From the NCBI GenBank assembly GCA_009746045.1, contig RPFO01000076.1, positions 4,065,433-4,129,432 of the forward strand: a stretch of DNA of 64,000 nucleotides, read 5' to 3'. Position numbers and translations under genes: made by a program. Source of the stretch: Mesostigma viride (taxonomy: Eukaryota; Streptophyta; Mesostigmatophyceae; Mesostigmatales; Mesostigmataceae). Below are positions 1 through 64,000 of this stretch, one piece after another. The notes under the pieces were generated by a model that worked only from the letters and a program-made list of their open reading frames with translations, ran no database searches and was not told the origin of the DNA. Every line of letters starts with the position of its first letter. Position 1 is the first letter of the stretch.

Positions 1-846
1 ATGAGGACATTTTTAAGCATGGATACCATTTGTAATAACTCACACATTTCAACATATCCATGGGTACGGCATGGAACCATGTTCATTTATGATATGTTCA
101 AGAGTAGCAATGCTTAACATCCATGAAATATGCTCATTGTATAATTGTTTACGATTTATGAATGCAGGGGGGTCGCTACGCGAGTGACCAACAAGCACTC
201 AAGTCAACAATATGCCCAGAAAGAAGGCAGGGCCAGGTCATGGCTGGTCCTGAAAATGCACCCAAGGTGCCCACAACATGTCTACATTACACCCTCGCTA
301 TCCTAGACCCTGCAGCCTGCCGGGGGGGGGCACAAAATGTAACTGGCAGCCAGGGACCATGGTGCAGGCCAAATAGCAGGTGTAAAGCTAGCTCAAAGCT
401 AGCTCAGTCCAAAGAATGAAATAAGAAGCAAATACTTGCCAAGGTTAGGTCTGTGATCGTTATTGGAGGCTTGGCTGCCACCACGGTGCTCGACAATGAT
501 GCTGAAGCCTTCAATCATATATGAAGCAGATACTGCAAAGAGGCACAAATAGCAATACAAGCACAATGTAAGCATGAAAAGCTCAAGTTTCCAAGCCAGT
601 CTAGCTCACTTGGACATGAGGTTAAGCGTTAGAAACATATGGGCAACATCCCAGCAAGCCTTGAAAAAGTTTTCAGCAACAAGGCAGTATATGTGTTAAA
701 TCAAACTACCACATTGCAACTAAGCACAGTGACTTCTACTTGCTGCTGTTTTGACGACGCAAGGCCGTTTACCTTTTCAGTGACACCACGGGAAAAGAAA
801 GCATTACCCAGCAAACTTCCTTTAAGTTCCCCGGACATAGGCGTAA
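1..846. other. No supported gene
   Basis: Only short unconvincing open frames occur here. The first bases (ATGAGGACATTTTT) resemble the sequence at 1720-1732 next to the end of the PHD-finger ORF, so the left edge of the window may belong to the same repeat family. No RNA gene or LTR boundary could be recognised. Confidence 0.4.
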
Positions 847-1386
847 TCACAACCACGACGTTGGGCATTGAAAAGAACCGGAATCATTAAGTCTGCGGGG
901 GTTATAAGCTACGATACTCTTGACACGCTTATTTAGAACGATGCGGTTGCGGATGACATCCGGAACCTTGTTCTTGACGTGCGCCCAGGCCGCCAGCTGC
1001 GCGGGACAGCTCAAGAAATATATATTAAAGGACGGTGACGCCCGGGAAGCACCCAGCCTTGCGGCAAAAGTAAAATATGGCTCGCGCTCGCCGTGGTTTT
1101 CGCCAGGCGTGACTGCGATATCACGACGAAAAAATGGAGACTCTTTGACCCATCTAACTGCCCAGGTCCCTCTGTTGCCCGGGTCGCCCATTAACCCAGA
1201 AGCGTACCATAACCCATACTCGCGATATCCGCAGCTACTGGGCGGAAAAAGAAATTGTAAAACCGAACTGCATACTGACCTATCATGCCATCTACGTAGC
1301 TTCCAGATTTTCTTCAACGATGCCAAAATCCGTTCATGAACAATATTTTCGACATATACAAAGCACCTGCACGTCAAAAGCAGCAT
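847..1386 (-). CDS. Hypothetical ORF, 179 aa, unrecognised
   Basis: An open frame of 179 codons on the minus strand. The N-terminal third is basic and hydrophobic (a segment around residues 15-35 reads like an amphipathic helix). The middle is rich in Arg, Gly and aromatic residues. I recognise no domain, no zinc-binding pattern and no catalytic motif. An overlapping plus-strand frame at 920-1339 is almost as long, so the frame may be open by chance. It is listed because nothing else explains this stretch. The composition differs from the GC-rich PHD ORF beside it. Confidence 0.2.
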   Translation of the reverse strand: MLLLTCRCFVYVENIVHERILASLKKIWKLRRWHDRSVCSSVLQFLFPPSSCGYREYGLWYASGLMGDPGNRGTWAVRWVKESPFFRRDIAVTPGENHGEREPYFTFAARLGASRASPSFNIYFLSCPAQLAAWAHVKNKVPDVIRNRIVLNKRVKSIVAYNPRRLNDSGSFQCPTSWL

Positions 1387-1622
1387 CTTCGAAATGACTA
1401 GATGATGATCTAAAGTTCTGTCTTCATTCGGGGCAAAATAATGGCCTATAACGTTCAGGCAAGCCTCAGAACTGGAACGACCCCATAGCCGTCACTCGAC
1501 AAAATGCTCGATTACATTGCAACGTTCTTGCTGTAGTAGGTACTTTTCCTCGCCTCATATTTTCCAGGTACGGTCGGCCCCTGTCGACCCCGGGGGCTTG
1601 GCGCGCTCAGTACCTATCCCAG

Positions 1623-1673
1623 TTTCGCGCCAAAACCCACCAGGGATCCTCAGGACCAACTTTGGCGCCAAAA
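1623..1673. promoter_or_regulatory. Two E2F-like sites
   Basis: TTTCGCGCCAAAA at 1623-1635 and TTTGGCGCCAAAA at 1661-1673 both match the eukaryotic E2F/DP consensus (TTTSSCGC and its inverse), 38 bp apart. They lie just downstream of the stop codon of the minus-strand PHD ORF, so they could belong to the terminal repeat of that element or to a transcript on the plus strand. The match is direct; the role is inferred. Confidence 0.35.
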
Positions 1674-1707
1674 CCGCCCCCCTGACCCCCCCCGTCTCAA
1701 ACGAGGA

Positions 1708-3106
1708 CTATGTCCTCAAATGAGGACATTTGGTTTTTGGACACTGGGCGCGCGAGAGGATGCCGACCGGTTGGTCAGCCGCGGGGTGCCATTCGTGCGG
1801 GATGCCTGCCAACTCCAGGATGTCGTGGAGGAAGGCAGAAACAGGCGTCCCCGCGGTTAGGGGCTGGGCGCGCCCGGCCGAGTCCACCAAGATGGCCTGG
1901 CCGCCCTGAACCGCGATGGGGGCCCCGAACTCCACACGCAGCATGGCGGCCTGCGCCAGGCTGAGGGAGGTGATGAGAAAGCCCCCACTGGCAACCGGGC
2001 CGGGAGGCGGGGCCTGGTCGTCCAAGAAGAGGCAAAGCTGCCGCGGGGACATGAGGCCCAGGTCGGCGCCGCCCGCGAGGTAGGCCGCCCGCACCGAGAC
2101 CGGAGCGTCCCGAGCCACCGCCGTGACGAACTCGACCACCTCCTGACCCACCCGCTCATCCAGGGAAAGCAGCTCTTCCTGCCGGGCGGCCGGGAGATGC
2201 CACGGCAGCCGGCAGCCGGCGTGATATCCTTCCAAGATATACCCCCAAAGAGTCGAGGCCGTCACCGGGGGGGCGGCGGAAAGAAATGTCGCCCGCACGC
2301 GCGCCACTAGGGCCAGGAACGCCGGGGGCCGAGGGAGCGAGGGGAGGGCGGCCTGCAACCCGACCGCGTCCAGCAACAAAGGGCAGTACGCCCAAGAAAA
2401 GGTGGCTCGGCCCACCACGCCGACAATGTGCGAGGGCGGCCACGAGGTGAACGTGTGGGCCCGGGGGCCGCCGTCCCACGCGGCAAGGACGGGGGTGGCG
2501 GCTGGGTGGCCACTGGCCAACCGCTGCCGGGGGAAGGGAGGCCAGAGCGTCGGGGAGCGAGGGGCCAGGGGCGGGCGCCGGGGGCGCCAGGCCCGCGGGA
2601 AGGTCGGCCGGGCCCAGCCCCGGCGACAGCGCCGCGCCCCCGTAGTCGGCGGGGCCAGGCGACGGGTGGGGCCCCGGGGCCGAGGGCGCCAGGGCCCGAG
2701 CAACGGCGGCCCCACCGGGCAGGCCACGGCCCGCCCCGAGGGCCCCGGCAGGGGGGCCCACGGGGCAGGGGGCCGGAGCACCCGGCGGGGAGGGCAGCCC
2801 GGGGGCCCGCCGGGGGGGACAGCGCGGGCACGTCCAGGAGCCCGGCGGGACCCGGTAGAGCCGGGGAGTAAGACACTGCAAGTGCCACCCGGAATTGCAA
2901 GCATCACAAACTAACATGTGGTGCCCGCAGAGCCCGCTCCGGCAGACCTCGCAGACCAAGGAGGGGGAGACCGGGGCGCCCGAGCCCCCCGCAGCCGGGT
3001 CTCCCACATCCGCAAGAAGGGCCGCAAGCCGAGAGGACCGCCGAGGCGCCAACCGGGGGGCGGGGGAGCCGTTGGCCGAAGGGGGTCGTGGGTCGTCCAT
3101 GAACAA
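1708..3106 (-). pseudogene. PHD-finger ORF of a mobile element, frameshifted
   Basis: Reading begins at 3106 and the first 100 residues contain a PHD zinc finger of C4HC3 type. Its ligands are CEVC, then CGHHMLVCDAC, then HLQC, then CPRC. A long Pro/Ala/Gly-rich linker follows. Around 2490-2530 the frame that looks coding changes. The second part (to 1708) has ordinary globular composition (FLDDQ, LHDILELAGIPHEWH) and ends CPKTKC. PHD fingers are known in the ORFs of some retrotransposons, including elements of green algae, and I infer that origin. A host chromatin protein is a less likely alternative. GC content is far above the neighbours. The frameshift makes it a probable pseudogene. Confidence 0.55.
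1710..1729. repeat. Short inverted repeat at the end of the PHD ORF
   Basis: TGTCCTCA and TGAGGACA face each other across two bases. The minus-strand stop codon of the PHD ORF lies inside it. It may be an element terminus or a 3'-end hairpin. Confidence 0.3.
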
Positions 3107-3209
3107 TCAGGGCAGGCGTGGAAGCCACCCAGGGGGGGGGCGGGGGTGTGTGGGGGGCGGAGCCCCCCACGCGGGGGGTTTGGGGGGCGGCAGCCCCCCA
3201 ACGCGGGGC

Positions 3210-3304
3210 GGCCGCGGTGCGGCACCTCGGCGCAGGTTTTTTCAGCTGTGCATGGAGAAAAAAACGTGTCTCAATCCAGGAACCCCCGTCAGTTCATGTC
3301 ATGC
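3210..3304. repeat. Direct repeat copy 1 (95 bp)
   Basis: About 95 bp, nearly identical to 3445-3539 and offset by 235 bp. It contains a T-run, CAGCTG and an A-run. It lies directly upstream of the PHD ORF start, where a promoter or LTR would be expected. It could be an internally duplicated promoter segment. Confidence 0.7.
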
Positions 3305-3444
3305 AGCCTAGAAAACTGGAGCGATGATGGAGCCACAACTAACGGGAAATCCGCATTCAAATTCGCCTAGCCCACGGGTCACAAGTGGCCGACAGGTAGA
3401 TGCAGCCAGCCCTGGGCGTGTCGCAGACAGTAATCACTACCGTA

Positions 3445-3539
3445 GGCCGCGGTGCCGCACCTCGGCGCAGGTTTTTTCAGCTGTGCATGGAGAAAAAAAC
3501 GTGTCTCAATCCAGGAACCCCCGTCGGTTCATATCATGT
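3445..3539. repeat. Direct repeat copy 2 (95 bp)
   Basis: Second copy of the repeat at 3210-3304, with only a few changes. No coding potential is shared between the copies. The stretch from 3540 to 3957 holds no recognisable feature. Confidence 0.7.
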
Positions 3540-3957
3540 GTGTTTTATATATTCCTCATCAGGCCGTGCTGTCGTCTACAGTAATGGCAGATGCATGTCT
3601 GATGTGCACATGGCGGCCGGTAGCTTGAAGCGACTATCCTCAGGGGCAACAACCTCTACCTGTACCTGAGGCCTGATAGCCCTGGCTAGCAATGGCCGGC
3701 AATAAGCACGTGGCTGCGTCACGTGGGTGCTGCATGTATAGCAATAGCCATGAGAGTCTCGATCCTATTATGAAATGAGACAACACCGTACGTGCATGGC
3801 GTTCCAACGCCGTACGTGAGGGCTAGAGCGGCTGTCTGCATGAGAGGCGAGGCGCGAAGACGTGTATCGCGAAAGTCTGTAGGAAGACCTGCATGCGTGG
3901 CTGGATCGAGGGAGAACGACGAACATAAAGGGGGCTGACCGTGTGCATGGTGGATGG

Positions 3958-4609
3958 AGTTAGCATTTTGGGCAACCAATATGCTAAGTGGATACAGTTT
4001 GGAAAGACCTTTCCAACGCCGTGCTGACCGCCTGAAACAGACAAGGGACAAGAAAGATATGAGGTCCCGAAGTCCTAGCCGTCCGTGGCCGACTGGGGTA
4101 CAGTCCTCTGGTGTAGTGGACAGGACACGTGGCAGGCCGTGCCTGCGCAGGCTTAGCCTGACTATCACGTGACTGTGGTCCACGTAGACCAGAGGAGCAG
4201 CAGCCTGTGACTGGTGGACTACAGGAACTGGCACAGGTCTGCAAGGATACTAGGCCTTGCAGGCTTGTGACAGGTCCTGTACTTCCTAGGTTGCAGAGTC
4301 TAGGCAAATCCAGTTCGTCCTGCATGGCTCTGCACTGATGCCAGTGGACGTTGAGGATTTGCTTGCCTGCCTGCACGTGCCTCGTCACGCCGATGGGAAC
4401 GAGGAACAACGCAAAGGATATAGCTTGGTCATGGGGGATGACCAGCTATCTTGGCAAGCACGAACCGAGGCTCCCACATTGGACGTGGAACCGCTCACCG
4501 TGGTCGTGGCTTGGTGCACGGGTTAAAAGGTTGCTGCCTTGCAACTTTGGCTCATCCCGTTGTGTGGCGTGAGAGACCAGGAACTCACAGTTCTGGCTGC
4601 TCGCTAACT
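3958..4609 (+). repeat. 5' LTR of element A
   Basis: 652 bp, starting AGTTAGCA and ending GCTAACT. Homologous LTRs occur at 14859-15507, 23444-24087, 32585-33228, 40950-41594 and 59210-59854, with a diverged pair at 21091-21749 and 38627-39280. The ends form a 6-bp inverted repeat (AGTTAG/CTAACT), unlike the TG...CA of most LTRs. Confidence 0.9.
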
Positions 4610-4619
4610 CGTACTATTG
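4610..4619 (+). promoter_or_regulatory. Primer-binding-position site, element A
   Basis: CGTACTATTG begins at the base directly after the LTR, where a primer-binding site belongs. It does not start with TGG, so it is not a standard tRNA 3'-end complement. It is exactly complementary to CAATAGTACG at 12335-12344 in the 3' UTR of the same element. Confidence 0.6.
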
Positions 4620-4640
4620 CATTTCTGTTTGCAAGGTTTC

Positions 4641-5783
4641 ATGTCGGCCGAGGCTCGGGTTACTCACCTGAGTCATCTCCCAGGCGCGAAGCAGCTCCAG
4701 AGTTGCCGGCGCGCGAAGACGCATTCTTCCCCTATATCACCCGTCCAACGCTTCTACATTTGTGCAAGCGGCCCACGTTGCGAGGGGCCTTGCGGAAGGA
4801 GGTTGGGTCGCTGTGTTCGGTAACGCAGCAGGGCCGTCGGCAAACGACCCTGTGGTGATGAGGATTAGGGCGACGACGTCGCCAGGGGAAACAGGACGGG
4901 TCTGCACGGAGCGCCTCGTCGCCATTCGCGACGAAATTGCTTCGTTGATCTACAGTTTAGAAGTTGCGTACCAGGGCGGGCACGTAACCATCCAGGCGCT
5001 GGACTTAGCGCGTGAAACGCTGGGCCAACTGGTGGCCATCTGTTTAGGTGGAACCAGATTGTATAATCACTGGGTGGCGACAAGCTCGCTGGGGGAGGGG
5101 ACCGACGCGTCACATATCATACGGGACGCGCAGACGCGCGAGGCCGATAGCCCGTGGGATTCGGCCGAGGTGGTGGCTCAAACGTGTGAGCACCTGGTCA
5201 ACATTCTGATCCAAGAGGCGCGTGGTCACGCCGATCACTGGGTGATCACTACGCGGCCGCCGGGGATTTGGTCGACCTTGGACACTCCGAGGTTGCAGAG
5301 CAGGCCAGGGGCGACTGGGCCGACGGTGACAGTCATCACCGGTCGAGACGTCTCCGACGAGGAGTTCCACGATCAGTTCGTGGACCGCCAACGGGAATCA
5401 TAGCCCGTCGTCACACAGATTGACGAGGGTGACGGCACAAACGAGGGATACTCGGCCGGCGCAGGGCAGAGTTAAACATCCCCTTTGAGCCGGAACACGA
5501 TTTTGGGGAGATTGGTCGGGGCTCGCGGAACGACCGGCGAGGTGGTGGTAGTCGGTGGGTCAGGAATCTTCAGTGGTATCGCCGTGGCAGTGCGCCTAGA
5601 CTGCCGGTAGAGCAGACAGCAGCCGGGAGGCCGGTGAGCCGTGTGCTAGGTCCTTACAACGCGGAGGAGGTCCGCTCAGTTCCACGCGTGGGGACACCGG
5701 TGGCACGCACAGCGCAGGAGCGTGAGGAGGAGGCCATAGCTGAGGAGCATCCAGCGGCTTCTTCCGGCAGCACCAGCGCTTGA
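4641..5783 (+). pseudogene. ORF0 of element A, frameshifted
   Basis: Starts with ATG TCG 31 nt after the LTR. It encodes the same unknown protein as the intact 375-aa copy in element D (37476-38603). Conserved blocks seen here include TTSPGETGRV, YQGGHVT, HWVITTRPPGIWSTLDTPR and EEFHDQFVD. Frame changes occur before residue ~60, and at 5401 a stop codon is followed by further ORF0-like sequence in other frames up to SGSTSA and a TGA. I recognise no domain. Position between LTR and gag, and conservation in all related copies, imply an element function (structural or RNA-binding would be guesses). Confidence 0.75.
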
Positions 5784-5835
5784 GCCTGTTTTCCTTGTCT
5801 ATCGCCTGTTTTGTTTTGCCATCCCACTGTATATA

Positions 5836-7186
5836 ATGCCTCGTGGCAAACCGGGAGACGGCGACAAGGGCGAGATGGAGGCACCGGCTGGAGCAAGCCA
5901 GGAGCCTCGGCAAGACAAGGAGCAGCTGGTGGGGGAGGCGATCCCAGCCAGCGAGGGCGATGGGGGAAAGAGACCAGGCAGCAAGAGACGGCACGAAGAC
6001 TCGGTGGAGGAGGCGCGCAAGGCGCGGGCACTAGGAGCATCTGATGCAATAACGGTGGCGAATGGGCAACCTGCCGTGGAGAAGCGTAAGAGGGACACCT
6101 CCGCTGACGGCAATGGTAAGAGGCCTCACGTGGATGTGCTCTCCCCTGTGCTTGCTGGCCCAAGTGGCGTTGTTACTGTGACACCCACTGTGGTGGAGCC
6201 GGTGAAGGCGCTGCCAGGGTCGAGACCTCACATGAGTGCAGTCACGCTTATGAATGGACAAAAGCCTCTTAACCCACCACTAGCACAGGAAGCTAGACAA
6301 GTGGCTAGAGGACATGGAGCTGGTTGTGCTCTCCGTGGACCCCACTGTCAACCTAGTGCAAGTGTTTCACTCGTCCACGTGCAACAGGGACTCGTCAGAG
6401 CGTGTCAGGGAAAAGGCTAGGACTGGTGTCAAGGATAAGCTAACCTGGGCACAGTTCCTGGATGGGTTGAGGGAGGAGTTCTCTGACAAGGTTCTCAACC
6501 TCACCAACTACTATAAACATCAGTATGACACCTTTGAGATAGTGGGCCCTGTGGCAGAGGAATGGGCTAGGCTCAACCGTATCAGGACAAGGGGGCCAAG
6601 TATGGCTTCCTGGTCACAGATAGGGCCTTGGCAGACTATTTCCTGGACCGTATGGGTTTGAGTGTGGATGGGAGGAACAGTGCCCGCATGTTTCTTAACC
6701 AGACTGATGGCTCCTTGCGTGCTCTGGAGCTTGTAATCCTCAGCATAAGGAAGCCAGATCCTGCCTGCAAAGCTATCCAGTCCCATGGCAGCAATGCCAC
6801 CTCCGCTGTGCAGGGCCAAGGTGATGTCCCCGGGTACCCAGCCCGTGATGGGGCAAGGCCCAACAAGCGTAAGCGCTTCAGGCGCCAGAGGCAGGGGGCT
6901 CAGGGTGGCAAGGGTGCAGGTTCCCAAGGAGGGGTTGGGAGCCAGCAAGCTGGTGGTCAGCAGGGTAAGGGTGGCCAAGGGCAAGGCAAGGGCCAAGCTC
7001 AAGGCAACCAGGGCAAGCAGGGTGGACAGTCTCAGGGAGGCCAGGGAAGCCTGGCAAGGGTGGGGCTGGGTCTGGGAAGAAGGGTGGAGCATGCTTTGTG
7101 TGTGGCAAGGAAGGTCACTGGCGTCGTGAGTGTCCTGACAGGAAGGCCAAGCCTGCTGGGGCAGGGGGCCAGTCGGGCAGCAGTGA
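5836..7186 (+). pseudogene. gag: gag of element A, frameshifted
   Basis: ATG lies in the conserved context TATATAATGCC, 53 nt after the ORF0 stop. The order is a charged low-complexity N-terminus, a helical capsid-like region (LTWAQFLDGLREEF, NLTNYYKHQYDTFEI, YFLDRMGLSVDGR), a Gly/Gln-rich region and a CCHC zinc knuckle. Single-base losses shift the frame near 6290, 6580 and 7170. The capsid protein would package element RNA in cytoplasmic particles. Compare the intact 451-aa copy at 48054-49409. Confidence 0.85.
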
Positions 7187-10100
7187 CTAGCTACATCATC
7201 CCCTGTAAATAGTCAATCACCCCTTGGGGAAGGTGTGTTGGATGTACATAAGGATGGGGGTGTGCCCCTTGTGCAGCACCAAGGGTGTAAAGATGTTGTT
7301 CTTCCACTGGATTGCAATAACAATGCTGCAGCTGAATTCCCTATGCCTCATGCAGGTGGTGGGTCTCCAGCAGGTGCTGGCCTGGAGGGCCAAAGGACCT
7401 TGCTGGAAGGGCCTGGAGCGGTCCAGGGAGCAGGACCTGGCTTGGGGAGTCAGGATGGCCTGCAGGAAGGCCCTGGAACCTCAGGAGTGGATCATGTGTC
7501 CCCACACACGGTTCAGACGTCTCGCCAGGTCAGTACTGACAGAGTGCTGAGCTATGCTGAGGCTGGCCATAGATTGCATCATATGTTTGGGCATTCTGGG
7601 CAGGCAGCAATGTTTGCTTGGAAGCTAGGTAGGGAGCCTTTGTGGGAGGCATGCCAGGCTGCTGCTGAGAACTGTGGTTGCCAGGAGAATGCTGTTCACC
7701 CACCTCAGTCCCATGCTAGGGAGCCTGCTAGGGAGCGTGGCGACATCCAGATGGATATCCAGCATATCAGGGGCTTGTATATATTGGTGGCAGTGGACAG
7801 GTTCAGCAGATATAGGCTGATAGACGTTCTGCCTGGTATGCAGGAGCACCACTTGTTGTTGGGTATGAAGGCCCTGATCCCAGGCTTTGGGGTGTGCAAG
7901 AGTGTGCAGGCAGACTTGCAGTTTGACTGTTTGCTCAAGCATCAGGACCAGCTGCCTTGTAAGCTGGTAGTAGTCCCCAGGGAGAGTCATGGGCAGCAAG
8001 GGGCTGTAGAGAGATCCATACGTGAAGTGAAGACAGTGGTGCTAGCAGCAGAGTCAGTGCCACTTGTGGCATCTGCCTTAGAGAGGGCAGCCTGGTGTAA
8101 GGGGATAGAAGAGCAGCTGAACCACAGGGTTAACTATTACTTTGATGGTGTGGCTGTCTCTCCCCTGGCCCTGCAGTATAGCTTGTTACCTGAGAACGTG
8201 GTGCAGGCCAGTCTTAGGAAGGCAGATAGGTTATTTGCCCAGCTGAGACGTAAGGACAAGAACTGGAATGTGCTGAGGCCTCAGGTGGGGCTGAAGGTCA
8301 GGATGTGGAAGGAACCATCTATTCCAGGCAAGCGGGGGAAGTGGCAGGATGGGGTTGTCACTCGTGTGGAAGAAGCTAACAGATCTTGCCTGGTGGCTTT
8401 GGAAAAGGATCCAAGGCACGTGTACAGGTTGTCCTGGGCTCATGTCAAGGAAAGAAGGCCACATGCAATCTGGCCTGCAGACGGGCCAGGCCCTCCCAGC
8501 TGGGTTGAGGAGCCAGGCCAGAGCCAGGCAGCAGCAGCTAACAATCCTCTGGTAGTGGATGATGGTCTGTCCCTGCTGGAAGATGACGAGCAGGAGGAGG
8601 CTGCTGAAGCAACTGTCACAAGGCCAGAGGGGACGGGGCAGCCACCTAAGGCCCGGGGGCCTCTCATGGCGGACGTCATCCGAGCACTCATGCGCAGCAA
8701 ACATGATCCCAAGGTATCCAAGCTCACGGGGTGGGGGTCGTGCTGGGCAGCTACAATGGAGGTAGATACCAACTCACAGGTGTCTGTCATCAGGGAAGAG
8801 GATGCTGTAGGCTTACAGATGTCCCATCCCAGTTGCCTTGCTGTGTCTGATTTCTCAGGAAAGGTGTCCATGAAGATCCTTGGGGAAGTGAGTGTGCCTA
8901 TCTTAGGGGTGCCCACCACGTTCTGTGTGGTAGAGGGCTATAAGGGGCCTGCCATTCTGGGACAGAACTTCTTGTGCATGCCAGGGGTTACTTTGACCTC
9001 TGATGAGTTGGCACTAGAAGGCAGGGGCAGCCTCCCCCTTGAAAGATATCACTATTCCCAGGGTCTTGCAGTGGCGGTGAAGGCTGTTAGGAGTCAGCCA
9101 GCTGAGGGTCCTCAGAGTCAGGAGCCCATAGCTGAGGACTTGTTGATAATCCCAACCACCTTTGATCCAAGGCAGTTAGGGGTAAACAGGTACCAGATAG
9201 CTGCTCACAGTCCTATTCCCTGGCGCCAGCTAGTCGAGATGATGCAGAGCCCCAAGATGGCTAAGGCATGGACTCTTGGCTTTGTTGCTTCTGGGCATGA
9301 GTGGATAGTTTCCAACTGTGCAGAACCTGTGGATGAGCTGCCAGAAGTTCACCAGCTGCTCAGATTGATGTTTGTCCTCAAGCTCAAGGAGGTTGATGGT
9401 GTCCAGGTGCCACATGTCAGACCAGTTGTAACCGAGTATCATGGCACTGGCCAGTTGTTAGATGAGGAGCTCTATACTCCAGGGATGCTGCATGACACGT
9501 GGAGGATTCTGCTGTGTATATTTCTGTCTTTTCTGGTTAAGGGTGTGCCCTATAGCTCTGTGCTGATTGATTTCAAGAGGGCTTTTCTCAAGGGTGACCA
9601 AGATCAGGCTAGGCAGACTTGGAGAGATATCCCTCCTTTCTTTGTGACTGTACCTGCTGTATGGAGAGCAGAGATAAAGGCCAGGTACCTGAGAATTCTG
9701 AAAGGGTTGGAAGGTCTCAGGTCCAGTCCCATTATCTGGAGAAAGAGCCTAGAGAAATTCTTGAAGAATACTTGTGGGTTCTGTGTCTCCAGTGGATCCC
9801 TGTTTGTTCCAAGGGTCCTACAATGGCCTTCCTGTCTTTGCCTCACTGCATGGTGATGACCTGCATCTCATAGGTCCACCAGACTGGGTTGAGGCTGTCT
9901 TGGCTAAGATCCAGAAGCGGTTTGAGCTGGGTAAGATACAGCACATGGTGGAGAATGAGCCTATGGTCTTCTGTGGCATGCAGGCTACGTTGTTCCAAGC
10001 CAAGGGCTCGTGGTTCATCAGGATGGAGGGTGGTAAGGACTACCCACAGCAGATTGTAGATGCATTGCAGGAGCCCATCACGCAGGCTAGGTGTGCTACC

Positions 10101-10736
10101 ATCAGGGGCATGCTGGCATGGCTTGCAAGTATATGTGCCCCTGACTTGCTGGTTCTGAGTCGACTTACTGATTCCCAGCTGGTTGAGGTGGGTGCTGAGA
10201 GTGTGGTGCAGGCTGTCATGATGTCTCCCCCTCTCATACTGGGTCCTGTGGATTTGTACAAGCCCCTTGACATGGTTCTCTATGTAGACAGTTCTATGGA
10301 CAATAGGAAGGTCACAGAGGTCAGGGGCCGGGCAGCAGCATTAGTTACCCTGGAGCAAGATCACACCTCACTTGTTACCTGGTACAGTCGGTTACAGAAC
10401 AGGGTTACACCCAGCAGTGATATTGCTGAGTGCAGGGCAATCTGTGAAGGGCTGCATACTGCTCTTTACTTGAGGGAGCTCTTCTACCAGCTATGTCAAG
10501 TGGCTTCCTGTAGGTTGCAGCTGCACACACTGGTGAGGACTGATAGCATGGGCATGGTGCAATTTGTGCACAGGCAGCAGGCCAGGAGCAGGGACCTTGA
10601 CTACTTGTTGCTCAAGGAGATGTCCTACCTAGCTCACATTAAACATGTGCCTGGTGTGGACAACCCTGCAGATGCCCTCACCAAGCTGGAGGAGAAGGCG
10701 GAGAGGCAGTACCCCCTGCTCCGTGGGCTCATGGAC
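7187..10736 (+). pseudogene. pol: pol of element A: IN, PR-like, RT, RNase H; broken
   Basis: Open in one frame from the gag stop to 9856, then shifted near 9776 and continuing in another frame to 10736, where the palindromic insertion cuts it. Integrase: zinc region around HHMFGHSG, then Asp in GDIQMDIQHI, Asp in QADLQFDC and Glu in GAVERSIREVK. Next comes a retropepsin-like domain with VDTNSQVSVI (Asp codon 8764-8766) and AILGQNFL. RT: IDFKRAFLKG and the catalytic box HGDD at 9849-9860. RNase H: YVDSSMD, AECRA, RTDSMG and NPADALTK. The domain order IN-PR-RT-RH is unusual for the copia group. Confidence 0.9.
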
Positions 10737-10942
10737 AGTTACGTTAAATAGTGCCGGAACCTTTTGCCGCCTGAGGCAAATCGGTCCGTAACACTATTTT
10801 GCCCGGAATAACCACTTCCGAGCACCCAAGTTAATTCGGCCGAATTAACTTGGGTGCTCGGAAGTGGTTATTCCGGGCAAAATAGTGTTACGGACCGATT
10901 TGCCTCAGGCGGCAAAAGGTTCCGGCACTATTTAACGTAACT
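10737..10942. repeat. 206-bp perfect palindrome, unit 1
   Basis: Two 103-bp arms meet at CGGCCG with no spacer; I find no mismatch between the arms. Starts AGTTACG and ends CGTAACT. Confidence 0.95.
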
Positions 10943-11074
10943 AAAACCTGGCCTCGTGGAGGGGGGACGAAGAGCCCGAGACATCCGCCTAGGCCGCTGA
11001 GCACGCACCACTAAATGCGCCGGAGCTGCCTCAGTGAGGATTCGAACCCCTGACCTCCAAGGTGCACAGGTTTT
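10943..11074 (-). other. tRNA-like core 1, family 1
   Basis: Reverse complement of the core at 11281-11411 with a few substitutions. The Pol III B box (GGTTCGAATCC) is at 11038-11048 on the minus strand. The first and last eight bases (AAAACCTG / CAGGTTTT) are complementary. Confidence 0.8.
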
Positions 11075-11280
11075 AGTTACGTTAAATAGTGCCGGAACCT
11101 TTTGCCGCCTGAGGCAAATCGGTCCGTAACACTATTTTGCCCGGAATAACCACTTCCGAGCACCCAAGTTAATTCGGCCGAATTAACTTGGGTGCTCGGA
11201 AGTGGTTATTCCGGGCAAAATAGTGTTACGGACCGATTTGCCTCAGGCGGCAAAAGGTTCCGGCACTATTTAACCTAACT
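11075..11280. repeat. 206-bp palindrome, unit 2
   Basis: Same sequence as unit 1 except near its right end, where CCTAACT replaces CGTAACT, so one terminal pair is mismatched. The hybrid ends suggest recombination or template switching between units. Confidence 0.95.
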
Positions 11281-11411
11281 AAAACCCGTGCAACTTGGAG
11301 GTCAGGGGTTCGAATCCTCACTGAGGCAGCTCCGGCGCATTTAGTGGTGCGTGCTCAGCGGCCTAGGCGGATGTCTCGGGCTCTTCGTCCCCCTCCACGA
11401 GGCCAGGTTTT
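11281..11411 (+). other. tRNA-like core 2, family 1
   Basis: CTTGG-AGGTC-AGGGG-TTCGAAT-CCTCA-CTGAGGC-A has the order and spacing of a tRNA anticodon-stem 3' side, variable loop, T arm and acceptor 3' strand. The B box GGTTCGAATCC (11307-11317) is perfect. The T stem is weak (one G-T pair, one A-A mismatch). Further on, GCTCAGCGGCCTAGGCGG resembles a D-arm/A-box region of a leucine- or serine-type tRNA, but in the wrong order. A 5' acceptor match GCCTCAG lies at 11240-11246 in the neighbouring palindrome. It is not a valid tRNA gene. Confidence 0.55.
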
Positions 11412-11617
11412 AGTTAGGTTAAATAGTGCCGGAACCTTTTGCCGCCTGAGGCAAATCGGTCCGTAACACTATTTTGCCCGGAATAACCACTTCCGAGCAC
11501 CCAAGTTAATTCGGCCGAATTAACTTGGGTGCTCGGAAGTGGTTATTCCGGGCAAAATAGTGTTACGGACCGATTTGCCTCAGGCGGCAAAAGGTTCCGG
11601 CACTATTTAACGTAACT
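11412..11617. repeat. 206-bp palindrome, unit 3
   Basis: Starts AGTTAGG and ends CGTAACT; otherwise as unit 1. Its right end abuts the target duplication TGGAC. Confidence 0.95.
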
Positions 11618-12133
11618 TGGACCCCTTACACGGGCGGCCATAGAGACCAGGCCTTGCTTCAGCTTGGGTGCCCCCAGTGGGCTGCTTGACCAAAGTACCA
11701 AGTGGTGACTGGTGCTTACTGGTTGACAGCCGGTCCTTCAGGGTTAGGTACACCCTCCTGGACAGGAGTTGGTATGGAATGTCACTCCTACCAGCTGAGA
11801 ATCATGCCTGGCCCTCCCCATGGGGTTCAGAAGAGTCGCCAGGACTTAAGTCGACGCCTTTGGCCTCAAACAGTTAGGCCATGCAAGGGCAACCCGAATG
11901 TTGGTTCTTACAGGTTGCTGTACATATGTTTTCTAGTGCTTGTTTCCAACCTGTTGCTAATAAAGAACCTGGTTGTGTGACCATGTGGAACATGGTTGCC
12001 AGGGGGCCACATTCTGGGTTATATAATGCTTGAATAAAACATAATCATGTCATGTCATTCTCATGTTGTTCCCATGGTTGTCATGTTTCTCTTGTGTAAA
12101 GTTCCAGGTCACCTATAAACCTGGAGGTTGGGG

Positions 12134-12150
12134 TGGGGTTCAATTCCCCA
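12134..12150 (+). ncRNA. tRNA T-arm-like hairpin in 3' UTR (element A)
   Basis: TGGGG-TTCAATT-CCCCA: a perfect 5-bp stem and a 7-nt T loop with a consensus Pol III B box (GGTTCAATTCC, 12137-12147). Just upstream CCAGGT and ACCTGG can pair, like an anticodon stem. Matching hairpins are at 32064-32080, 42100-42116 and, diverged elsewhere but kept here, 22214-22230. It is not a complete tRNA. Confidence 0.55.
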
Positions 12151-12334
12151 GCAGAGCCACAGCCTGGCATGAGTGATTCCTGGGCTTAACACCCAGTGAA
12201 GACATGGGCTCCCCAATGAGGCAGTATTTGTATAGGTGCTACCTGGGTCTCTTTGAGCATAAAAGGGACAGGCTGGCCAAGGCGGGCGCCATAAGAACGG
12301 GCGCCTGTGATAACTGTGAAAGATCAGGAACTCA

Positions 12335-12344
12335 CAATAGTACG
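12335..12344 (+). promoter_or_regulatory. 3' UTR complement of the primer-binding position (A)
   Basis: CAATAGTACG is the exact reverse complement of 4610-4619. If an RNA ended after this G, its 3' end would pair with the base next to the LTR, as a reverse-transcription primer must. Confidence 0.55.
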
Positions 12345-12424
12345 TTCTTGGCATCCTGTAATCCCAGCCATTGGACTAGGTAATGTGCCTTGACTTTAAT
12401 CTAGCACCAAGTTCCCAACCAAAG

Positions 12425-12450
12425 TTCACAGTTCTGGCTGCTCGCTAACT
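12425..12450 (+). repeat. Remnant of 3' LTR, element A
   Basis: Matches the last ~26 bp of the LTR (4584-4609), ends GCTAACT and is followed by the target duplication GATGG. Confidence 0.8.
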
Positions 12451-12642
12451 GATGGATCTCCTCAGGAGTATTGTGAGCAGTGATGCCACGTGGCTCATGC
12501 CTTCGGACATGGGGGAAGACTGGAGTCCCTGCCTCCTTCTCGTTGTGCCCCACATACAGGAATGTAAAGGACTATAAGAAGTGCTTTGCGTTTCAATCCC
12601 CGGCCACGGATATGTGGCGCGTGTGTAATAATTAGTTAAGGT

Positions 12643-12729
12643 GCATTAATCAATCAATTAATTAATTAATTAATCAATCAATCAATTAATTAATTCAGTT
12701 AAGGTGCATTAATCAATTAATTAATTAGG
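12643..12729. repeat. AATT/AATC microsatellite
   Basis: Runs of ATTA and ATCA units, with the segment AGTTAAGGTGCATTAATCA occurring twice. The rest of 12456-12967 shows no gene. Confidence 0.85.
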
Positions 12730-12967
12730 AACATAACTCGGTTGGGAGTACATGTAGCACATATCCCTGAGAAGGGGCATATGGCTTTTAATACATTCTG
12801 GGCTACTTCCTGCAAGGGTAGGGATGTAAACTACACCTGCTCTGGGTGCACAAAGGGCACCTGCACACCACTGTATTCAGGCACCTAGGGGGCCGACAGA
12901 GGTGGGAAGATCATAATGGCTATACAAAGGCTAGGGCATGGCTTCTCATCAGAGAGTGACTCTCTGC

Positions 12968-13063
12968 ATAGGCAGAGCTGGGCTAAATTCTTAATGCATC
13001 ATCCATGGGGAATCCCATTATAGGCAGAGCGTGGCTAAATTCTGAAAGCATCATCCATGGGGG
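12968..13063. repeat. Tandem duplication, 52-bp period
   Basis: Two copies beginning ATAGGCAGAG and including CATCATCCATGGGG, with a few differences. Confidence 0.75.
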
Positions 13064-13222
13064 CAATTATGGGCGCACATGCGCGTGGGCCACTTGCTAT
13101 GCTCAACCTTAATAATCTGCACTACTGCTACTTATTCCCTAGACTGGGGTTGCTGGGGTGGCCGGGGGTGCCTGCCAGGGCTTCGGTGGTCGACGTGGAT
13201 GACGTGGACCCCCCCTCCAGTA

Positions 13223-14570
13223 CTATACCGGTTTTCCCCCTGCGCTCTGCCGGAGCTGGAGGTAGATCGGCCATAGCTCGCGTCGTCGTTGTTGCTGGGC
13301 CAGGGTCAGGTCTTTGTCCAGCGCGTAGCGAGTCCTAGAGAGCTTCTTGCGGCCTTTAAGGAACGACAGCTTATCCGCCATGTACTTAAATTAAGGTGAG
13401 GAGCACGGGGGCCGGGCCAGCCTTACCCCGCGCGCGGGGAAGGCGGGCAGCCGACATCCGCAGCTCACCAGTGAGATGCATGGGGGCAAGAATGTCGTGC
13501 AAAAATGCCGTGACTATAAGAGTCGTCGAGGTCTCATCTGCCGGCTGGTCGAAGTGCTTGACGATGACATTGTGGCTGCGCTGGGTGCGGTCGGCCTCCT
13601 CGCGGAGGTCGAGGGCTTGTTGCTTGAGCTGTGCCGTGATGGTGGAGGTGGTGGAGGTGGTGTGGTGCTTGAGCAGGTCCGCCCAGGTCTGGGTGGGAGG
13701 GGCGTCACTGCCTGGGCCAGCGGGGGCTGGCTTGGCGGCAATGTCCTTCACCGCCTGGGCGGTGATGCCTGAGGTGTTTTGCAGGCACTCGATGGCGATG
13801 GCGGTGTCCTTGAGGCGCTGGTCGATGTCGAGGAGCTGGGCTTCAAGGGCGGCGGCCGGTGGAGGTGGAGGTGGCAGTGGAGGTGGAGGCGAGGAGGGTT
13901 GAGGTGGAGGTGACGGTGGTGGAAAGGTGAGGGAGCTCAGCAGCCAGCGTGCCGCCCATTGCCGCCACATCTGCAGCGAGCTGGGGGGTCACGTGCTGCT
14001 CCAAAGCGTCCTTAAAAGGAGGTTTGCGGACGATGGTGTCGGTCGCGACGGTGGCGGGCGGCCATTGCATTGGGTGAGGGAGCCCAGATCTTGGCTTCGG
14101 AGCGCCCGAGGAGGGAGCAGAGGGCGAAGCGCTGGAGCCGGGGGCGATTCGTGCGGAGAATTTTTGGGAGATCTTCAGTGCTGTTGAAAGGCTGGCCACT
14201 TGGCCAGCGCCGGGCCGCAATTGTGGGAGATGAGGTGCGAGCACAGGTCAATAAGCGAGGCGTGCGTGCCGTAAAACACGTCTTCCATGAAGGCTCCTGG
14301 GCTGCAATTCCAGTAGCCATGTGCATTGATGTCAAAGGCGATCTCGTCCCAGTGCGGCAGTCCTCGGCAGAGCGACTGCGTTTGGGCTCAGGCGATGCAG
14401 ATGGCGAGGCAAGCCCGGAGGCCGGGGGGCTGGGCACCCACCATTGCACGACTAGTGTCACCGCTGCCTTCCGGGCCTGAGGGCGGAGCTGCAGCCGGAG
14501 CTGCAGACGTATTTTCAGGGCTTAGCGCAGCCGCCATGCTGCGTTGCGTAGAGGAGCGTTTGCTCGTCAT
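13223..14570 (-). pseudogene. LINE ORF1-like protein, frameshifted
   Basis: Minus-strand frames starting near 14570 (MTSKRSSTQ) encode a low-complexity N-terminus, a folded segment (PHWDEIAFDINAHGYWN), a Pro-rich stretch, a helical segment (LEAQLLDIDQRLKDTAIAIE) and RSHNVIVKHF. After a frame change at 13386 comes LSFLKGRKKL...LDKDLTLAQQQRRREL. The last blocks match the L1-type ORF1/RRM-CTD pattern (R-x-NV-I/V; K-x-R-x-L; EDLT-x-x-Q-x-x-RR). At least three frame changes are needed. No reverse transcriptase is adjacent. I call it the ORF1 remnant of a non-LTR retrotransposon. Confidence 0.5.
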
Positions 14571-14858
14571 ATATTGCGTAATAGCTCCAGAAAATTATAT
14601 CAGTGTGTGCGTCTTAGAAAGACGAAGCGATTGTGATATTCACGGCCGAATTTGGCATGCCCAGACGTGAAAGTTATGAGCTCCGCCGTCAGCCATGGCT
14701 ACCTCGTGGCTCGTGGCTCGTGGCGTTAAGGTGCATGCGGGCCATATTGCATGCAGCCGTGTTCATAAATAAGCCATTTTCACATGTGGATGCTCGATCG
14801 ACAATTGACTTTTTTCTTATTGTATGTGATTCAATGAGGCCACAGGGGATGATGGGTC
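14571..14858. other. No gene seen
   Basis: AT-richer sequence between the LINE-like remnant and LTR B. No coding or RNA feature could be supported. Confidence 0.5.
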
Positions 14859-15507
14859 AGTTAGCATTCTGGGCAGCCAATATGCTAAGTGGATGCAGTT
14901 TGGAAAGACCTTTCCAACGCCGTGCTGACCGCCTGATACAGACAAGGGACAAGGAAGATATGAGGTCCCGAAGTCCTAGCCATCCGCGGCCGGCGAAGGT
15001 GCAGTCCTCTGGTGTAGTGGACAGGACACGTGGCAGGCCGTGCCTACACAGGCTTAGCCTGTCCATCACGTGACTGTGGTCCACGTAGACCAGGAGGAGC
15101 AGCAGCCTGTGACTGGTGGGGTGCTGGAGCTGGCACAGGACTGCAAGGATACTAGCTAGACCTTGCAGGCTTGTGACAGGTCCTGTACTTCCTAGGTTGC
15201 AGGAGTCTAGGCAAATCCAGCTCGTCCTGGCTCTGCACTGATGCCAGTGGACGTTGGGGATTTGCTTGCACGCCTGCACGTGCCTCGTCACACCGATGGG
15301 AACGAGGAACAACGAAGGGGATATAGCTTGGTCATGGGGATGACCAGCTATCTTGGCAAGCACGAACCGTGGGCGCCCACATTGGACGTGGAAGTGACCA
15401 CCGTGGTCGTGACTTGGTGCACGGGTTAAAAGGTTGCTGCCTGCAACTTTGGCTCATCCCGTTGTGTGAAAGACCAGGAGCTCACGCTCTGGGCTTTGTT
15501 GCTAACT
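14859..15507 (+). repeat. 5' LTR of element B
   Basis: 649 bp, AGTTAGCATT...GCTAACT, same family as LTR A. Directly followed by CGTACTATTG (15508-15517), the same primer-position sequence as in A and D. Confidence 0.9.
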
Positions 15508-15538
15508 CGTACTATTGCACTTTCCTGTTGCAATTTTC

Positions 15539-16701
15539 ATGTCGGCCGACGCTCGGGCAAGGACGCCTGCGCCAGAGTCTTCGAGCCGTCAGGATTCGTC
15601 GGGTGCCGCCGGTGCGAGAGGGTCCATTTTACCCTTACACGCACCATGCAGTCGAACGCGTCCACCTTCGTGCAGGCCACCTACGTGGCGCGAGGGCTTG
15701 CTGTCAGGGAGGGTGGGTTGTGGTTTTTGGCAACGCTGCTGGGCCGTCGGCAAACGATCCAGTGGTGATGCGCATTAGGGCGACAACATCGCCAAGCGAA
15801 ACGGGCAGGGTCGCCACGGAACGTCTCGTTGGCATACGCGACGAGATTGCGTCTTTGATTTACAGCCTTGAAGTCGCGTACCCGGGTGGGCACGTGACCT
15901 TACAGGCGCTTGACTTGGCCCGCGAGTCGCTGTTTCAGCTGGTCGCCATTTGCTTGGGCGGTGCAAGGCTGTTCAATCGATCACTGGGTGGCCACCAGTT
16001 CGTTGGGGGAAGGCACTGACGCATCCCACATCATACGGGACGCGCAAACGCGGGAGCAAGACAACCTGTGGTCATCTGCCGAAGTCGTCGCACAGACGTG
16101 CGAGCATCTGGTCAACATCCTGATCCAGGAGTCCCGCGGGCACGCGAATCATTGGGTCATTACCACAAGGCCGGCGGGCATTTGGTCCACTTTGGACACG
16201 CCCCGGGTGCAAAGGGCGCCAGGTACGATTGGGCCGACCGTGAGTGTAATCACCGGTCGTGAGGTTTCTGCCGAAGACTTCCACGATCAGTTCGTGGACC
16301 GACCTGTGGGCATCAGTGCAAGGTCCTCGCAACAGATTGACGAGGGCGACGGGACGCAGGAGGGGTACTCGGCTCGGCGACGAGCAAAGCTGCACATTCC
16401 GGCAGAGCCAGATCACGATTTTGGTGAGTTTGGTCGAGGGTCGTGCAACGAGCGGCGTGGAGGTGGAAGCCGTTGGGTAAGGGACCTGGAGTGGTCTCGT
16501 CGAGGCAGCGAGCAAAGGGTGCCGGTAGAGTTGTCGGCTGACGGGTGACCGGTTAGCCGGGTGTTTGGGCCTTACAACGAGGCGGAGGTCCGAGCGGTAC
16601 CCAGGGTTGGAACACCGGTGGCGCTCACTGCGCAGGAGCGTGAGGCGGAAGCAGCGTCTGAGGAGCAGCCAGCAGCCTCTTCAGGCGACGCCAGCGCTTG
16701 A
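15539..16701 (+). pseudogene. ORF0 of element B, frameshifted
   Basis: ATG TCG GCC start 31 nt after the LTR. Contains the ORF0 blocks RIRDEIASLIYSLEV-like, HWVITTRPAGIWSTLDTPR, EDFHDQFVDRP and QQIDEGDGTQEGYSARRRA. Frame changes near 15600 and 15980 and a stop at 16546-16548 break it. Ends with a TGA at 16699-16701, 53 nt before gag. Function unknown; see the intact copy in element D. Confidence 0.75.
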
Positions 16702-16754
16702 GCCTGTTCTTCCTTTTCCTTCGCCTGTATTGTCGTGTCGCCACTTTGTATATA

Positions 16755-18111
16755 ATGCCTCGTGGAAAGCCCGGCGACGGCGACAAGGGCGAGGTGGAGG
16801 CACCGACTGGTGAAAGCCAGGAGCCGAGGAAGGACAAGAAGCAGTTGGTGGGGGAGGCTATAGTCCCTGCCAGCGACGGGAATGGGGCTAAGCGACCAGG
16901 GACGGCAAGCGGCGGCATGAGGAGACGGTGGAGGAGGCGAGGAAGGTGCGGGCGACATGGCCATCTGATGCAGTGATGGTGGCAAACAGCCAGCCAGCCG
17001 TGGAGAAGCGTAAGAGGGATGTCTCCTCTGACGGCAATGGTAAGAGGCTCCATGTTGATGTGCCCTCCCCTATGCCTGCTGGCCCTAGTGGTGCTGTTGT
17101 TGTGACACCCGCTGCATGTGGGGGAGCCAGTAAGGGCACTGCCGGGGTCGAGGCCTCACATGAGTGCAGTTTCTATTATGAATGGGCAGAAGAACCCACC
17201 ACTAGCACAGGAGGCCTTGGACAAGTGGCTAGAGGACATGGAGTTGGTTGTGCTCTCCGTGGACCCCACTGTCAACCTAGTGCAGGTGTTCCATTCATCC
17301 ACGTGCAACAGGGATTCCTCAGAGCGTGTCAGGGAGAAGACTAGGACGGCTGTCAAGGATAAGCTAACCTGGGCTCAGTTCCTGGATGGGTTGAGGGAAG
17401 AATTTTCTGATAAGGTTCTCAACCTCACCAACTATTACAAGCACCAGTATGACACCTTTGAGATAGTGGGCCCTGTAGCAGAGGAATGGGCAAGGCTCAA
17501 CCGTATCAGGGACAAGGGGGCTAAGTATGGCTTCCTGGTCACAGATAGGGCCTTAGCAGACTATTTCCTGGACCGTATGGGTTTGAGTGTGCATGGATGG
17601 CAGGAACAGCGCCCGAATGCCAGACTGATGGCTCCTTGCGTGCTTTGGAGCTTGTGATCCTCAGCATCAGGAAGCCAGACCCTGTTTGCAAGGCCATCCA
17701 GTCCCACGGCACGGCAATGCCACCTCCGCTGTGCAGAGCCAAGGTGATGTCCCCGGGTACCCAGCCCGTCGTGGGGCACAGCCTAACAAGCGTAGGCGCT
17801 TCAGGCGCCAGAGGAATGGGGCTCAGGGTGGAAAAGGGCAAGGTTCCCAAGGAGGGGTTGGGGGCCAGCAAGCTGGTGGTCAGCAGGGAAAGGGTGGCCA
17901 GGGGCAAGGTAAGGGCCAAGCTCAAGACAACCAGGGCAAGCAGGGTGGGCAGTCTCAGGGAGGCCAGGGGAAACCTGGCAAGGGGGCTGGGTCTGGGAAG
18001 AAGGGTGGAGCATGCTTTGTGTATGGCAAGGAGGGTCACTGGCGACGTGAGTGCCCTGACAGGAACAAGGCCAAGCCTGCTGGGGCAGGGGGCCAGTCTG
18101 GGCAGCAGTGA
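16755..18111 (+). pseudogene. gag: gag of element B, frameshifted
   Basis: ATG in TATATAATGCC. Same capsid-like blocks as A. The zinc knuckle reads CFVYGKEGHWRRECPD, so the second Cys of the CCHC is replaced by Tyr. Frame changes occur near 16910, 17120 and 17600. The last codons (GQQ) and TGA CTA at 18109-18114 keep the gag stop in frame with pol. Confidence 0.8.
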
Positions 18112-18233
18112 CTAGGTACGCCATCCCCTGTAAATAGTCAGTCACCCCTTGGGGAAGGTGTGTTGGATGTACAGAAGGATAGGGGTGTGCCCCTTGTGCA
18201 GCACCAAGGGTGTAAAGATGTTGTTCTTCCACT

Positions 18234-19318
18234 ACAGTATGGCGAATATTACCCCCAAACCTATGCATCACCCTCGTCCCGGCCTAAGTGTCCCCGGACC
18301 CACCGGACAACTTGCATCCGTCACAAGTGGCGCGGCGCTCAAGGCGCGGCGCGAAATTTGACCGTTTGTCAAACCACCCGACAGGTCGGGTGGTTTCCCG
18401 ACTAAGGGTAAAAAAAACACGGGTTAATAGGGTAGGATGAGCTTGAAACTATTGGCAAACCCCCTCCCCCCAGGCGGCAGGGGCGTAGGTTAGATTATAG
18501 TTTAGCTAGCCGGATTTTGTAGGTAGTTTTTTTTGCGGCTCCATCCACCCCCACCCCGCCGGCCTGTCCATGGAATATGTGCTACATGTCCTCCCAACGG
18601 AGGCATGATTATAATTTACTGAATTTAATTTTTTTCAATGTCATATGCAATGCACCTACTGTCACGGAGTTTATCAAGGAGACAACCATCCTATTTATGA
18701 CCATCCTTCTCCTTCTTCACCAAGAGATAGGGCAGGGGCATCTGCTTGGGTGGTTATTCGCTCCTAACGGGGGGGTGGGCCGGCGTGGCGGGGCGCGGCG
18801 CGGCGGGGTGGGTGCCGATTGCCGAATGCTAACTAGGTAGATGTCCTTCCGAAAATGGGCTCCGCCGACGAAAGTTTTAACGTGAAAGTTACAACGCACG
18901 TTACTTGATATAAATAATAAACTGCCTGACTGACAGACGACCAGAAGCATGGACATCGAAGCAGAAAGGTTGCGCGCGCCAGGACGGCGCTCCCATCACG
19001 ACGCTCTGCGATTATCTCGTTAACAAATCGGGCTGACTGTCGCAACAATCGTGATTGCAAGCCCAGTTCCAGGCTGCTCTGCATTGCTAGCGCACTACAG
19101 CTGCTGCATGTGCTAGTGCTTCTCTGTCGCGCAGAACCCACAGTGCTGCCCATTCGTCGACACCTCCTACAAGATAAGCGCGAGCCTGAGCCGGCGCCAC
19201 AATCCTTCATTGAAGGCAATTGGGTGAGCAGGCGCGCTCAGGCTGTCCGTTTCCACTTTCCAGACATGCATGTGTACATTCTCTTCTGCTGAGGGCAGCC
19301 TTTGTTACCGCATGGGAG
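18234..19318. other. Unassigned sequence after the element B breakpoint
   Basis: Begins with CACTACAGTATGG at the breakpoint (18230), which looks like a CACTA-type transposon end but could be chance; no partner terminus was found. GTCAAACCACCCGACAGGTCGGGTGG (18370s) holds a short hairpin. A G-rich run is at 18768-18810. Small open frames here show no recognisable domain. Confidence 0.35.
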
Positions 19319-19477
19319 GCCTGGGTTGGCATGGGTTGTGCTGAGAACTGAGAAGCCTTATCAGAAAAACAGGGGCACGATCCTAGTTTGTGAGAGTCTG
19401 GCCCATTCGGGAGGTACGTCCTGTTTTTCTGATAAGGCTTCTCAGTTCTCAGCACAACCTATGCCACCCAGCCCAGG
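19319..19477. repeat. Foldback repeat, ~55-bp arms (MITE-like)
   Basis: Left arm 19319-19372 and right arm 19420-19477 are inverted copies with small indels (shared core AGAACTGAGAAGCCTTATC) around a 47-bp loop. No transposase. Typical of a miniature inverted-repeat element. Confidence 0.8.
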
Positions 19478-19524
19478 CTTATTCCCACCCGGATAGAAGT
19501 AGTACCGGGTGGGAATAATAAGCC
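19476..19524. repeat. Adjacent hairpin
   Basis: GGCTTATTCCCACCCGG faces CCGGGTGGGAATAATAAGCC across 12 bp. It abuts the foldback repeat and may be part of the same or a nested element. Confidence 0.7.
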
Positions 19525-19893
19525 TTTCTAGCGTTTGGCAGTGTGATACCCGGAATGTGCTCATATATTCGCGCTTTGTTGTCTGGCTAGGACGTTTTCT
19601 GGAATGCGATGTACTGGCAGTAGGCGTTCCTACGTGTACAATGCACACATGCTCTACTGACAGGGTCAGCTGCTCGCACTACTATGGTAAAACATGGAGG
19701 GGAAGAGTAAAGATGCTGGAGGGAGCCCCGGGCCGTGGAGCAGAGGAAGGACTCTGACTCACGACTGCCCGATGATGTCATGGTCACCTGGCATGCAAGT
19801 GGTGGCTCGATTCCGTTTAATTGTGCCACCAAGATAAGAGATTTGGTGAGCTATGCTCGTTTTATCTATTACTAACCTGCTGAGCGGAGAATG

Positions 19894-20164
19894 AGTTAGG
19901 TTAAATAGTGCCGGAACCTTTTTGCCGTTGGGGCAAATCGGGCCGGAACACTATTTTGCCCGGAATAACCACTTCCGAGCACCCAAGTTAATTCGGCCGA
20001 ATTAACTTAGGTGCTCGGAAGTGGTGAATCCGGGCAAAATAGTGTTCCGGCCCGATTGGGGCCGAATTAACTTAGGTGCTCGGAAGTGGTGAATCCGGGC
20101 AAAATAGTGTTCCGGCCCGATTTGCCCCAACGGCAAAAAGGTTCCGGCACTATTCCACCTAACT
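19894..20164. mobile_element. Solo palindromic element, family 1 variant
   Basis: Starts AGTTAGGTTAAATAGTGCCG and ends in CCTAACT. It is a diverged relative of the 206-bp palindromes at 10737-11617, without a tRNA-like core. Part of the right arm (20006-20060) is duplicated, so the arms are unequal. Flanks GAATG and CACTT do not match, so a target duplication is not supported. It resembles a solo LTR of the palindromic family. Confidence 0.75.
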
Positions 20165-20302
20165 CACTTAGCATGGCACAAAAAATCAGGAAAATCGGGA
20201 CACTGAGCATGACACTTGAGAACTCTCAAGTGCATGAAGACAGGACACTTATGCATTATATGTGGATGCAGAAACGATGCAGTTGACACACATGTTCATT
20301 GG

Positions 20303-20327
20303 AAATAAATAAATAAATAAATAAAGT
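20303..20327. repeat. AAAT microsatellite
   Basis: Five to six AAAT units. Confidence 0.85.
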
Positions 20328-20377
20328 GTGACAAGCACACAACAAGTTACATCAATCCATCATTACCAGGAATATAA

Positions 20378-21085
20378 TCAATCCCACTCCTCATCAGTGT
20401 ATGCAGCACTGTCAGAGTCCGCATAATTTACTACCACACGTTGCCTCTCACTTCTCCTTTGTGTGGGAATGCATGCCTCATGCACCGTCGCTGCTCAGCG
20501 ACAAATCACTAGCTATGTCATCAGGGCTTGATGCGCTGCCACTAGCCGCTGCCATGGACTTGCCAGCAATGCTCTTGCCACGCGAGCGGTTTGGTGCAGT
20601 GGTTGCTTGTGGTTCTACCAATGTGCCAACAGTGCGCTTGCCACATGAGCGACTTGGTGCAGTGGTTGCTTGTGGCTCTACCAATGTGCCAACAGTGCGC
20701 TTGCCACGTGAGCGATTAGGTGCAGTGGTTGCTTGTGGCTCTGCAGCCATGCGTGCAGTGCTTGCTTGTGGATCTATGGGTGCAGTGCGATTACCTTGTG
20801 ACTCGTGTTGTCATGTCTCTTCGCTTAACACAAAGTGTCACCTTGCGCTGCAGGTTCATATCAGCATACACGTCTGTGGTTCTCAGCTGAGCACCCGCAG
20901 CACGGGACAATACATGCTGAGCTGCACTACACGTTTCCTTTACCATCTGCCATGGTAATTTACAGTGCACGATAGCTATCTCAGGTGCATACTCTGGATC
21001 AACTACAAAACCAACTGAACATACACTCCCGGGAAGGACTAAAGCATCCTGCTTGGGCGCTCGCTCCCCTAAAGGTATAAGCGTC
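20378..21085 (-). pseudogene. Gene H, C-terminal part (split by element D)
   Basis: Continues in frame from the segment at 39281-39646 when element D and one AATCC copy are removed. Visible blocks: LTLIPLGERAPKQ, VDPEYAPEIAIVHCKLPWQM, and a TRVT segment ending at AAG-GTAAT, a possible splice donor. Then come three imperfect 21-residue repeats (EPQATTAPNRSRGKRTVGT) and an acidic tail ending DEEWD. A TGA replaces an expected Arg codon after SLSSDGA. The N-terminal exon has a YGRITHIL...VFLKVALFD pattern that faintly recalls DUF4216 of CACTA transposase genes. That assignment is weak, and a host gene is possible. Confidence 0.5.
20571..20760. repeat. 63-bp coding tandem repeat in gene H
   Basis: Three units of about 63 bp containing GTGCAGTGGTTGCTTGTGG, in frame with gene H on the minus strand. 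Confidence 0.8.
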
Positions 21086-21090
21086 AATCC

Positions 21091-21749
21091 ATTTGCGCAG
21101 CAACTCGTCAGCAGAGCTTGTGAGCTCCTGGTCCTTGCCGGCTGGAATGACCCTAGGCTGCTGGCTAGCAACCTTTATCCTCACACCAGGCCTACGACCC
21201 TCGATAGGTTCGCCACTCGTCGTGACGACCAAGGTTCGTGTGTGAAGACGCTCGTTGCCTCGTTGAGCCTCGAGCTATATGCAACCTCGTTCCATCCTTG
21301 TTCCTCGGTCATGAGCAACGCTGGGCAACGCTACATTGCCAGAGCCTCGTATCGCTGCCTTGCATCCTCGTTGCAGGCAGTATACAGGAATCTCTGGCTA
21401 TCCTGTGTCTAGGACAGCACAGGACCTGCCACAGTCCTGCAAGGACGTACATCCTTGCAGACCTGCTGGCTGGTTACTGGCTTCTACTAGTAGCCACAGT
21501 ACCGTTGAGCCCTCAGTACACTGTGTCCCAGTCACGTGAGAGTCCAGGCTAAGCCTGTGCAGGCACGGCCTGCCACGTGTCCTGTCCCGACTATGCCCTG
21601 AGTGTGCCCCGCCCTCGCCCACCGGTCGGCAGTACTTCGGGACTTGATAACTTTCTAGTCCCTTGTCTGTTCTAGGCGGTTGACACGGCGTTGGAAAGGT
21701 CTCCTCAACCTGCATCCATCTAGCACATTGGTGCCCCAATATGCTAACT
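21091..21749 (-). repeat. 3' LTR of element D
   Basis: 659 bp. On the minus strand it starts AGTTAGCATATTGG and ends CGCAAAT, so this subfamily has lost the CTAACT right end. Confidence 0.9.
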
Positions 21750-22684
21750 CCAACCCTTTCTTGTTTTGGAGCTTGGACCAGCCTGAGAACCTATCAGCCA
21801 CTGTCCCCACAAGCCTTTAGACATCTGATCCCTCCCAGAGACCAGACCTGCCTTTTCTTTTGGAACCTGAGGTGCCTCCAAATATTAGCTAGGCCTGCTC
21901 ATTGGTTCAAAGGTTGCCCTCTGACCCACATGACATCCCAACCCTTTCTTTGGGAACCTGGTGTAGATTAAAGTTAGGTCTTCACTTAGTCAGAGGAGTT
22001 TGGATAGAGGAGTCCATGAACGTACTATTGTGAGTTCCTGGTCATCCAGTTATCACAGGCGCCCGTTCATATGGCGCCCGCCACGGAGCCTCCTTTATCT
22101 TTTAAATCCTTCCAAAGACTGAGAGAGCCCTGACAAATGTTAGCCAACACATGGGGAGCCCATGTCCTCACTGAGTCTCACTCAGGATTCATACATGCCA
22201 GGCTGAGGTCAGCTGGGGAATCGAACCCCACCCCATATCCTCCAGGTTTGGATCAGCTCCTGGAACTGAGCATCACAAACAACAAGACATGACAATAACA
22301 AGATTATGTTTTATTATAAAGGAGTATAACCCATAGTGAGGCCCCTGGCAACCACGTCCAACATGGTCACACAACCAGGGATTTTATTAGCATGCAACAG
22401 GTTGGTTACAGAGAATATATACAAATGTACAGCAACCTGTTAGAGCCAACACTTGGGCTGCCCTTGCAGGGTCCATTCCATGAAGACCCAAGGCCCATTA
22501 CAAAGTCCTTAAGACTCTTCTGCAGCTCCATGACAGAGCCAGGCGAAATTCTCAGCCAGGGGAGTGACTCCACCCTGACCCCTGTCCAGCAGAGTGTGTC
22601 TGAACTCTGAAGGACCTGCTGTCAGCCACCACGTGGCTGCCCAGCCCACTGGGATGCCTCCCACCTAGAGCAAGGCTGTTTGGT
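21750..22684 (-). other. 3' UTR of element D
   Basis: Contains the polypurine tract next to the LTR (AAAGGGTTGG on the minus strand), the complement site CAATAGTACG (22021-22030), the GGCGCC hairpin (~22065-22085) and the T-arm hairpin TGGGG-TTCGATT-CCCCA (22214-22230). These are preserved although the surrounding sequence differs from A/C/E. Confidence 0.7.
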
Positions 22685-23438
22685 CTACTCTGGCCCTCCC
22701 CCCTTGGAGGCCATGAGCCCACGAAGCAAAGGGTATTGCAGCTCAGCCTTCTCCTCCAGCTTGGTGAGAGCATCTGCAGGGTTGTCCACGCCAGCCACAT
22801 GTTCAATGTTAGCTAAGCAAGACATTTCCTTGAGCAACAAATAATCAAGGTCCCTGCTCCTGGCCAGCTGCCTGTGCACAAACTGCACCATGCCCATGCT
22901 GTCAGTTCTTACCAGTGTGTGCATCTGCAACCGACAGGAAGCTACTTGACATAGCTGGTAAAATAGCTCCCTCAAGTAAAGAGCAGTATGAAGCCCTTCA
23001 CAGATTGCTCTGCACTCAGCAATGTCACTGCTGGGAGTTACCCTGTTCTGCAACCGACTGTACCAGCAGACCAGAGAGGACTGTTCCTGCACCAGGGATA
23101 TTAATGCTGCTGCACGGCCCCTGACCTCTGTGACTTTCCTACTATCCATAGAACTGTCCACATAGAGCATCATGTCAAAAGGCCTGTACAAATCCAAAGG
23201 ACCCAGCATGAGAGGGGAAGACATGCGAACAGCCTCTACCACTCTCTCAGCACCCACCTCAACCAGTTGGGAATCGGTCAACCGACTCAGTACCAACAGG
23301 TCAGGAGCACAAATGCTGGCCAGCCATGCCAACATACCTCGTATTGTTGCACATCTGGCCTGGGTGATGGGCTCCTGCAAGGCATCTATGATCTGCTGAG
23401 GATAATCCTTACCACCCTCCAGCTGGATGGACCATGTA
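22685..23438 (-). pseudogene. pol: RNase H domain of element D pol
   Basis: C-terminal pol fragment left of the element C insertion. RNase H residues are visible: YVDSSMDSRKVTEVRGRAAA, AECRAICEG, RTDSMGMVQFVHRQ and VDNPADALTKLEEK. It joins at the CCCTG duplication to the RT at 33234. The stop is at 22685. Confidence 0.9.
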
Positions 23439-23443
23439 CCCTG

Positions 23444-24087
23444 AGTTAGCATTTTGGGCAACCAATATGCTAAGTGGACGCAGTTTGGAAAGACCTTTCC
23501 AACGCCGTGCTGACCGCCTGAAACAGACAAGGGACGAGAAAGATATCAAGTCCCGAAGTCCTAGCCATCCGTGGCCGACTAGGGTGCAGTCCTCTGGCAT
23601 AGTGGACAGGACACGTGGCAGGCCGTGCCTGCACAGGCTTAGCCTGATTATCACGTGACTGTGGTCCACGTAGATCAGAGGAGCAGCAGCCTGTGACTGG
23701 TGGAATACTGGAGCTGGCACAGGTCTGCAAGGATACTAGGCCTTGCAGGCTTGTGACAGGTCCTGTACTTCCTAGGTTGCAGAGTCTAGGCAAATCCAGT
23801 TCGTCCTGGCTCTGCACTGATGCCAGTGGACGTTGAGGATTTGCTTGCACGCCTGCACGTGCCTCGTCACACCGATGGGAACGAGGAACAACGCAAGGAT
23901 ATAGCTTGGTCATGGGGGATGACCAGCTATCTCGAAAAGCACGAACCGTGGGTGCCACCTTGGTCGTGGAAGTGCCCATTGTGGTCGTGGCCTGGTGAAC
24001 AGATTTAAGGTTGCTGCCTTGCAACATTGGCTAAGACGCGCTGTGAAATATCAAGAGCTCACATACGCTGGGGAGCTCTTTCTAACT
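23444..24087 (+). repeat. 5' LTR of element C
   Basis: AGTTAGCATTTT...TTTCTAACT, 644 bp. The next ten bases (24088-24097) are CGTATTATTG, exactly complementary to 32264-32273. Confidence 0.95.
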
Positions 24088-24097
24088 CGTATTATTG
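24088..24097 (+). promoter_or_regulatory. Primer-binding-position site, element C
   Basis: CGTATTATTG, one base different from A (CGTACTATTG). The 3' UTR partner carries the compensating change. Confidence 0.6.
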
Positions 24098-24330
24098 TCT
24101 CCTTACTTCTTCATGTCCAACGTGCCGAGGGAACAGGCCATTGAGCCTTCGCAAAGCCAGAGCTCGCAGCCGCAGCTTCGGGTAGGAGCCCCGGAGCGAT
24201 CACGACCTTTTCATCCCTACGCTCATCCGAGCACCGCATCAACCTTCGTCCAGGCGGCGTACCTGGCAAGGGGGCTGGCGAAGAAAGGTTGGGTAGCAGT
24301 TTGCGGAACTGCAGCAGGGCCGGCGGCGAG

Positions 24331-24406
24331 AGTTAAGTAATGCAATACGCATTACTTTTGCATACTTGCAAGTATGCAAAAGTAATGCGTATTGCATTAC
24401 TTAACT
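24331..24406. repeat. 76-bp perfect palindrome (family 2)
   Basis: AGTTAAGTAATGC...GCATTACTTAACT, with centre TTGCAA. Copies are at 24657-24732 and 25269-25344, a half copy at 24981-25018 and a shortened copy at 25595-25625. Confidence 0.95.
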
Positions 24407-25018
24407 AAAATTGGGCCGCGTGGGGAAATCCGGCGTTCCGCACACACCGCTCGTTACCGAGGTGACTCGATTAATTACGACTCGGCTATTCCCAGCCTCA
24501 CGCCGTAATTCCTATTTCGACTTGGCCTACCCGGCCTCCGCCAAACATAGAAATCCACAAATATTTCGACTTGGCCTCCCAGGCCTACCCGCCGCAAATA
24601 TTTCCGTGCCTCCGAGAGGATTCGAACCCGGTACCCCAGGAGCGAACGCCAATCTTAGTTAAGTAATGCAATACGCATTACTTTTGCATACTTGCAAGTA
24701 TGCAAAAGTAATGCGTATTGCATTACTTAACTAAAATTGGGCCGCGTGGGGAAATCCGGCGTTCCGCACACACCGCTCGTTACCGAGGTGACTCGATTAA
24801 TTACGACTCGGCTATTCCCAGCCTCACGCCGTAATTCCTATTTCGACTTGGCCTACCCGGCCTCCGCCAAACATAGAAATCCACAAATATTTCGACTTGG
24901 CCTCCCAGGCCTACCCGCCGCAAATATTTCCGTGCCTCCGAGAGGATTCGAACCCGGTACCCCAGGAGCGAACGCCAATCCAAGTATGCAAAAGTAATGC
25001 GTATTGCATTACTTAACT

Positions 25019-25268
25019 AAGATTGGCGTTCGCTCCTGGGGTACCGGGTTCGAATCCTCTCGGAGGCACGGAAATATTTGCGGCGGGTAGGCCTGGGAGG
25101 CCAAGTCGAAATATTTGTGGATTTCTATGTTTGGCGGAGGCCGGGTAGGCCAAGTCGAAATAGGAATTACGGCGTGAGGCTGGGAATAGCCGAGTCGTAA
25201 TTAATCGAGTCACCTCGGTAACGAGCGGTGTGTGCGGAACGCCGGATTTCCCCACGCGGCCCAATTTT
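25019..25268 (+). other. tRNA-like core, family 2 (four copies in all)
   Basis: 250 bp. Near its start, CCGGG-TTCGAAT-CCTCT-CGGAGGC-A has T-arm and acceptor layout, with a perfect B box GGTTCGAATCC at 25047-25057. The others are at 25373-25383 (plus) and 24618-24628 and 24944-24954 (minus). TAGCCGAGTCG further on resembles an A box but is in the wrong order. The core begins AAGATTGG and ends CCAATTTT, nearly complementary. No complete tRNA fold could be found. Confidence 0.6.
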
Positions 25269-26650
25269 AGTTAAGTAATGCAATGCGCATTACTTTTGCA
25301 TACTTGCAAGTATGCAAAAGTAATGCGTATTGCATTACTTAACTAAGATTGGCGTTCGCTCCTGGGGTACCGGGTTCGAATCCTCTCGGAGGCACGGAAA
25401 TATTTGCGGCGGGTAGGCCTGGGAGGCCAAGTCGAAATATTTGTGGATTTCTATGTTTGGCGGAGGCCGGGTAGGCCAAGTCGAAATAGGAATTACGGCG
25501 TGAGGCTGGGAATAGCCGAGTCGTAATTAATCGAGTCACCTCGGTAACGAGCGGTGTGTGCGGAACGCCGGATTTCCCCACGCGGCCCAATTTTAGTTAA
25601 GTAATGCAATGCGCATTACTTAACTGCGAGCGACCCCATTGTGATGCAGATTGAGGCTTCGACAGCTCCCGGCGAATTGTCGCGAGAGGCCGTCGAAAAG
25701 TTTGTGTCAATACGGGACGAGCTGTCCTCGACCATTTACGGTCTGGAGGTGGCTCACCAGGGCGGGCACGTGACCGTGTCGCAGCTGGATTTGGCGCGGG
25801 AGGCACTGGGCCAGATCGTGGCCATTGGACTGGGAGCAGCGCGACTGTTCAACCATCAGGTGGCAACGTCTGTGCTGGGCGCGGGAGTTGAAGTCCCGGA
25901 CGTGATCAGGCAAGCGCAGGCGCGCGAAGTCGACAACCCCTGGTCGTCGGCAGAGGTGGTTTCACAAACGTGCGAACACCTCGTGAACATTCTTTTGCAG
26001 GAGTCACGGGGCAACGCAGACCGGTGGGTGATAACCACACGACCATTTGGGATTTGGTCAACACTCGACACACCGCGGGCGGCGGAACCAGACGCACACG
26101 ATCCAGTGGTCGAGGTCATCACGGGTCGGGAGGTAACGCCAGAAGACTTCCATTACCAATTCGTTGATCAGCCAGAGGGGATCATCGAACGTTCATCTCA
26201 GCAGATAGATCAAGGCGACGGTACCACAGAAGGGTACGCTGCACGACGTCGTGCTGAGCTGCACGTCCCGCAAGAGCCCGAACACGACTACGGTGGTCGT
26301 GGGGCTTGCAACGACAAGCGGGGTGGTGGAACGCGGTGGGTGAGGAACCTTGAGTGGGATCGCTCGAGTGGGAGCGAGCCCCGGATCCCAGTGGAGAAGT
26401 CTGCAGACGGGCGACCCGTTAGCAGAGTGTTTGGACCCTACGCCGACGGGAGGACGCCGCTGGCAGCGACGAGGAGCGGCCAGAGACGCCCATCGCAGCC
26501 ACTGCTCAAGAGCGAGAGCTGGAGGCAGCGAACCAAGCAGGTGCTGAGTCAGTAGCTGGGACGGTGCCCACGGCATCCCCCAGCGACACCAGTGCTTGAG
26601 TCAGTTCTTCCTTTTCCTTCGCCTTTATTGTTGTGTCCCCACTGTATATA

Positions 26651-28003
26651 ATGCCTCGTGGCAAACCGGGCGACGGCGACAAGGGCGAGGAGGGGGCACC
26701 GGCTGGAGAGAGCCAGGAGCCTGGGAAGGGCAAGGAGGCGCTGGTGGGAGAGGCGATCCCAGCCAGCGACGGCGATGGGGGAAAGCGACCAGGGAGCAAG
26801 AGGCGACACGAAGACTCGGTGGAGGAGGCGCGCAAGGCGCGGGCGCTGGGGGCATCTGATGCAATAACGGTGGCGAATGGGCAACCTGCCGTGGAGAAGC
26901 GTAAGAGGGACCCCTCTGCTGACGGCAATGGTAAGAGGCCTCATGTGGATGTGCTCTCCCCTGTGCCTGCTGGACCAAGTGGTGCTGTTGTTGTGACACC
27001 CGCTGTGGTGGAGCCAGTGAAGGCGCTGCCAGGGTCGAGACCTCACATGAGTGCTGTCACTGTTATGAATGGACAAAAGCCTCTTAACCCACCACTAGCA
27101 CAGGAAGCTTTGGACAAGTGGCTAGAGGACATGGAGCTTGTTGTGTTCTCCGTGGACCCCACTGTCAACCTAGTGCAAGTGTTTCACTCGTCCACGTGCA
27201 ACAGGGACTCGTCAGAGCGTGTCAGGGAGAAGGCTAGGACTGCTGTCAAGGATAAGCTAACCTGGGCACAGTTCCTGGAAGGGTTGAGGGAGAGTTCTCT
27301 GACAAGGTTCTCAACCTCACCAACTACTACAAGCACCAGTATGACACCTTTGAGATAGTGGGCCCTGTGGCAGAGGAATGGGCTAGGCTCAACCGTATCA
27401 GGACAAGGGGGCCAAGTATGGCTTCCTGGTCACAGATAGGGCCTTGGCAGACTATTTCCTGGACCGTATGGGTTTGAGTGTGGATGGGAGGAACGGTGCC
27501 CGCATGTTTCTTAACCAGACTGATGGCTCCTTGCGTGCTCTGGAGCTTGTAATCCTCAGCATAAGGAAGCCAGAACCTGCCTGCAAGGCTATCCAGTCCC
27601 ATGGCAGCAATGCCACCTCCGCTGTGCAGGGCCAAGGTGATGTCCCCGGGTACCCAGCCCGTGATGGGGCAAGGCCCAACAAGCGTAAGCGCTTCAGGCG
27701 CCAGAGGCAGGGGCTCAGGGTGGCAAGGGTGCAGGTCCCCAAGGAGGGGTTGGGGGCCAGCAAGCTGGTGGTCAGCAGGGTAAGGGTGGCCAAGGGCAAG
27801 GCAAGGGCCAAGCTCAAGGCAACCAGGGCAAGCAGGGTGGGCAGCCTCAGGGAGGCCAGGGGAAGCCTGGCAAGGGTGGGGCTGGGTCTGGGAAGAAGGG
27901 TGGAGCATGTTTTGTGTGTGGCAAGGAAGGTCACTGGCGTCGTGAGTGTCCTGACAGGAAGGCCAAGCCTGCTGGGGCAGGAGGCCAGTCTGGGCAGCAG
28001 TGA
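26651..28003 (+). pseudogene. gag: gag of element C, frameshifted
   Basis: ATG in TATATAATGCC. The capsid-like helical region (LDKWLEDMEL, SSTCNRDSSERVREKARTAVKDKLTWAQFL) is open to ~27290, where one base is missing. Further single-base losses lie near 27400 and 27710. The Gly/Gln-rich tract and the knuckle CFVCGKEGHWRREC precede TGA at 28001-28003, followed by CTA. Confidence 0.85.
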
Positions 28004-31000
28004 CTAGCTACATCATCCCCTGTAAATAGTCAATCACCCCTTGGGGAAGGTGTGCTGGATGTACATAAGGACGGGGGTGTGCCCCTTGTGCAGCACCAAG
28101 GGTGTAAAGATGTTGTTCTTCCACTGGATTGCAATAACAATGCTGCAGCTGAATTCCCTATGCCTCATGCAGGTGGTGGGTCTCCAGCAGGTGCTGGCCT
28201 GGAGGGCCAAGGGACCTTGCTGGAAGGGCCTGGAGCGGTCCAGGGTGCAGGGCCTGACTTGGGGCGTCAGGACGGCCTGCAGGGAAGCCCTGGAACCTCA
28301 GGAGTGGATCATGTGTCCCCACACACGGTTCAGACGTCTCGCCAGGTCAGTACTGACAGAGTGCTGAGCTATGCTGAGGCTGGCCATAGATTGCATCATA
28401 TGTTTGGGCATTCTGGGCAGGCAGCAATGTTTGCTTGGAAGCTAGGTAGGGAGCCTTTGTGGGAGGCTGCCAGGCTGCTGCTGAGAACTGTGGTTGCCAG
28501 GAGAATGCTGTTCACCCACCTCAGTCCCATGCTAGGGAGCCTGCTAGGGAGCGTGGCGACATCCAGATGGATATCCAGCATATCAGGGGCTTGTATATAT
28601 TGGTGGGGTGGACAGGTTCAGCAGATACAGGCTGATAGACGTTCTGCCTGGTATGCAGGAGCACCACTTGTTGTTGGGTATGAAGGCCCTGATCCCAGGC
28701 TTTGGGGTGTGCAAGAGTGTGCAGGCAGACTTGCAGTTTGACTGTTTGCTCAAGCATCAGGACCAGCTGCCTTGTAAGCTGGTAGTAGTCCCCAGGGAGA
28801 GTCATGGGCAGCAAGGGGCTGTAGAGAGATCCATACGTGAAGTGAAGACAGTGGTGCTAGCAGCAGAGTCAGTGCCACTTGTGGCATCTGCCTTAGAGAG
28901 GGCAGCCTGGTGTAAGGGGATAGAAGAGCAGCTGAACCACAGGGTTAACTATTACTTTGATGGTGTGGCTGTCTCTCCCCTGGCCCTGCAGTATAGCTTG
29001 TTACCTGAGAACGTGGTGCAGGCCAGTCTTAGGAAGGCAGATAGGTTATTTGCCCAGCTGAGACGTAAGGACAAGAACTGGAATGTGCTGAGGCCTCAGG
29101 TGGGGCTGAAGGTCAGGATGTGGAAGGAACCATCTATTCCAGGCAAGCGGGGGAAGTGGCAGGATGGGGTTGTCACTCGTGTGGAAGAAGCTAACAGATC
29201 TTGCCTGGTGGCTTTGGAAAAGGATCCAAGGCACGTGTACAGGTTGTCCTGGGCTCATGTCAAGGAAAGAAGGCCACATGCAATCTGGCCTGCAGACGGG
29301 CCAGGCCCTCCCAGCTGGGTTGAGGAGCCAGGCCAGAGCCAGGCAGCAGCAGCTAACAATCCTCTGGTGGTGGATGATGGTCTGTCCCTGCTGGAAGATG
29401 ACGAGCAGGAGGAGGCTGCTGAAGCAACTGTCACAAGGCCAGAGGGGACGGGGCAGCCACCTAAGGCCCGGGGGCCTCTCATGGCGGACGTCATCCGAGC
29501 ACTCATGCGCAGCAAACATGATCCCAAGGTATCCAAGCTCACGGGGTGGGGGTCGTGCTGGGCAGCTACAATGGAGGTAGATACCAACTCACAGGTGTCT
29601 GTCATCAGGGAAGAGGATGCTGTAGGCTTACAGATGTCCCATCCCAGTTGCCTTGCTGTGTCTGATTTCTCAGGAAAGGTGTCCATGAAGATCCTTGGGG
29701 AAGTGAGTGTGCCTATCTTAGGGGTGCCCACCACGTTCTGTGTGGTAGAGGGCTATCAGGGGCCTGCCATTCTGGGTCAGAACTTCTTGTGCATGCCAGG
29801 GGTTACTTTGACCTCTGATGAGTTGGCACTAGAAGGCAGGGGCAGCCTCCCCCTTGAAAGATATCACTATTCCCAGGGTCTTGCAGTGGCGGTAAGGCTG
29901 TTAGGAGTCAGCCAGCTGAGGGTCCTCAAGGTCAGGAGCCCATAGCTGAGGACCTGTTGATAATCCCAACCACCTTTGATCCACGGCAGTTAGGGGTAAA
30001 CAGGTACCAGATAGCTGCTCACAGTCCTATTCCCTGGCGCCAGCTAGTCGAGATGATGCAGAGCCCCAAGATGGCTAAGGCATGGACTCTTGGCTTTGTT
30101 GCTTCTGGGCATGAGTGGATAGTTTCCAACTGTGCAGAACCTGTGGATGAGCTGCCAGAAGTTCACCAGCTGCTCAGATTGATGTTTGTCCTCAAGCTCA
30201 AGGAGGTAGATGGTGTCCAGGTGCCACATGTCAGACCAGTTGTAACCGAGTATCATGGCACTGGCCAGTTGTTAGATGAGGAGCTCTATACTCCAGGGAT
30301 GCTGCATGACACGTGGAGGATTCTGCTGTGTATATTTCTGTCTTTTCTGGTTAAGGGTGTGCCCTATAGCTCTGTGCTGATTGATTTCAAGAGGGCTTTT
30401 CTCAAGGGTGACCAAGATCAGGCTAGGCAGACTTGGAGAGATATCCCTCCTTTCTTTGTGACTGTACCTGCTGTATGGAGAGCAGAGATAAAGGCCAGGT
30501 ACCTGAGAATTCTGAAAGGGTTGGAAGGTCTCAGGTCCAGTCCCATTATCTGGAGAAAGAGCCTAGAGAAATTCTTGAAGAATACTTGTGGGTTTTCTGT
30601 GTCTCCAGTGGATCCCTGTTTGTTCCAAGGGTCCCACAATGGCCTTCCTGTCTTTGCCTCACTGCATGGTGATGACCTGCATCTCATAGGTCCACCAGAC
30701 TGGGTTGAGGCTGTCTTGGCTAAGATCCAGAAGCGGTTTGAGCTGGGTAAGATACAGCACATGGTGGAGAATGAGCCTATGGTCTTCTGTGGCATGCAGG
30801 CTACGTTGTTCCAAGCCAAGGGCTCGTGGTTCATCAGGATGGAGGGTGGTAAGGACTACCCACAGCAGATTGTAGATGCATTGCAGGAGCCCATCACGCA
30901 GGCTAGGTGTGCTACCATCAGGGGCATGCTGGCATGGCTTGCAAGTATATGTGCCCCTGACTTGCTGGTTCTGAGTCGACTTACTGATTCCCAGCTGGTT

Positions 31001-31573
31001 GAGGTGGGTGCTGAGAGTGTGGTGCAGGCTGTCATGATGTCTCCCCCTCTCATACTGGGTCCTGTGGATTTGTACAAGCCCCTTGACATGGTTCTCTATG
31101 TGGACAGTTCTATGGATAATAGGAAGGTCACAGAGGTCAGGGGCAGGGCAGCAGCATTAGTTACCCTGGAGCAAGATCACACCTCACTTGTTACCTGGTA
31201 CAGTCGGTTGCAGAACAGGGTTACACCCAGCAGTGATATTGCTGAGTGCAGGGCAATCTGTGAAGGGCTGCATACTGCTCTTTACTTGAGGGAGCTCTTC
31301 TACCAGCTATGTCAAGTGGCTTCCTGTAGGTTGCAGCTGCACACACTGGTGAGGACTGATAGCATGGGCATGGTGCAATTTGTGCACAGGCAGCTGGCCA
31401 GGAGCAGGGACCTTGACTACTTGTTGCTCAAGGAGATGTCCTACCTAGCTCACATTGAACATGTGCCTGGTGTGGACAACCCTGCAGATGCCCTCACCAA
31501 GCTGGAGGAGAAGGCGGAGAGGCAGTACCCCCTGCTCCGTGGGCTCATGGACCCCTTACACGGGCGGCCATAG
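28004..31573 (+). pseudogene. pol: pol of element C: IN, PR-like, RT, RNase H
   Basis: Same frame as gag across TGA CTA. Integrase with D, D, E as in A. Small deletions near 28467 and 28606 and another shift near 29890 interrupt it. Retropepsin-like VDTNSQVSV (DTNS at 29580-29591) and AILGQNFL precede the RT. The RT-RNase H part (29957-31573) is fully open: IDFKRAFLKGDQ, HGDD at 30665-30676, YVDSSMDNRK, AECRA, RTDSMG, NPADALTK, ending LHGRP. This is the best RT/RNase H copy in the window. The enzyme would copy element RNA to DNA in particles; integrase would then insert it. Confidence 0.92.
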
Positions 31574-32584
31574 AGACCAGGCCTTGCTTCAGCTTGGGTG
31601 TCCCCAGTGGGCTGCTTGACCAAAGTACCAAGTGGTGACTGGTGCTTACTGGTTGACAGCCGGTCCTTCAGGGTTAGGTACACCCTCCTGGACAGGAGTT
31701 GGTGTGGAATGTCACTCCTACCAGCTGAGAATCATGCCTGGCCCTCCCCATGGGGTTCAGAAGAGTCGCCAGGACTTAAGTCGACGCCTTTGGCCTCAAA
31801 CAGTTAGGCCATGCAAGGGCAACCCGAATGCTGGTTCTTACAGGTTGCTGTATATATGTTTTCTAGTGCTTGTTTCCAACCTGTTGCTAATAAAGAACCT
31901 GGTTGTGTGACCATGTGGAACATGGTTGCCAGGGAGCCACATTCTGGGTTATATATTGCTTGAATAAAACATAACCATGTCATGTCATTCTCATGTTGTT
32001 CTCATGGTTGTAATGTTTCTCTTGTGTGAAGTTCCAGGTCACCTATAAACCTGGAGGTTGGGGTGGGGTTCAATTCCCCAGCAGAGCCACAGCCTGGCAT
32101 GAGTGATTCCTGGGCTTAACACCCAGTGAAGACATGGGCTCCCCAATAAGGCAGTATTGTGTAGGTGCTACCTGAGTCTCTTTGAGCATAAAAGGGAAAG
32201 GCTGGCCAAGGCGGGCGCCATAAGAACGGGCGCCTGTGATAACTGTGAAAGATCAGGAACTCACAATAATACGTTCTTGGCATCCTTTAATCCCAGCCAT
32301 TGGACTAGGTAATGTGCCTTGACTTTAATCTAACACCAAGTTCCCAAGGAAAGGTTGGGAGCTGACCAAGGGGTCAGGGGATAACCTGGGGTGACCTCTG
32401 ATTCACTGGCCAGTACACCTAGCCTGGTCCAAGGGCGTATATGTTGTTTCCCAAAAGGAGGCAGGACCCTGGGCCCTATCAGGTCTGATCAACCCCAAGG
32501 GACCAAGCGGTCTGTGGCTGAGTGGGCACAAGCAAGGTTAGGCTTGTTTCAAGCTGGTCCAGCTCCAAAAGAAGAAAGGGTTGG
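31574..32584 (+). other. 3' UTR of element C
   Basis: About 1 kb. AATAAA near 31889 and 31963; T-arm hairpin 32064-32080 with B box 32067-32077; GGCGCC hairpin ~32214-32235; complement site CAATAATACG 32264-32273; polypurine tract AAAAGAAGAAAGGGTTGG directly before the 3' LTR. The AATAAA signals precede the structured block, so mRNA ending there would lack it (inference). Confidence 0.75.
32264..32273 (+). promoter_or_regulatory. 3' UTR complement of the primer-binding position (C)
   Basis: CAATAATACG pairs exactly with 24088-24097; differs from the element A site by the compensating base. Confidence 0.6.
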
Positions 32585-33228
32585 AGTTAGCATTTTGGGC
32601 AACCAATATGCTAAGTGGATGCAGTTTGGAAAGACCTTTCCAACGCCGTGCTGACCGCCTGAAACAGACAAGGGACGAGAAAGATATCAAGTCCCGAAGT
32701 CCTAGCCATCCGTGGCCGACTAGGGTGCAGTCCTCTGGCATAGTGGACAGGACACGTGGCAGGCCGTGCCTGCACAGGCTTAGCCTGATTATCACGTGAC
32801 TGTGGTCCACGTAGATCAGAGGAGCAGCAGCCTGTGACTGGTGGAATACTGGAGCTGGCACAGGTCTGCAAGGATACTAGGCCTTGCAGGCTTGTGACAG
32901 GTCCTGTACTTCCTAGGTTGCAGAGTCTAGGCAAATCCAGTTCGTCCTGGCTCTGCACTGATGCCAGTGGACGTTGAGGATTTGCTTGCACGCCTGCACG
33001 TGCCTCGTCACACCGATGGGAACGAGGAACAACGCAAGGATATAGCTTGGTCATGGGGGATGACCAGCTATCTCGAAAAGCACGAACCGTGGGTGCCACC
33101 TTGGTCGTGGAAGTGCCCATTGTGGTCGTGGCCTGGTGAACAGATTTAAGGTTGCTGCCTTGCAACATTGGCTAAGACGCGCTGTGAAAGATCAAGAGCT
33201 CACATACGCTGGGGAGCTCTTTCTAACT
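32585..33228 (+). repeat. 3' LTR of element C
   Basis: 644 bp, almost identical to 23444-24087; followed by CCCTG and by element D pol. Confidence 0.95.
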
Positions 33229-33233
33229 CCCTG

Positions 33234-36061
33234 CTGTTGGACCAAGGTCGCCTGCATTCCACAAAACACCATGGGCTCATTCTCAACCATGTACTGGATC
33301 TTACCCAGTTCAAACCGTTTCTGGATCCTGGCCAGAGTCAACTCTTGCCAAGTGGGATGGCCCAGGAGATGCAGATCATCACCATGCAGGGAGGCAAACG
33401 CTGGCAGCCCCTCATAGCTACCCTGAAACAGACAAGGATCAACTGGAGAGACTGAGAGACCACAGACAGACCTGAGGTACTTCTCCAAGCTCTTCCTCCA
33501 GATGATGGGACTCGATCTAAGGCCTTCTACGCCTTTGAGAATCCGCAAATACCTCGTCTTCAGCTCTGCCCTCCACACTGCAGGCACCTTAACAAAGAAA
33601 GGGGGTATTGTGCGCCAAGTATCCTGTGCTTCCTGCTGATCACCCTTAAGAAAAGCCCTCTTGAAATCTACCAACACAGAGCTATAGGGTATCCCCTTCT
33701 GTAGAAAAGACAAGTAAATGCACAACAAAATCCTCCATGTATCATGCAGCATCCCTGGTGTGTAAAGCTCCTCATCTGCTAACTGTCCAGTGCCATGGTA
33801 CTCAGTCACAACTGGTCTGACATGTGGCACCTGCACGCCATCTACCTCCTTGAGCTTGAGGACAAACATCAATCTGAGCAGCTGGTGATCCTCAGGGAGG
33901 ACATCCACAGGCTCTGCACAGTTGGCAACTATCCACTCATGCCCAGAAGCAACAAAGCCAAGAGTCCATGCCTTAGCCATCTTGGGGCTTTGCATCATCT
34001 CCACTAGCTTGCGCCAAGGTACAGGACTCGTTCCTGGGATCTGGTACCTCTGCACACCCAACTCACGTGGGTCAAACGTAGTAGGGAGGATCAGCAGGTC
34101 CCCAGCAATGGGCTCCTTTGTATCAGGACCCTCTGCCTCTAGACCCCTCACAGCCCTTACAGCCACACTAAGACCCTGGGAGTAGCGATATCTCTGCAAG
34201 GGAAGGCGGCCCTGCCCTTCTAATGCTAGCTCCTCAGAGGATATCCTCACCCCTGGTAAGCACAAGAAGTTCTGACCTAGAATGGCAGGCCCCTGATACC
34301 CTTCAACCACACTGAACGTGGTGGGCACCCCCAGGATAGGCACACTCACTTCTCCCAAGATCTTCATGGACACATTCCCAGAGAAATCAGACACAGCTAG
34401 GCAGCTAGGGGATGACCACTGCAAGCCTGCAGCATCCTCTACCCTTAGAATGGACACCTGTGAGTTGGTATCCACTTCTAGTGCTGGTGCCCCACATGAC
34501 CCCCATCCCGTGAGCTTAGATACCTTGGGATCACGCTTGCTGTTCTGCAGAGCTCGAATGATGTCCGCCATAAGCAGCCCCCTGGACTGTGGTGCAGCCC
34601 TGGCCACCTCTGGCCTTGTGACAGACGTCTCAGCAGACTCCTGCTCACCCTCATCCATCCAGGACAGACCATAATCCAAGCATGGTGGGTTAGCATCTGC
34701 TGCCTGGCTCTCATCCTGCTCATCTCCCTCCAAGGGAGGATCAGGGCCGTCTTCAGGCCAGATTGCAGTTGGCCTTCTCTCCTTGACGTGAGCCCAGGAT
34801 AGCCTGTACACGTGCTTGGGATTACTCTCCAAAGCCACCAGACAAGAATGGTTAGCTTCCTCAACATGGGTTACCTGCCCATCTTGCCACTTGCCACGCT
34901 TGCCTGGTAATGACGGTTCCTTCCACATCCTGACCCTCAGTCCCACCTGGGGCCTCAGCATTTTCCAACCCTTGTCCTTACGCCTCAATCTGGAAAACAC
35001 CCTGTCTGCCTTCTTCAGGCAGGCTGCCACCACGTCCTGTGATAGCATACCAAACTGCAATGCCAGGGGAGAGACTGCCACACCATCATAGTAATAGGTT
35101 ACCCTGTGGTTAAGCTGCTCCTCAATCCCCTTACACCAAGCTGCTTTCTCTAGAGCTGATGCCACAACAGGCACACTCCTAGCTGCTAGCACCACTGTTT
35201 TTACTTCACGTATAGATCTCTCTACAGCTCCCTGCTGCCCATGGATTCCCTAGGGACCACTACCAACTTACAAGGAAGCTGGTCAGCCAGCTTGATCAAG
35301 CAGTCAAACTGCAAGTCAGCTTGCACCTTGGTGTACACCCCAAAGCCTGGCAACAAAGACTGGAGACCCATCAACAGCTGATGCTCCTGCATTCCAGGAA
35401 GAATGGTCAGCAACCTATATCTGCTAAACCTATCCACCCCCACCAACAGATACATGCCCCTGATGTGTTGGATGTCCACCTGGATATCCCCCCGCTCTCT
35501 AGCAGGTTCTCTGGCATGGGACTGTGGGAGGCGAACAGCATTCTCCTGACAGACACAATTCTGAGCAGCTGCACTGCAGGCCTCTAGCAAAGGCTCCTTG
35601 CCAATCTTCCAAGCAAACATCTCTGCCTGCTTAGAGTGACCAAAGATATGGTGTAGAGTGTTTCCAGCCTGAGCATAGCTCAACCCCCTGTCAGCCTGGC
35701 TGCACAGAGAGGAACGTGACAAAGACTGTGTGCTTGGGATAGCACGACCCACCTGCTGTTCTCTTGCTCCAGGGACCTCCTCCAAGGTAGCTCGGCTCCC
35801 AGAGCCAGCCCCGGTTCCCACAGAAGCTGCAGGTCCTTCCAGTCTGGCGGCTTGACTCCCAGAGTCAACCCCAACAACTGGAGACCCTGCACCTGCCACA
35901 GGCACAGGGAATTCCACTGCTGCAGCAGCGTTATTGCAATCATTGAGTGGAAGCACCTCATCATTCCCAACCCCTTGCTGCTGCACAAGAGGGACACCCC
36001 CATTACTATGTACAACTGTTCGTCCCACTAGGGGTGATTGACTATTTACAGGGGACAACAT
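33234..36061 (-). pseudogene. pol: pol of element D: IN, PR-like, RT; one frameshift
   Basis: Minus strand. First part 36061-35222: start MLSPVNSQSPLVG, zinc region HHIFGHSKQ, integrase Asp in GDIQVDIQHI and Asp in QADLQFDC. A one-base deletion near 35225 breaks the frame before the Glu (VERSIREVK in the relatives). Second part 35195-33234: integrase C-terminus, retropepsin-like EVDTNSQVSIL and AILGQNFLC, then RT with VDFKRAFLKGDQQ and SLHGDDLHLLG. Cut by element C; RNase H is at 22685-23438. The protein differs clearly from the A/C/E subfamily yet keeps every unusual feature. Confidence 0.9.
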
Positions 36062-36066
36062 TCAAG

Positions 36067-37414
36067 TCATGGCTTACCCACCTGGCCAGAGCCTGCTCCA
36101 GCAGACTTGGCCTGGTCTGGGCAGTCACGTCGCCAATGACCCGTCCTGCCACATCCAAAGCACTTGTCATCCTTCCCAGCAGCAGCCTTCTTCAGGCCAC
36201 CCTGGTTCTGGCTGCTCTGACTGGCCTGGGTGCCCTGGCCCTGGCTCTTGCCTTGCCCTTGGCCACCCTTGTTCTGCTGACCACCCTGGTGACCACCAGC
36301 CTGCTGCTGACCCTTGCCTTTGGATCCCTGCTGCTGGCCCTTGCCACCCTGGTTACCATTCTGCCTGCGCCTGTTAGCCCTCTGACGCCTACTAGGTCTG
36401 GTTTCTCCCTGAGCACCCTGCCCAGGGGCGTCACCATGGACCTGATGAGCGGAGGCTGAAGGGGCACCAGTCACCTGGATTGCCTTGCAAGCAGCATTGT
36501 CAGATGGACGGATATTGAAAATAACCTTTTGCAAGGCTGGCCACGTCCCATCTGTCTGATCAGCAAACATCCTAGCTGCATTTCTCCCATCCACACTCAG
36601 CCCCATGCGATCCAGGAAGTAATCTGCCACTGCTCTATCAGTCAGATTGAAGCCATGCTTGGCCCCCTTCTCCCTGATGCGTGTGAGCCGCTGCAGCTCC
36701 TCAGCTATTGTGCCCTTGATCTCAAAGGTATCATAGCTGAGCTTATAGTGATTAGTGAGGTTGAGTACCTTATCAGAAAACTCCTGACGTAGGCCCTCTA
36801 GGAACTGAGACCAAGTCAGCTTGTCCTTGACAGCCTGCCTAGCCTTGTCCCTCACCCTCTCACTTGAATCCCTATTAGTCGTGGATGTGTGGAATACCTG
36901 CACAAGGTTGACAGTGGGATCTACAGAGCATGAAACTAGCTCCATATCCTCCAACCACTTGTCTAGCTCTTCCTGTCCCACAGGAGGCTTGAGAGGCTTC
37001 TGGCCATTCATCACAGCCACAGCACTCATATGAGGTCTAGTCCCAGGCAAAGCACGAGGGTCACTGCCAATGACAGCAGCTCCTACTGGTGCTAATGGCG
37101 CAGGAACATGAGCTGCAGGAACACCAGACGGAGGCACACATGGTCTCTTACCAGGTGCTTGCCGTTCAGCATCATTCTGGCCCTCCCCCGTCAGCACCAC
37201 GCCGTCGGTTGGCCACCCTGCACGCTCCTCCCCTTGTGCCACCTCTTTCCTCTTCCGGTTGGACGCCCTCCTGCCATTGACGCCCTCTGCCGTTGGGATT
37301 GCCTGTCCCTCTGGCACGACGTTGGCGGGGCCTCCCGTGTCTGCCCTTGCCTCACCCCCGCCATCCCCCGCTCCGCCCCGCTCCCGCTGCCGCCCCGCGC
37401 GTGTTACGAAGCAT
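36067..37414 (-). pseudogene. gag: gag of element D
   Basis: ATG expected at 37414 in TATAATGC. The first ~33 codons are in a different frame from the rest, which is open from 37317 to 36067. Capsid-like region: LTWSQFLEGLRQEFSDKVLNL, ADYFLDRMGLSVDGRN. Gly/Gln/Lys-rich tract, then knuckle CFGCGRTGHWRRDCPD. The stop is TGA CTT, and a missing base puts pol out of frame with it, unlike in the other copies. Confidence 0.85.
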
Positions 37415-37475
37415 TATAGAATACACAGAAAACACACGCAGATATGGCCGCTGGAACCCACTCAGGCTCACGCAC

Positions 37476-38603
37476 TTACTCCAGACGAGGCCGCCTCCTG
37501 GCTTGCACTCGCCTGCCCCTCCTCACGGTCTGGACGCTGCTCAACACCCTCAGCAACCGTGTGGCTGCTGCTGCCTCTGCGACAATCTGGAGGTCTGGGT
37601 TAAACTCTCCCAGCACGCAGGTCACAGGTCGCCCGTCTTCCTTGCGTTCGACTGGATGTTGTGTCTCGCCTGGGTTGCGATGCCAAGCAAGATTGCGCAA
37701 CCACCGCTTACCGCCGCCGACAAGCTCGTTCTGCTCGCCTCGGCCGTAACGGTCGTACTCGTGAGTCGCCTCACGAGGGATATGCAGATCAGCTCTCTGC
37801 CTTGCCTCGTAGGTCTCGGTAGTGCCGTCGCCCTCGTTTATCTGCTGGGCTGAGCGCTTGACGGAGCCCTCTGGCTTGTCAGTCCACTCAAAATGGACGT
37901 CTTCAGGCGTCTTCTCGACCCCTGCGACAATCTCCACCTCCGGACCCCACGCAGTGGTGGTTTCCGGCCTCGGTGTATCAAGCCTTGAGTAGACCCCGAA
38001 AGGCTGCGTGGTAATATAGAACCTGTCTGCGTACCCTCTCGACTCTTGCAAAAGGACAGCAACAAGATTCTCAATGGTTTGGGCAAATACCTCCGCCGTG
38101 CTCCAAGGATTTACCGTCTCCCGAGCACGCGCGTTCCGGATGATGTCGGCGTCTGGTACCCCCTCTCCTAGCACTGCTGTCGCCACCCAGTGGTTGAACA
38201 GTCTGGTGCTGCCGAGCGCTGTTGCCACGATCTGGCTAAGCGCCTCCCTGGCTAGGTCGAGACCGGCAAGCGTGATATGGGCGCCCTGATAAGCGACCTC
38301 CACACGATTAGCAGTTTCAGCTAGCGCGTCACGAATGCGCACCAACTCTTCCACCGCCACTCGCCCCGTCTCACCTGGAGAAATCACGACGCGAGCCCGT
38401 TGTATAATCGGGTCCGCCGCCGCTGGCCTGTTGCCTCCCCCACTCACCGCCACCCACCCCTCTTCTGCCAAGTGCCTCGCTACGTAGGCCGCTTGCACGA
38501 ATGTTGGAGCGTTTGCTTGGTTACGGTAGGGGAAAAACGCTTGCGCGTCTCTCTGCTCGTTCGCCTCACCAGCACCGTGGCTGCTTGACGATGAACCAGA
38601 CAT
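37476..38603 (-). CDS. ORF0 of element D, intact (375 aa)
   Basis: Only uninterrupted ORF0 in the window, from ATG at 38603 (MSGSSSSSHG), 24 nt after the LTR, to the stop at 37476, 61 nt before the gag ATG. Order: Ser-rich start, TFVQAAYVARHLAEEGWVAV, SPGETGRVAVEELVRIRDAL, YQGAHITLAGLDLAREALSQ, FNHWVATAVLGEGV, ENLVAVLLQESRG, GVYSRLDTPRPE, KTPEDVHFEWTDKPEG, a basic region RQRADLHIPREATHEYDRYGRG, a Trp-rich segment (GKRWLRNLAWHR) and a basic tail. No signal peptide, membrane segment or known domain is apparent. It is homologous to ORF0 in A, B, C and E. A role in particle assembly or RNA handling is only a guess. Confidence 0.8.
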   Translation of the reverse strand: MSGSSSSSHGAGEANEQRDAQAFFPYRNQANAPTFVQAAYVARHLAEEGWVAVSGGGNRPAAADPIIQRARVVISPGETGRVAVEELVRIRDALAETANRVEVAYQGAHITLAGLDLAREALSQIVATALGSTRLFNHWVATAVLGEGVPDADIIRNARARETVNPWSTAEVFAQTIENLVAVLLQESRGYADRFYITTQPFGVYSRLDTPRPETTTAWGPEVEIVAGVEKTPEDVHFEWTDKPEGSVKRSAQQINEGDGTTETYEARQRADLHIPREATHEYDRYGRGEQNELVGGGKRWLRNLAWHRNPGETQHPVERKEDGRPVTCVLGEFNPDLQIVAEAAAATRLLRVLSSVQTVRRGRRVQARRRPRLE

Positions 38604-38616
38604 GAAAGCGTGGAAG

Positions 38617-38626
38617 CAATAGTACG
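38617..38626 (-). promoter_or_regulatory. Primer-binding-position site, element D
   Basis: CGTACTATTG on the minus strand directly after the 5' LTR; complementary to 22021-22030. Confidence 0.6.
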
Positions 38627-39280
38627 ATTTGCGCAGCAACTCGTCAGCAGAGCTTGTGAGCTCCTGGTCCTTGCCGGCTGGAATGACCCTAGGCTGCTGG
38701 CTAGCAACCTTTATCCTCACACCAGGCCTACGACCCTCGATAGGCTCGCCACTCGTCGTGACGACCAAGGTTCGTGTGTGAAGACGCTCGTTGCCTCGTT
38801 GAGCCTCGAGCTATATGCAACCTCGTTCCATCCTTGTTCCTCGGTCATGAGCAACGCTGGGCAACGCTACATTGCCAGAGCCTCGTATCGCTGCCTTGCA
38901 TCCTCGTTGCAGGCAGTATACAGGAATCTCTGGCTATCCTGTGTCTAGGACAGCACAGGACCTGCCACAGTCCTGCAAGGACGTACATCCTTGCAGACCT
39001 GCTGGCTGGTTACTGGCTTCTACTAGCCACAGTACCGTTGAGCCCTCAGTACACTGTGTCCCAGTCACGTGAGAGTCCAGGCTAAGCCTGTGCAGGCACG
39101 GCCTGCCACGTGTCCTGTCCACTATGCCCTGAGTGTGCCCCGCCCTCGCCCACCGGTCGGCAGTACTTCGGGACTTGATAACTTTCTAGTCCCTTGTCTG
39201 TTCTAGGCGGTTGACACGGCGTTGGAAAGGTCTCCTCAACCTGCATCCATCTAGCACATTGGTGCCCCAATATGCTAACT
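38627..39280 (-). repeat. 5' LTR of element D
   Basis: 654 bp; differs from the 3' LTR by a 3-bp and a 2-bp indel and few substitutions. Right flank AATCC. Confidence 0.92.
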
Positions 39281-39646
39281 AATCCCTCTAAAGGGAGCTC
39301 TTTCACAGAACCGGCATCAAACAGAGCGACCTTTAAAAATACTTGCCTACTCCATCCTTCCGTCGGGGCACGTAGGAAACTGTGCAGAATGTGTGTGATG
39401 CGGCCATACCTAGCCCCCTCTTTACCATAAACCATTACTCCAGAGTTGCGATGGCGAACAGTTTGTCGAAGGTCGGCGACTGCAGTTCGGTAATTGCTGC
39501 CATTGATGTGGATTGAGTCATGCTCGTCACAAGCAGGCTCCATGCCACACACCGCTGCCGTAATCATCGTGGGGAGGCGTGGCTCCTGGTTTTGCGTGAT
39601 CCATTGCTTCAACCACGCCAGGTTGCCAACGTGAACGAGCCGACGC
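39281..39646 (-). pseudogene. Gene H, upstream exon fragment
   Basis: Exon begins after a splice acceptor (TTGTCACTTGCAG, AG at 39647-39648). It reads VHVGNLAWLKQW, MITAAVCGMEPACDEHDSIHI, VMVYGKEGARYGRITHIL and QVFLKVALFDAGSVKELP. It then meets element D and resumes in frame at 21085. Earlier exons would lie beyond the gypsy LTR at 39718, outside the window. The pattern (YGRI...VALFD...) loosely suggests a transposase-associated domain. Confidence 0.5.
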
Positions 39647-39717
39647 CTGCAAGTGACAAAGGCGAATAACGTACATCACATTGCAAAATCAATTTAACAT
39701 ACAATTAAACATAGTTG

Positions 39718-40302
39718 TGTTACGTCCCAGCCCAGACACACCTAGCCTGAGCTACGTAGCGAAAGACCCTCCTTGCCGGAATTAGGAATAATTCAAGGTA
39801 GCATAATGTAGGTTGCGCTTCACGACGTGAGTCGTGAGATATCTAGCATCACGGCTTGATACCAAGCTAATTTGTACACACTTATAATGGCTAGCAAGAC
39901 CAATTACAAATGGATAATTGCCCCGGGCTCAATGTGTAGGCGTATTCGCACTTATCATTCATCAAACCAAGAGGACGAGACTCTCGTCCTCGGACTAATT
40001 TAACCTAGGTGGGTAGCGGCGCAGATACACACCAAATATCCTACTGGACAATCCAAGTCACTCATTCCGCGTAGGATCCGGGCCGACATCGACCCCCAAC
40101 TACAGGATCCACGCCTAGAACTATAGACAGACCCAGAACTGGCGCGGCGCCACGGCACCGGCCCCTCAAAGGTCAACCTAGGACCAAAATAACTAGTCCA
40201 ATTCACACAATAGTCAATATTCATAAAACCCAGTACAACGGCCACAAGACCTTAGTAATTTATTCCATTGTTACGTCCGACTAAAAGGGCCGGGACGTAA
40301 CA
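39718..40302 (-). repeat. 3' LTR of gypsy-like element Gy1
   Basis: 585 bp with inverted ends TGTTACGTCCC / GGGACGTAACA. On the minus strand it directly follows a polypurine tract, which marks it as the 3' LTR of an element that extends to the right. It lies in a presumed intron or flank of gene H. Confidence 0.8.
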
Positions 40303-40315
40303 CTCCTCCCCCCCC
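40303..40315 (-). promoter_or_regulatory. Polypurine tract of Gy1
   Basis: GGGGGGGGAGGAG on the minus strand, adjoining TGTTACG of the LTR. An identical tract precedes the Gy2 LTR (63474-63486). Confidence 0.8.
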
Positions 40316-40526
40316 ACGGGGGTCGGTAGTCCCTACCGTACAAGGATAGGATAAGGAAGCAAAACAATACTGCTATAAGAGTACTATGTCCCGACCTCGG
40401 TTCACCCGCAGGTCAGTAATACCAGTTCCTCTAGAGGTTGATACACGTGACCAACCCTGACGTAGTAGCCAGAACTCTGTGGACTGGATCATTCCGCTAT
40501 CCGTCCCAAAAACTGAAATATCCACT

Positions 40527-40949
40527 CTAGCGTCCGCCGCTGGTGGGCCGCCGTTGCTGCTGGGCCTCAAGGAGAGCCCGTCGCCCCACGGGGGTCATTT
40601 GACGGATCATCACCCCGGGGTTCGCACATAGATCCCACTCAAAGGCCATCTGATAGGGAGACATCTTATGCCGACCCATCCTGGATAGCTCCACCCACGT
40701 ACCCCGGGGCCACATGGACAGGAACCCAGCAAGGTACTGGGGGTGGGTAAATAGAAGAGTCAGCGCCGACCGATCCACCACCCCACAGCGGTGCTCGCGA
40801 ACAAACTGCACCCCCATCATAAAAACCTCTGTGCGCACGTGATCATCGTTGATAGTCACCCTCGGAACCCCTACAATATCAGGCACCACCCGTCCCAGGA
40901 AGGCACGCCCTTCCGTTGGGGCCACCTTTGGCGGCGTCACCACGTGCCC
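40527..40949 (-). CDS. Extra 3' ORF of Gy1, C-terminal part
   Basis: Continues the ORF ending at 59855 when element E is removed: FENRH is followed by VVTPPKVAPTEGRAFLG. Other visible blocks are VTINDDHVRTEVFMMGVQF, LLFTHPQYLAGFLSMWPRGTW, SPYQMAFEWDLCANPG and a Gln/Arg-rich end. No known domain and no membrane segment, so it is not an obvious envelope gene. Located between integrase and polypurine tract. Confidence 0.6.
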   Translation of the reverse strand, partial: GHVVTPPKVAPTEGRAFLGRVVPDIVGVPRVTINDDHVRTEVFMMGVQFVREHRCGVVDRSALTLLFTHPQYLAGFLSMWPRGTWVELSRMGRHKMSPYQMAFEWDLCANPGVMIRQMTPVGRRALLEAQQQRRPTSGGR

Positions 40950-41594
40950 AGTTAGAAAGAGCTCCCAACGTATGTGAGCTCTTGGTCTTTCACAGCGCGT
41001 CTTAGCCAATGTTGCAAGGCAGCAACCTTAAATCTGTTCACCAGGCCATGACCACAATGGGCACTTCCACGACCAAGGTGGCACCCACGGTTCGTGCTTT
41101 CCGAGATAGCTGGTCATCCCCCATGACCAAGCTATATCCTTTGCGTTGTTCCTCGTTCCCATCGGCATGACGAGGCACGTGCAGGCGTGCAAGCAAATCC
41201 ACAACGTCCACTGGCATCAGTGCAGAGCCAGGACGTACTGGATTTGCCTAGACTCTGCAACCTAGGAAGTACAGGACCTGTCACAGGCCTGCAAGGTCTA
41301 GTATCCTTGCAGCCCTGTGCCAGCTCCAGTACCCTACTAGTCACAGGCTGCTGCTCCTCCTGGTCTACGTGGACCACAGTCACGTGATAGACAGGCTAAG
41401 CCTGTGCAGGCACGGCCTGCCACGTGTCCTGTCCACTACACCAGAAGACTGCACCCTAGTCGGCCACGGATGGCTAGGACTTCGGGACTTGATATCTTTC
41501 TCGTCCCTTGTCTGTTTCAGGCTGTCAGCACGGCGTTGGAAAGGTCTTTCCAAACTGCATCCACTTAGCATATTGGTTGCCCAAAATGCTAACT
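40950..41594 (-). repeat. 3' LTR of element E
   Basis: 645 bp, AGTTAGCATTTT...TTTCTAACT on the minus strand. Confidence 0.92.
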
Positions 41595-42606
41595 CCAACC
41601 CTTTCTTCTTTTGGAGCTGGACCAGCTTGAAACAAGCCTAACCTTGCTTGTGCCCACTCAGCCACAGACCGCTTGGTCCCTTGGGGTTGATCAGACCTGA
41701 TAGGGCCCAGGGTCCTGCCTCCTTTTGGGTAACAACATATACGCCCTTGGACCAGGCTAGGTGTACTGGCCAGTGAATCAGAGGTCACCCCAGGTTATCC
41801 CCTGACCCCTTGGTCAGCTCCCAACCTTTCCTTGGGAACTTGGTGCTAGATTAAAGTCAAGGCACAGTACCTAGTCCAATGGCTGGGATTAAAGGATGCC
41901 AAGAACGTATTATTGTGAGTTCCTGATCTTTCACAGTTATCACAGGCGCCCGTTCTTATGGCGCCCGCCTTGGCCAGCCTTTCCCTTTGATGCTCAAAGA
42001 GACCCAGGTAGCACCTATACAAATACTGCCTTATTGGGGAGCCCATGTCTTCACTGGGTGTTAAGCCCAGGAATCACTCATGCCAGGCTGTGGCTTTGCT
42101 GGGGAATTGAACCCCACCCCAATCTCCAGGTTTATAGGTGACCTGGAACTTCACACAAGAGATACATGACAACCATGGGAACAACATGAGAATGACATGA
42201 CATGATTATGTTTTATTCGAGCATTATATAACCCAGAATGTGGTTCCCTGGCAACCATGTTCCACATGGTCACACAACCAGGTTCTTTATTAGCAACAGG
42301 TTGGAAACAAGCACCAGAAAACATATATACAGCAACCTGTAAGAACCAGCATTCGGGTTGCCCTTGCATGGCCTAACTGTTTGAGGCCAAAGGCGTCGAC
42401 TTAAGTCCTGGCGACTCTTCTGAACCCCATGGGGAGGGCCAGGCATGATTCTCAGCTGGTAGGAGTGACATTCCACACCAACTCCTGTCCAGGAGGGTGT
42501 ACCTAACCCTGAAGGACCGGCTGTCAACCAGTAAGCACCAGTCACCACTTGGTACTTTGGTCAAGCAGCCCACTGGGGACACCCAAGCTAAAGCAAGGCC
42601 TGGTCT
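41595..42606 (-). other. 3' UTR of element E
   Basis: Same blocks as in C: polypurine tract, complement site (CAATAATACG on the minus strand, 41906-41915), GGCGCC hairpin (~41945-41966), T-arm hairpin 42100-42116, AATAAA signals near 42215 and 42290. Confidence 0.75.
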
Positions 42607-43768
42607 CTATGGCCGCCCGTGTAAGGGGTCCATGAGCCCACGGAGCAGGGGGTACTGCCTCTCCGCCTTCTCCTCCAGCTTGGTGAGGGCATCTGCAGGG
42701 TTGTCCACACCAGGCACATGTTCAATGTGAGCTAGGTAGGACATCTCTTTGAGCAACAAGTAGTCAAGGTCCCTGCTCCTGGCCAGCTGCCTGTGCACAA
42801 ATTGCACCATGCCCATGCTATCAGTCCTCACCAGTGTGTGCAGCTGCAACCTACAGGAAGCCACTTGACATAGCTGGTAGAAGAGCTCCCTCAAGTAAAG
42901 AGCAGTATGCAGCCCTTCACAGATTGCCCTGCACTCAGCAATATCACTGCTGGGTGTAACCCTGTTCTGCAACCGACTGTACCAGGTAACAAGTGAGGTG
43001 TGATCTTGCTCCAGGGTAACTAATGCTGCTGCCCTGCCCCTGACCTCTGTGACCTTCCTATTATCCATAGAACTGTCCACATAGAGAACCATGTCAAGGG
43101 GCTTGTACAAATCCACAGGACCCAGTATAAGAGGGGGAGACATCATGACAGCCTGCACCACACTCTCAGCACCCACCTCAACCAGCTGGGAATCAGTAAG
43201 TCGACTCAAAACCAGCAAGTCAGGGGCACATATACTTGCAAGCCATGCCAGCATGCCCCTGATGGTAGCACACCTAGCCTGCGTGATGGGCTCCTGCAAA
43301 GCATCTACAATCTGCTGTGGGTAGTCCTTACCACCCTCCATCCTGATGAACCACGAGCCCTTGGCTTGGAACAACGTAGCCTGCATGCCACAGAAGACCA
43401 TAGGCTCATTCTTCACCGTGTGCTGTATCTTACCCAGCTCAAACCGCTTCTGGATCTTAGCCAAGACAGCCTCAACCCAGTCTGGTGGACCTATGAGATG
43501 CAGGTCATCACCATGCAGTGAGGCAAAGACAGGAAGGCCATTGTGGGACCCTTGGAACAAACAGGGATCCACTGCTGGAGACACAGAAAACCCACAAGTA
43601 TTCTTCAAGAACTTCTCCAGGCTCTTTCTCCAGATAATGGGACTGGACCTGATATCTTCCAACCCTTTCAGAATTCTCAGGTACCTGGCCTTTATCTCTG
43701 CTCTCCATACAGCAGGTACAGTTGCAAAGAAAGGAGGGATATCTCTCCAAGTCTGCCTAGCCTGATCT
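42607..43768 (-). pseudogene. pol: RNase H and C-terminal RT of element E (first copy)
   Basis: Encodes RT from a position just before WRKSLEKFLKNTCGF through SLHGDDLHLIG and the whole RNase H to LHGRP. It ends at 43768, where an inverted ORF0 fragment is joined. A second copy of the same region is at 44782-45640. Confidence 0.9.
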
Positions 43769-44781
43769 GCAGACGGGCGACCCGTTAGCAGAGTGCTAGG
43801 ACCCTACGCCGACGGGGAGGGCCAGGCATGATTCTCAGCTGGTAGGAGTGACATTCCACACCAACTCCTGTCCAGGAGGGTGTACCTAACCCTGAAGGAC
43901 CGGCTGTCAACCAGTAAGCACCAGTCCCCACTTGGTACTTTGGTCAAGCAGCCCACTGGGGACACCCAAGCTGAAGCAAGGCCTGGTCTCTATGGCCGCC
44001 CGTGTAAGGGGTCCATGAGCCCACGGAGTAGGGGGTACTGCCTCTCCGCCTTCTCCTCCAGCTTGACGAGTTAGAAAAGAGCTCCCAACGTATGTGAGCT
44101 CTTGGTCTTTCACAGCGCGTCTTAGCCAATGTTGCAAGGCAGCAACCTTAAATCTGTTCACCAGGCCACGACCACAATGGGCACTATCTGGCCCAGTGCC
44201 TCCCGCGCCAAATCCAGCTGCGACACGGTCACGTGCCCGCCCTGGTGAGCCACCTCCAGACCGTAAATCGTCGAGGACAGCTCGTCCCTTAGTGACACAA
44301 ACGTTTCGACGGCCTCTCGCGACAATTCGCCGGGAGCTGTCGAAGCCTCAATCTGCATCACAATCAGGGGTCGCTCGCCGCCGGCCCTGCTGCAGTTCCA
44401 CAAACTGCCACCCAACCTTTCTTCGCCAGCCCCCTTGCCAGGTACGCCGCCTGGACGAAGGTTGATGCGGTGCTCGGATGAGCGTAGGGATGAAAAGGTC
44501 GTGTTCGCTCCGGGGCTCCTACCCGAAGCTGCGGCTGCGAGCTTTGGCTTTATCCTTGCAGCCCTGTGCCAGCTCCAGTACCCTACTAGTCACAGGCTGC
44601 TGCTCCTCCTGGTCTACGTGGACCACAGTCACGTGATAGACAGGCTAAGCCTGTGCAGGCACGGCCTGCCACGTGTCCTGTCCACTACACCAGAAGACTG
44701 CACCCTAGTCGGCCACGGATGGCTAGGACTTCGGGACTTGATATCTTCCAGTAGGGACAGACCAGCATTCGGGTTGCCCTT
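43765..44781. other. Mosaic of element fragments with short-homology joins
   Basis: Pieces in order: inverted ORF0 fragment (43769-43816), 3' UTR and start of RNase H (43817-44063), LTR end (44065-44183), ORF0 5' part (44185-44549), LTR middle (44551-44745), pol linker (~44745-44763), 3' UTR (~44760-44779), then RNase H. Joins share 2-7 bases (for example GGGGAGG at 43814-43820, ATCTT at 44743-44747, GCCCTT at 44776-44781). This is the signature of template switching in reverse transcription or replication; misassembly is an alternative. Confidence 0.75.
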
Positions 44782-47700
44782 CACAGATTGCCCTGCACTC
44801 AGCAATATCACTGCTGGGCGTAACCCTGTTCTGCAACGGACTGTACCAGGTAACAAGTGAGGTGTGATCTTGCTCCAGGGTAACTAATGCTGCTGCCCTG
44901 CCCCTGACCTCTGTGACCTTCCTATTATCCATAGAACTGTCCACATAGAGAACCATGTCAAGGGGCTTGTACAAATCCACAGGACCCAGTATAAGAGGGG
45001 GAGACATCATGACAGCCTGCACCACACTCTCAGCACCCACCTCAACCAGCTGGGAATCAGTAAGTTGACTCAAAACCAGCAAGTCAGGGGCACATATACT
45101 TGCAAGCCATGCCAGCATGCCCCTGATGGTAGCACACCTAGCCTGCGTGATGGGCTCCTGCAAAGCATCTACAATCTGCTGTGGGTAGTCCTTACCACCC
45201 TCCATCCTGATGAACCACGAGCCCTTGGCTTGGAACAACGTAGCCTGCATGCCACAGAAGACCATAGGCTCATTCTTCACCATGTGCTGTATCTTACCCA
45301 GCTCAAACCGCTTCGGGATCTTAGCCAAGACAGCCTCAACCCAGTCTGGTGGACCTATGAGATGCAGGTCATCACCATGCAGTGAGGCAAAGACAGGAAG
45401 GCCATTGTGGGACCCTTGGAACAAACAGGGATCCACTGCTGGAGACACAGAAAACCCACAAGTATTCTTCAAGAACTTCTCTAGGCTCTTTCTCCAGATA
45501 ATGGGACTGGACCTGAGACCTTCCAACCCTTTCAGAATTCTCAGGTACCTGGCCTTTATCTCTGCTCTCCATACAGCAGGTACAGTTACAAAGAAAGGAG
45601 GGATATCTCTCCAAGTCTGCCTAGCCTGATCTTGGTCACCCTTGAGAAAAGCCCTCTTGAAATCAATCAGCACAGAGCTATAGGGCACACCCTTAACCAG
45701 AAAAGACAGAAGTATACACAGCAGAATCCTCCACGTGTCATGCAGCATCCCTGGAGTATAGAGCTCCTCATCTAACAACTGGCCAGTGCCATGATACTCG
45801 GTTACAACTGGTCTGACATGTGGCACCTGGACACCATCTACCTCCTTGAGCTTGAGGACAAACATCAATCTGAGCAGCTGGTGAACTTCTGGCAGCTCAT
45901 CCACAGGTTCTGCACAGTTGGAAACTATCCACTCATGCCCAGAAGCAACAAAGCCAAGAGTCCATGCCTTAGCCATCTTGGGGCTTTGCATCATCTCGAC
46001 TAGCTGGCGCCAGGGAATAGGACTGTGAGCAGCTATCTGGTACCTGTTTACCCCTACTAACTGCCGTGGATCAAAGGTGGTTGGGATTATCAACAGGTCC
46101 TCAGCTATGGGCTCCTGACCTTGAGGACCCTCAGCTGGCTGACTCTTAACAGCCTTCACCGCCACTGCAATTAAGACCCTGGGAATAGTGATATCTTTCA
46201 AGGGGGAGGCTGCCCCTGCCTTCTAGTGCCAACTCATCAGAGGTCAAAGTAACCCCTGGCATGCACAAGAAGTTCTGACCCAGAATGGCAGGCCCCTGAT
46301 AGCCCTCTACCACACAGAACGTGGTGGGCACCCCTAAGATAGGCACACTCACTTCCCCAAGGATCTTCATGGACACCTTTCCTGAGAAATCAGACACAGC
46401 AAGGCAACTGGGATGGGACATCTGTAAGCCTACAGCATCCTCTTCCCTGATGACAGACACCTGTGAGTTGGTATCTACCTCCATTGTAGCTGCCCAGCAC
46501 GACCCCCACCCCGTGAGATTGGATACCTTGGGATCATGTTTGCTGCGCATGAGTGCTCGGATGACGTCCGCCATGAGAGGCCCCCGGGCCTTAGGTGGCT
46601 GCCCCGTCCCCTCTGGCCTTGTGACAGTTGCTTCAGCAGCCTCCTCCTGCTCGTCATCTTCCAGTAGGGACAGACCATCATCCACCACCAGAGGATTGTT
46701 AGCTGCTGCTGCCTGGCTCTGGCCTGGCTCCTCAACCCAGCTGGGAGGGCCTGGCCCGTCTGCAGGCCAGATTGCATGTGGCCTTCTCTCCTTGACATGA
46801 GCCCAGGACAACCTGTACACGTGCCTTGGATCCTTTTCCAAAGCCACCAGGCAAGATCTGTTAGCTTCCTCCACACGAGTGACAACCCCATCCTGCCACT
46901 TCCCCCGCTTGCCTGGAATAGATGGTTCCTTCCACATCCTGACCTTCAGCCCCACCTGAGGCCTCAGCACATTCCAGTTCTTGTCCTTACGTCTCAGCTG
47001 GGCAAATAACCTATCTGCCTTCCTAAGACTGGCCTGCACCACGTTCTCAGGCAGCAAGCTATACTGCAGGGCCAGGGGAGAGACAGCCACACCATCAAAG
47101 TAATAGTTAACCCTGTGGTTCAGCTGCTTTTCTATCCCCTTACACCAGGCTGCCCTCTCTAAGGCAGATGCCACAAGTGGCACTGACTCTGCTGCTAGCA
47201 CCACTGTCTTCACCTCACGTATGGATCTCTCTACAGCCCCTTGCTGCCCATGACTCTCCCTGGGGACTACTACCAGCTTACAAGGCAGCTGGTCCTGATG
47301 CTTGAGCAAACAGTCAAACTGCAAGTCTGCCTGCACACTCTTGCACACCCCAAAGCCTGGGATCAGGGCCTTCATACCCAACAACAAGTGGTGCTCCTGC
47401 ATACCAGGCAGAACGTCTATCAGCCTGTATCTGCTGAACCTGTCCACCCCCACCAATATATACAAGCCCCTGATATGCTGGATATCCATCTGGATGTCGC
47501 CACGCTCCCTAGCAGGCTCCCTAGCATGGGACTGAGGTGGGTGAACAGCATTCTCCTGGCAACCACAGTTCTCAGCAGCAGCCTGGCAAGCCTCCCACAA
47601 AGGCTCCCTACCTAGCTTCCAAGCAAACATTGCTGCCTGCCCAGAATGCCCAAACATGTGATGCAACCTATGGCCAGCCTCAGCATAGCTCAGCACTCTC

Positions 47701-48053
47701 TCAGTACTGACCTGGCGAGACGTCTGAACCGTGTGTGGGGACACATGATCCACTCCTGAGGTTCCAGGGCTTCCCTGCAGGCCGTCCTGACGCCCCAAGT
47801 CAGGCCCTGCACCCTGGACCGCTCCAGGCCCTTCCAGCAAGGTCCCTTGGCCCTCCAGGCCAGCACCTGCTGGAGACCCACCACCTGCATGAGGCATAGG
47901 GAATTCAGCTGCAGCAGTGTTATTGCAATCCAGTGGAAGAACAACATCTTTACACCCTTGGTGCTGCACAAGGGGCACACCCCCGTCCTTATGTACATCC
48001 AGCACACCTTCCCCAAGGGGTGATTGACTATTTACAGGGGATGATGTAGCTAG
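44782..48053 (-). pseudogene. pol: pol of element E (main copy)
   Basis: In frame with gag across TGA CTA. Open from 48053 to ~46146 (integrase HHMFGHSGQ, GDIQMDIQHI, QADLQFDC, GAVERSIREVK; retropepsin-like MEVDTNSQVSV with Asp at 46473-46475; AILGQNFL). A 4-base insertion near 46170 shifts the frame. The RT continues open to ~44800 with IDFKRAFLKGDQ and HGDD. It loses the last third of RNase H at the mosaic junction (after AECRAICEG). Confidence 0.9.
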
Positions 48054-49409
48054 TCACTGCTGCCCAGACTGGCCTCCTGCCCCAGCAGGCTTGGCCTTCC
48101 TGTCAGGGCACTCACGACGCCAGTGACCTTCCTTGCCACACACAAAGCATGCTCCACCCTTCTTCCCAGACCCAGCCCCACCCTTGCCAGGCTTCCCCTG
48201 GCCTCCCTGAGGCTGCCCACCCTGCTTGCCCTGGTTGCCTTGAGCTTGGCCCTTGCCTTGCCCTTGGCCACCCTTACCCTGCTGACCACCAGCTTGCTGG
48301 CTCCCAACCCCTCCTTGGGAACCTGCACCCTTGCCACCCTGAGCCCCCTGCCTCTGGCGCCTGAAGCGCTTACGCTTGTTGGGCCTTGCCCCATCACGGG
48401 CTGGGTACCCGGGGACATCACCTTGGCCCTGCACAGCGGAGGTGGCATTGCTGCCATGGGACTGGATAGCCTTGCAGGCAGGATCTGGCTTCCTTATGCT
48501 GAGGATTACAAGCTCCAGAGCACGCAAGGAGCCATCAGTCTGGTTAAGAAACATGCGGGCACCGTTCCTCCCATCCACACTCAAACCCATTCGGTCCAGG
48601 AAATAGTCTGCCAAGGCCCTATCTGTGACCAGGAAGCCATACTTGGCCCCCTTGTCCCTGATACGGTTGAGCCTAGCCCATTCCTCTGCCACAGGACCCA
48701 CTATCTCAAAGGTGTCATACTGATGCTTATAATAGTTGGTGAGGTTGAGAACCTTGTCAGAGAACTCCTCCCTCAACCCATCCAGGAACTGTGCCCAGGT
48801 TAGCATATCCTTGACAGCAGTCCTAGCCTTCTCCCTGACACGCTCTGATGAGTCCCTGTTGCATGTGGACGAGTGAAACACTTGCACTAGGTTGACAGTG
48901 GGGTCCACGGAGAACACAACAAGCTCCATGTCCTCTAGCCACTTGTCCAAAGCTTCCTGTGCTAGTGGTGGGTTAAGAGGCTTTTGTCCATTCATAACAG
49001 TGACAGCACTCATGTGAGGCCTCGACCCTGGCAGCGCCTTCACTGGCTCCACCACAGCGGGTGTCACAACAACAGCACCACTTGGTCCAGCAGGCACAGG
49101 GGAGAGCACATCCACATGAGGCCTCTTACCATTGCCGTCAGCGGAGGGGTCCCTCTTACGCTTCTCCACGGCTGGTTGCCCATTCGCCACCGTTATTGCA
49201 TCAGATGGCCCTGTCGCCCGCACCTTGCGCGCCTCCTCCACCGAGTCTTCATGTCGCCTCTTGCTCCCTGGTCGCTTTCCCCCATCGCCGTCGCTGGCTG
49301 GGATCGCCTCTCCCACCAGCGCCTCCTTGTCCTTCCTAGGCTCCTGGCTCTCCCCAGCCGGTGCCGCCGCCTCGCCCTTGTCGCCGTCGCCCGGTTTGCC
49401 ACGAGGCAT
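48054..49409 (-). CDS. gag: Gag, intact (element E, 451 aa)
   Basis: Start MPRGKPGDGDKGE at 49409 in TATATAATGCC; stop TGA at 48054-48056 followed by CTA. Order: charged disordered N-terminus (1-110, with two basic patches), capsid-like helical region (~150-310: LDKWLEDMELVVF, LTWAQFLDGLREEFSD, NYYKHQYDTFEIVGPVAEEW, ADYFLDRMGLSVDGRNGARM), Gly/Gln/Lys tract (~350-410) and CCHC knuckle CFVCGKEGHWRRECPD near the end. It would assemble particles around element RNA. This is the only gag copy without a frameshift. A leaky stop would make Gag-Pol. Confidence 0.88.
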   Translation of the reverse strand: MPRGKPGDGDKGEAAAPAGESQEPRKDKEALVGEAIPASDGDGGKRPGSKRRHEDSVEEARKVRATGPSDAITVANGQPAVEKRKRDPSADGNGKRPHVDVLSPVPAGPSGAVVVTPAVVEPVKALPGSRPHMSAVTVMNGQKPLNPPLAQEALDKWLEDMELVVFSVDPTVNLVQVFHSSTCNRDSSERVREKARTAVKDMLTWAQFLDGLREEFSDKVLNLTNYYKHQYDTFEIVGPVAEEWARLNRIRDKGAKYGFLVTDRALADYFLDRMGLSVDGRNGARMFLNQTDGSLRALELVILSIRKPDPACKAIQSHGSNATSAVQGQGDVPGYPARDGARPNKRKRFRRQRQGAQGGKGAGSQGGVGSQQAGGQQGKGGQGQGKGQAQGNQGKQGGQPQGGQGKPGKGGAGSGKKGGACFVCGKEGHWRRECPDRKAKPAGAGGQSGQQ

Positions 49410-49462
49410 TATATACAAGTGGGGACACAACAATAAAGGCGAAGGAAAAAGGAAGAACTGAC

Positions 49463-50199
49463 TCAAGCACTGGCGTCGCTGGGGGATGCCGTGGGCACCG
49501 TCCCAGCTACTGACTCAGCACCTGCTTGGTTCGCTGCCTCCAGCTCTCGCTCTTGAGCAGTGGCTGCGATGGGCGTCTCTGGCCGCTCCTCGTCGCTGCC
49601 AGCGGCGTCCTCCCCGTCGGCGTAGGGTCCTAGCACTCTGCTAACGGGTCGCCCGTCTGCAGATTTCTCCACTGGGATCCGGGGCTCGCTCCCACTCTGG
49701 CGATCCCACTCAAGGTTCTTTACCCACCGCGTCCCACCACCCCGCTTGTTGTTGCAGGCCCCACGACCCCCGTAGTCGTGTTCGGGCTCTTGCGGGACGT
49801 GCAGCTCAGCACGACGTCGTGCAGCGTACCCTTCTACGGTACCGTCGCCTTTGTCTATCTGCTGAGATGAACGTTCGATGATCCCCTCTGGCTGATCAAC
49901 GAATTGGTAATGGAAGTCTTCTGGCGTTACCTCCCGACCCGTGATGACCTCGACCACTGGTGTGCTTCTGGTTCCGCCGCCCGCGGTGTGTCGAGTGTTG
50001 ACCAAATCCCAAATGGTCGTTTGGTTATCACCCACCGGTCTGCGTTGCCCCGTGACTCCTGCAAAAGAATGTTCACGAGGTGTTCGCACGTTTGGGAAAC
50101 CACCTCTGCCGACGACCAGGGGTTGTCGACTTCGCGCGCCTGCGCTTGCCTGATCACGTCCGGGACCTCAACTCCCGCGCCCAGCACAGAAGTTGCCAC
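49463..50199 (-). pseudogene. ORF0 of element E, 3' part
   Basis: Resumes after element G: VATSVLGAGVEVPDVIRQAQ, STLDTPRAAEPE. A four-base loss near 49965 shifts the frame, then EVITGREVTPEDFHYQFVD and so on to the stop at 49463, 53 nt before the gag ATG. Confidence 0.8.
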
Positions 50200-50204
50200 C
50201 TGAT

Positions 50205-50662
50205 AGTTAGATGAGATGCTTAGGCTGACACACGGATTTCCGGCCTGCGCGCCGCGTATTGCCTACCGCGGTTGAGCGGGACACCTCAGTACAGTACGGC
50301 AGGGTGTACGGTACTGAGGTGTCATGTGGACCGATGTGCGGTTAGTGCCAGACTGTGCCTAGACTCCAGCTCGACCCGCCAGACCCGGGTTATCCGGTTC
50401 TGGACGGGCCGAGTGTAGTTGATGCTAGTAACGTGGTCGCATGGCATTGCAGTGTACAGTTGTCCACTGGTGAGGTGCTGCAGGTAGCACCGCCATAGGC
50501 ATATAGGCGTAGCACTGGGGAGTGCCGCAGCACCCGAGTTTGCCCAGACGTTCCATTCTGAGCCCTCAGCTTCCATTGCTCTCTCATTGTATTATTGCTA
50601 ATACAATCATCATTCGCTTTCAGCTTCAGCAGTTGTTCGTCGTCCCTAGTCTCCATCCAACT
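50205..50662 (+). repeat. 5' LTR of element G
   Basis: 458 bp, AGTTAGATG...CATCCAACT. Contains the inverted pair ACACCTCAGTAC / GTACTGAGGTGT near 50280-50323, a hairpin inside the LTR. Confidence 0.92.
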
Positions 50663-50673
50663 TGGACTGAAAA
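50663..50673 (+). promoter_or_regulatory. Primer-binding site, element G
   Basis: TGGACTGAAAA starts right after the LTR and with TGG, as for a CCA-ended primer. It is exactly complementary to TTTTCAGTCCA at 58144-58154 in the 3' UTR of the same element. Confidence 0.65.
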
Positions 50674-50703
50674 GTTCTTTATTTTTTCGAAAAGCAAAAA
50701 AAT

Positions 50704-52251
50704 ATGGCTTCAAACAACGGCGGCAACAACAACAACAAGGGGAAGGCGCCTGCCAGGCGCACCTCACCCCGACTTTCGCCGGAGGGCACGCCCTCCACCA
50801 ACGATGCGAGGGTGACGCCCAACGTCACCTTCCGCACGGTGGTCGCCGACCACCCCAGGCGTCGGACCCCGCAGGTGGGGCCCGGCGCCCGGGGGATGGC
50901 GAGCGGTCGTCCGTTTGCCACTGGCGGTTCGTCCGCCATGGCACCTGGGGGGCAGGTCCCCCGGGCACGTAATTCCCCCGTCGCAGGTGACGGGGGTCGT
51001 GAGCGGAGTGATTCCTCGGAGGAGGATGGGGAGGTGCAGCCTGCGAGGTCACGGCCTTCGCTCGAGATTTCGACACAGACGCCTGCGACGTCTGGTAATC
51101 TTTCCGTGGGCCGACAGATGGCCATCATGGACATTGACCGGTATGGGGAACATGTTCCGCCCCTGTCGCGTTCGGGCGCGTACCCCATCTTCTCCCCATT
51201 GGGGAGGACGACATCCCAGCGTTCATTTCGGTGAACGGCTGGATCATTCGGCAACGTTTCAGTTGACGGCAGATGAGCCGATCCATGCGATTGAGGTTCA
51301 TCGGACGCAAACGATGATCGAGAATCGTTTGAGGATGCAGTTCCCCTGATCCAGGTGGCAGTTTGGCTGTGGTGTTTCACCAATAGGCCGCGGCGAAACC
51401 CCGGCACTGTTGATCAGTGGGCGTCCAGGCAGCGTCAGAGAGAGGCGCTGCGCGTGGTCGCCACCAGGAGATCACGCTGACTCCGTTGGGGCCGTGGCCC
51501 CAAGTCACGCCAGTTGGCTGGGGCCCGGAGAGGCGTGAGGCGGCTGCGATGCCGCCTGCGACGGAGCGCGGGGCGGCAGACGCCCCCAACACGCCCATGG
51601 GTGGTGAAGCCACCCAGGACCCTCTGGCAGGTCAGAGGGTCCAACCTCAGCCGCGGGCTCCCCCGCCCAGCGTGGGGGGCCAGGTGGCTGAGGAGGCCAC
51701 CGGGGTCGCAGGGACCCCGGCGGCGACACAAGCGCCCGGGGTCGCAGGGACCCCGGCAGCGACGCCGGCGCCTCCGGCGCTGGCGGGGGATGCAGCCCCC
51801 ATGGAGGGTGTCACGGGCACCTCCAGCGGCTCTGGGGGGCAGGCCCCCTCTAGCCGCAACAAGGACAAGGCCCTGGCAGGGCCGGAGGGGCCTCAGGGTC
51901 CCACCGGGCTGGGCAGCAGCCAGCACAGCTGGAGGCGACCTGGAAGGTCGGGACTTCATCACCCTGGGTGATGAGGCCGTGTGGCGTGCCATACAGACAG
52001 CCACAGCCTCCTTCCGTGGGCTGGCCGACCGGAGCCAGCAGATGCACGTCGCGGAGGCGGGCAGCCTGGTGTGTGCGATTATCACGCACATCCTGGGCTT
52101 GCCCAACCTCCAAGAGGGCACACGCAGGGTGTGCGACGACCTGCTGCCTGCCCTGCAGGCTCTCCTCTCAGGGAGGAGGGTGCAGGGCAACAGGGTTCGC
52201 CTGGTGCGACTCCTGGAGCTCCTGCACAATGCCATCCTGAGGGGCGGGTAG
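50704..52251 (+). pseudogene. ORF0-like region of element G, frameshifted
   Basis: ATG 50704 (MASNNGGNNNNKGKAPARR). Frames change near 51150-51230, 51400 and 51930. Visible: Asn- and Pro-rich start, Ala/Pro/Gly repeats (VAGTPAATQAP), and a folded C-terminal segment (DFITLGDEAVWRAIQTATASF, AEAGSLVCAIITHILGLPNL, VRLVRLLELLHNAILRGG). Same position as ORF0 in the other family, but I see no sequence similarity. Confidence 0.55.
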
Positions 52252-53242
52252 GTGGTTGCCTACCTGGCTGCATCATGATTTTACTAACCCTACTGACGAT
52301 GAAGTGTCCCTCTCTCCCACCTTCCATGATTGGGAGGAGGCCCGCAGCAGGAGGCGGGAAGTGACACACACTCACACCCCCACCCAGCCCACCCCTATGT
52401 TGCCTAACCCTCCTACACAGCCCATGCTTGCCCTCCTGCTCAGCTCACTCAAGTAGCACTTCCCTCTCAGCATGTCTCTCCTGTGAATGCTGCAGCAGCA
52501 ACACCATCTTCTCCCTCTCCCCCTGCATCCCCCTCTAGGTTGCCCACTTACAATGAAAACCGTCCTGTGGATAGGATTAATGTCAGGGGGCTGCCTGAGG
52601 GGTATACTAGGGAGCAGGGGAATCATGCACTTCTCTCTCTTCAGCTGGCTAGGGAGGAACTGAATGTCAAGAATTGGTTTGGATCTCTCATGCAGGGGGA
52701 TTTTACCATCAGTCCTCCTCTCAGATTCAGAATCTCATCCTTGTCTTCCAGCGTAGGTATCCCAAGTGGCAGGACACGCAGGCTAGGGCAGTTTGGGAGG
52801 CTTTCATGAAGGAGCTAACTGACCTCCTCTCCACCCCCTCATCTGTGGACATATATGGGGCATTCAGGTGGGTAGAGGAATACAGGGTCACATCAGTGGA
52901 CTATGTGGCTGAGACAAAGAAATATGAGCTAGCCATCAAAGCACGTCCTGATGTCCAGCAGCTAGATCACAAGTTCTTGCTGCGTTCCTTCCTTGAGAAA
53001 CTCAAACTTGACAAAAACACCTACGCTATGCTTGCAACAGGAATGGCAAAGTACTGGGAGGACATGAAGGAGGCATTGGATTATATCAAGCTGGCCTTGG
53101 CTCCCCTTAGCCAGGGGGCCATGGGCACCTCTGTAAAGAGGGTCAGGGGGGAAGAGAGGGAGGAGGAGGATAGGGAGAGGGAAGACAGGAGCAAGAGGCC
53201 TGTCACCATGGCAGAAGTGAAGTCCCTGCTGGGACAAATGTT

Positions 53243-53322
53243 TAAGGGAAAGGGCAAGGGCAAGGGCAAGGGCAAGGGCAAGGGCAAGGGCAGGGGCTGG
53301 GGCAAGGGCAAGGGTAAGGGGC
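53243..53322. repeat. AAGGGC hexamer repeat (Gly-Lys codons)
   Basis: Repeats of AAGGGC within gag, encoding alternating Lys and Gly; probably RNA-binding. Confidence 0.85.
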
Positions 53323-53349
53323 AGTCTCCCTCCAAGGGGGGCAGCTCCA

Positions 53350-53374
53350 GCAACAACAACAACAACAGCAACAG

Positions 53375-53469
<95 letters not shown>
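53350..53469. repeat. CAA microsatellite in gag
   Basis: About 38 CAA units with two interruptions (CAG and CAGAAC). The second interruption changes which amino acid (Asn to Thr) is read. Confidence 0.9.
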
Positions 53470-53502
53470 GAAGCAGGACAAGGAGGACAAGTCTTCTCAG
53501 CG

Positions 53503-56500
53503 GTGCACCCGCTGTGGCATGGTACCATGCGGCCCACCTGCCGCAAGAACGTGGACGAGCTGGGGCATTTGGACGTCCTGTGCCACAAGTGCCACGGGCC
53601 GCCCCACGGTGACCCCAAGGACTGCAAGCGGCCTCCTTACGGCAAGAAGTGTGAGTCTCCCTCTCATGCTGGCTTGAGTGTGCCTGCTTCACCTCTTTCA
53701 TCTGCATGCCCCACTGTCAGAGCAGTGAGCAGTTCTGGAAAGGTGCTACAGCTGGTTTCAGAAGATTATGTCTCTAAACCAACCTTCACATCTATGGTTC
53801 CCAAGGTGTGCAGAGTGTCCCCATCAGAGGATGCTCATATCAGTTTTCAGGAGCTTGCTTTGCAGTTGCATTTCCTTTATGGGCATGAAGTGAGTGCAGA
53901 GGTGGTGGCAGCAGCAATAGGGGGGGCAGCACTCAGACGTGCATGCCAGGTGGTCAGATCCCACTGCCAGCATTGTCAGTTCAATGCACCCAAACCCCCT
54001 AAGTGGCATGTAGCTACCCCACCTAAGTGCAAGGGCAGGGTGGTAGGAGATGTCTTTCATATCAAAGGACAATCTTACTTGGCACTTAAAGATGCATGGT
54101 CAAGGTACACAACCATTGAACCATTACCTGGAATGGACAAGACACAGTTGCTCAGGGCTCTCTTGATTGCTCAGGCCAGGTACTACCCTGTGGAGGCATT
54201 GTTACTGGATCAGCAGTTCACGTGTCTTGCCAATGAACCAGGGTGTGAGGCTATTGATCTGGCTGGGCTAGAAGATCATGAGAGGCAAGGCATTATTGAA
54301 AGGGCCATCAGGTCCATTAAAACCCTTGTAGCCAAAGAAGATGGCAATCTGCTGGCTGACAGTGGGTCATATGCTGACAGAGCTCTGTGGTCCACCAGGT
54401 TGTGCCAAGTCCTCAACAGGAGGCCACTCATGAAAACCCCACAAGGGGTGATCATTACACCAGATGGATTGCATGCAGGCATTTATCCACCTGAGGTACT
54501 AGCCCTATACAACGCACAGCGAGCACAGACAGCTAGCAGGTTAGCTGTCAAGGATGCAAAGCATCCACGTCCCACCTTCAGAGAAGGGGATCAGGTCCTA
54601 TTCTACAAGGAGTCGGGACTAGGCAAGGTGGGTACCTGGCATGGGCCAGCCACCATCCTAAAATTTAACACCACTGGCAGGACAGTGTTAGTTAAACACA
54701 ATGACACGGGAAAGATTCACAGGTGTTCACCTCACAGGATGAAATTGTATTTTCCAACTGTGTCAGACGTGGCAGAGGAGGAAGAGCTGTTGGCCGACAG
54801 CCCTGTACAGTTGCCTGGCATCCCAGCGTTGCCCAGTGAGTGGTTGTTTGGAACACCCACTGGTGAGTGTGAGAGCCACACCCACTGTGACACCCAGGTC
54901 ACCCTTGATGATTGTAGGCAGTCACTGCAGGCTTGGCCCCCTGCAGCAGAGGGTCACATTGGCAAAACAGGTGATCAGCAACCTATCACCTCTTCAAGTG
55001 TGAACATAGCTCAGCCACTAGCTGCACCTTCCAAACGCAGCCTAGCAGACGCTGTTCGCATTTTACAAGCAGCTCATAGAGCTAAAGCTCAAACTGCTGC
55101 AGGATCAGCTAAGGTGGGGAAGGTTGGGCAGCATGACAATAGCCCATTTATGGTTGCAGTGGACACACAAGCCCAGGTCAGCATTATCAGTGCCCTGGCT
55201 GTGCCCCATATGCCTTTGGAACCTTCACCCTGGCACCATGTGGCTGATTTCTCAGGGCAGTCATCCCTCAAGGTATTAGGTCAGGTCATGTTGACTATAC
55301 TCGGTATCCCCACTCCTTTTCAGGTATTGGAAGGTTATAAAGGGAATGCTTTGTTGGGGGATCCTTTTCTCTGTTACCCTGGTGTCCTCATCTCCAGTGA
55401 TAGACTATCCATCCAGGACATGGGTGGTGTTGATCTGAATCATTTCAAAATTTCTCTTGAAAAACTTCTTAACACCAACATTGCTTCTGTAAAATTTGCT
55501 ACACCCAAGTATGCCCCAGGGCAAGAACCCTGTGTGGCAGACTTGGTTCACAACCAAAAACTTCATCCCAACTCATTTGGATTGGGCAAGCATGATGTGG
55601 CTAAAATGTCTCCTCTTTCTTATGAACAGATAGAGCAAGACTGTCGCACACACATAGGATTCCTAAAATGGGTGGAGGCCTTTAACAAGGCCAGGGAAGA
55701 ATGGGTAGTGCCAGATCCTCTTAGTCCTTCTCATACTCCACCTGTCACACCTATTGACAAAAAGCCTGCAGGGTGCAAGCACTTGCGCCTGAAGTTTGTG
55801 TGTAAACATAAGCCAGCAGCAGATGGGTCAGTCATTTTCATGCTAGACCTTGTGTGACAGAGTTCAAGGGCACCACTGATCTGACAGAGGCAGAGTTGTA
55901 CACGCCAGGCATTCAGCAAACATCCTTAAAAATCTTGCTGTCTGTCTTTGTGGGTCATCTCAATGATGGGGATGACTATGTATGTAAGGCTACAGACATT
56001 AAAAGGGCTTTCTTGAAAGGCTCACCTGAGATAGCACAACAAGTGTGGCATGGTCAGGTGTATGTAGTCTCCACTCCCAGAGTTTGGGCAAAACACATCC
56101 CTCAGCAGTACCTGAAAGCTAACATAGGTGTTGAAGGGCTGCAATCAGCTCCTCGAATTTTCAGGATGTCAGCTCAGGCTGTGTTTGAAAAGCTAGGGGC
56201 TAGATATGATGACATAGACCCTTGCTTCTTTGTGGTCCCACACCCTCATGGCATACTCACCTTTGTGTGGCATGGGGATGATCAGCTGATTGCTGGGCCA
56301 AGGCGTGCTGTAGATGATTTTATTCAACAAGTGTCACAGCATTTTGAGATTGGCAAGCAAGTAGAGCTGGGCACCACTGCCATAAAATTTTGTGGCACAA
56401 TGTTACAACTCCAGCAGCATCAAAACCAGTGGGTGTGTGCACTTTATTCTCCCAATGATTACATGCACAGCTGCTTGGAGGTTTTGCAAACAAAAATCAA

Positions 56501-57209
56501 ACCTGGAGCCTGTCCTACCATTAGAGGCAAGCTGGGGTGGTTGTGCTCAACGTGTGCACCTCACCTGGCTGTGGTTAGCAGAGTTGATGATGATGTCTTG
56601 ATGCAAGTAGGTCACAAAGCCATCACCAAAACTCTCCAGGAAGGCCCTCCCCTTATCTTGCACTCCTTGGATCTCCACAAAACCATTCACATCCAAGCTA
56701 TGATGGATAGTTCCATGGAGTCCAGGCAGATTACCAAGTTGCAGGCAAGGGAGTCAGGCTTGTATTTTGTGCAGAATGATGATGCACCCTTGTCTCTCAT
56801 TTCATGGTACAGCCGGTTGCATAGACGCAAGGCTGTCAGCAGCAATGCTGCTGAGTGCAGGGCAGTGGTGTCAGCAGTGCTTCATGCCAGGTACTTGAAT
56901 CATGTGCTGGTTTGGTTGCAGATGCAAGCAGGCAGCAATGCTGGGGTGGTGGCACACTTGCTCACTGACAGTCAGTCAGTCCTCAGTTTCCTTGCTAACC
57001 CCTATGCTGTGCACACTGATCTTGACTGGGTGGTCCTTAAACAGGAGTCCACCTACTGGGAGTCCACCCGTCACGTGGAGGACAAACACAACGCTGCTGA
57101 TGCACTCACTAAAGTGCCTCAGCAGGCAGCTGACCAATACCAGCTGTTGTACCACTTGATGAACCCCTATGGCAAGCAGGCAACCCTGCCCCATAGGGGG
57201 GACGCCTAG
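53503..57209 (+). pseudogene. pol: pol of element G: IN, PR-like, RT, RNase H; one frameshift
   Basis: First part 53503-55857: Cys/His segment CHKCHGPPHGDPKDC, integrase zinc region (LHFLYGHE; HCQHCQ), Asp in VVGDVFHIKG, Asp in LLLDQQFTC, Glu in GIIERAIRSIK, and integrase C-terminus FREGDQVLFYKES. The retropepsin-like VDTQAQVSII (55162-55173) and ALLGDPFLC follow, then RT start. A one-base change near 55827 moves the frame; the second part 55854-57209 holds TDIKRAFLKGS, HGDD (56271-56282), MMDSSMESRQ, AECRAVVS, LTDSQSV and NAADALTK. The IN-PR-RT-RH order matches the other family. Confidence 0.92.
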
Positions 57210-57616
57210 CAGGGTCCTGTTCACCAGGGCCGCCTAGGTAACCCAGTACCCCTTGGGCAGGTCCAAGGGGTAGGTTGTGGCTTCCAGCAAGGGGGGTTGG
57301 TTGGAGTCTGTTTTCATACATCTGCGTGCCCTATGCCCAATAAAATCTGTTTTGATTTTTTCAACACCATGGAATTTCGTTATGCCACCTTCATAGGTGG
57401 GCATGGGATGTATCTCACATTCTTTCTCCACTAGGGTGTATGCCTTGGTGGATTGGCCTTGAGCTCAGTGGCTCAGGTGCCTCCCATTCAAGTGGAGGGT
57501 CAAAGCTCCCTTGACAGGTGGTTACCCAGGACCCCAGTTCACTGTGGATATCCTGGGCCACCTGGCCTCACTGTTCAGTGGCAGTAAAGGCATGGGTGCT
57601 GTCATGTTGTCTAGTA

Positions 57617-57890
57617 CAACGTGCTCAGCCAGGTGCAGGATGAAATATTCCTGTCACCTGTCACCAGGACTTCAGCCACCACTGTGCAGGGCAGGGGTGG
57701 CTGGTCCCACACGTTGTGCAGGTGCAACGTGGCCAGGTCCAGGATGTCATAGTCCTGTCACCTGTCACTAGGACTTCAGCCCCCTCTGTGCAGGGCAGGG
57801 GTGGCTGGTCCTCACATGTTGTGCAGGTACAACATGGACAGTGCAGGGTGCAATAAACCTGTCCACTGTCACTCCTCAGGTTGCAGGTAA
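57617..57890. repeat. Tandem repeat, ~107-bp period, in 3' UTR of G
   Basis: Units start near 57617, 57725 and 57830 (the last partial); shared words include CCTGTCACCTGTCAC and GTGCAGGGCAGGGGTGGC. Confidence 0.8.
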
Positions 57891-58143
57891 CCTGAGCTCA
57901 GTTGACCCAGCCTGGCTGGGTATTTTTTCTCTGAGTGGGCGATGATGATGGAACAACATGGAACCTCTTAAACGGTTACCTTGGCATTTTTACAATGGCT
58001 CTCTTGGCTGGTGATGCACTCCCTGGATAGGCAGACAGGCATAGCTATCTCCCTTGTGAGCTCGCGAGGAGGAGGAACTCCCCGGGCATGTTGAGCTAAA
58101 CGTGATGCCATCACAAGTATTGCACGAGTTCTGGGGCCCATCT

Positions 58144-58154
58144 TTTTCAGTCCA
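58144..58154 (+). promoter_or_regulatory. 3' UTR complement of the primer-binding site (G)
   Basis: TTTTCAGTCCA pairs over 11 bases with 50663-50673 and ends in CCA, as a tRNA 3' end would. Confidence 0.6.
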
Positions 58155-58273
58155 GATGTTGCAGTATGGGTGTCAGTTGCTCAGCACCTCAGTCAGCTTG
58201 GAGTCAGTCTCCTAGCTGGGCAGGGTCAGGCTTGAAGTCGCTAGCCTTCAACCTGAAAGGAAAACATAATGGG

Positions 58274-58735
58274 AGTTAGATGAGATGCTTAGGCTGACAC
58301 ACGGATTTCCGGCCTGCGCGCCGCGTATTGCCTACCGCGGTTGAGCGGGACACCTCAGTACAGTACGGCAGGGTGTACGGTACTGAGGTGTCATGTATGT
58401 GGACCGATGTGCGGTTAGTGCCAGACTGTGCCTAGACTCCAGCTCGACCCGCCAGACCCGGGTTATCCGGTTCTGGACGGGCCGAGTGTAGTTGATGCTA
58501 GTGACGTGGTCGCATGGCATTGCAGTGTACAGTTGTCCACTGGTGAGGTGCTGCAGGTAGCACCGCCATAGGCATATAGGCGTAGCACTGGGGAGTGCCG
58601 CAGCACCCGAGTTTGCCCAGACGTTCCATTCTGAGCCCTCAGCTTCCATTGCTCTCTCATTGTATTATTGCTAATACAATCATCATTCGCTTTCAGCTTC
58701 AGCAGTTGTTCGTCGTCCCTAGTCTCCATCCAACT
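58274..58735 (+). repeat. 3' LTR of element G
   Basis: 462 bp; ends CATCCAACT and is followed by CTGAT. Confidence 0.92.
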
Positions 58736-58740
58736 CTGAT

Positions 58741-59184
58741 GGTTGAACAGTCGCGCTGCTCCCAGTCCAATGGCCACTATCTGGCCCAGTGCCTCCCGCG
58801 CCAAATCCAGCTGCGACACGGTCACGTGCCCGCCCTGGTGAGCCACCTCCAGACCGTAAATCGTCGAGGACAGCTCGTCCCTTAGCGACACAAACGTTTC
58901 GACGGCCTCTCGCGACAATTCGCCGGGAGCTGTCGAAGCCTCAATCTGCATCACAATCAGGGGTCGCTCGCCGCCGGCCCTGCTGCAGTTCCACAAACTG
59001 CCACCCAACCTTTCTTCGCCAGCCCCCTTGCCAGGTACGCCGCCTGGACGAAGGTTGATGCGGTGCTCGGATGAGCGTAGGGATGAAAAGGTCGTGTTCG
59101 CTCCGGGGCTCCTACCCGAAGCTGCGGCTGCGAGCTTTGGCTTTGCGAAGGCTCAATGGCCTGTTCCCTCGGCACGTTGGACAT
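58741..59184 (-). pseudogene. ORF0 of element E, 5' part
   Basis: ATG at 59184 (MSNVPREQAIEPSQ), continuing TFVQAAYLARGLAKKGWVAVC, STAPGELSREAV and YGLEVAHQGGHVTVSQ to the element G insertion. Near-identical to ORF0 of C. The stretch before SDP suggests a small change at 58960. The rest is at 49463-50199. Confidence 0.8.
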
Positions 59185-59199
59185 GAAGATGTAAGGAGA

Positions 59200-59209
59200 C
59201 AATAATACG
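59200..59209 (-). promoter_or_regulatory. Primer-binding-position site, element E
   Basis: CGTATTATTG on the minus strand after the 5' LTR; complementary to 41906-41915. Confidence 0.6.
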
Positions 59210-59854
59210 AGTTAGAAAGAGCTCCCAACGTATGTGAGCTCTTGGTCTTTCACAGCGCGTCTTAGCCAATGTTGCAAGGCAGCAACCTTAAATCTGTTCA
59301 CCAGGCCACGACCACGGTGGGCACTTCCACGACCAAGGTGGCACCCACGGTTCGTGCTTTCCGAGATAGCTGGTCATCCCCCATGACCAAGCTATATCCT
59401 TTGCGTTGTTCCTCGTTCCCATCGGCGTGACGAGGCACGTGCAGGCGTGCAAGCAAATCCACAACGTCCACTGGCATCAGTGCAGAGCCAGGACGTACTG
59501 GATTTGCCTAGACTCTGCAACCTAGGAAGTACAGGACCTGTCACAGGCCTGCAAGGTCTAGTATCCTTGCAGCCCTGTGCCAGCTCCAGTACCCTGCTAG
59601 TCACAGGCTGCTGCTCCTCCTGGTCTACGTGGACCACAGTCACGTGATAGACAGGCTAAGCCTGTGCAGGCACGGCCTGCCACGTGTCCTGTCCACTACA
59701 CCAGAAGACTGCACCCTAGTCGGCCACGGATGGCTAGGACTTCGGGACTTGATATCTTTCTCGTCCCTTGTCTGTTTCAGGCGGTCAGCACGGCGTTGGA
59801 AAGGTCTTTCCAAACTGCATCCACTTAGCATATTGGTTGCCCAAAATGCTAACT
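59210..59854 (-). repeat. 5' LTR of element E
   Basis: 645 bp; a few substitutions from 40950-41594. Confidence 0.92.
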
Positions 59855-60764
59855 GTGGCGGTTCTCAAAGCCCAGGGGGCGCCTGGCGCCCTCTCCATCA
59901 CGAATGTCAGACCTAGCGGCCGGCGGTAACATGTTGGGCAGGTCGTCGTCATCCCACTCGTCGTGATCCTCCTCCCCACCGTTGGCGTCTTCTTCATCCG
60001 TTTGCAGGACGCGGTCGAATGCCTGCCGCAGGGAGTATTGGCCGTTAGCGGTGCAGAGTGCACCGCGCAGCGCCCCGTCTAGGGGCAATTCGTGATATTT
60101 GCGTCGGAGGCGCTCTCGCAGCCCCGGCGCAACCAACAGGAGGAACACTCGTGGGTAGGCCATGAGTGCGGTCAGCGTGGTCATACAAGCATCGCACTTA
60201 CACCCGGGTTGGTGAGTCTCCCAGGCCGTGCCGACCACCACCTGCCCCTGGCGCTCCCGCCTAGTCTCCACCTTGAAACCACAGTGGAGCTCCATCATCT
60301 CGCGGAAGGCCTCCTGCCTGTCGTTGGGCCACCCGAGCGCTGAGGCCGCGAGGTTATTCGAGGGAAACTTCCCATATCGCTGCCTCCGCCGATCGAGGGT
60401 CACGTCCTCCATGCCGTAATCCCTCAGGAAGATCCTCGGGTTGAAGGTGTCCTTGTTGAGCTCCTCGGCGTTCCGGGCCTGTCGCGCTAATTCCTCCATG
60501 TCCGTTGTTACCCTCGCCTCTCCTTCTTCCAGGCGTAGCCGTTTGCCACGGCCGGAATCCCGAGAAGGTCCGTCGTCCTGTGCTGCCAGCCGCCGTGCCG
60601 CGAACGCCTTTGGGGCGCCGTCCTCAGGGGACGCTGGAGGGGTGTGGTGCACCACCGGTCTGTCCGCCTTTGGGGCGGCTTCCGGGGACTCGGGGAGCGT
60701 CAGGTGTACCAAAGGACTGTCGCTGCTGCCGGAGCTGGGACTGGCCTCCTTTGGGGAGCCCGTC
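59855..60764 (-). CDS. Extra 3' ORF of Gy1, N-terminal part
   Basis: Follows the integrase on the same strand after a short intron (acceptor CTCCTGTGCAG; donor AG-GTATGT near 60891). Ser/Pro-rich start with two related blocks (VHLTLPESPEAAPKAD, VHHTPPASPEDGAPKA), a basic patch (GRGKRLRLEEGE), then folded sequence: FNPRIFLRDYGMEDVTLDRRR, ALGWPNDRQEAFREMMELHCG, CKCDACMTTLTALMAYPRVF, RRKYHELPLDGALRGALC, and an acidic stretch. It is cut by element E at FENRH and continues at 40949. I recognise no family. The first Met in the exon is near 60500, so the start is uncertain. Confidence 0.55.
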
Positions 60765-60891
60765 TGCACAGGAGAATACCACACACATTGACACACGTGA
60801 GTTCTTGTGCCATACCGACTAGTGTACTCTGTACCTGTGGTATGTACGGTGTACCAGTGGTATGTACATACCTCTGTGTGTACGTACATAC
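60765..60891 (-). other. Probable intron between integrase and extra ORF (Gy1)
   Basis: Donor AG-GTATGT two bases after the integrase stop codon and acceptor TTCTCCTGTGCAG. The interior has repeated GTATGTAC words. Splicing here would place the extra ORF on a subgenomic or 3'-processed mRNA. Confidence 0.45.
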
Positions 60892-60893
60892 CT

Positions 60894-62769
60894 CTAGTGT
60901 AACCTGTGGACCTTCTTGTACGCGTCTAGCAACCGCTTGCAGCCAGAGAGCTCCTTCTCCGTCCTCCAAGAGTCCTCTGCCCCATGTCTAGAAAACTTCC
61001 ACCGGATCCGATATTGGCGTTGTCGACCACGCCCGGAATCCCGGTGGGCGACAATCTCCTCGACCTCATCCTCCTGTTCCCCTGTCTCCGGGTCGTATTC
61101 CACAGGAGCCGGGGGATTGAGTCTACCCTGGATCGAGTTTTGGTGGTACAGCTTGAGCTGGTCGCGGTGGAAGGTTGTCGCGGTGCCCCATGAGATGGGC
61201 ACGTCCACCTTGAACATGACATCATCCCATTTCTCTAGCACCTGGTGAGGTCCCAGGTAGATGGGCCGGATCTTCGTTTTGAGCTCCCCTTCCACCTTCT
61301 GGGAGAATCGACCGAGCTGGGGTCCCTCTACCAGAACCCAGTCCCCGACCTCGATGTCCGGTGCTCTAGAGTCCCGCTTGCCTTCCACGCGAGCCATGTT
61401 GCGCTCAGCGGCGGCCCGGTACCCTTTAACCGCACTGTTGTGGGCCTGGCGCATCTTCTCCAGCAGGCTGCTCACACCCGCCTGAGTAGTGCGCAGCACC
61501 TCCGGTTCCGCCAGCGCCGGACTTGTCAGTAAGTCGGTCGGCGTCAGCGGATGCCGTCCTGTGTTGAGAAAGAACGGGGTGAGGCCATGGGCGGCCTGTG
61601 GTGCGTTGTTCAGGGAGAACTCCACAAAGCACAGCAACTCCTCCCAGTTGCTGCCCACCTCGTCGGTGTAATGGCGCATGGTTTCCTGAACCGTGCGGTT
61701 GAGCCGCTCCACCAGATGGGAGGACGAGCTGTGATAAGCCGTCCCTAGCGACACCTTGGTTCCCAGGCAGTCGAAGAACTCCTGCCAGAACCGGGCTGTG
61801 AAGAGCGTGTCTCGGTCCGAGATGAACTGGCGGCTGAGTCCGTGGAACCGGAAGACGTGGTTGAGGTACAGTTTGGCACACCCCTCGGCTGTCAGGTCAG
61901 CCGGACAGGGGGCCAGGTGGCACATGCGCGTGAGTCGGTCCACGAACACCAAGATCTTGCTGTTGCCATTCTTGGTCTTCTTAAAGGGGCCGACGAAATC
62001 CATCTGGATCGAGTCCCAGGGACCCAGGGGATCAGGTAGTGTCTTTGGAACAGCCTGAGTACCCGTGTTCTGGGACTTGGCTACCTGGCACGACGGGCAT
62101 TCGCGTATATAGGCCTTGATGTAGTCCTTCATGCCAGGCCAGTAGAAATGGCGGCGCGCCCGTGGTAGCAGCCGATGAATGCCCTGGTGACCGCCGACAA
62201 GAGAATCGTGGAGCTCGTGGAGCAAAGCTGCTCGACAGAGCTCGGGTATGTAGAGGCGCCACGTGTCAGGGCGCACCATGACGTATAGGCGTCCCTCTTG
62301 GAACTTGCACGGGAGCCTGCCCATCATCTTGGGGTGTGACTTGATCACCTCCAAGGCGGCCGGCTCAGTAACCGTGAAGCGGCTGATCAGCGTCTCCAGG
62401 GGGGATGTGACCGTGTACGCATCGGCCTCGTCCTCCTCCTCCGGTTGGTCAAGCGCCGAGTGTAGGTACTCAGACACGACCACCGGAGATCCAAGAGGTT
62501 CCAGATGAAAAATGGCCTGAGCCACAGCACCAAGGGGAACCCGCGTGTGGGATCCCTGAGCCACAGCACCGAGGGGAACCCGCGTGTGGGATCCCTCCCC
62601 TTCCCCGGGGGACCGCGCGTCCACGCGCTGGTCGTCGTCGCCATCGGGGGGCGACAAGGCATCCGGGGTGGTATGACTCATGTGGAACAGGTAGCGCGCC
62701 CGCGGCGACCGTGGGGGGTCATCGTAGAGCGGGGCGCCAGGCGCCTCCTCGCAGGTGGTATGGAGCACC
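60894..62769 (-). pseudogene. Gypsy-type integrase with chromodomain (Gy1), 5'-truncated
   Basis: Frame open from the Gy2 LTR boundary to 60894. Order: acidic linker with a duplicated 13-residue unit, HHCC zinc finger (HDSLVGGHQGIH...CPSCQVAK), catalytic core with Asp in QMDFVGPFKK, Asp in SDRDTLFTARFW and Glu in HLVERLNRTVQE, the GPY/F-like region (RPIYLGPHQVLEKW, FHRDQLKLYH) and a C-terminal chromodomain-like segment (QYRIRWKFSRHGAEDSWRTEKEL). Chromodomain integrases target marked chromatin. RT is missing because Gy2 is inserted at 62770. Confidence 0.85.
62519..62596. repeat. 39-bp in-frame tandem duplication in Gy1 pol
   Basis: Two units (62519-62557, 62558-62596) differing at one base; duplicates 13 residues upstream of the integrase. 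Confidence 0.9.
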
Positions 62770-63473
62770 TGTAACGTGCCAAACCCATCGGCCAGGCACG
62801 TTGGGAAAGATCGTTTCTATCTACGGGACCATCGTCCCGGTTTGTTGCCTGCCTGAGTAGGAAGGGGGATCACTATTCTATGGGCTACTTGCTGTCATCA
62901 CAGCGTAGGCCCAGAGGCATTATATTAATTACCTTCTTGTATTCTTGCAATTGCAGTTGTACAAGGATATGTGTTGGACATGATTGTATTAAAAGGAATA
63001 GATTCGTAGCTCAGATTAACTGAGGTGGGTGAGTCGGCGGATTGACGAACGACTGTCTTGTCCATCGTCCTCGCACACCTTTATGCCAAGCAGTGCCACT
63101 AGGTCAGCACTGCTGTCCCGACCCTTGTGGCTCGGAACAGGCATGCGAATATTCCACGCTTAATTTCCATTACTGTAGTGGGCCGAACTACGGGTCGAAC
63201 ATAGGGCTAGTCGACCTCTAGCCATGTCCGTGGTAACCATCGTTACGTTATGCCATCGGACACACATCCATCGATATATATCCCAATGTCACCAATATTA
63301 CTCTAGATATCAACTGTCGGCACCCTCGAATACACAAGCAGAGGTGTGCCGGAAGGTATGGACTTCAAACCACCTTAGGTATCTATCTCTTTTTGCACGT
63401 ATCTTTTTATACCATATTTCTTTTGCCAAACTCTCTCGTGCTCACTAGGTTCGGCCCTAGTCGGCACGCTACA
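62770..63473 (-). repeat. 3' LTR of gypsy-like element Gy2
   Basis: 704 bp with inverted ends TGTAGCGTGCC / GGCACGTTACA on the minus strand. Preceded by a polypurine tract on its right, so it is the 3' LTR of an element lying to the right. It interrupts the Gy1 integrase frame; the flank is GCACC and the other target copy is outside the window. Confidence 0.75.
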
Positions 63474-63486
63474 CTCCTCCCCCCCC
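63474..63486 (-). promoter_or_regulatory. Polypurine tract of Gy2
   Basis: GGGGGGGGAGGAG on the minus strand, identical to that of Gy1. Confidence 0.8.
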
Positions 63487-64000
63487 ATCGGGGAAGGGAG
63501 CCCACTCCCTTCAAGCGAAGGGTATACAAATACTGTAGCTTGGCTCATGTGCTATCCAGACCTTGGCCTCGTTGCCTTCTCCCTAGGCTTCCCTTAGTCA
63601 CGCATCAAACCGGGTATCCGCTGGAGCCCACCCTATATAGTGATTCGAGGCGGGCGCGCACGATCGGGGGCACGATCGGACGGCGGGCGCGCACGATCCT
63701 AGCCACAGCGATCGGGGGCACGATCCTGGGCACTAGCGATCGGAGGGGGCCGCGCTCGAGTAGGGACTCTCCCCACGGATAGGCCTGTCCCGGCAGGATT
63801 TGTTTCCTTAGGTCGCCCAAGTGTCCAGCTCTAAGACCTTGGTCCCTAACTATCTACCGGGCCGAAGAACCCGGGCGGGCGTAAGGCCCTCCTATTCTAC
63901 CGAGGAATCCCTCGGTCGGGCCTAGAGCCCTGAGATGGAACATAGGTTCATGAGCTGGTCCCGCCAGGCCTTAACCCCTCATTGGTCTTGCAGCCGATTT
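63487..64000 (-). other. 3' internal region of Gy2
   Basis: GC-rich and probably non-coding. Next to the tract is a hairpin (GGGAGCCCACTCCC), in the position of GGTAGTCCCTACC in Gy1 (40325-40338). Irregular repeats of GCACGATC and GATCGGGGGCACGATC occupy 63655-63740. A 71-codon minus-strand frame at 63605-63820 comes from this repeat and is not supported as a gene. Confidence 0.55.

Follow-up and report, generated by a model that had tools for sequence, protein, structure and literature searches.

Palindromic mobile elements with B-box cores, and a possible self-primed replication cycle, in the streptophyte alga Mesostigma viride

The stretch of DNA analyzed here (the window) comprises 64,000 nucleotides of contig RPFO01000076.1 in the Mesostigma viride assembly GCA_009746045.1 and is a nest of LTR elements. 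At 10737-11617 it contains an 881-bp element with the structure P(206)-core(132)-P(206)-core(131, inverted)-P(206), where P is a palindrome. Comparison with empty sites places the target-site copies, TGGAC on both sides, at 10732-10736 and 11618-11622. The first palindrome, P1 (10737-10942), carries AGTTA at its outer end and is followed by the 132-bp core c' on the minus strand (10943-11074), with its B box, GGTTCGAATCC, at 11048-11038 and its TTTT end at 10946-10943 of that strand. The central palindrome, P2 (11075-11280), separates c' from the inverted 131-bp core c on the plus strand (11281-11411; B box at 11307-11317), and the terminal palindrome, P3 (11412-11617), closes the element. The two cores differ by two substitutions and one indel, and the whole element is a near-perfect palindrome as a unit. 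Core c ends in CAGGTTTT (11404-11411, plus strand), which holds the sole TTTT of that core and is complementary to the first core bases, AAAACCTG in c' and AAAACCCG in c. A sequence-only reading had given these limits, unit sizes, the inversion of the core, the B box, and the AGTTA...TAACT ends with a 5-bp TGGAC duplication, all of which are confirmed. Its description of the palindromes as perfect holds for P1, over 103+103 bp; P2 and P3 each have a single mismatched pair at arm position 6 and uninterrupted arms of 97 bp. A diverged palindrome of the same family with an internal partial duplication lies at 19894-20164, where neither a core nor a target-site duplication was seen.

The element is real and not a product of chance, since the unit recurs many times in the genome and two paralogous sites are unoccupied. 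The 881-bp element sits in a copia element, and these sites lie in paralogous copies of that host, each with a single TGGAC, at 31548-31552 (plus strand) and at 42628-42632 (minus strand), and they fix the limits of the 881-bp element and of its 5-bp duplication. Two copia-type elements lie on the plus strand of the window, one at 23444-33228 (644-bp LTRs with two differences, ends AGTTAG...CTAACT, target-site copies CCCTG) and one at 50205-58735 (LTR ends AGTTAG...CCAACT, target-site copies CTGAT). Both combine 5-bp duplications with AGTT...AACT ends, as the palindromic elements do. LTRs usually end in TG...CA, and the AGTT-type ends in the copia elements and in both palindromic families are informative for this reason, with only four to six terminal bases in common between the palindrome families and the copia elements of the window.

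The second palindromic family (family 2) is represented at 24331-25625 by an element with 76-bp palindromes and cores of about 250 bp, inserted in the copia element at 23444-33228 directly after its 5' LTR. Its units run P k' P k' half-P k P k short-P, a c'c'cc core pattern, between AGTTA...TAACT ends and target-site copies GCGAG. The last palindrome (25595-25625) is cut to 31 bp at a small inverted repeat in the arm, the outcome expected of premature fold-back or slippage. The palindromes of family 2 look unrelated to those of the 881-bp element (family 1). The arms of both families have their first T run beginning at position 26, with the sequence TTTTGC, and the cores have one stretch of 39 columns in common, which holds GGTTCGAATCCTCnCnGAGGCA; its local score is 21, and the highest score among 500 shuffles was 18.

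The core ends follow one pattern in both families. Read on the strand of the B box, a core contains TTTT once, at the very end, and its B box begins at core position 27 or 29, depending on the family, outside P. The first and last bases of the core, which had been noted as complementary, form eight leading pairs in both families with different letters (AAAACCTG/CAGGTTTT and AAGATTGG/CCAATTTT, one G-U), and a terminal match of eight pairs occurs in 0.065% and 0.06% of random window stretches of equal length. The core starts AAAACCTG and AAGATTGG are thus complementary to the element's own 3' end, and RNA fold prediction for both families places the 3' end on the P/core border with pair probabilities of about 0.5-1.0. 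Among cores that were not de-duplicated (147 of family 1 and 10 of family 2), the eight leading pairs are kept in 106/147 and 9/10, respectively; the T7C variant (38/147 family-1 cores) shortens the end pairing to six, and a change of the last T (4/157 cores) reduces it to zero. Core variants that are 79-90% alike, likewise not de-duplicated, keep the terminal helix and differ in the interior. A change on both sides of the helix is found in one variant pair only, so that the main support for end pairing comes from the comparison between families.

The core had been called tRNA-like, which only the T-arm/B-box block bears out; a whole tRNA is not present by ARAGORN or Rfam. ARAGORN reported no tRNA in the window, and no tRNA family appeared among Rfam matches at E<=5 for the two elements, the nearest being a piece of the tmRNA model at 11.7 bits against a gathering score of 84. 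Nothing in the whole window reached an Rfam gathering score, and the palindromes matched models of miRNAs and other hairpins only at scores under the respective gathering scores, so that these matches were rejected as reflecting hairpin shape. No A box was found for the palindrome elements, and no site at which a tRNA end could pair as primer could be named by eye. Inspection of both window elements in either orientation revealed no polypurine tract before P, which is preceded by the T-rich ends GGTTTT, CCAATCTT or CCCAATTTT.

The genome searched comprises 439.9 Mb in 2243 contigs and contains 1,129 copies of the core motif (572+557), with none for the backward control, and 1,332 copies of the exact 24-bp center of P. 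The 881-bp query returned 928 first-look candidates, of which the best 40 were scored and 39 places were fetched besides the window copy; these 40 loci, biased to dimers because the query is a dimer, represent 34 distinct insertions, each of which has intact ends and a 5-bp duplication. A second list, ordered by position, was drawn from the first 100 of the 1,129 motif places; it is free of the dimer-query bias and requires an intact core motif. Among 41 loci taken from this list and from a position-ordered list of P centers, 30 have both ends intact (24 of family 1 and 6 of family 2), and 27 of these 30 have a 5-bp duplication. With repeat insertions removed within the best-scoring and within the position-ordered set and not across the two, the duplication is 5 bp in 61 of the 64 opened copies with both ends intact. 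No other direct duplication length, which would have spoken against the proposed relationship to the copia-like elements, was met in these copies; the three exceptions lack a direct 5-bp duplication and are L061, where a further core seems to follow, L097, and L087, which has inverted flanks. The duplications of L083, L098 and L101 fall in C-runs and are singly weak evidence. A target-site motif was rejected, as 49 sites, taken with no copia sites for comparison, give a weak, roughly symmetric G/C preference. These data show that family 1 is a recently active, high-copy, non-coding mobile family and that family 2 follows the same plan. Searches of other collections gave no match, neither for the whole family-1 element in a phage collection nor for short arm patterns in prokaryote-genome and viral-contig collections.

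The position-ordered motif list holds 45 family-1 clusters, 27 with several motifs and 18 with one. Of the former, 15 were opened and 12 were read from strand and spacing alone; 26 start on the minus strand and end on the plus strand, and one is '++'. Of the latter, 16 were opened, two on C102 being left out (for family 2, 9 of 10 clusters were opened). Four of these 16 proved to be minus-plus copies with one altered core (L078, L079, L082 and L093), one a direct tandem (L091), four monomers (L051, L080, L096, and L083 with a shortened P), and one a monomer with an inverted copy of its flank (L077); the other six are truncated or ambiguous. Altogether, the outermost cores of 32 multi-core family-1 copies in this list read c'...c in 30, with the B boxes facing inward, c...c in two direct tandems, and c...c' in none. 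The expectation that the units invert freely is therefore not supported. Family 1 most often takes the form of an inverted dimer, P-c'-P-c-P, whose cores turn their B-box ends toward the central palindrome. In the larger family-1 copies L034, L047 and the C206 cluster, an internal plus core is followed by a minus core, so joins on the TTTT side do exist. The pattern is looser in family 2, where five opened multi-core copies comprise two c'c, two cc and one c'c', that is, three direct tandems in five. The single-unit copies that had been anticipated, P-core-P, occur in both families (in family 2 as L058, and as L088 with a shortened P), and one solo palindrome was found, L098, within a C-run. 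Facing family-1 arm ends 148-151 bp apart were also seen at C245:2920-3070, C247:188017-188167, C446:1821117-1821264 and C874:14036-14183; they represent a shorter palindrome variant, perhaps solo copies.

The units within one element are also more alike than those of different elements. In 28 distinct intact dimers (a set in which L027 was merged with L052, although the two may share only TG-rich flanks), differences between the two cores add up to 15 sites, whereas 200 shufflings of the cores among elements gave a mean of 35 and a minimum of 27; in 22 of the 28, no substitution separates the two cores. Arms within one element differ by 0.25-0.75 substitutions on average versus 1.29 for random arms. 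The mirror arms of a dimer show no greater likeness to each other than its other arms do, and single-molecule fold-back in every cycle is for this reason unsupported. Among 163 palindromes, own-arm mismatches average 1.0 in the 17 with 3-5 changes per arm, compared with 7.9 between divergent arms of different elements; in the 56 with 1-2 changes, the own arms differ by 0.86 on average and most changes are one-armed; and the six most diverged are asymmetric, with 5.8 own-arm mismatches. Mirrored changes thus exist beside many one-armed ones.

Some copies carry traces of events in the flanking DNA. In L077, an insert of 185 bp was considered as transduced sequence, a reading that was rejected because 183 bp of the insert repeat the left flank exactly in inverted orientation, which indicates a later DNA event. 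In L087, a family-2 element at 338-739 of the locus, the inverted flanks are alike at 335/337 bases. These inverted flanks suggest fold-back copying of host DNA at the palindromes or are possibly an assembly artifact. An 886-bp perfect palindrome at L043:114-999 abuts a family-1 element.

The palindrome families have features of several known kinds of elements. Foldback or MITE DNA transposons have inverted termini and strong hairpins and are non-coding. The palindrome families resemble them in all three respects, the arms of P forming terminal inverted repeats at both ends, but differ in ends and duplication length that match those of copia elements and in a Pol III-like core with TTTT. tRNA-derived SINEs carry a B box and a terminal TTTT in a unit of 130-250 bp. 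The palindrome families are like them in these two marks and unlike them in having palindromic P ends and fixed 5-bp duplications (61/64) rather than duplications of variable length and a LINE-like tail; no tail of the LINE type was seen. With TRIMs they have in common short, non-coding, directly repeated terminal repeats (P-core-P) and a short, fixed 5-bp duplication; since P is its own inverse, direct and inverted repeats coincide. The earlier TRIM-like reading stands in its view of a mobile element that is short and non-coding, has palindromic terminal repeats and 5-bp duplications, and ends in the same bases as the local copia elements; it fails at the 3' repeat, where both window elements lack a polypurine tract and each P is preceded by a T-rich core end.

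According to the available text of Kojima (2024, PMC10886601), the TRIMp3 group includes Helenus, with a tRNA-like LTR, Cassandra, with 5S in the LTR, and Ajax; in Cassandra and Helenus, the Pol III promoter lies within the LTR, and plant and fungal Helenus make 5-bp duplications. The palindrome families resemble TRIMp3 elements, as characterized in that text, in being short and non-coding with a Pol III promoter motif, an inferred dependence on LTR elements and 5-bp duplications. TRIMp3 elements, however, have their promoter in directly repeated LTRs together with a primer site and a polypurine tract (PMC10886601), whereas the palindrome families have the B box in the core and not in the terminal repeat P, a palindromic terminal repeat, no polypurine tract, and common inverted dimers. 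Because the polypurine-tract and promoter-in-LTR tests fail, we do not file the palindrome families as TRIM or TRIMp3 members, which are nonetheless nearest in size, ends and presumed dependence. Cassandra also forms tandem arrays of LTR and internal units with common LTRs, as the available text of PMC7215508 describes; these are direct tandems, whereas multi-core family-1 copies are mostly inverted with a fixed outermost polarity. Literature searches covered palindromic LTRs in TRIMs, inverted dimers, Pol III elements that prime themselves, foldbacks and Mesostigma repeats; among the titles and abstract openings listed, none describes such an element.

We tentatively favor a cycle, modeled on the sequence features above, in which a Pol III RNA primes its own reverse transcription, palindromes prime the second strand and a Copia-type integrase inserts an inverted dimer. 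An RNA directed by the B box would start in the palindrome on the B side, perhaps near its center, cross the core and stop at the terminal TTTT. At the P/core border, its last bases (CAGGUUUU) could then anneal to the first core bases of the same RNA (AAAACCUG), and the 3' OH would serve as primer for reverse transcription into the palindromic leader. DNA synthesis would begin with the A of AGTTA, by which the element end would be fixed. The cDNA might next fold back in the palindrome and copy the core. Strands ending in the palindrome on the RNA-5' side would prime each other, or fold back, giving a second strand with no need for a polypurine tract and an inverted dimer with two identical ends, which a Copia-type integrase, provided in trans, would insert. 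Monomers, direct tandems and solo P would arise as minor by-products or through later recombination. It is possible, though we hold this with somewhat greater reserve, that the families constitute a new class of retroelement, defined by U-tail self-priming at a palindromic leader and a borrowed LTR-type integrase, with neither a tRNA primer nor a polypurine tract.

Insertion with a 5-bp duplication is itself proven by the empty sites. The proposed cycle would be consistent with the frequency of that duplication, the ends in common with copia, the c'...c rule, the eight end pairs and TTTT with no polypurine tract, the predicted folds, the helix kept in variants, the likeness of cores within dimers, and the symmetric palindromes with 3-5 changes. 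Against it stand the lack of an A box or whole tRNA, mirror arms that are not specially alike, the mostly one-armed changes of palindromes with 1-2 changes, the asymmetry of the six most diverged palindromes, the T7C shortening and last-T losses, the direct tandems of family 2, the TTTT-side joins in larger family-1 copies, DNA-level fold-back after insertion (L077, L087), the mere four to six common end bases, and the weak matches of the copia RT and integrase.

The strongest alternative, which we regard as unlikely, is a foldback-type DNA transposon (MITE) in which the arms serve as terminal inverted repeats for a transposase with 5-bp target duplications. Inverted termini in all intact copies, the solo and single-unit copies and the duplications themselves agree with it, and symmetric dimers would be favored because both ends then carry the same P and TTTT-side core sequence, a terminal symmetry that would select c'...c forms. 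It leaves the TTTT ends and the core-end pairing without explanation, however, and the terminal bases and duplication length of the palindrome families recur in two different copia-type LTR elements of the window. Moreover, no autonomous DNA transposon with these termini was seen in a non-exhaustive search. Arm ends not followed by the usual G number 218, six of those listed differ from an extra-T arm subfamily, and among the arm ends opened, L077, L081 and L099 were palindromic copies rather than an autonomous element with family-1 arms.

A further alternative, to which we give a low probability, is a TRIM-like LTR element in which P is an ordinary LTR, palindromic by chance, in a cycle primed by a tRNA and a polypurine tract, with dimers arising by LTR-LTR recombination. 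P-core-P monomers, direct tandems, solo P, copia-like ends, 5-bp duplications and the weak, roughly symmetric target preference would all fit; the absence of a polypurine tract in either orientation and of a tRNA-end primer site nameable by eye does not, and recombination between palindromes should give c...c' as often as c'...c, in contrast to 0/32 for the outermost c...c'. It is improbable that in-place DNA-level fold-back, gene conversion or replication template switching at cruciforms made the dimers and symmetric palindromes, with mobility by either of the other machineries: the 183-bp inverted flank of L077, the 335/337 flanks of L087, the 886-bp palindrome at L043 and the arms and cores homogenized within elements speak for such events, but c...c' dimers should then also arise, and dimers lie between direct 5-bp duplications at many distinct sites, which means that insertion took place as a dimer.

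Direct terminal repeats, a primer site and a polypurine tract are regarded as requirements of LTR-type elements, and long palindromes are normally unstable in genomes. If the self-primed cycle is true, a simpler, symmetric replication cycle can supply an LTR-type integrase with its substrate, and the spread and renewal of long palindromes in a genome would be explained. The host alga stands at the base of the streptophyte line, and the predicted RNA 3' end, dimer intermediate and orientation rule are directly testable there.

A copia order, integrase before RT in one frame, is present at 7187-9853 with weak Pfam matches (rve, E 0.01; RVT_2, E 0.025); the best RVT_2 matches in the window reach 7e-7 and 4e-5, and all copia matches are below the Pfam cut-offs. 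The RT reading frame at 29858-31570 matches a Mesostigma viride (Mesvir1) protein of the EukProt collection with 100% identity along 64% of the frame. A protein labeled Prorocentrum lima, a dinoflagellate (P0002), is 87% identical to the window RT over 55% of the RT, which points to contamination or transfer. On the minus strand at 60897-62816, the window also contains a Gypsy-type integrase with a chromodomain, chromovirus-like in its domains (Integrase_H2C2, rve, Chromo).
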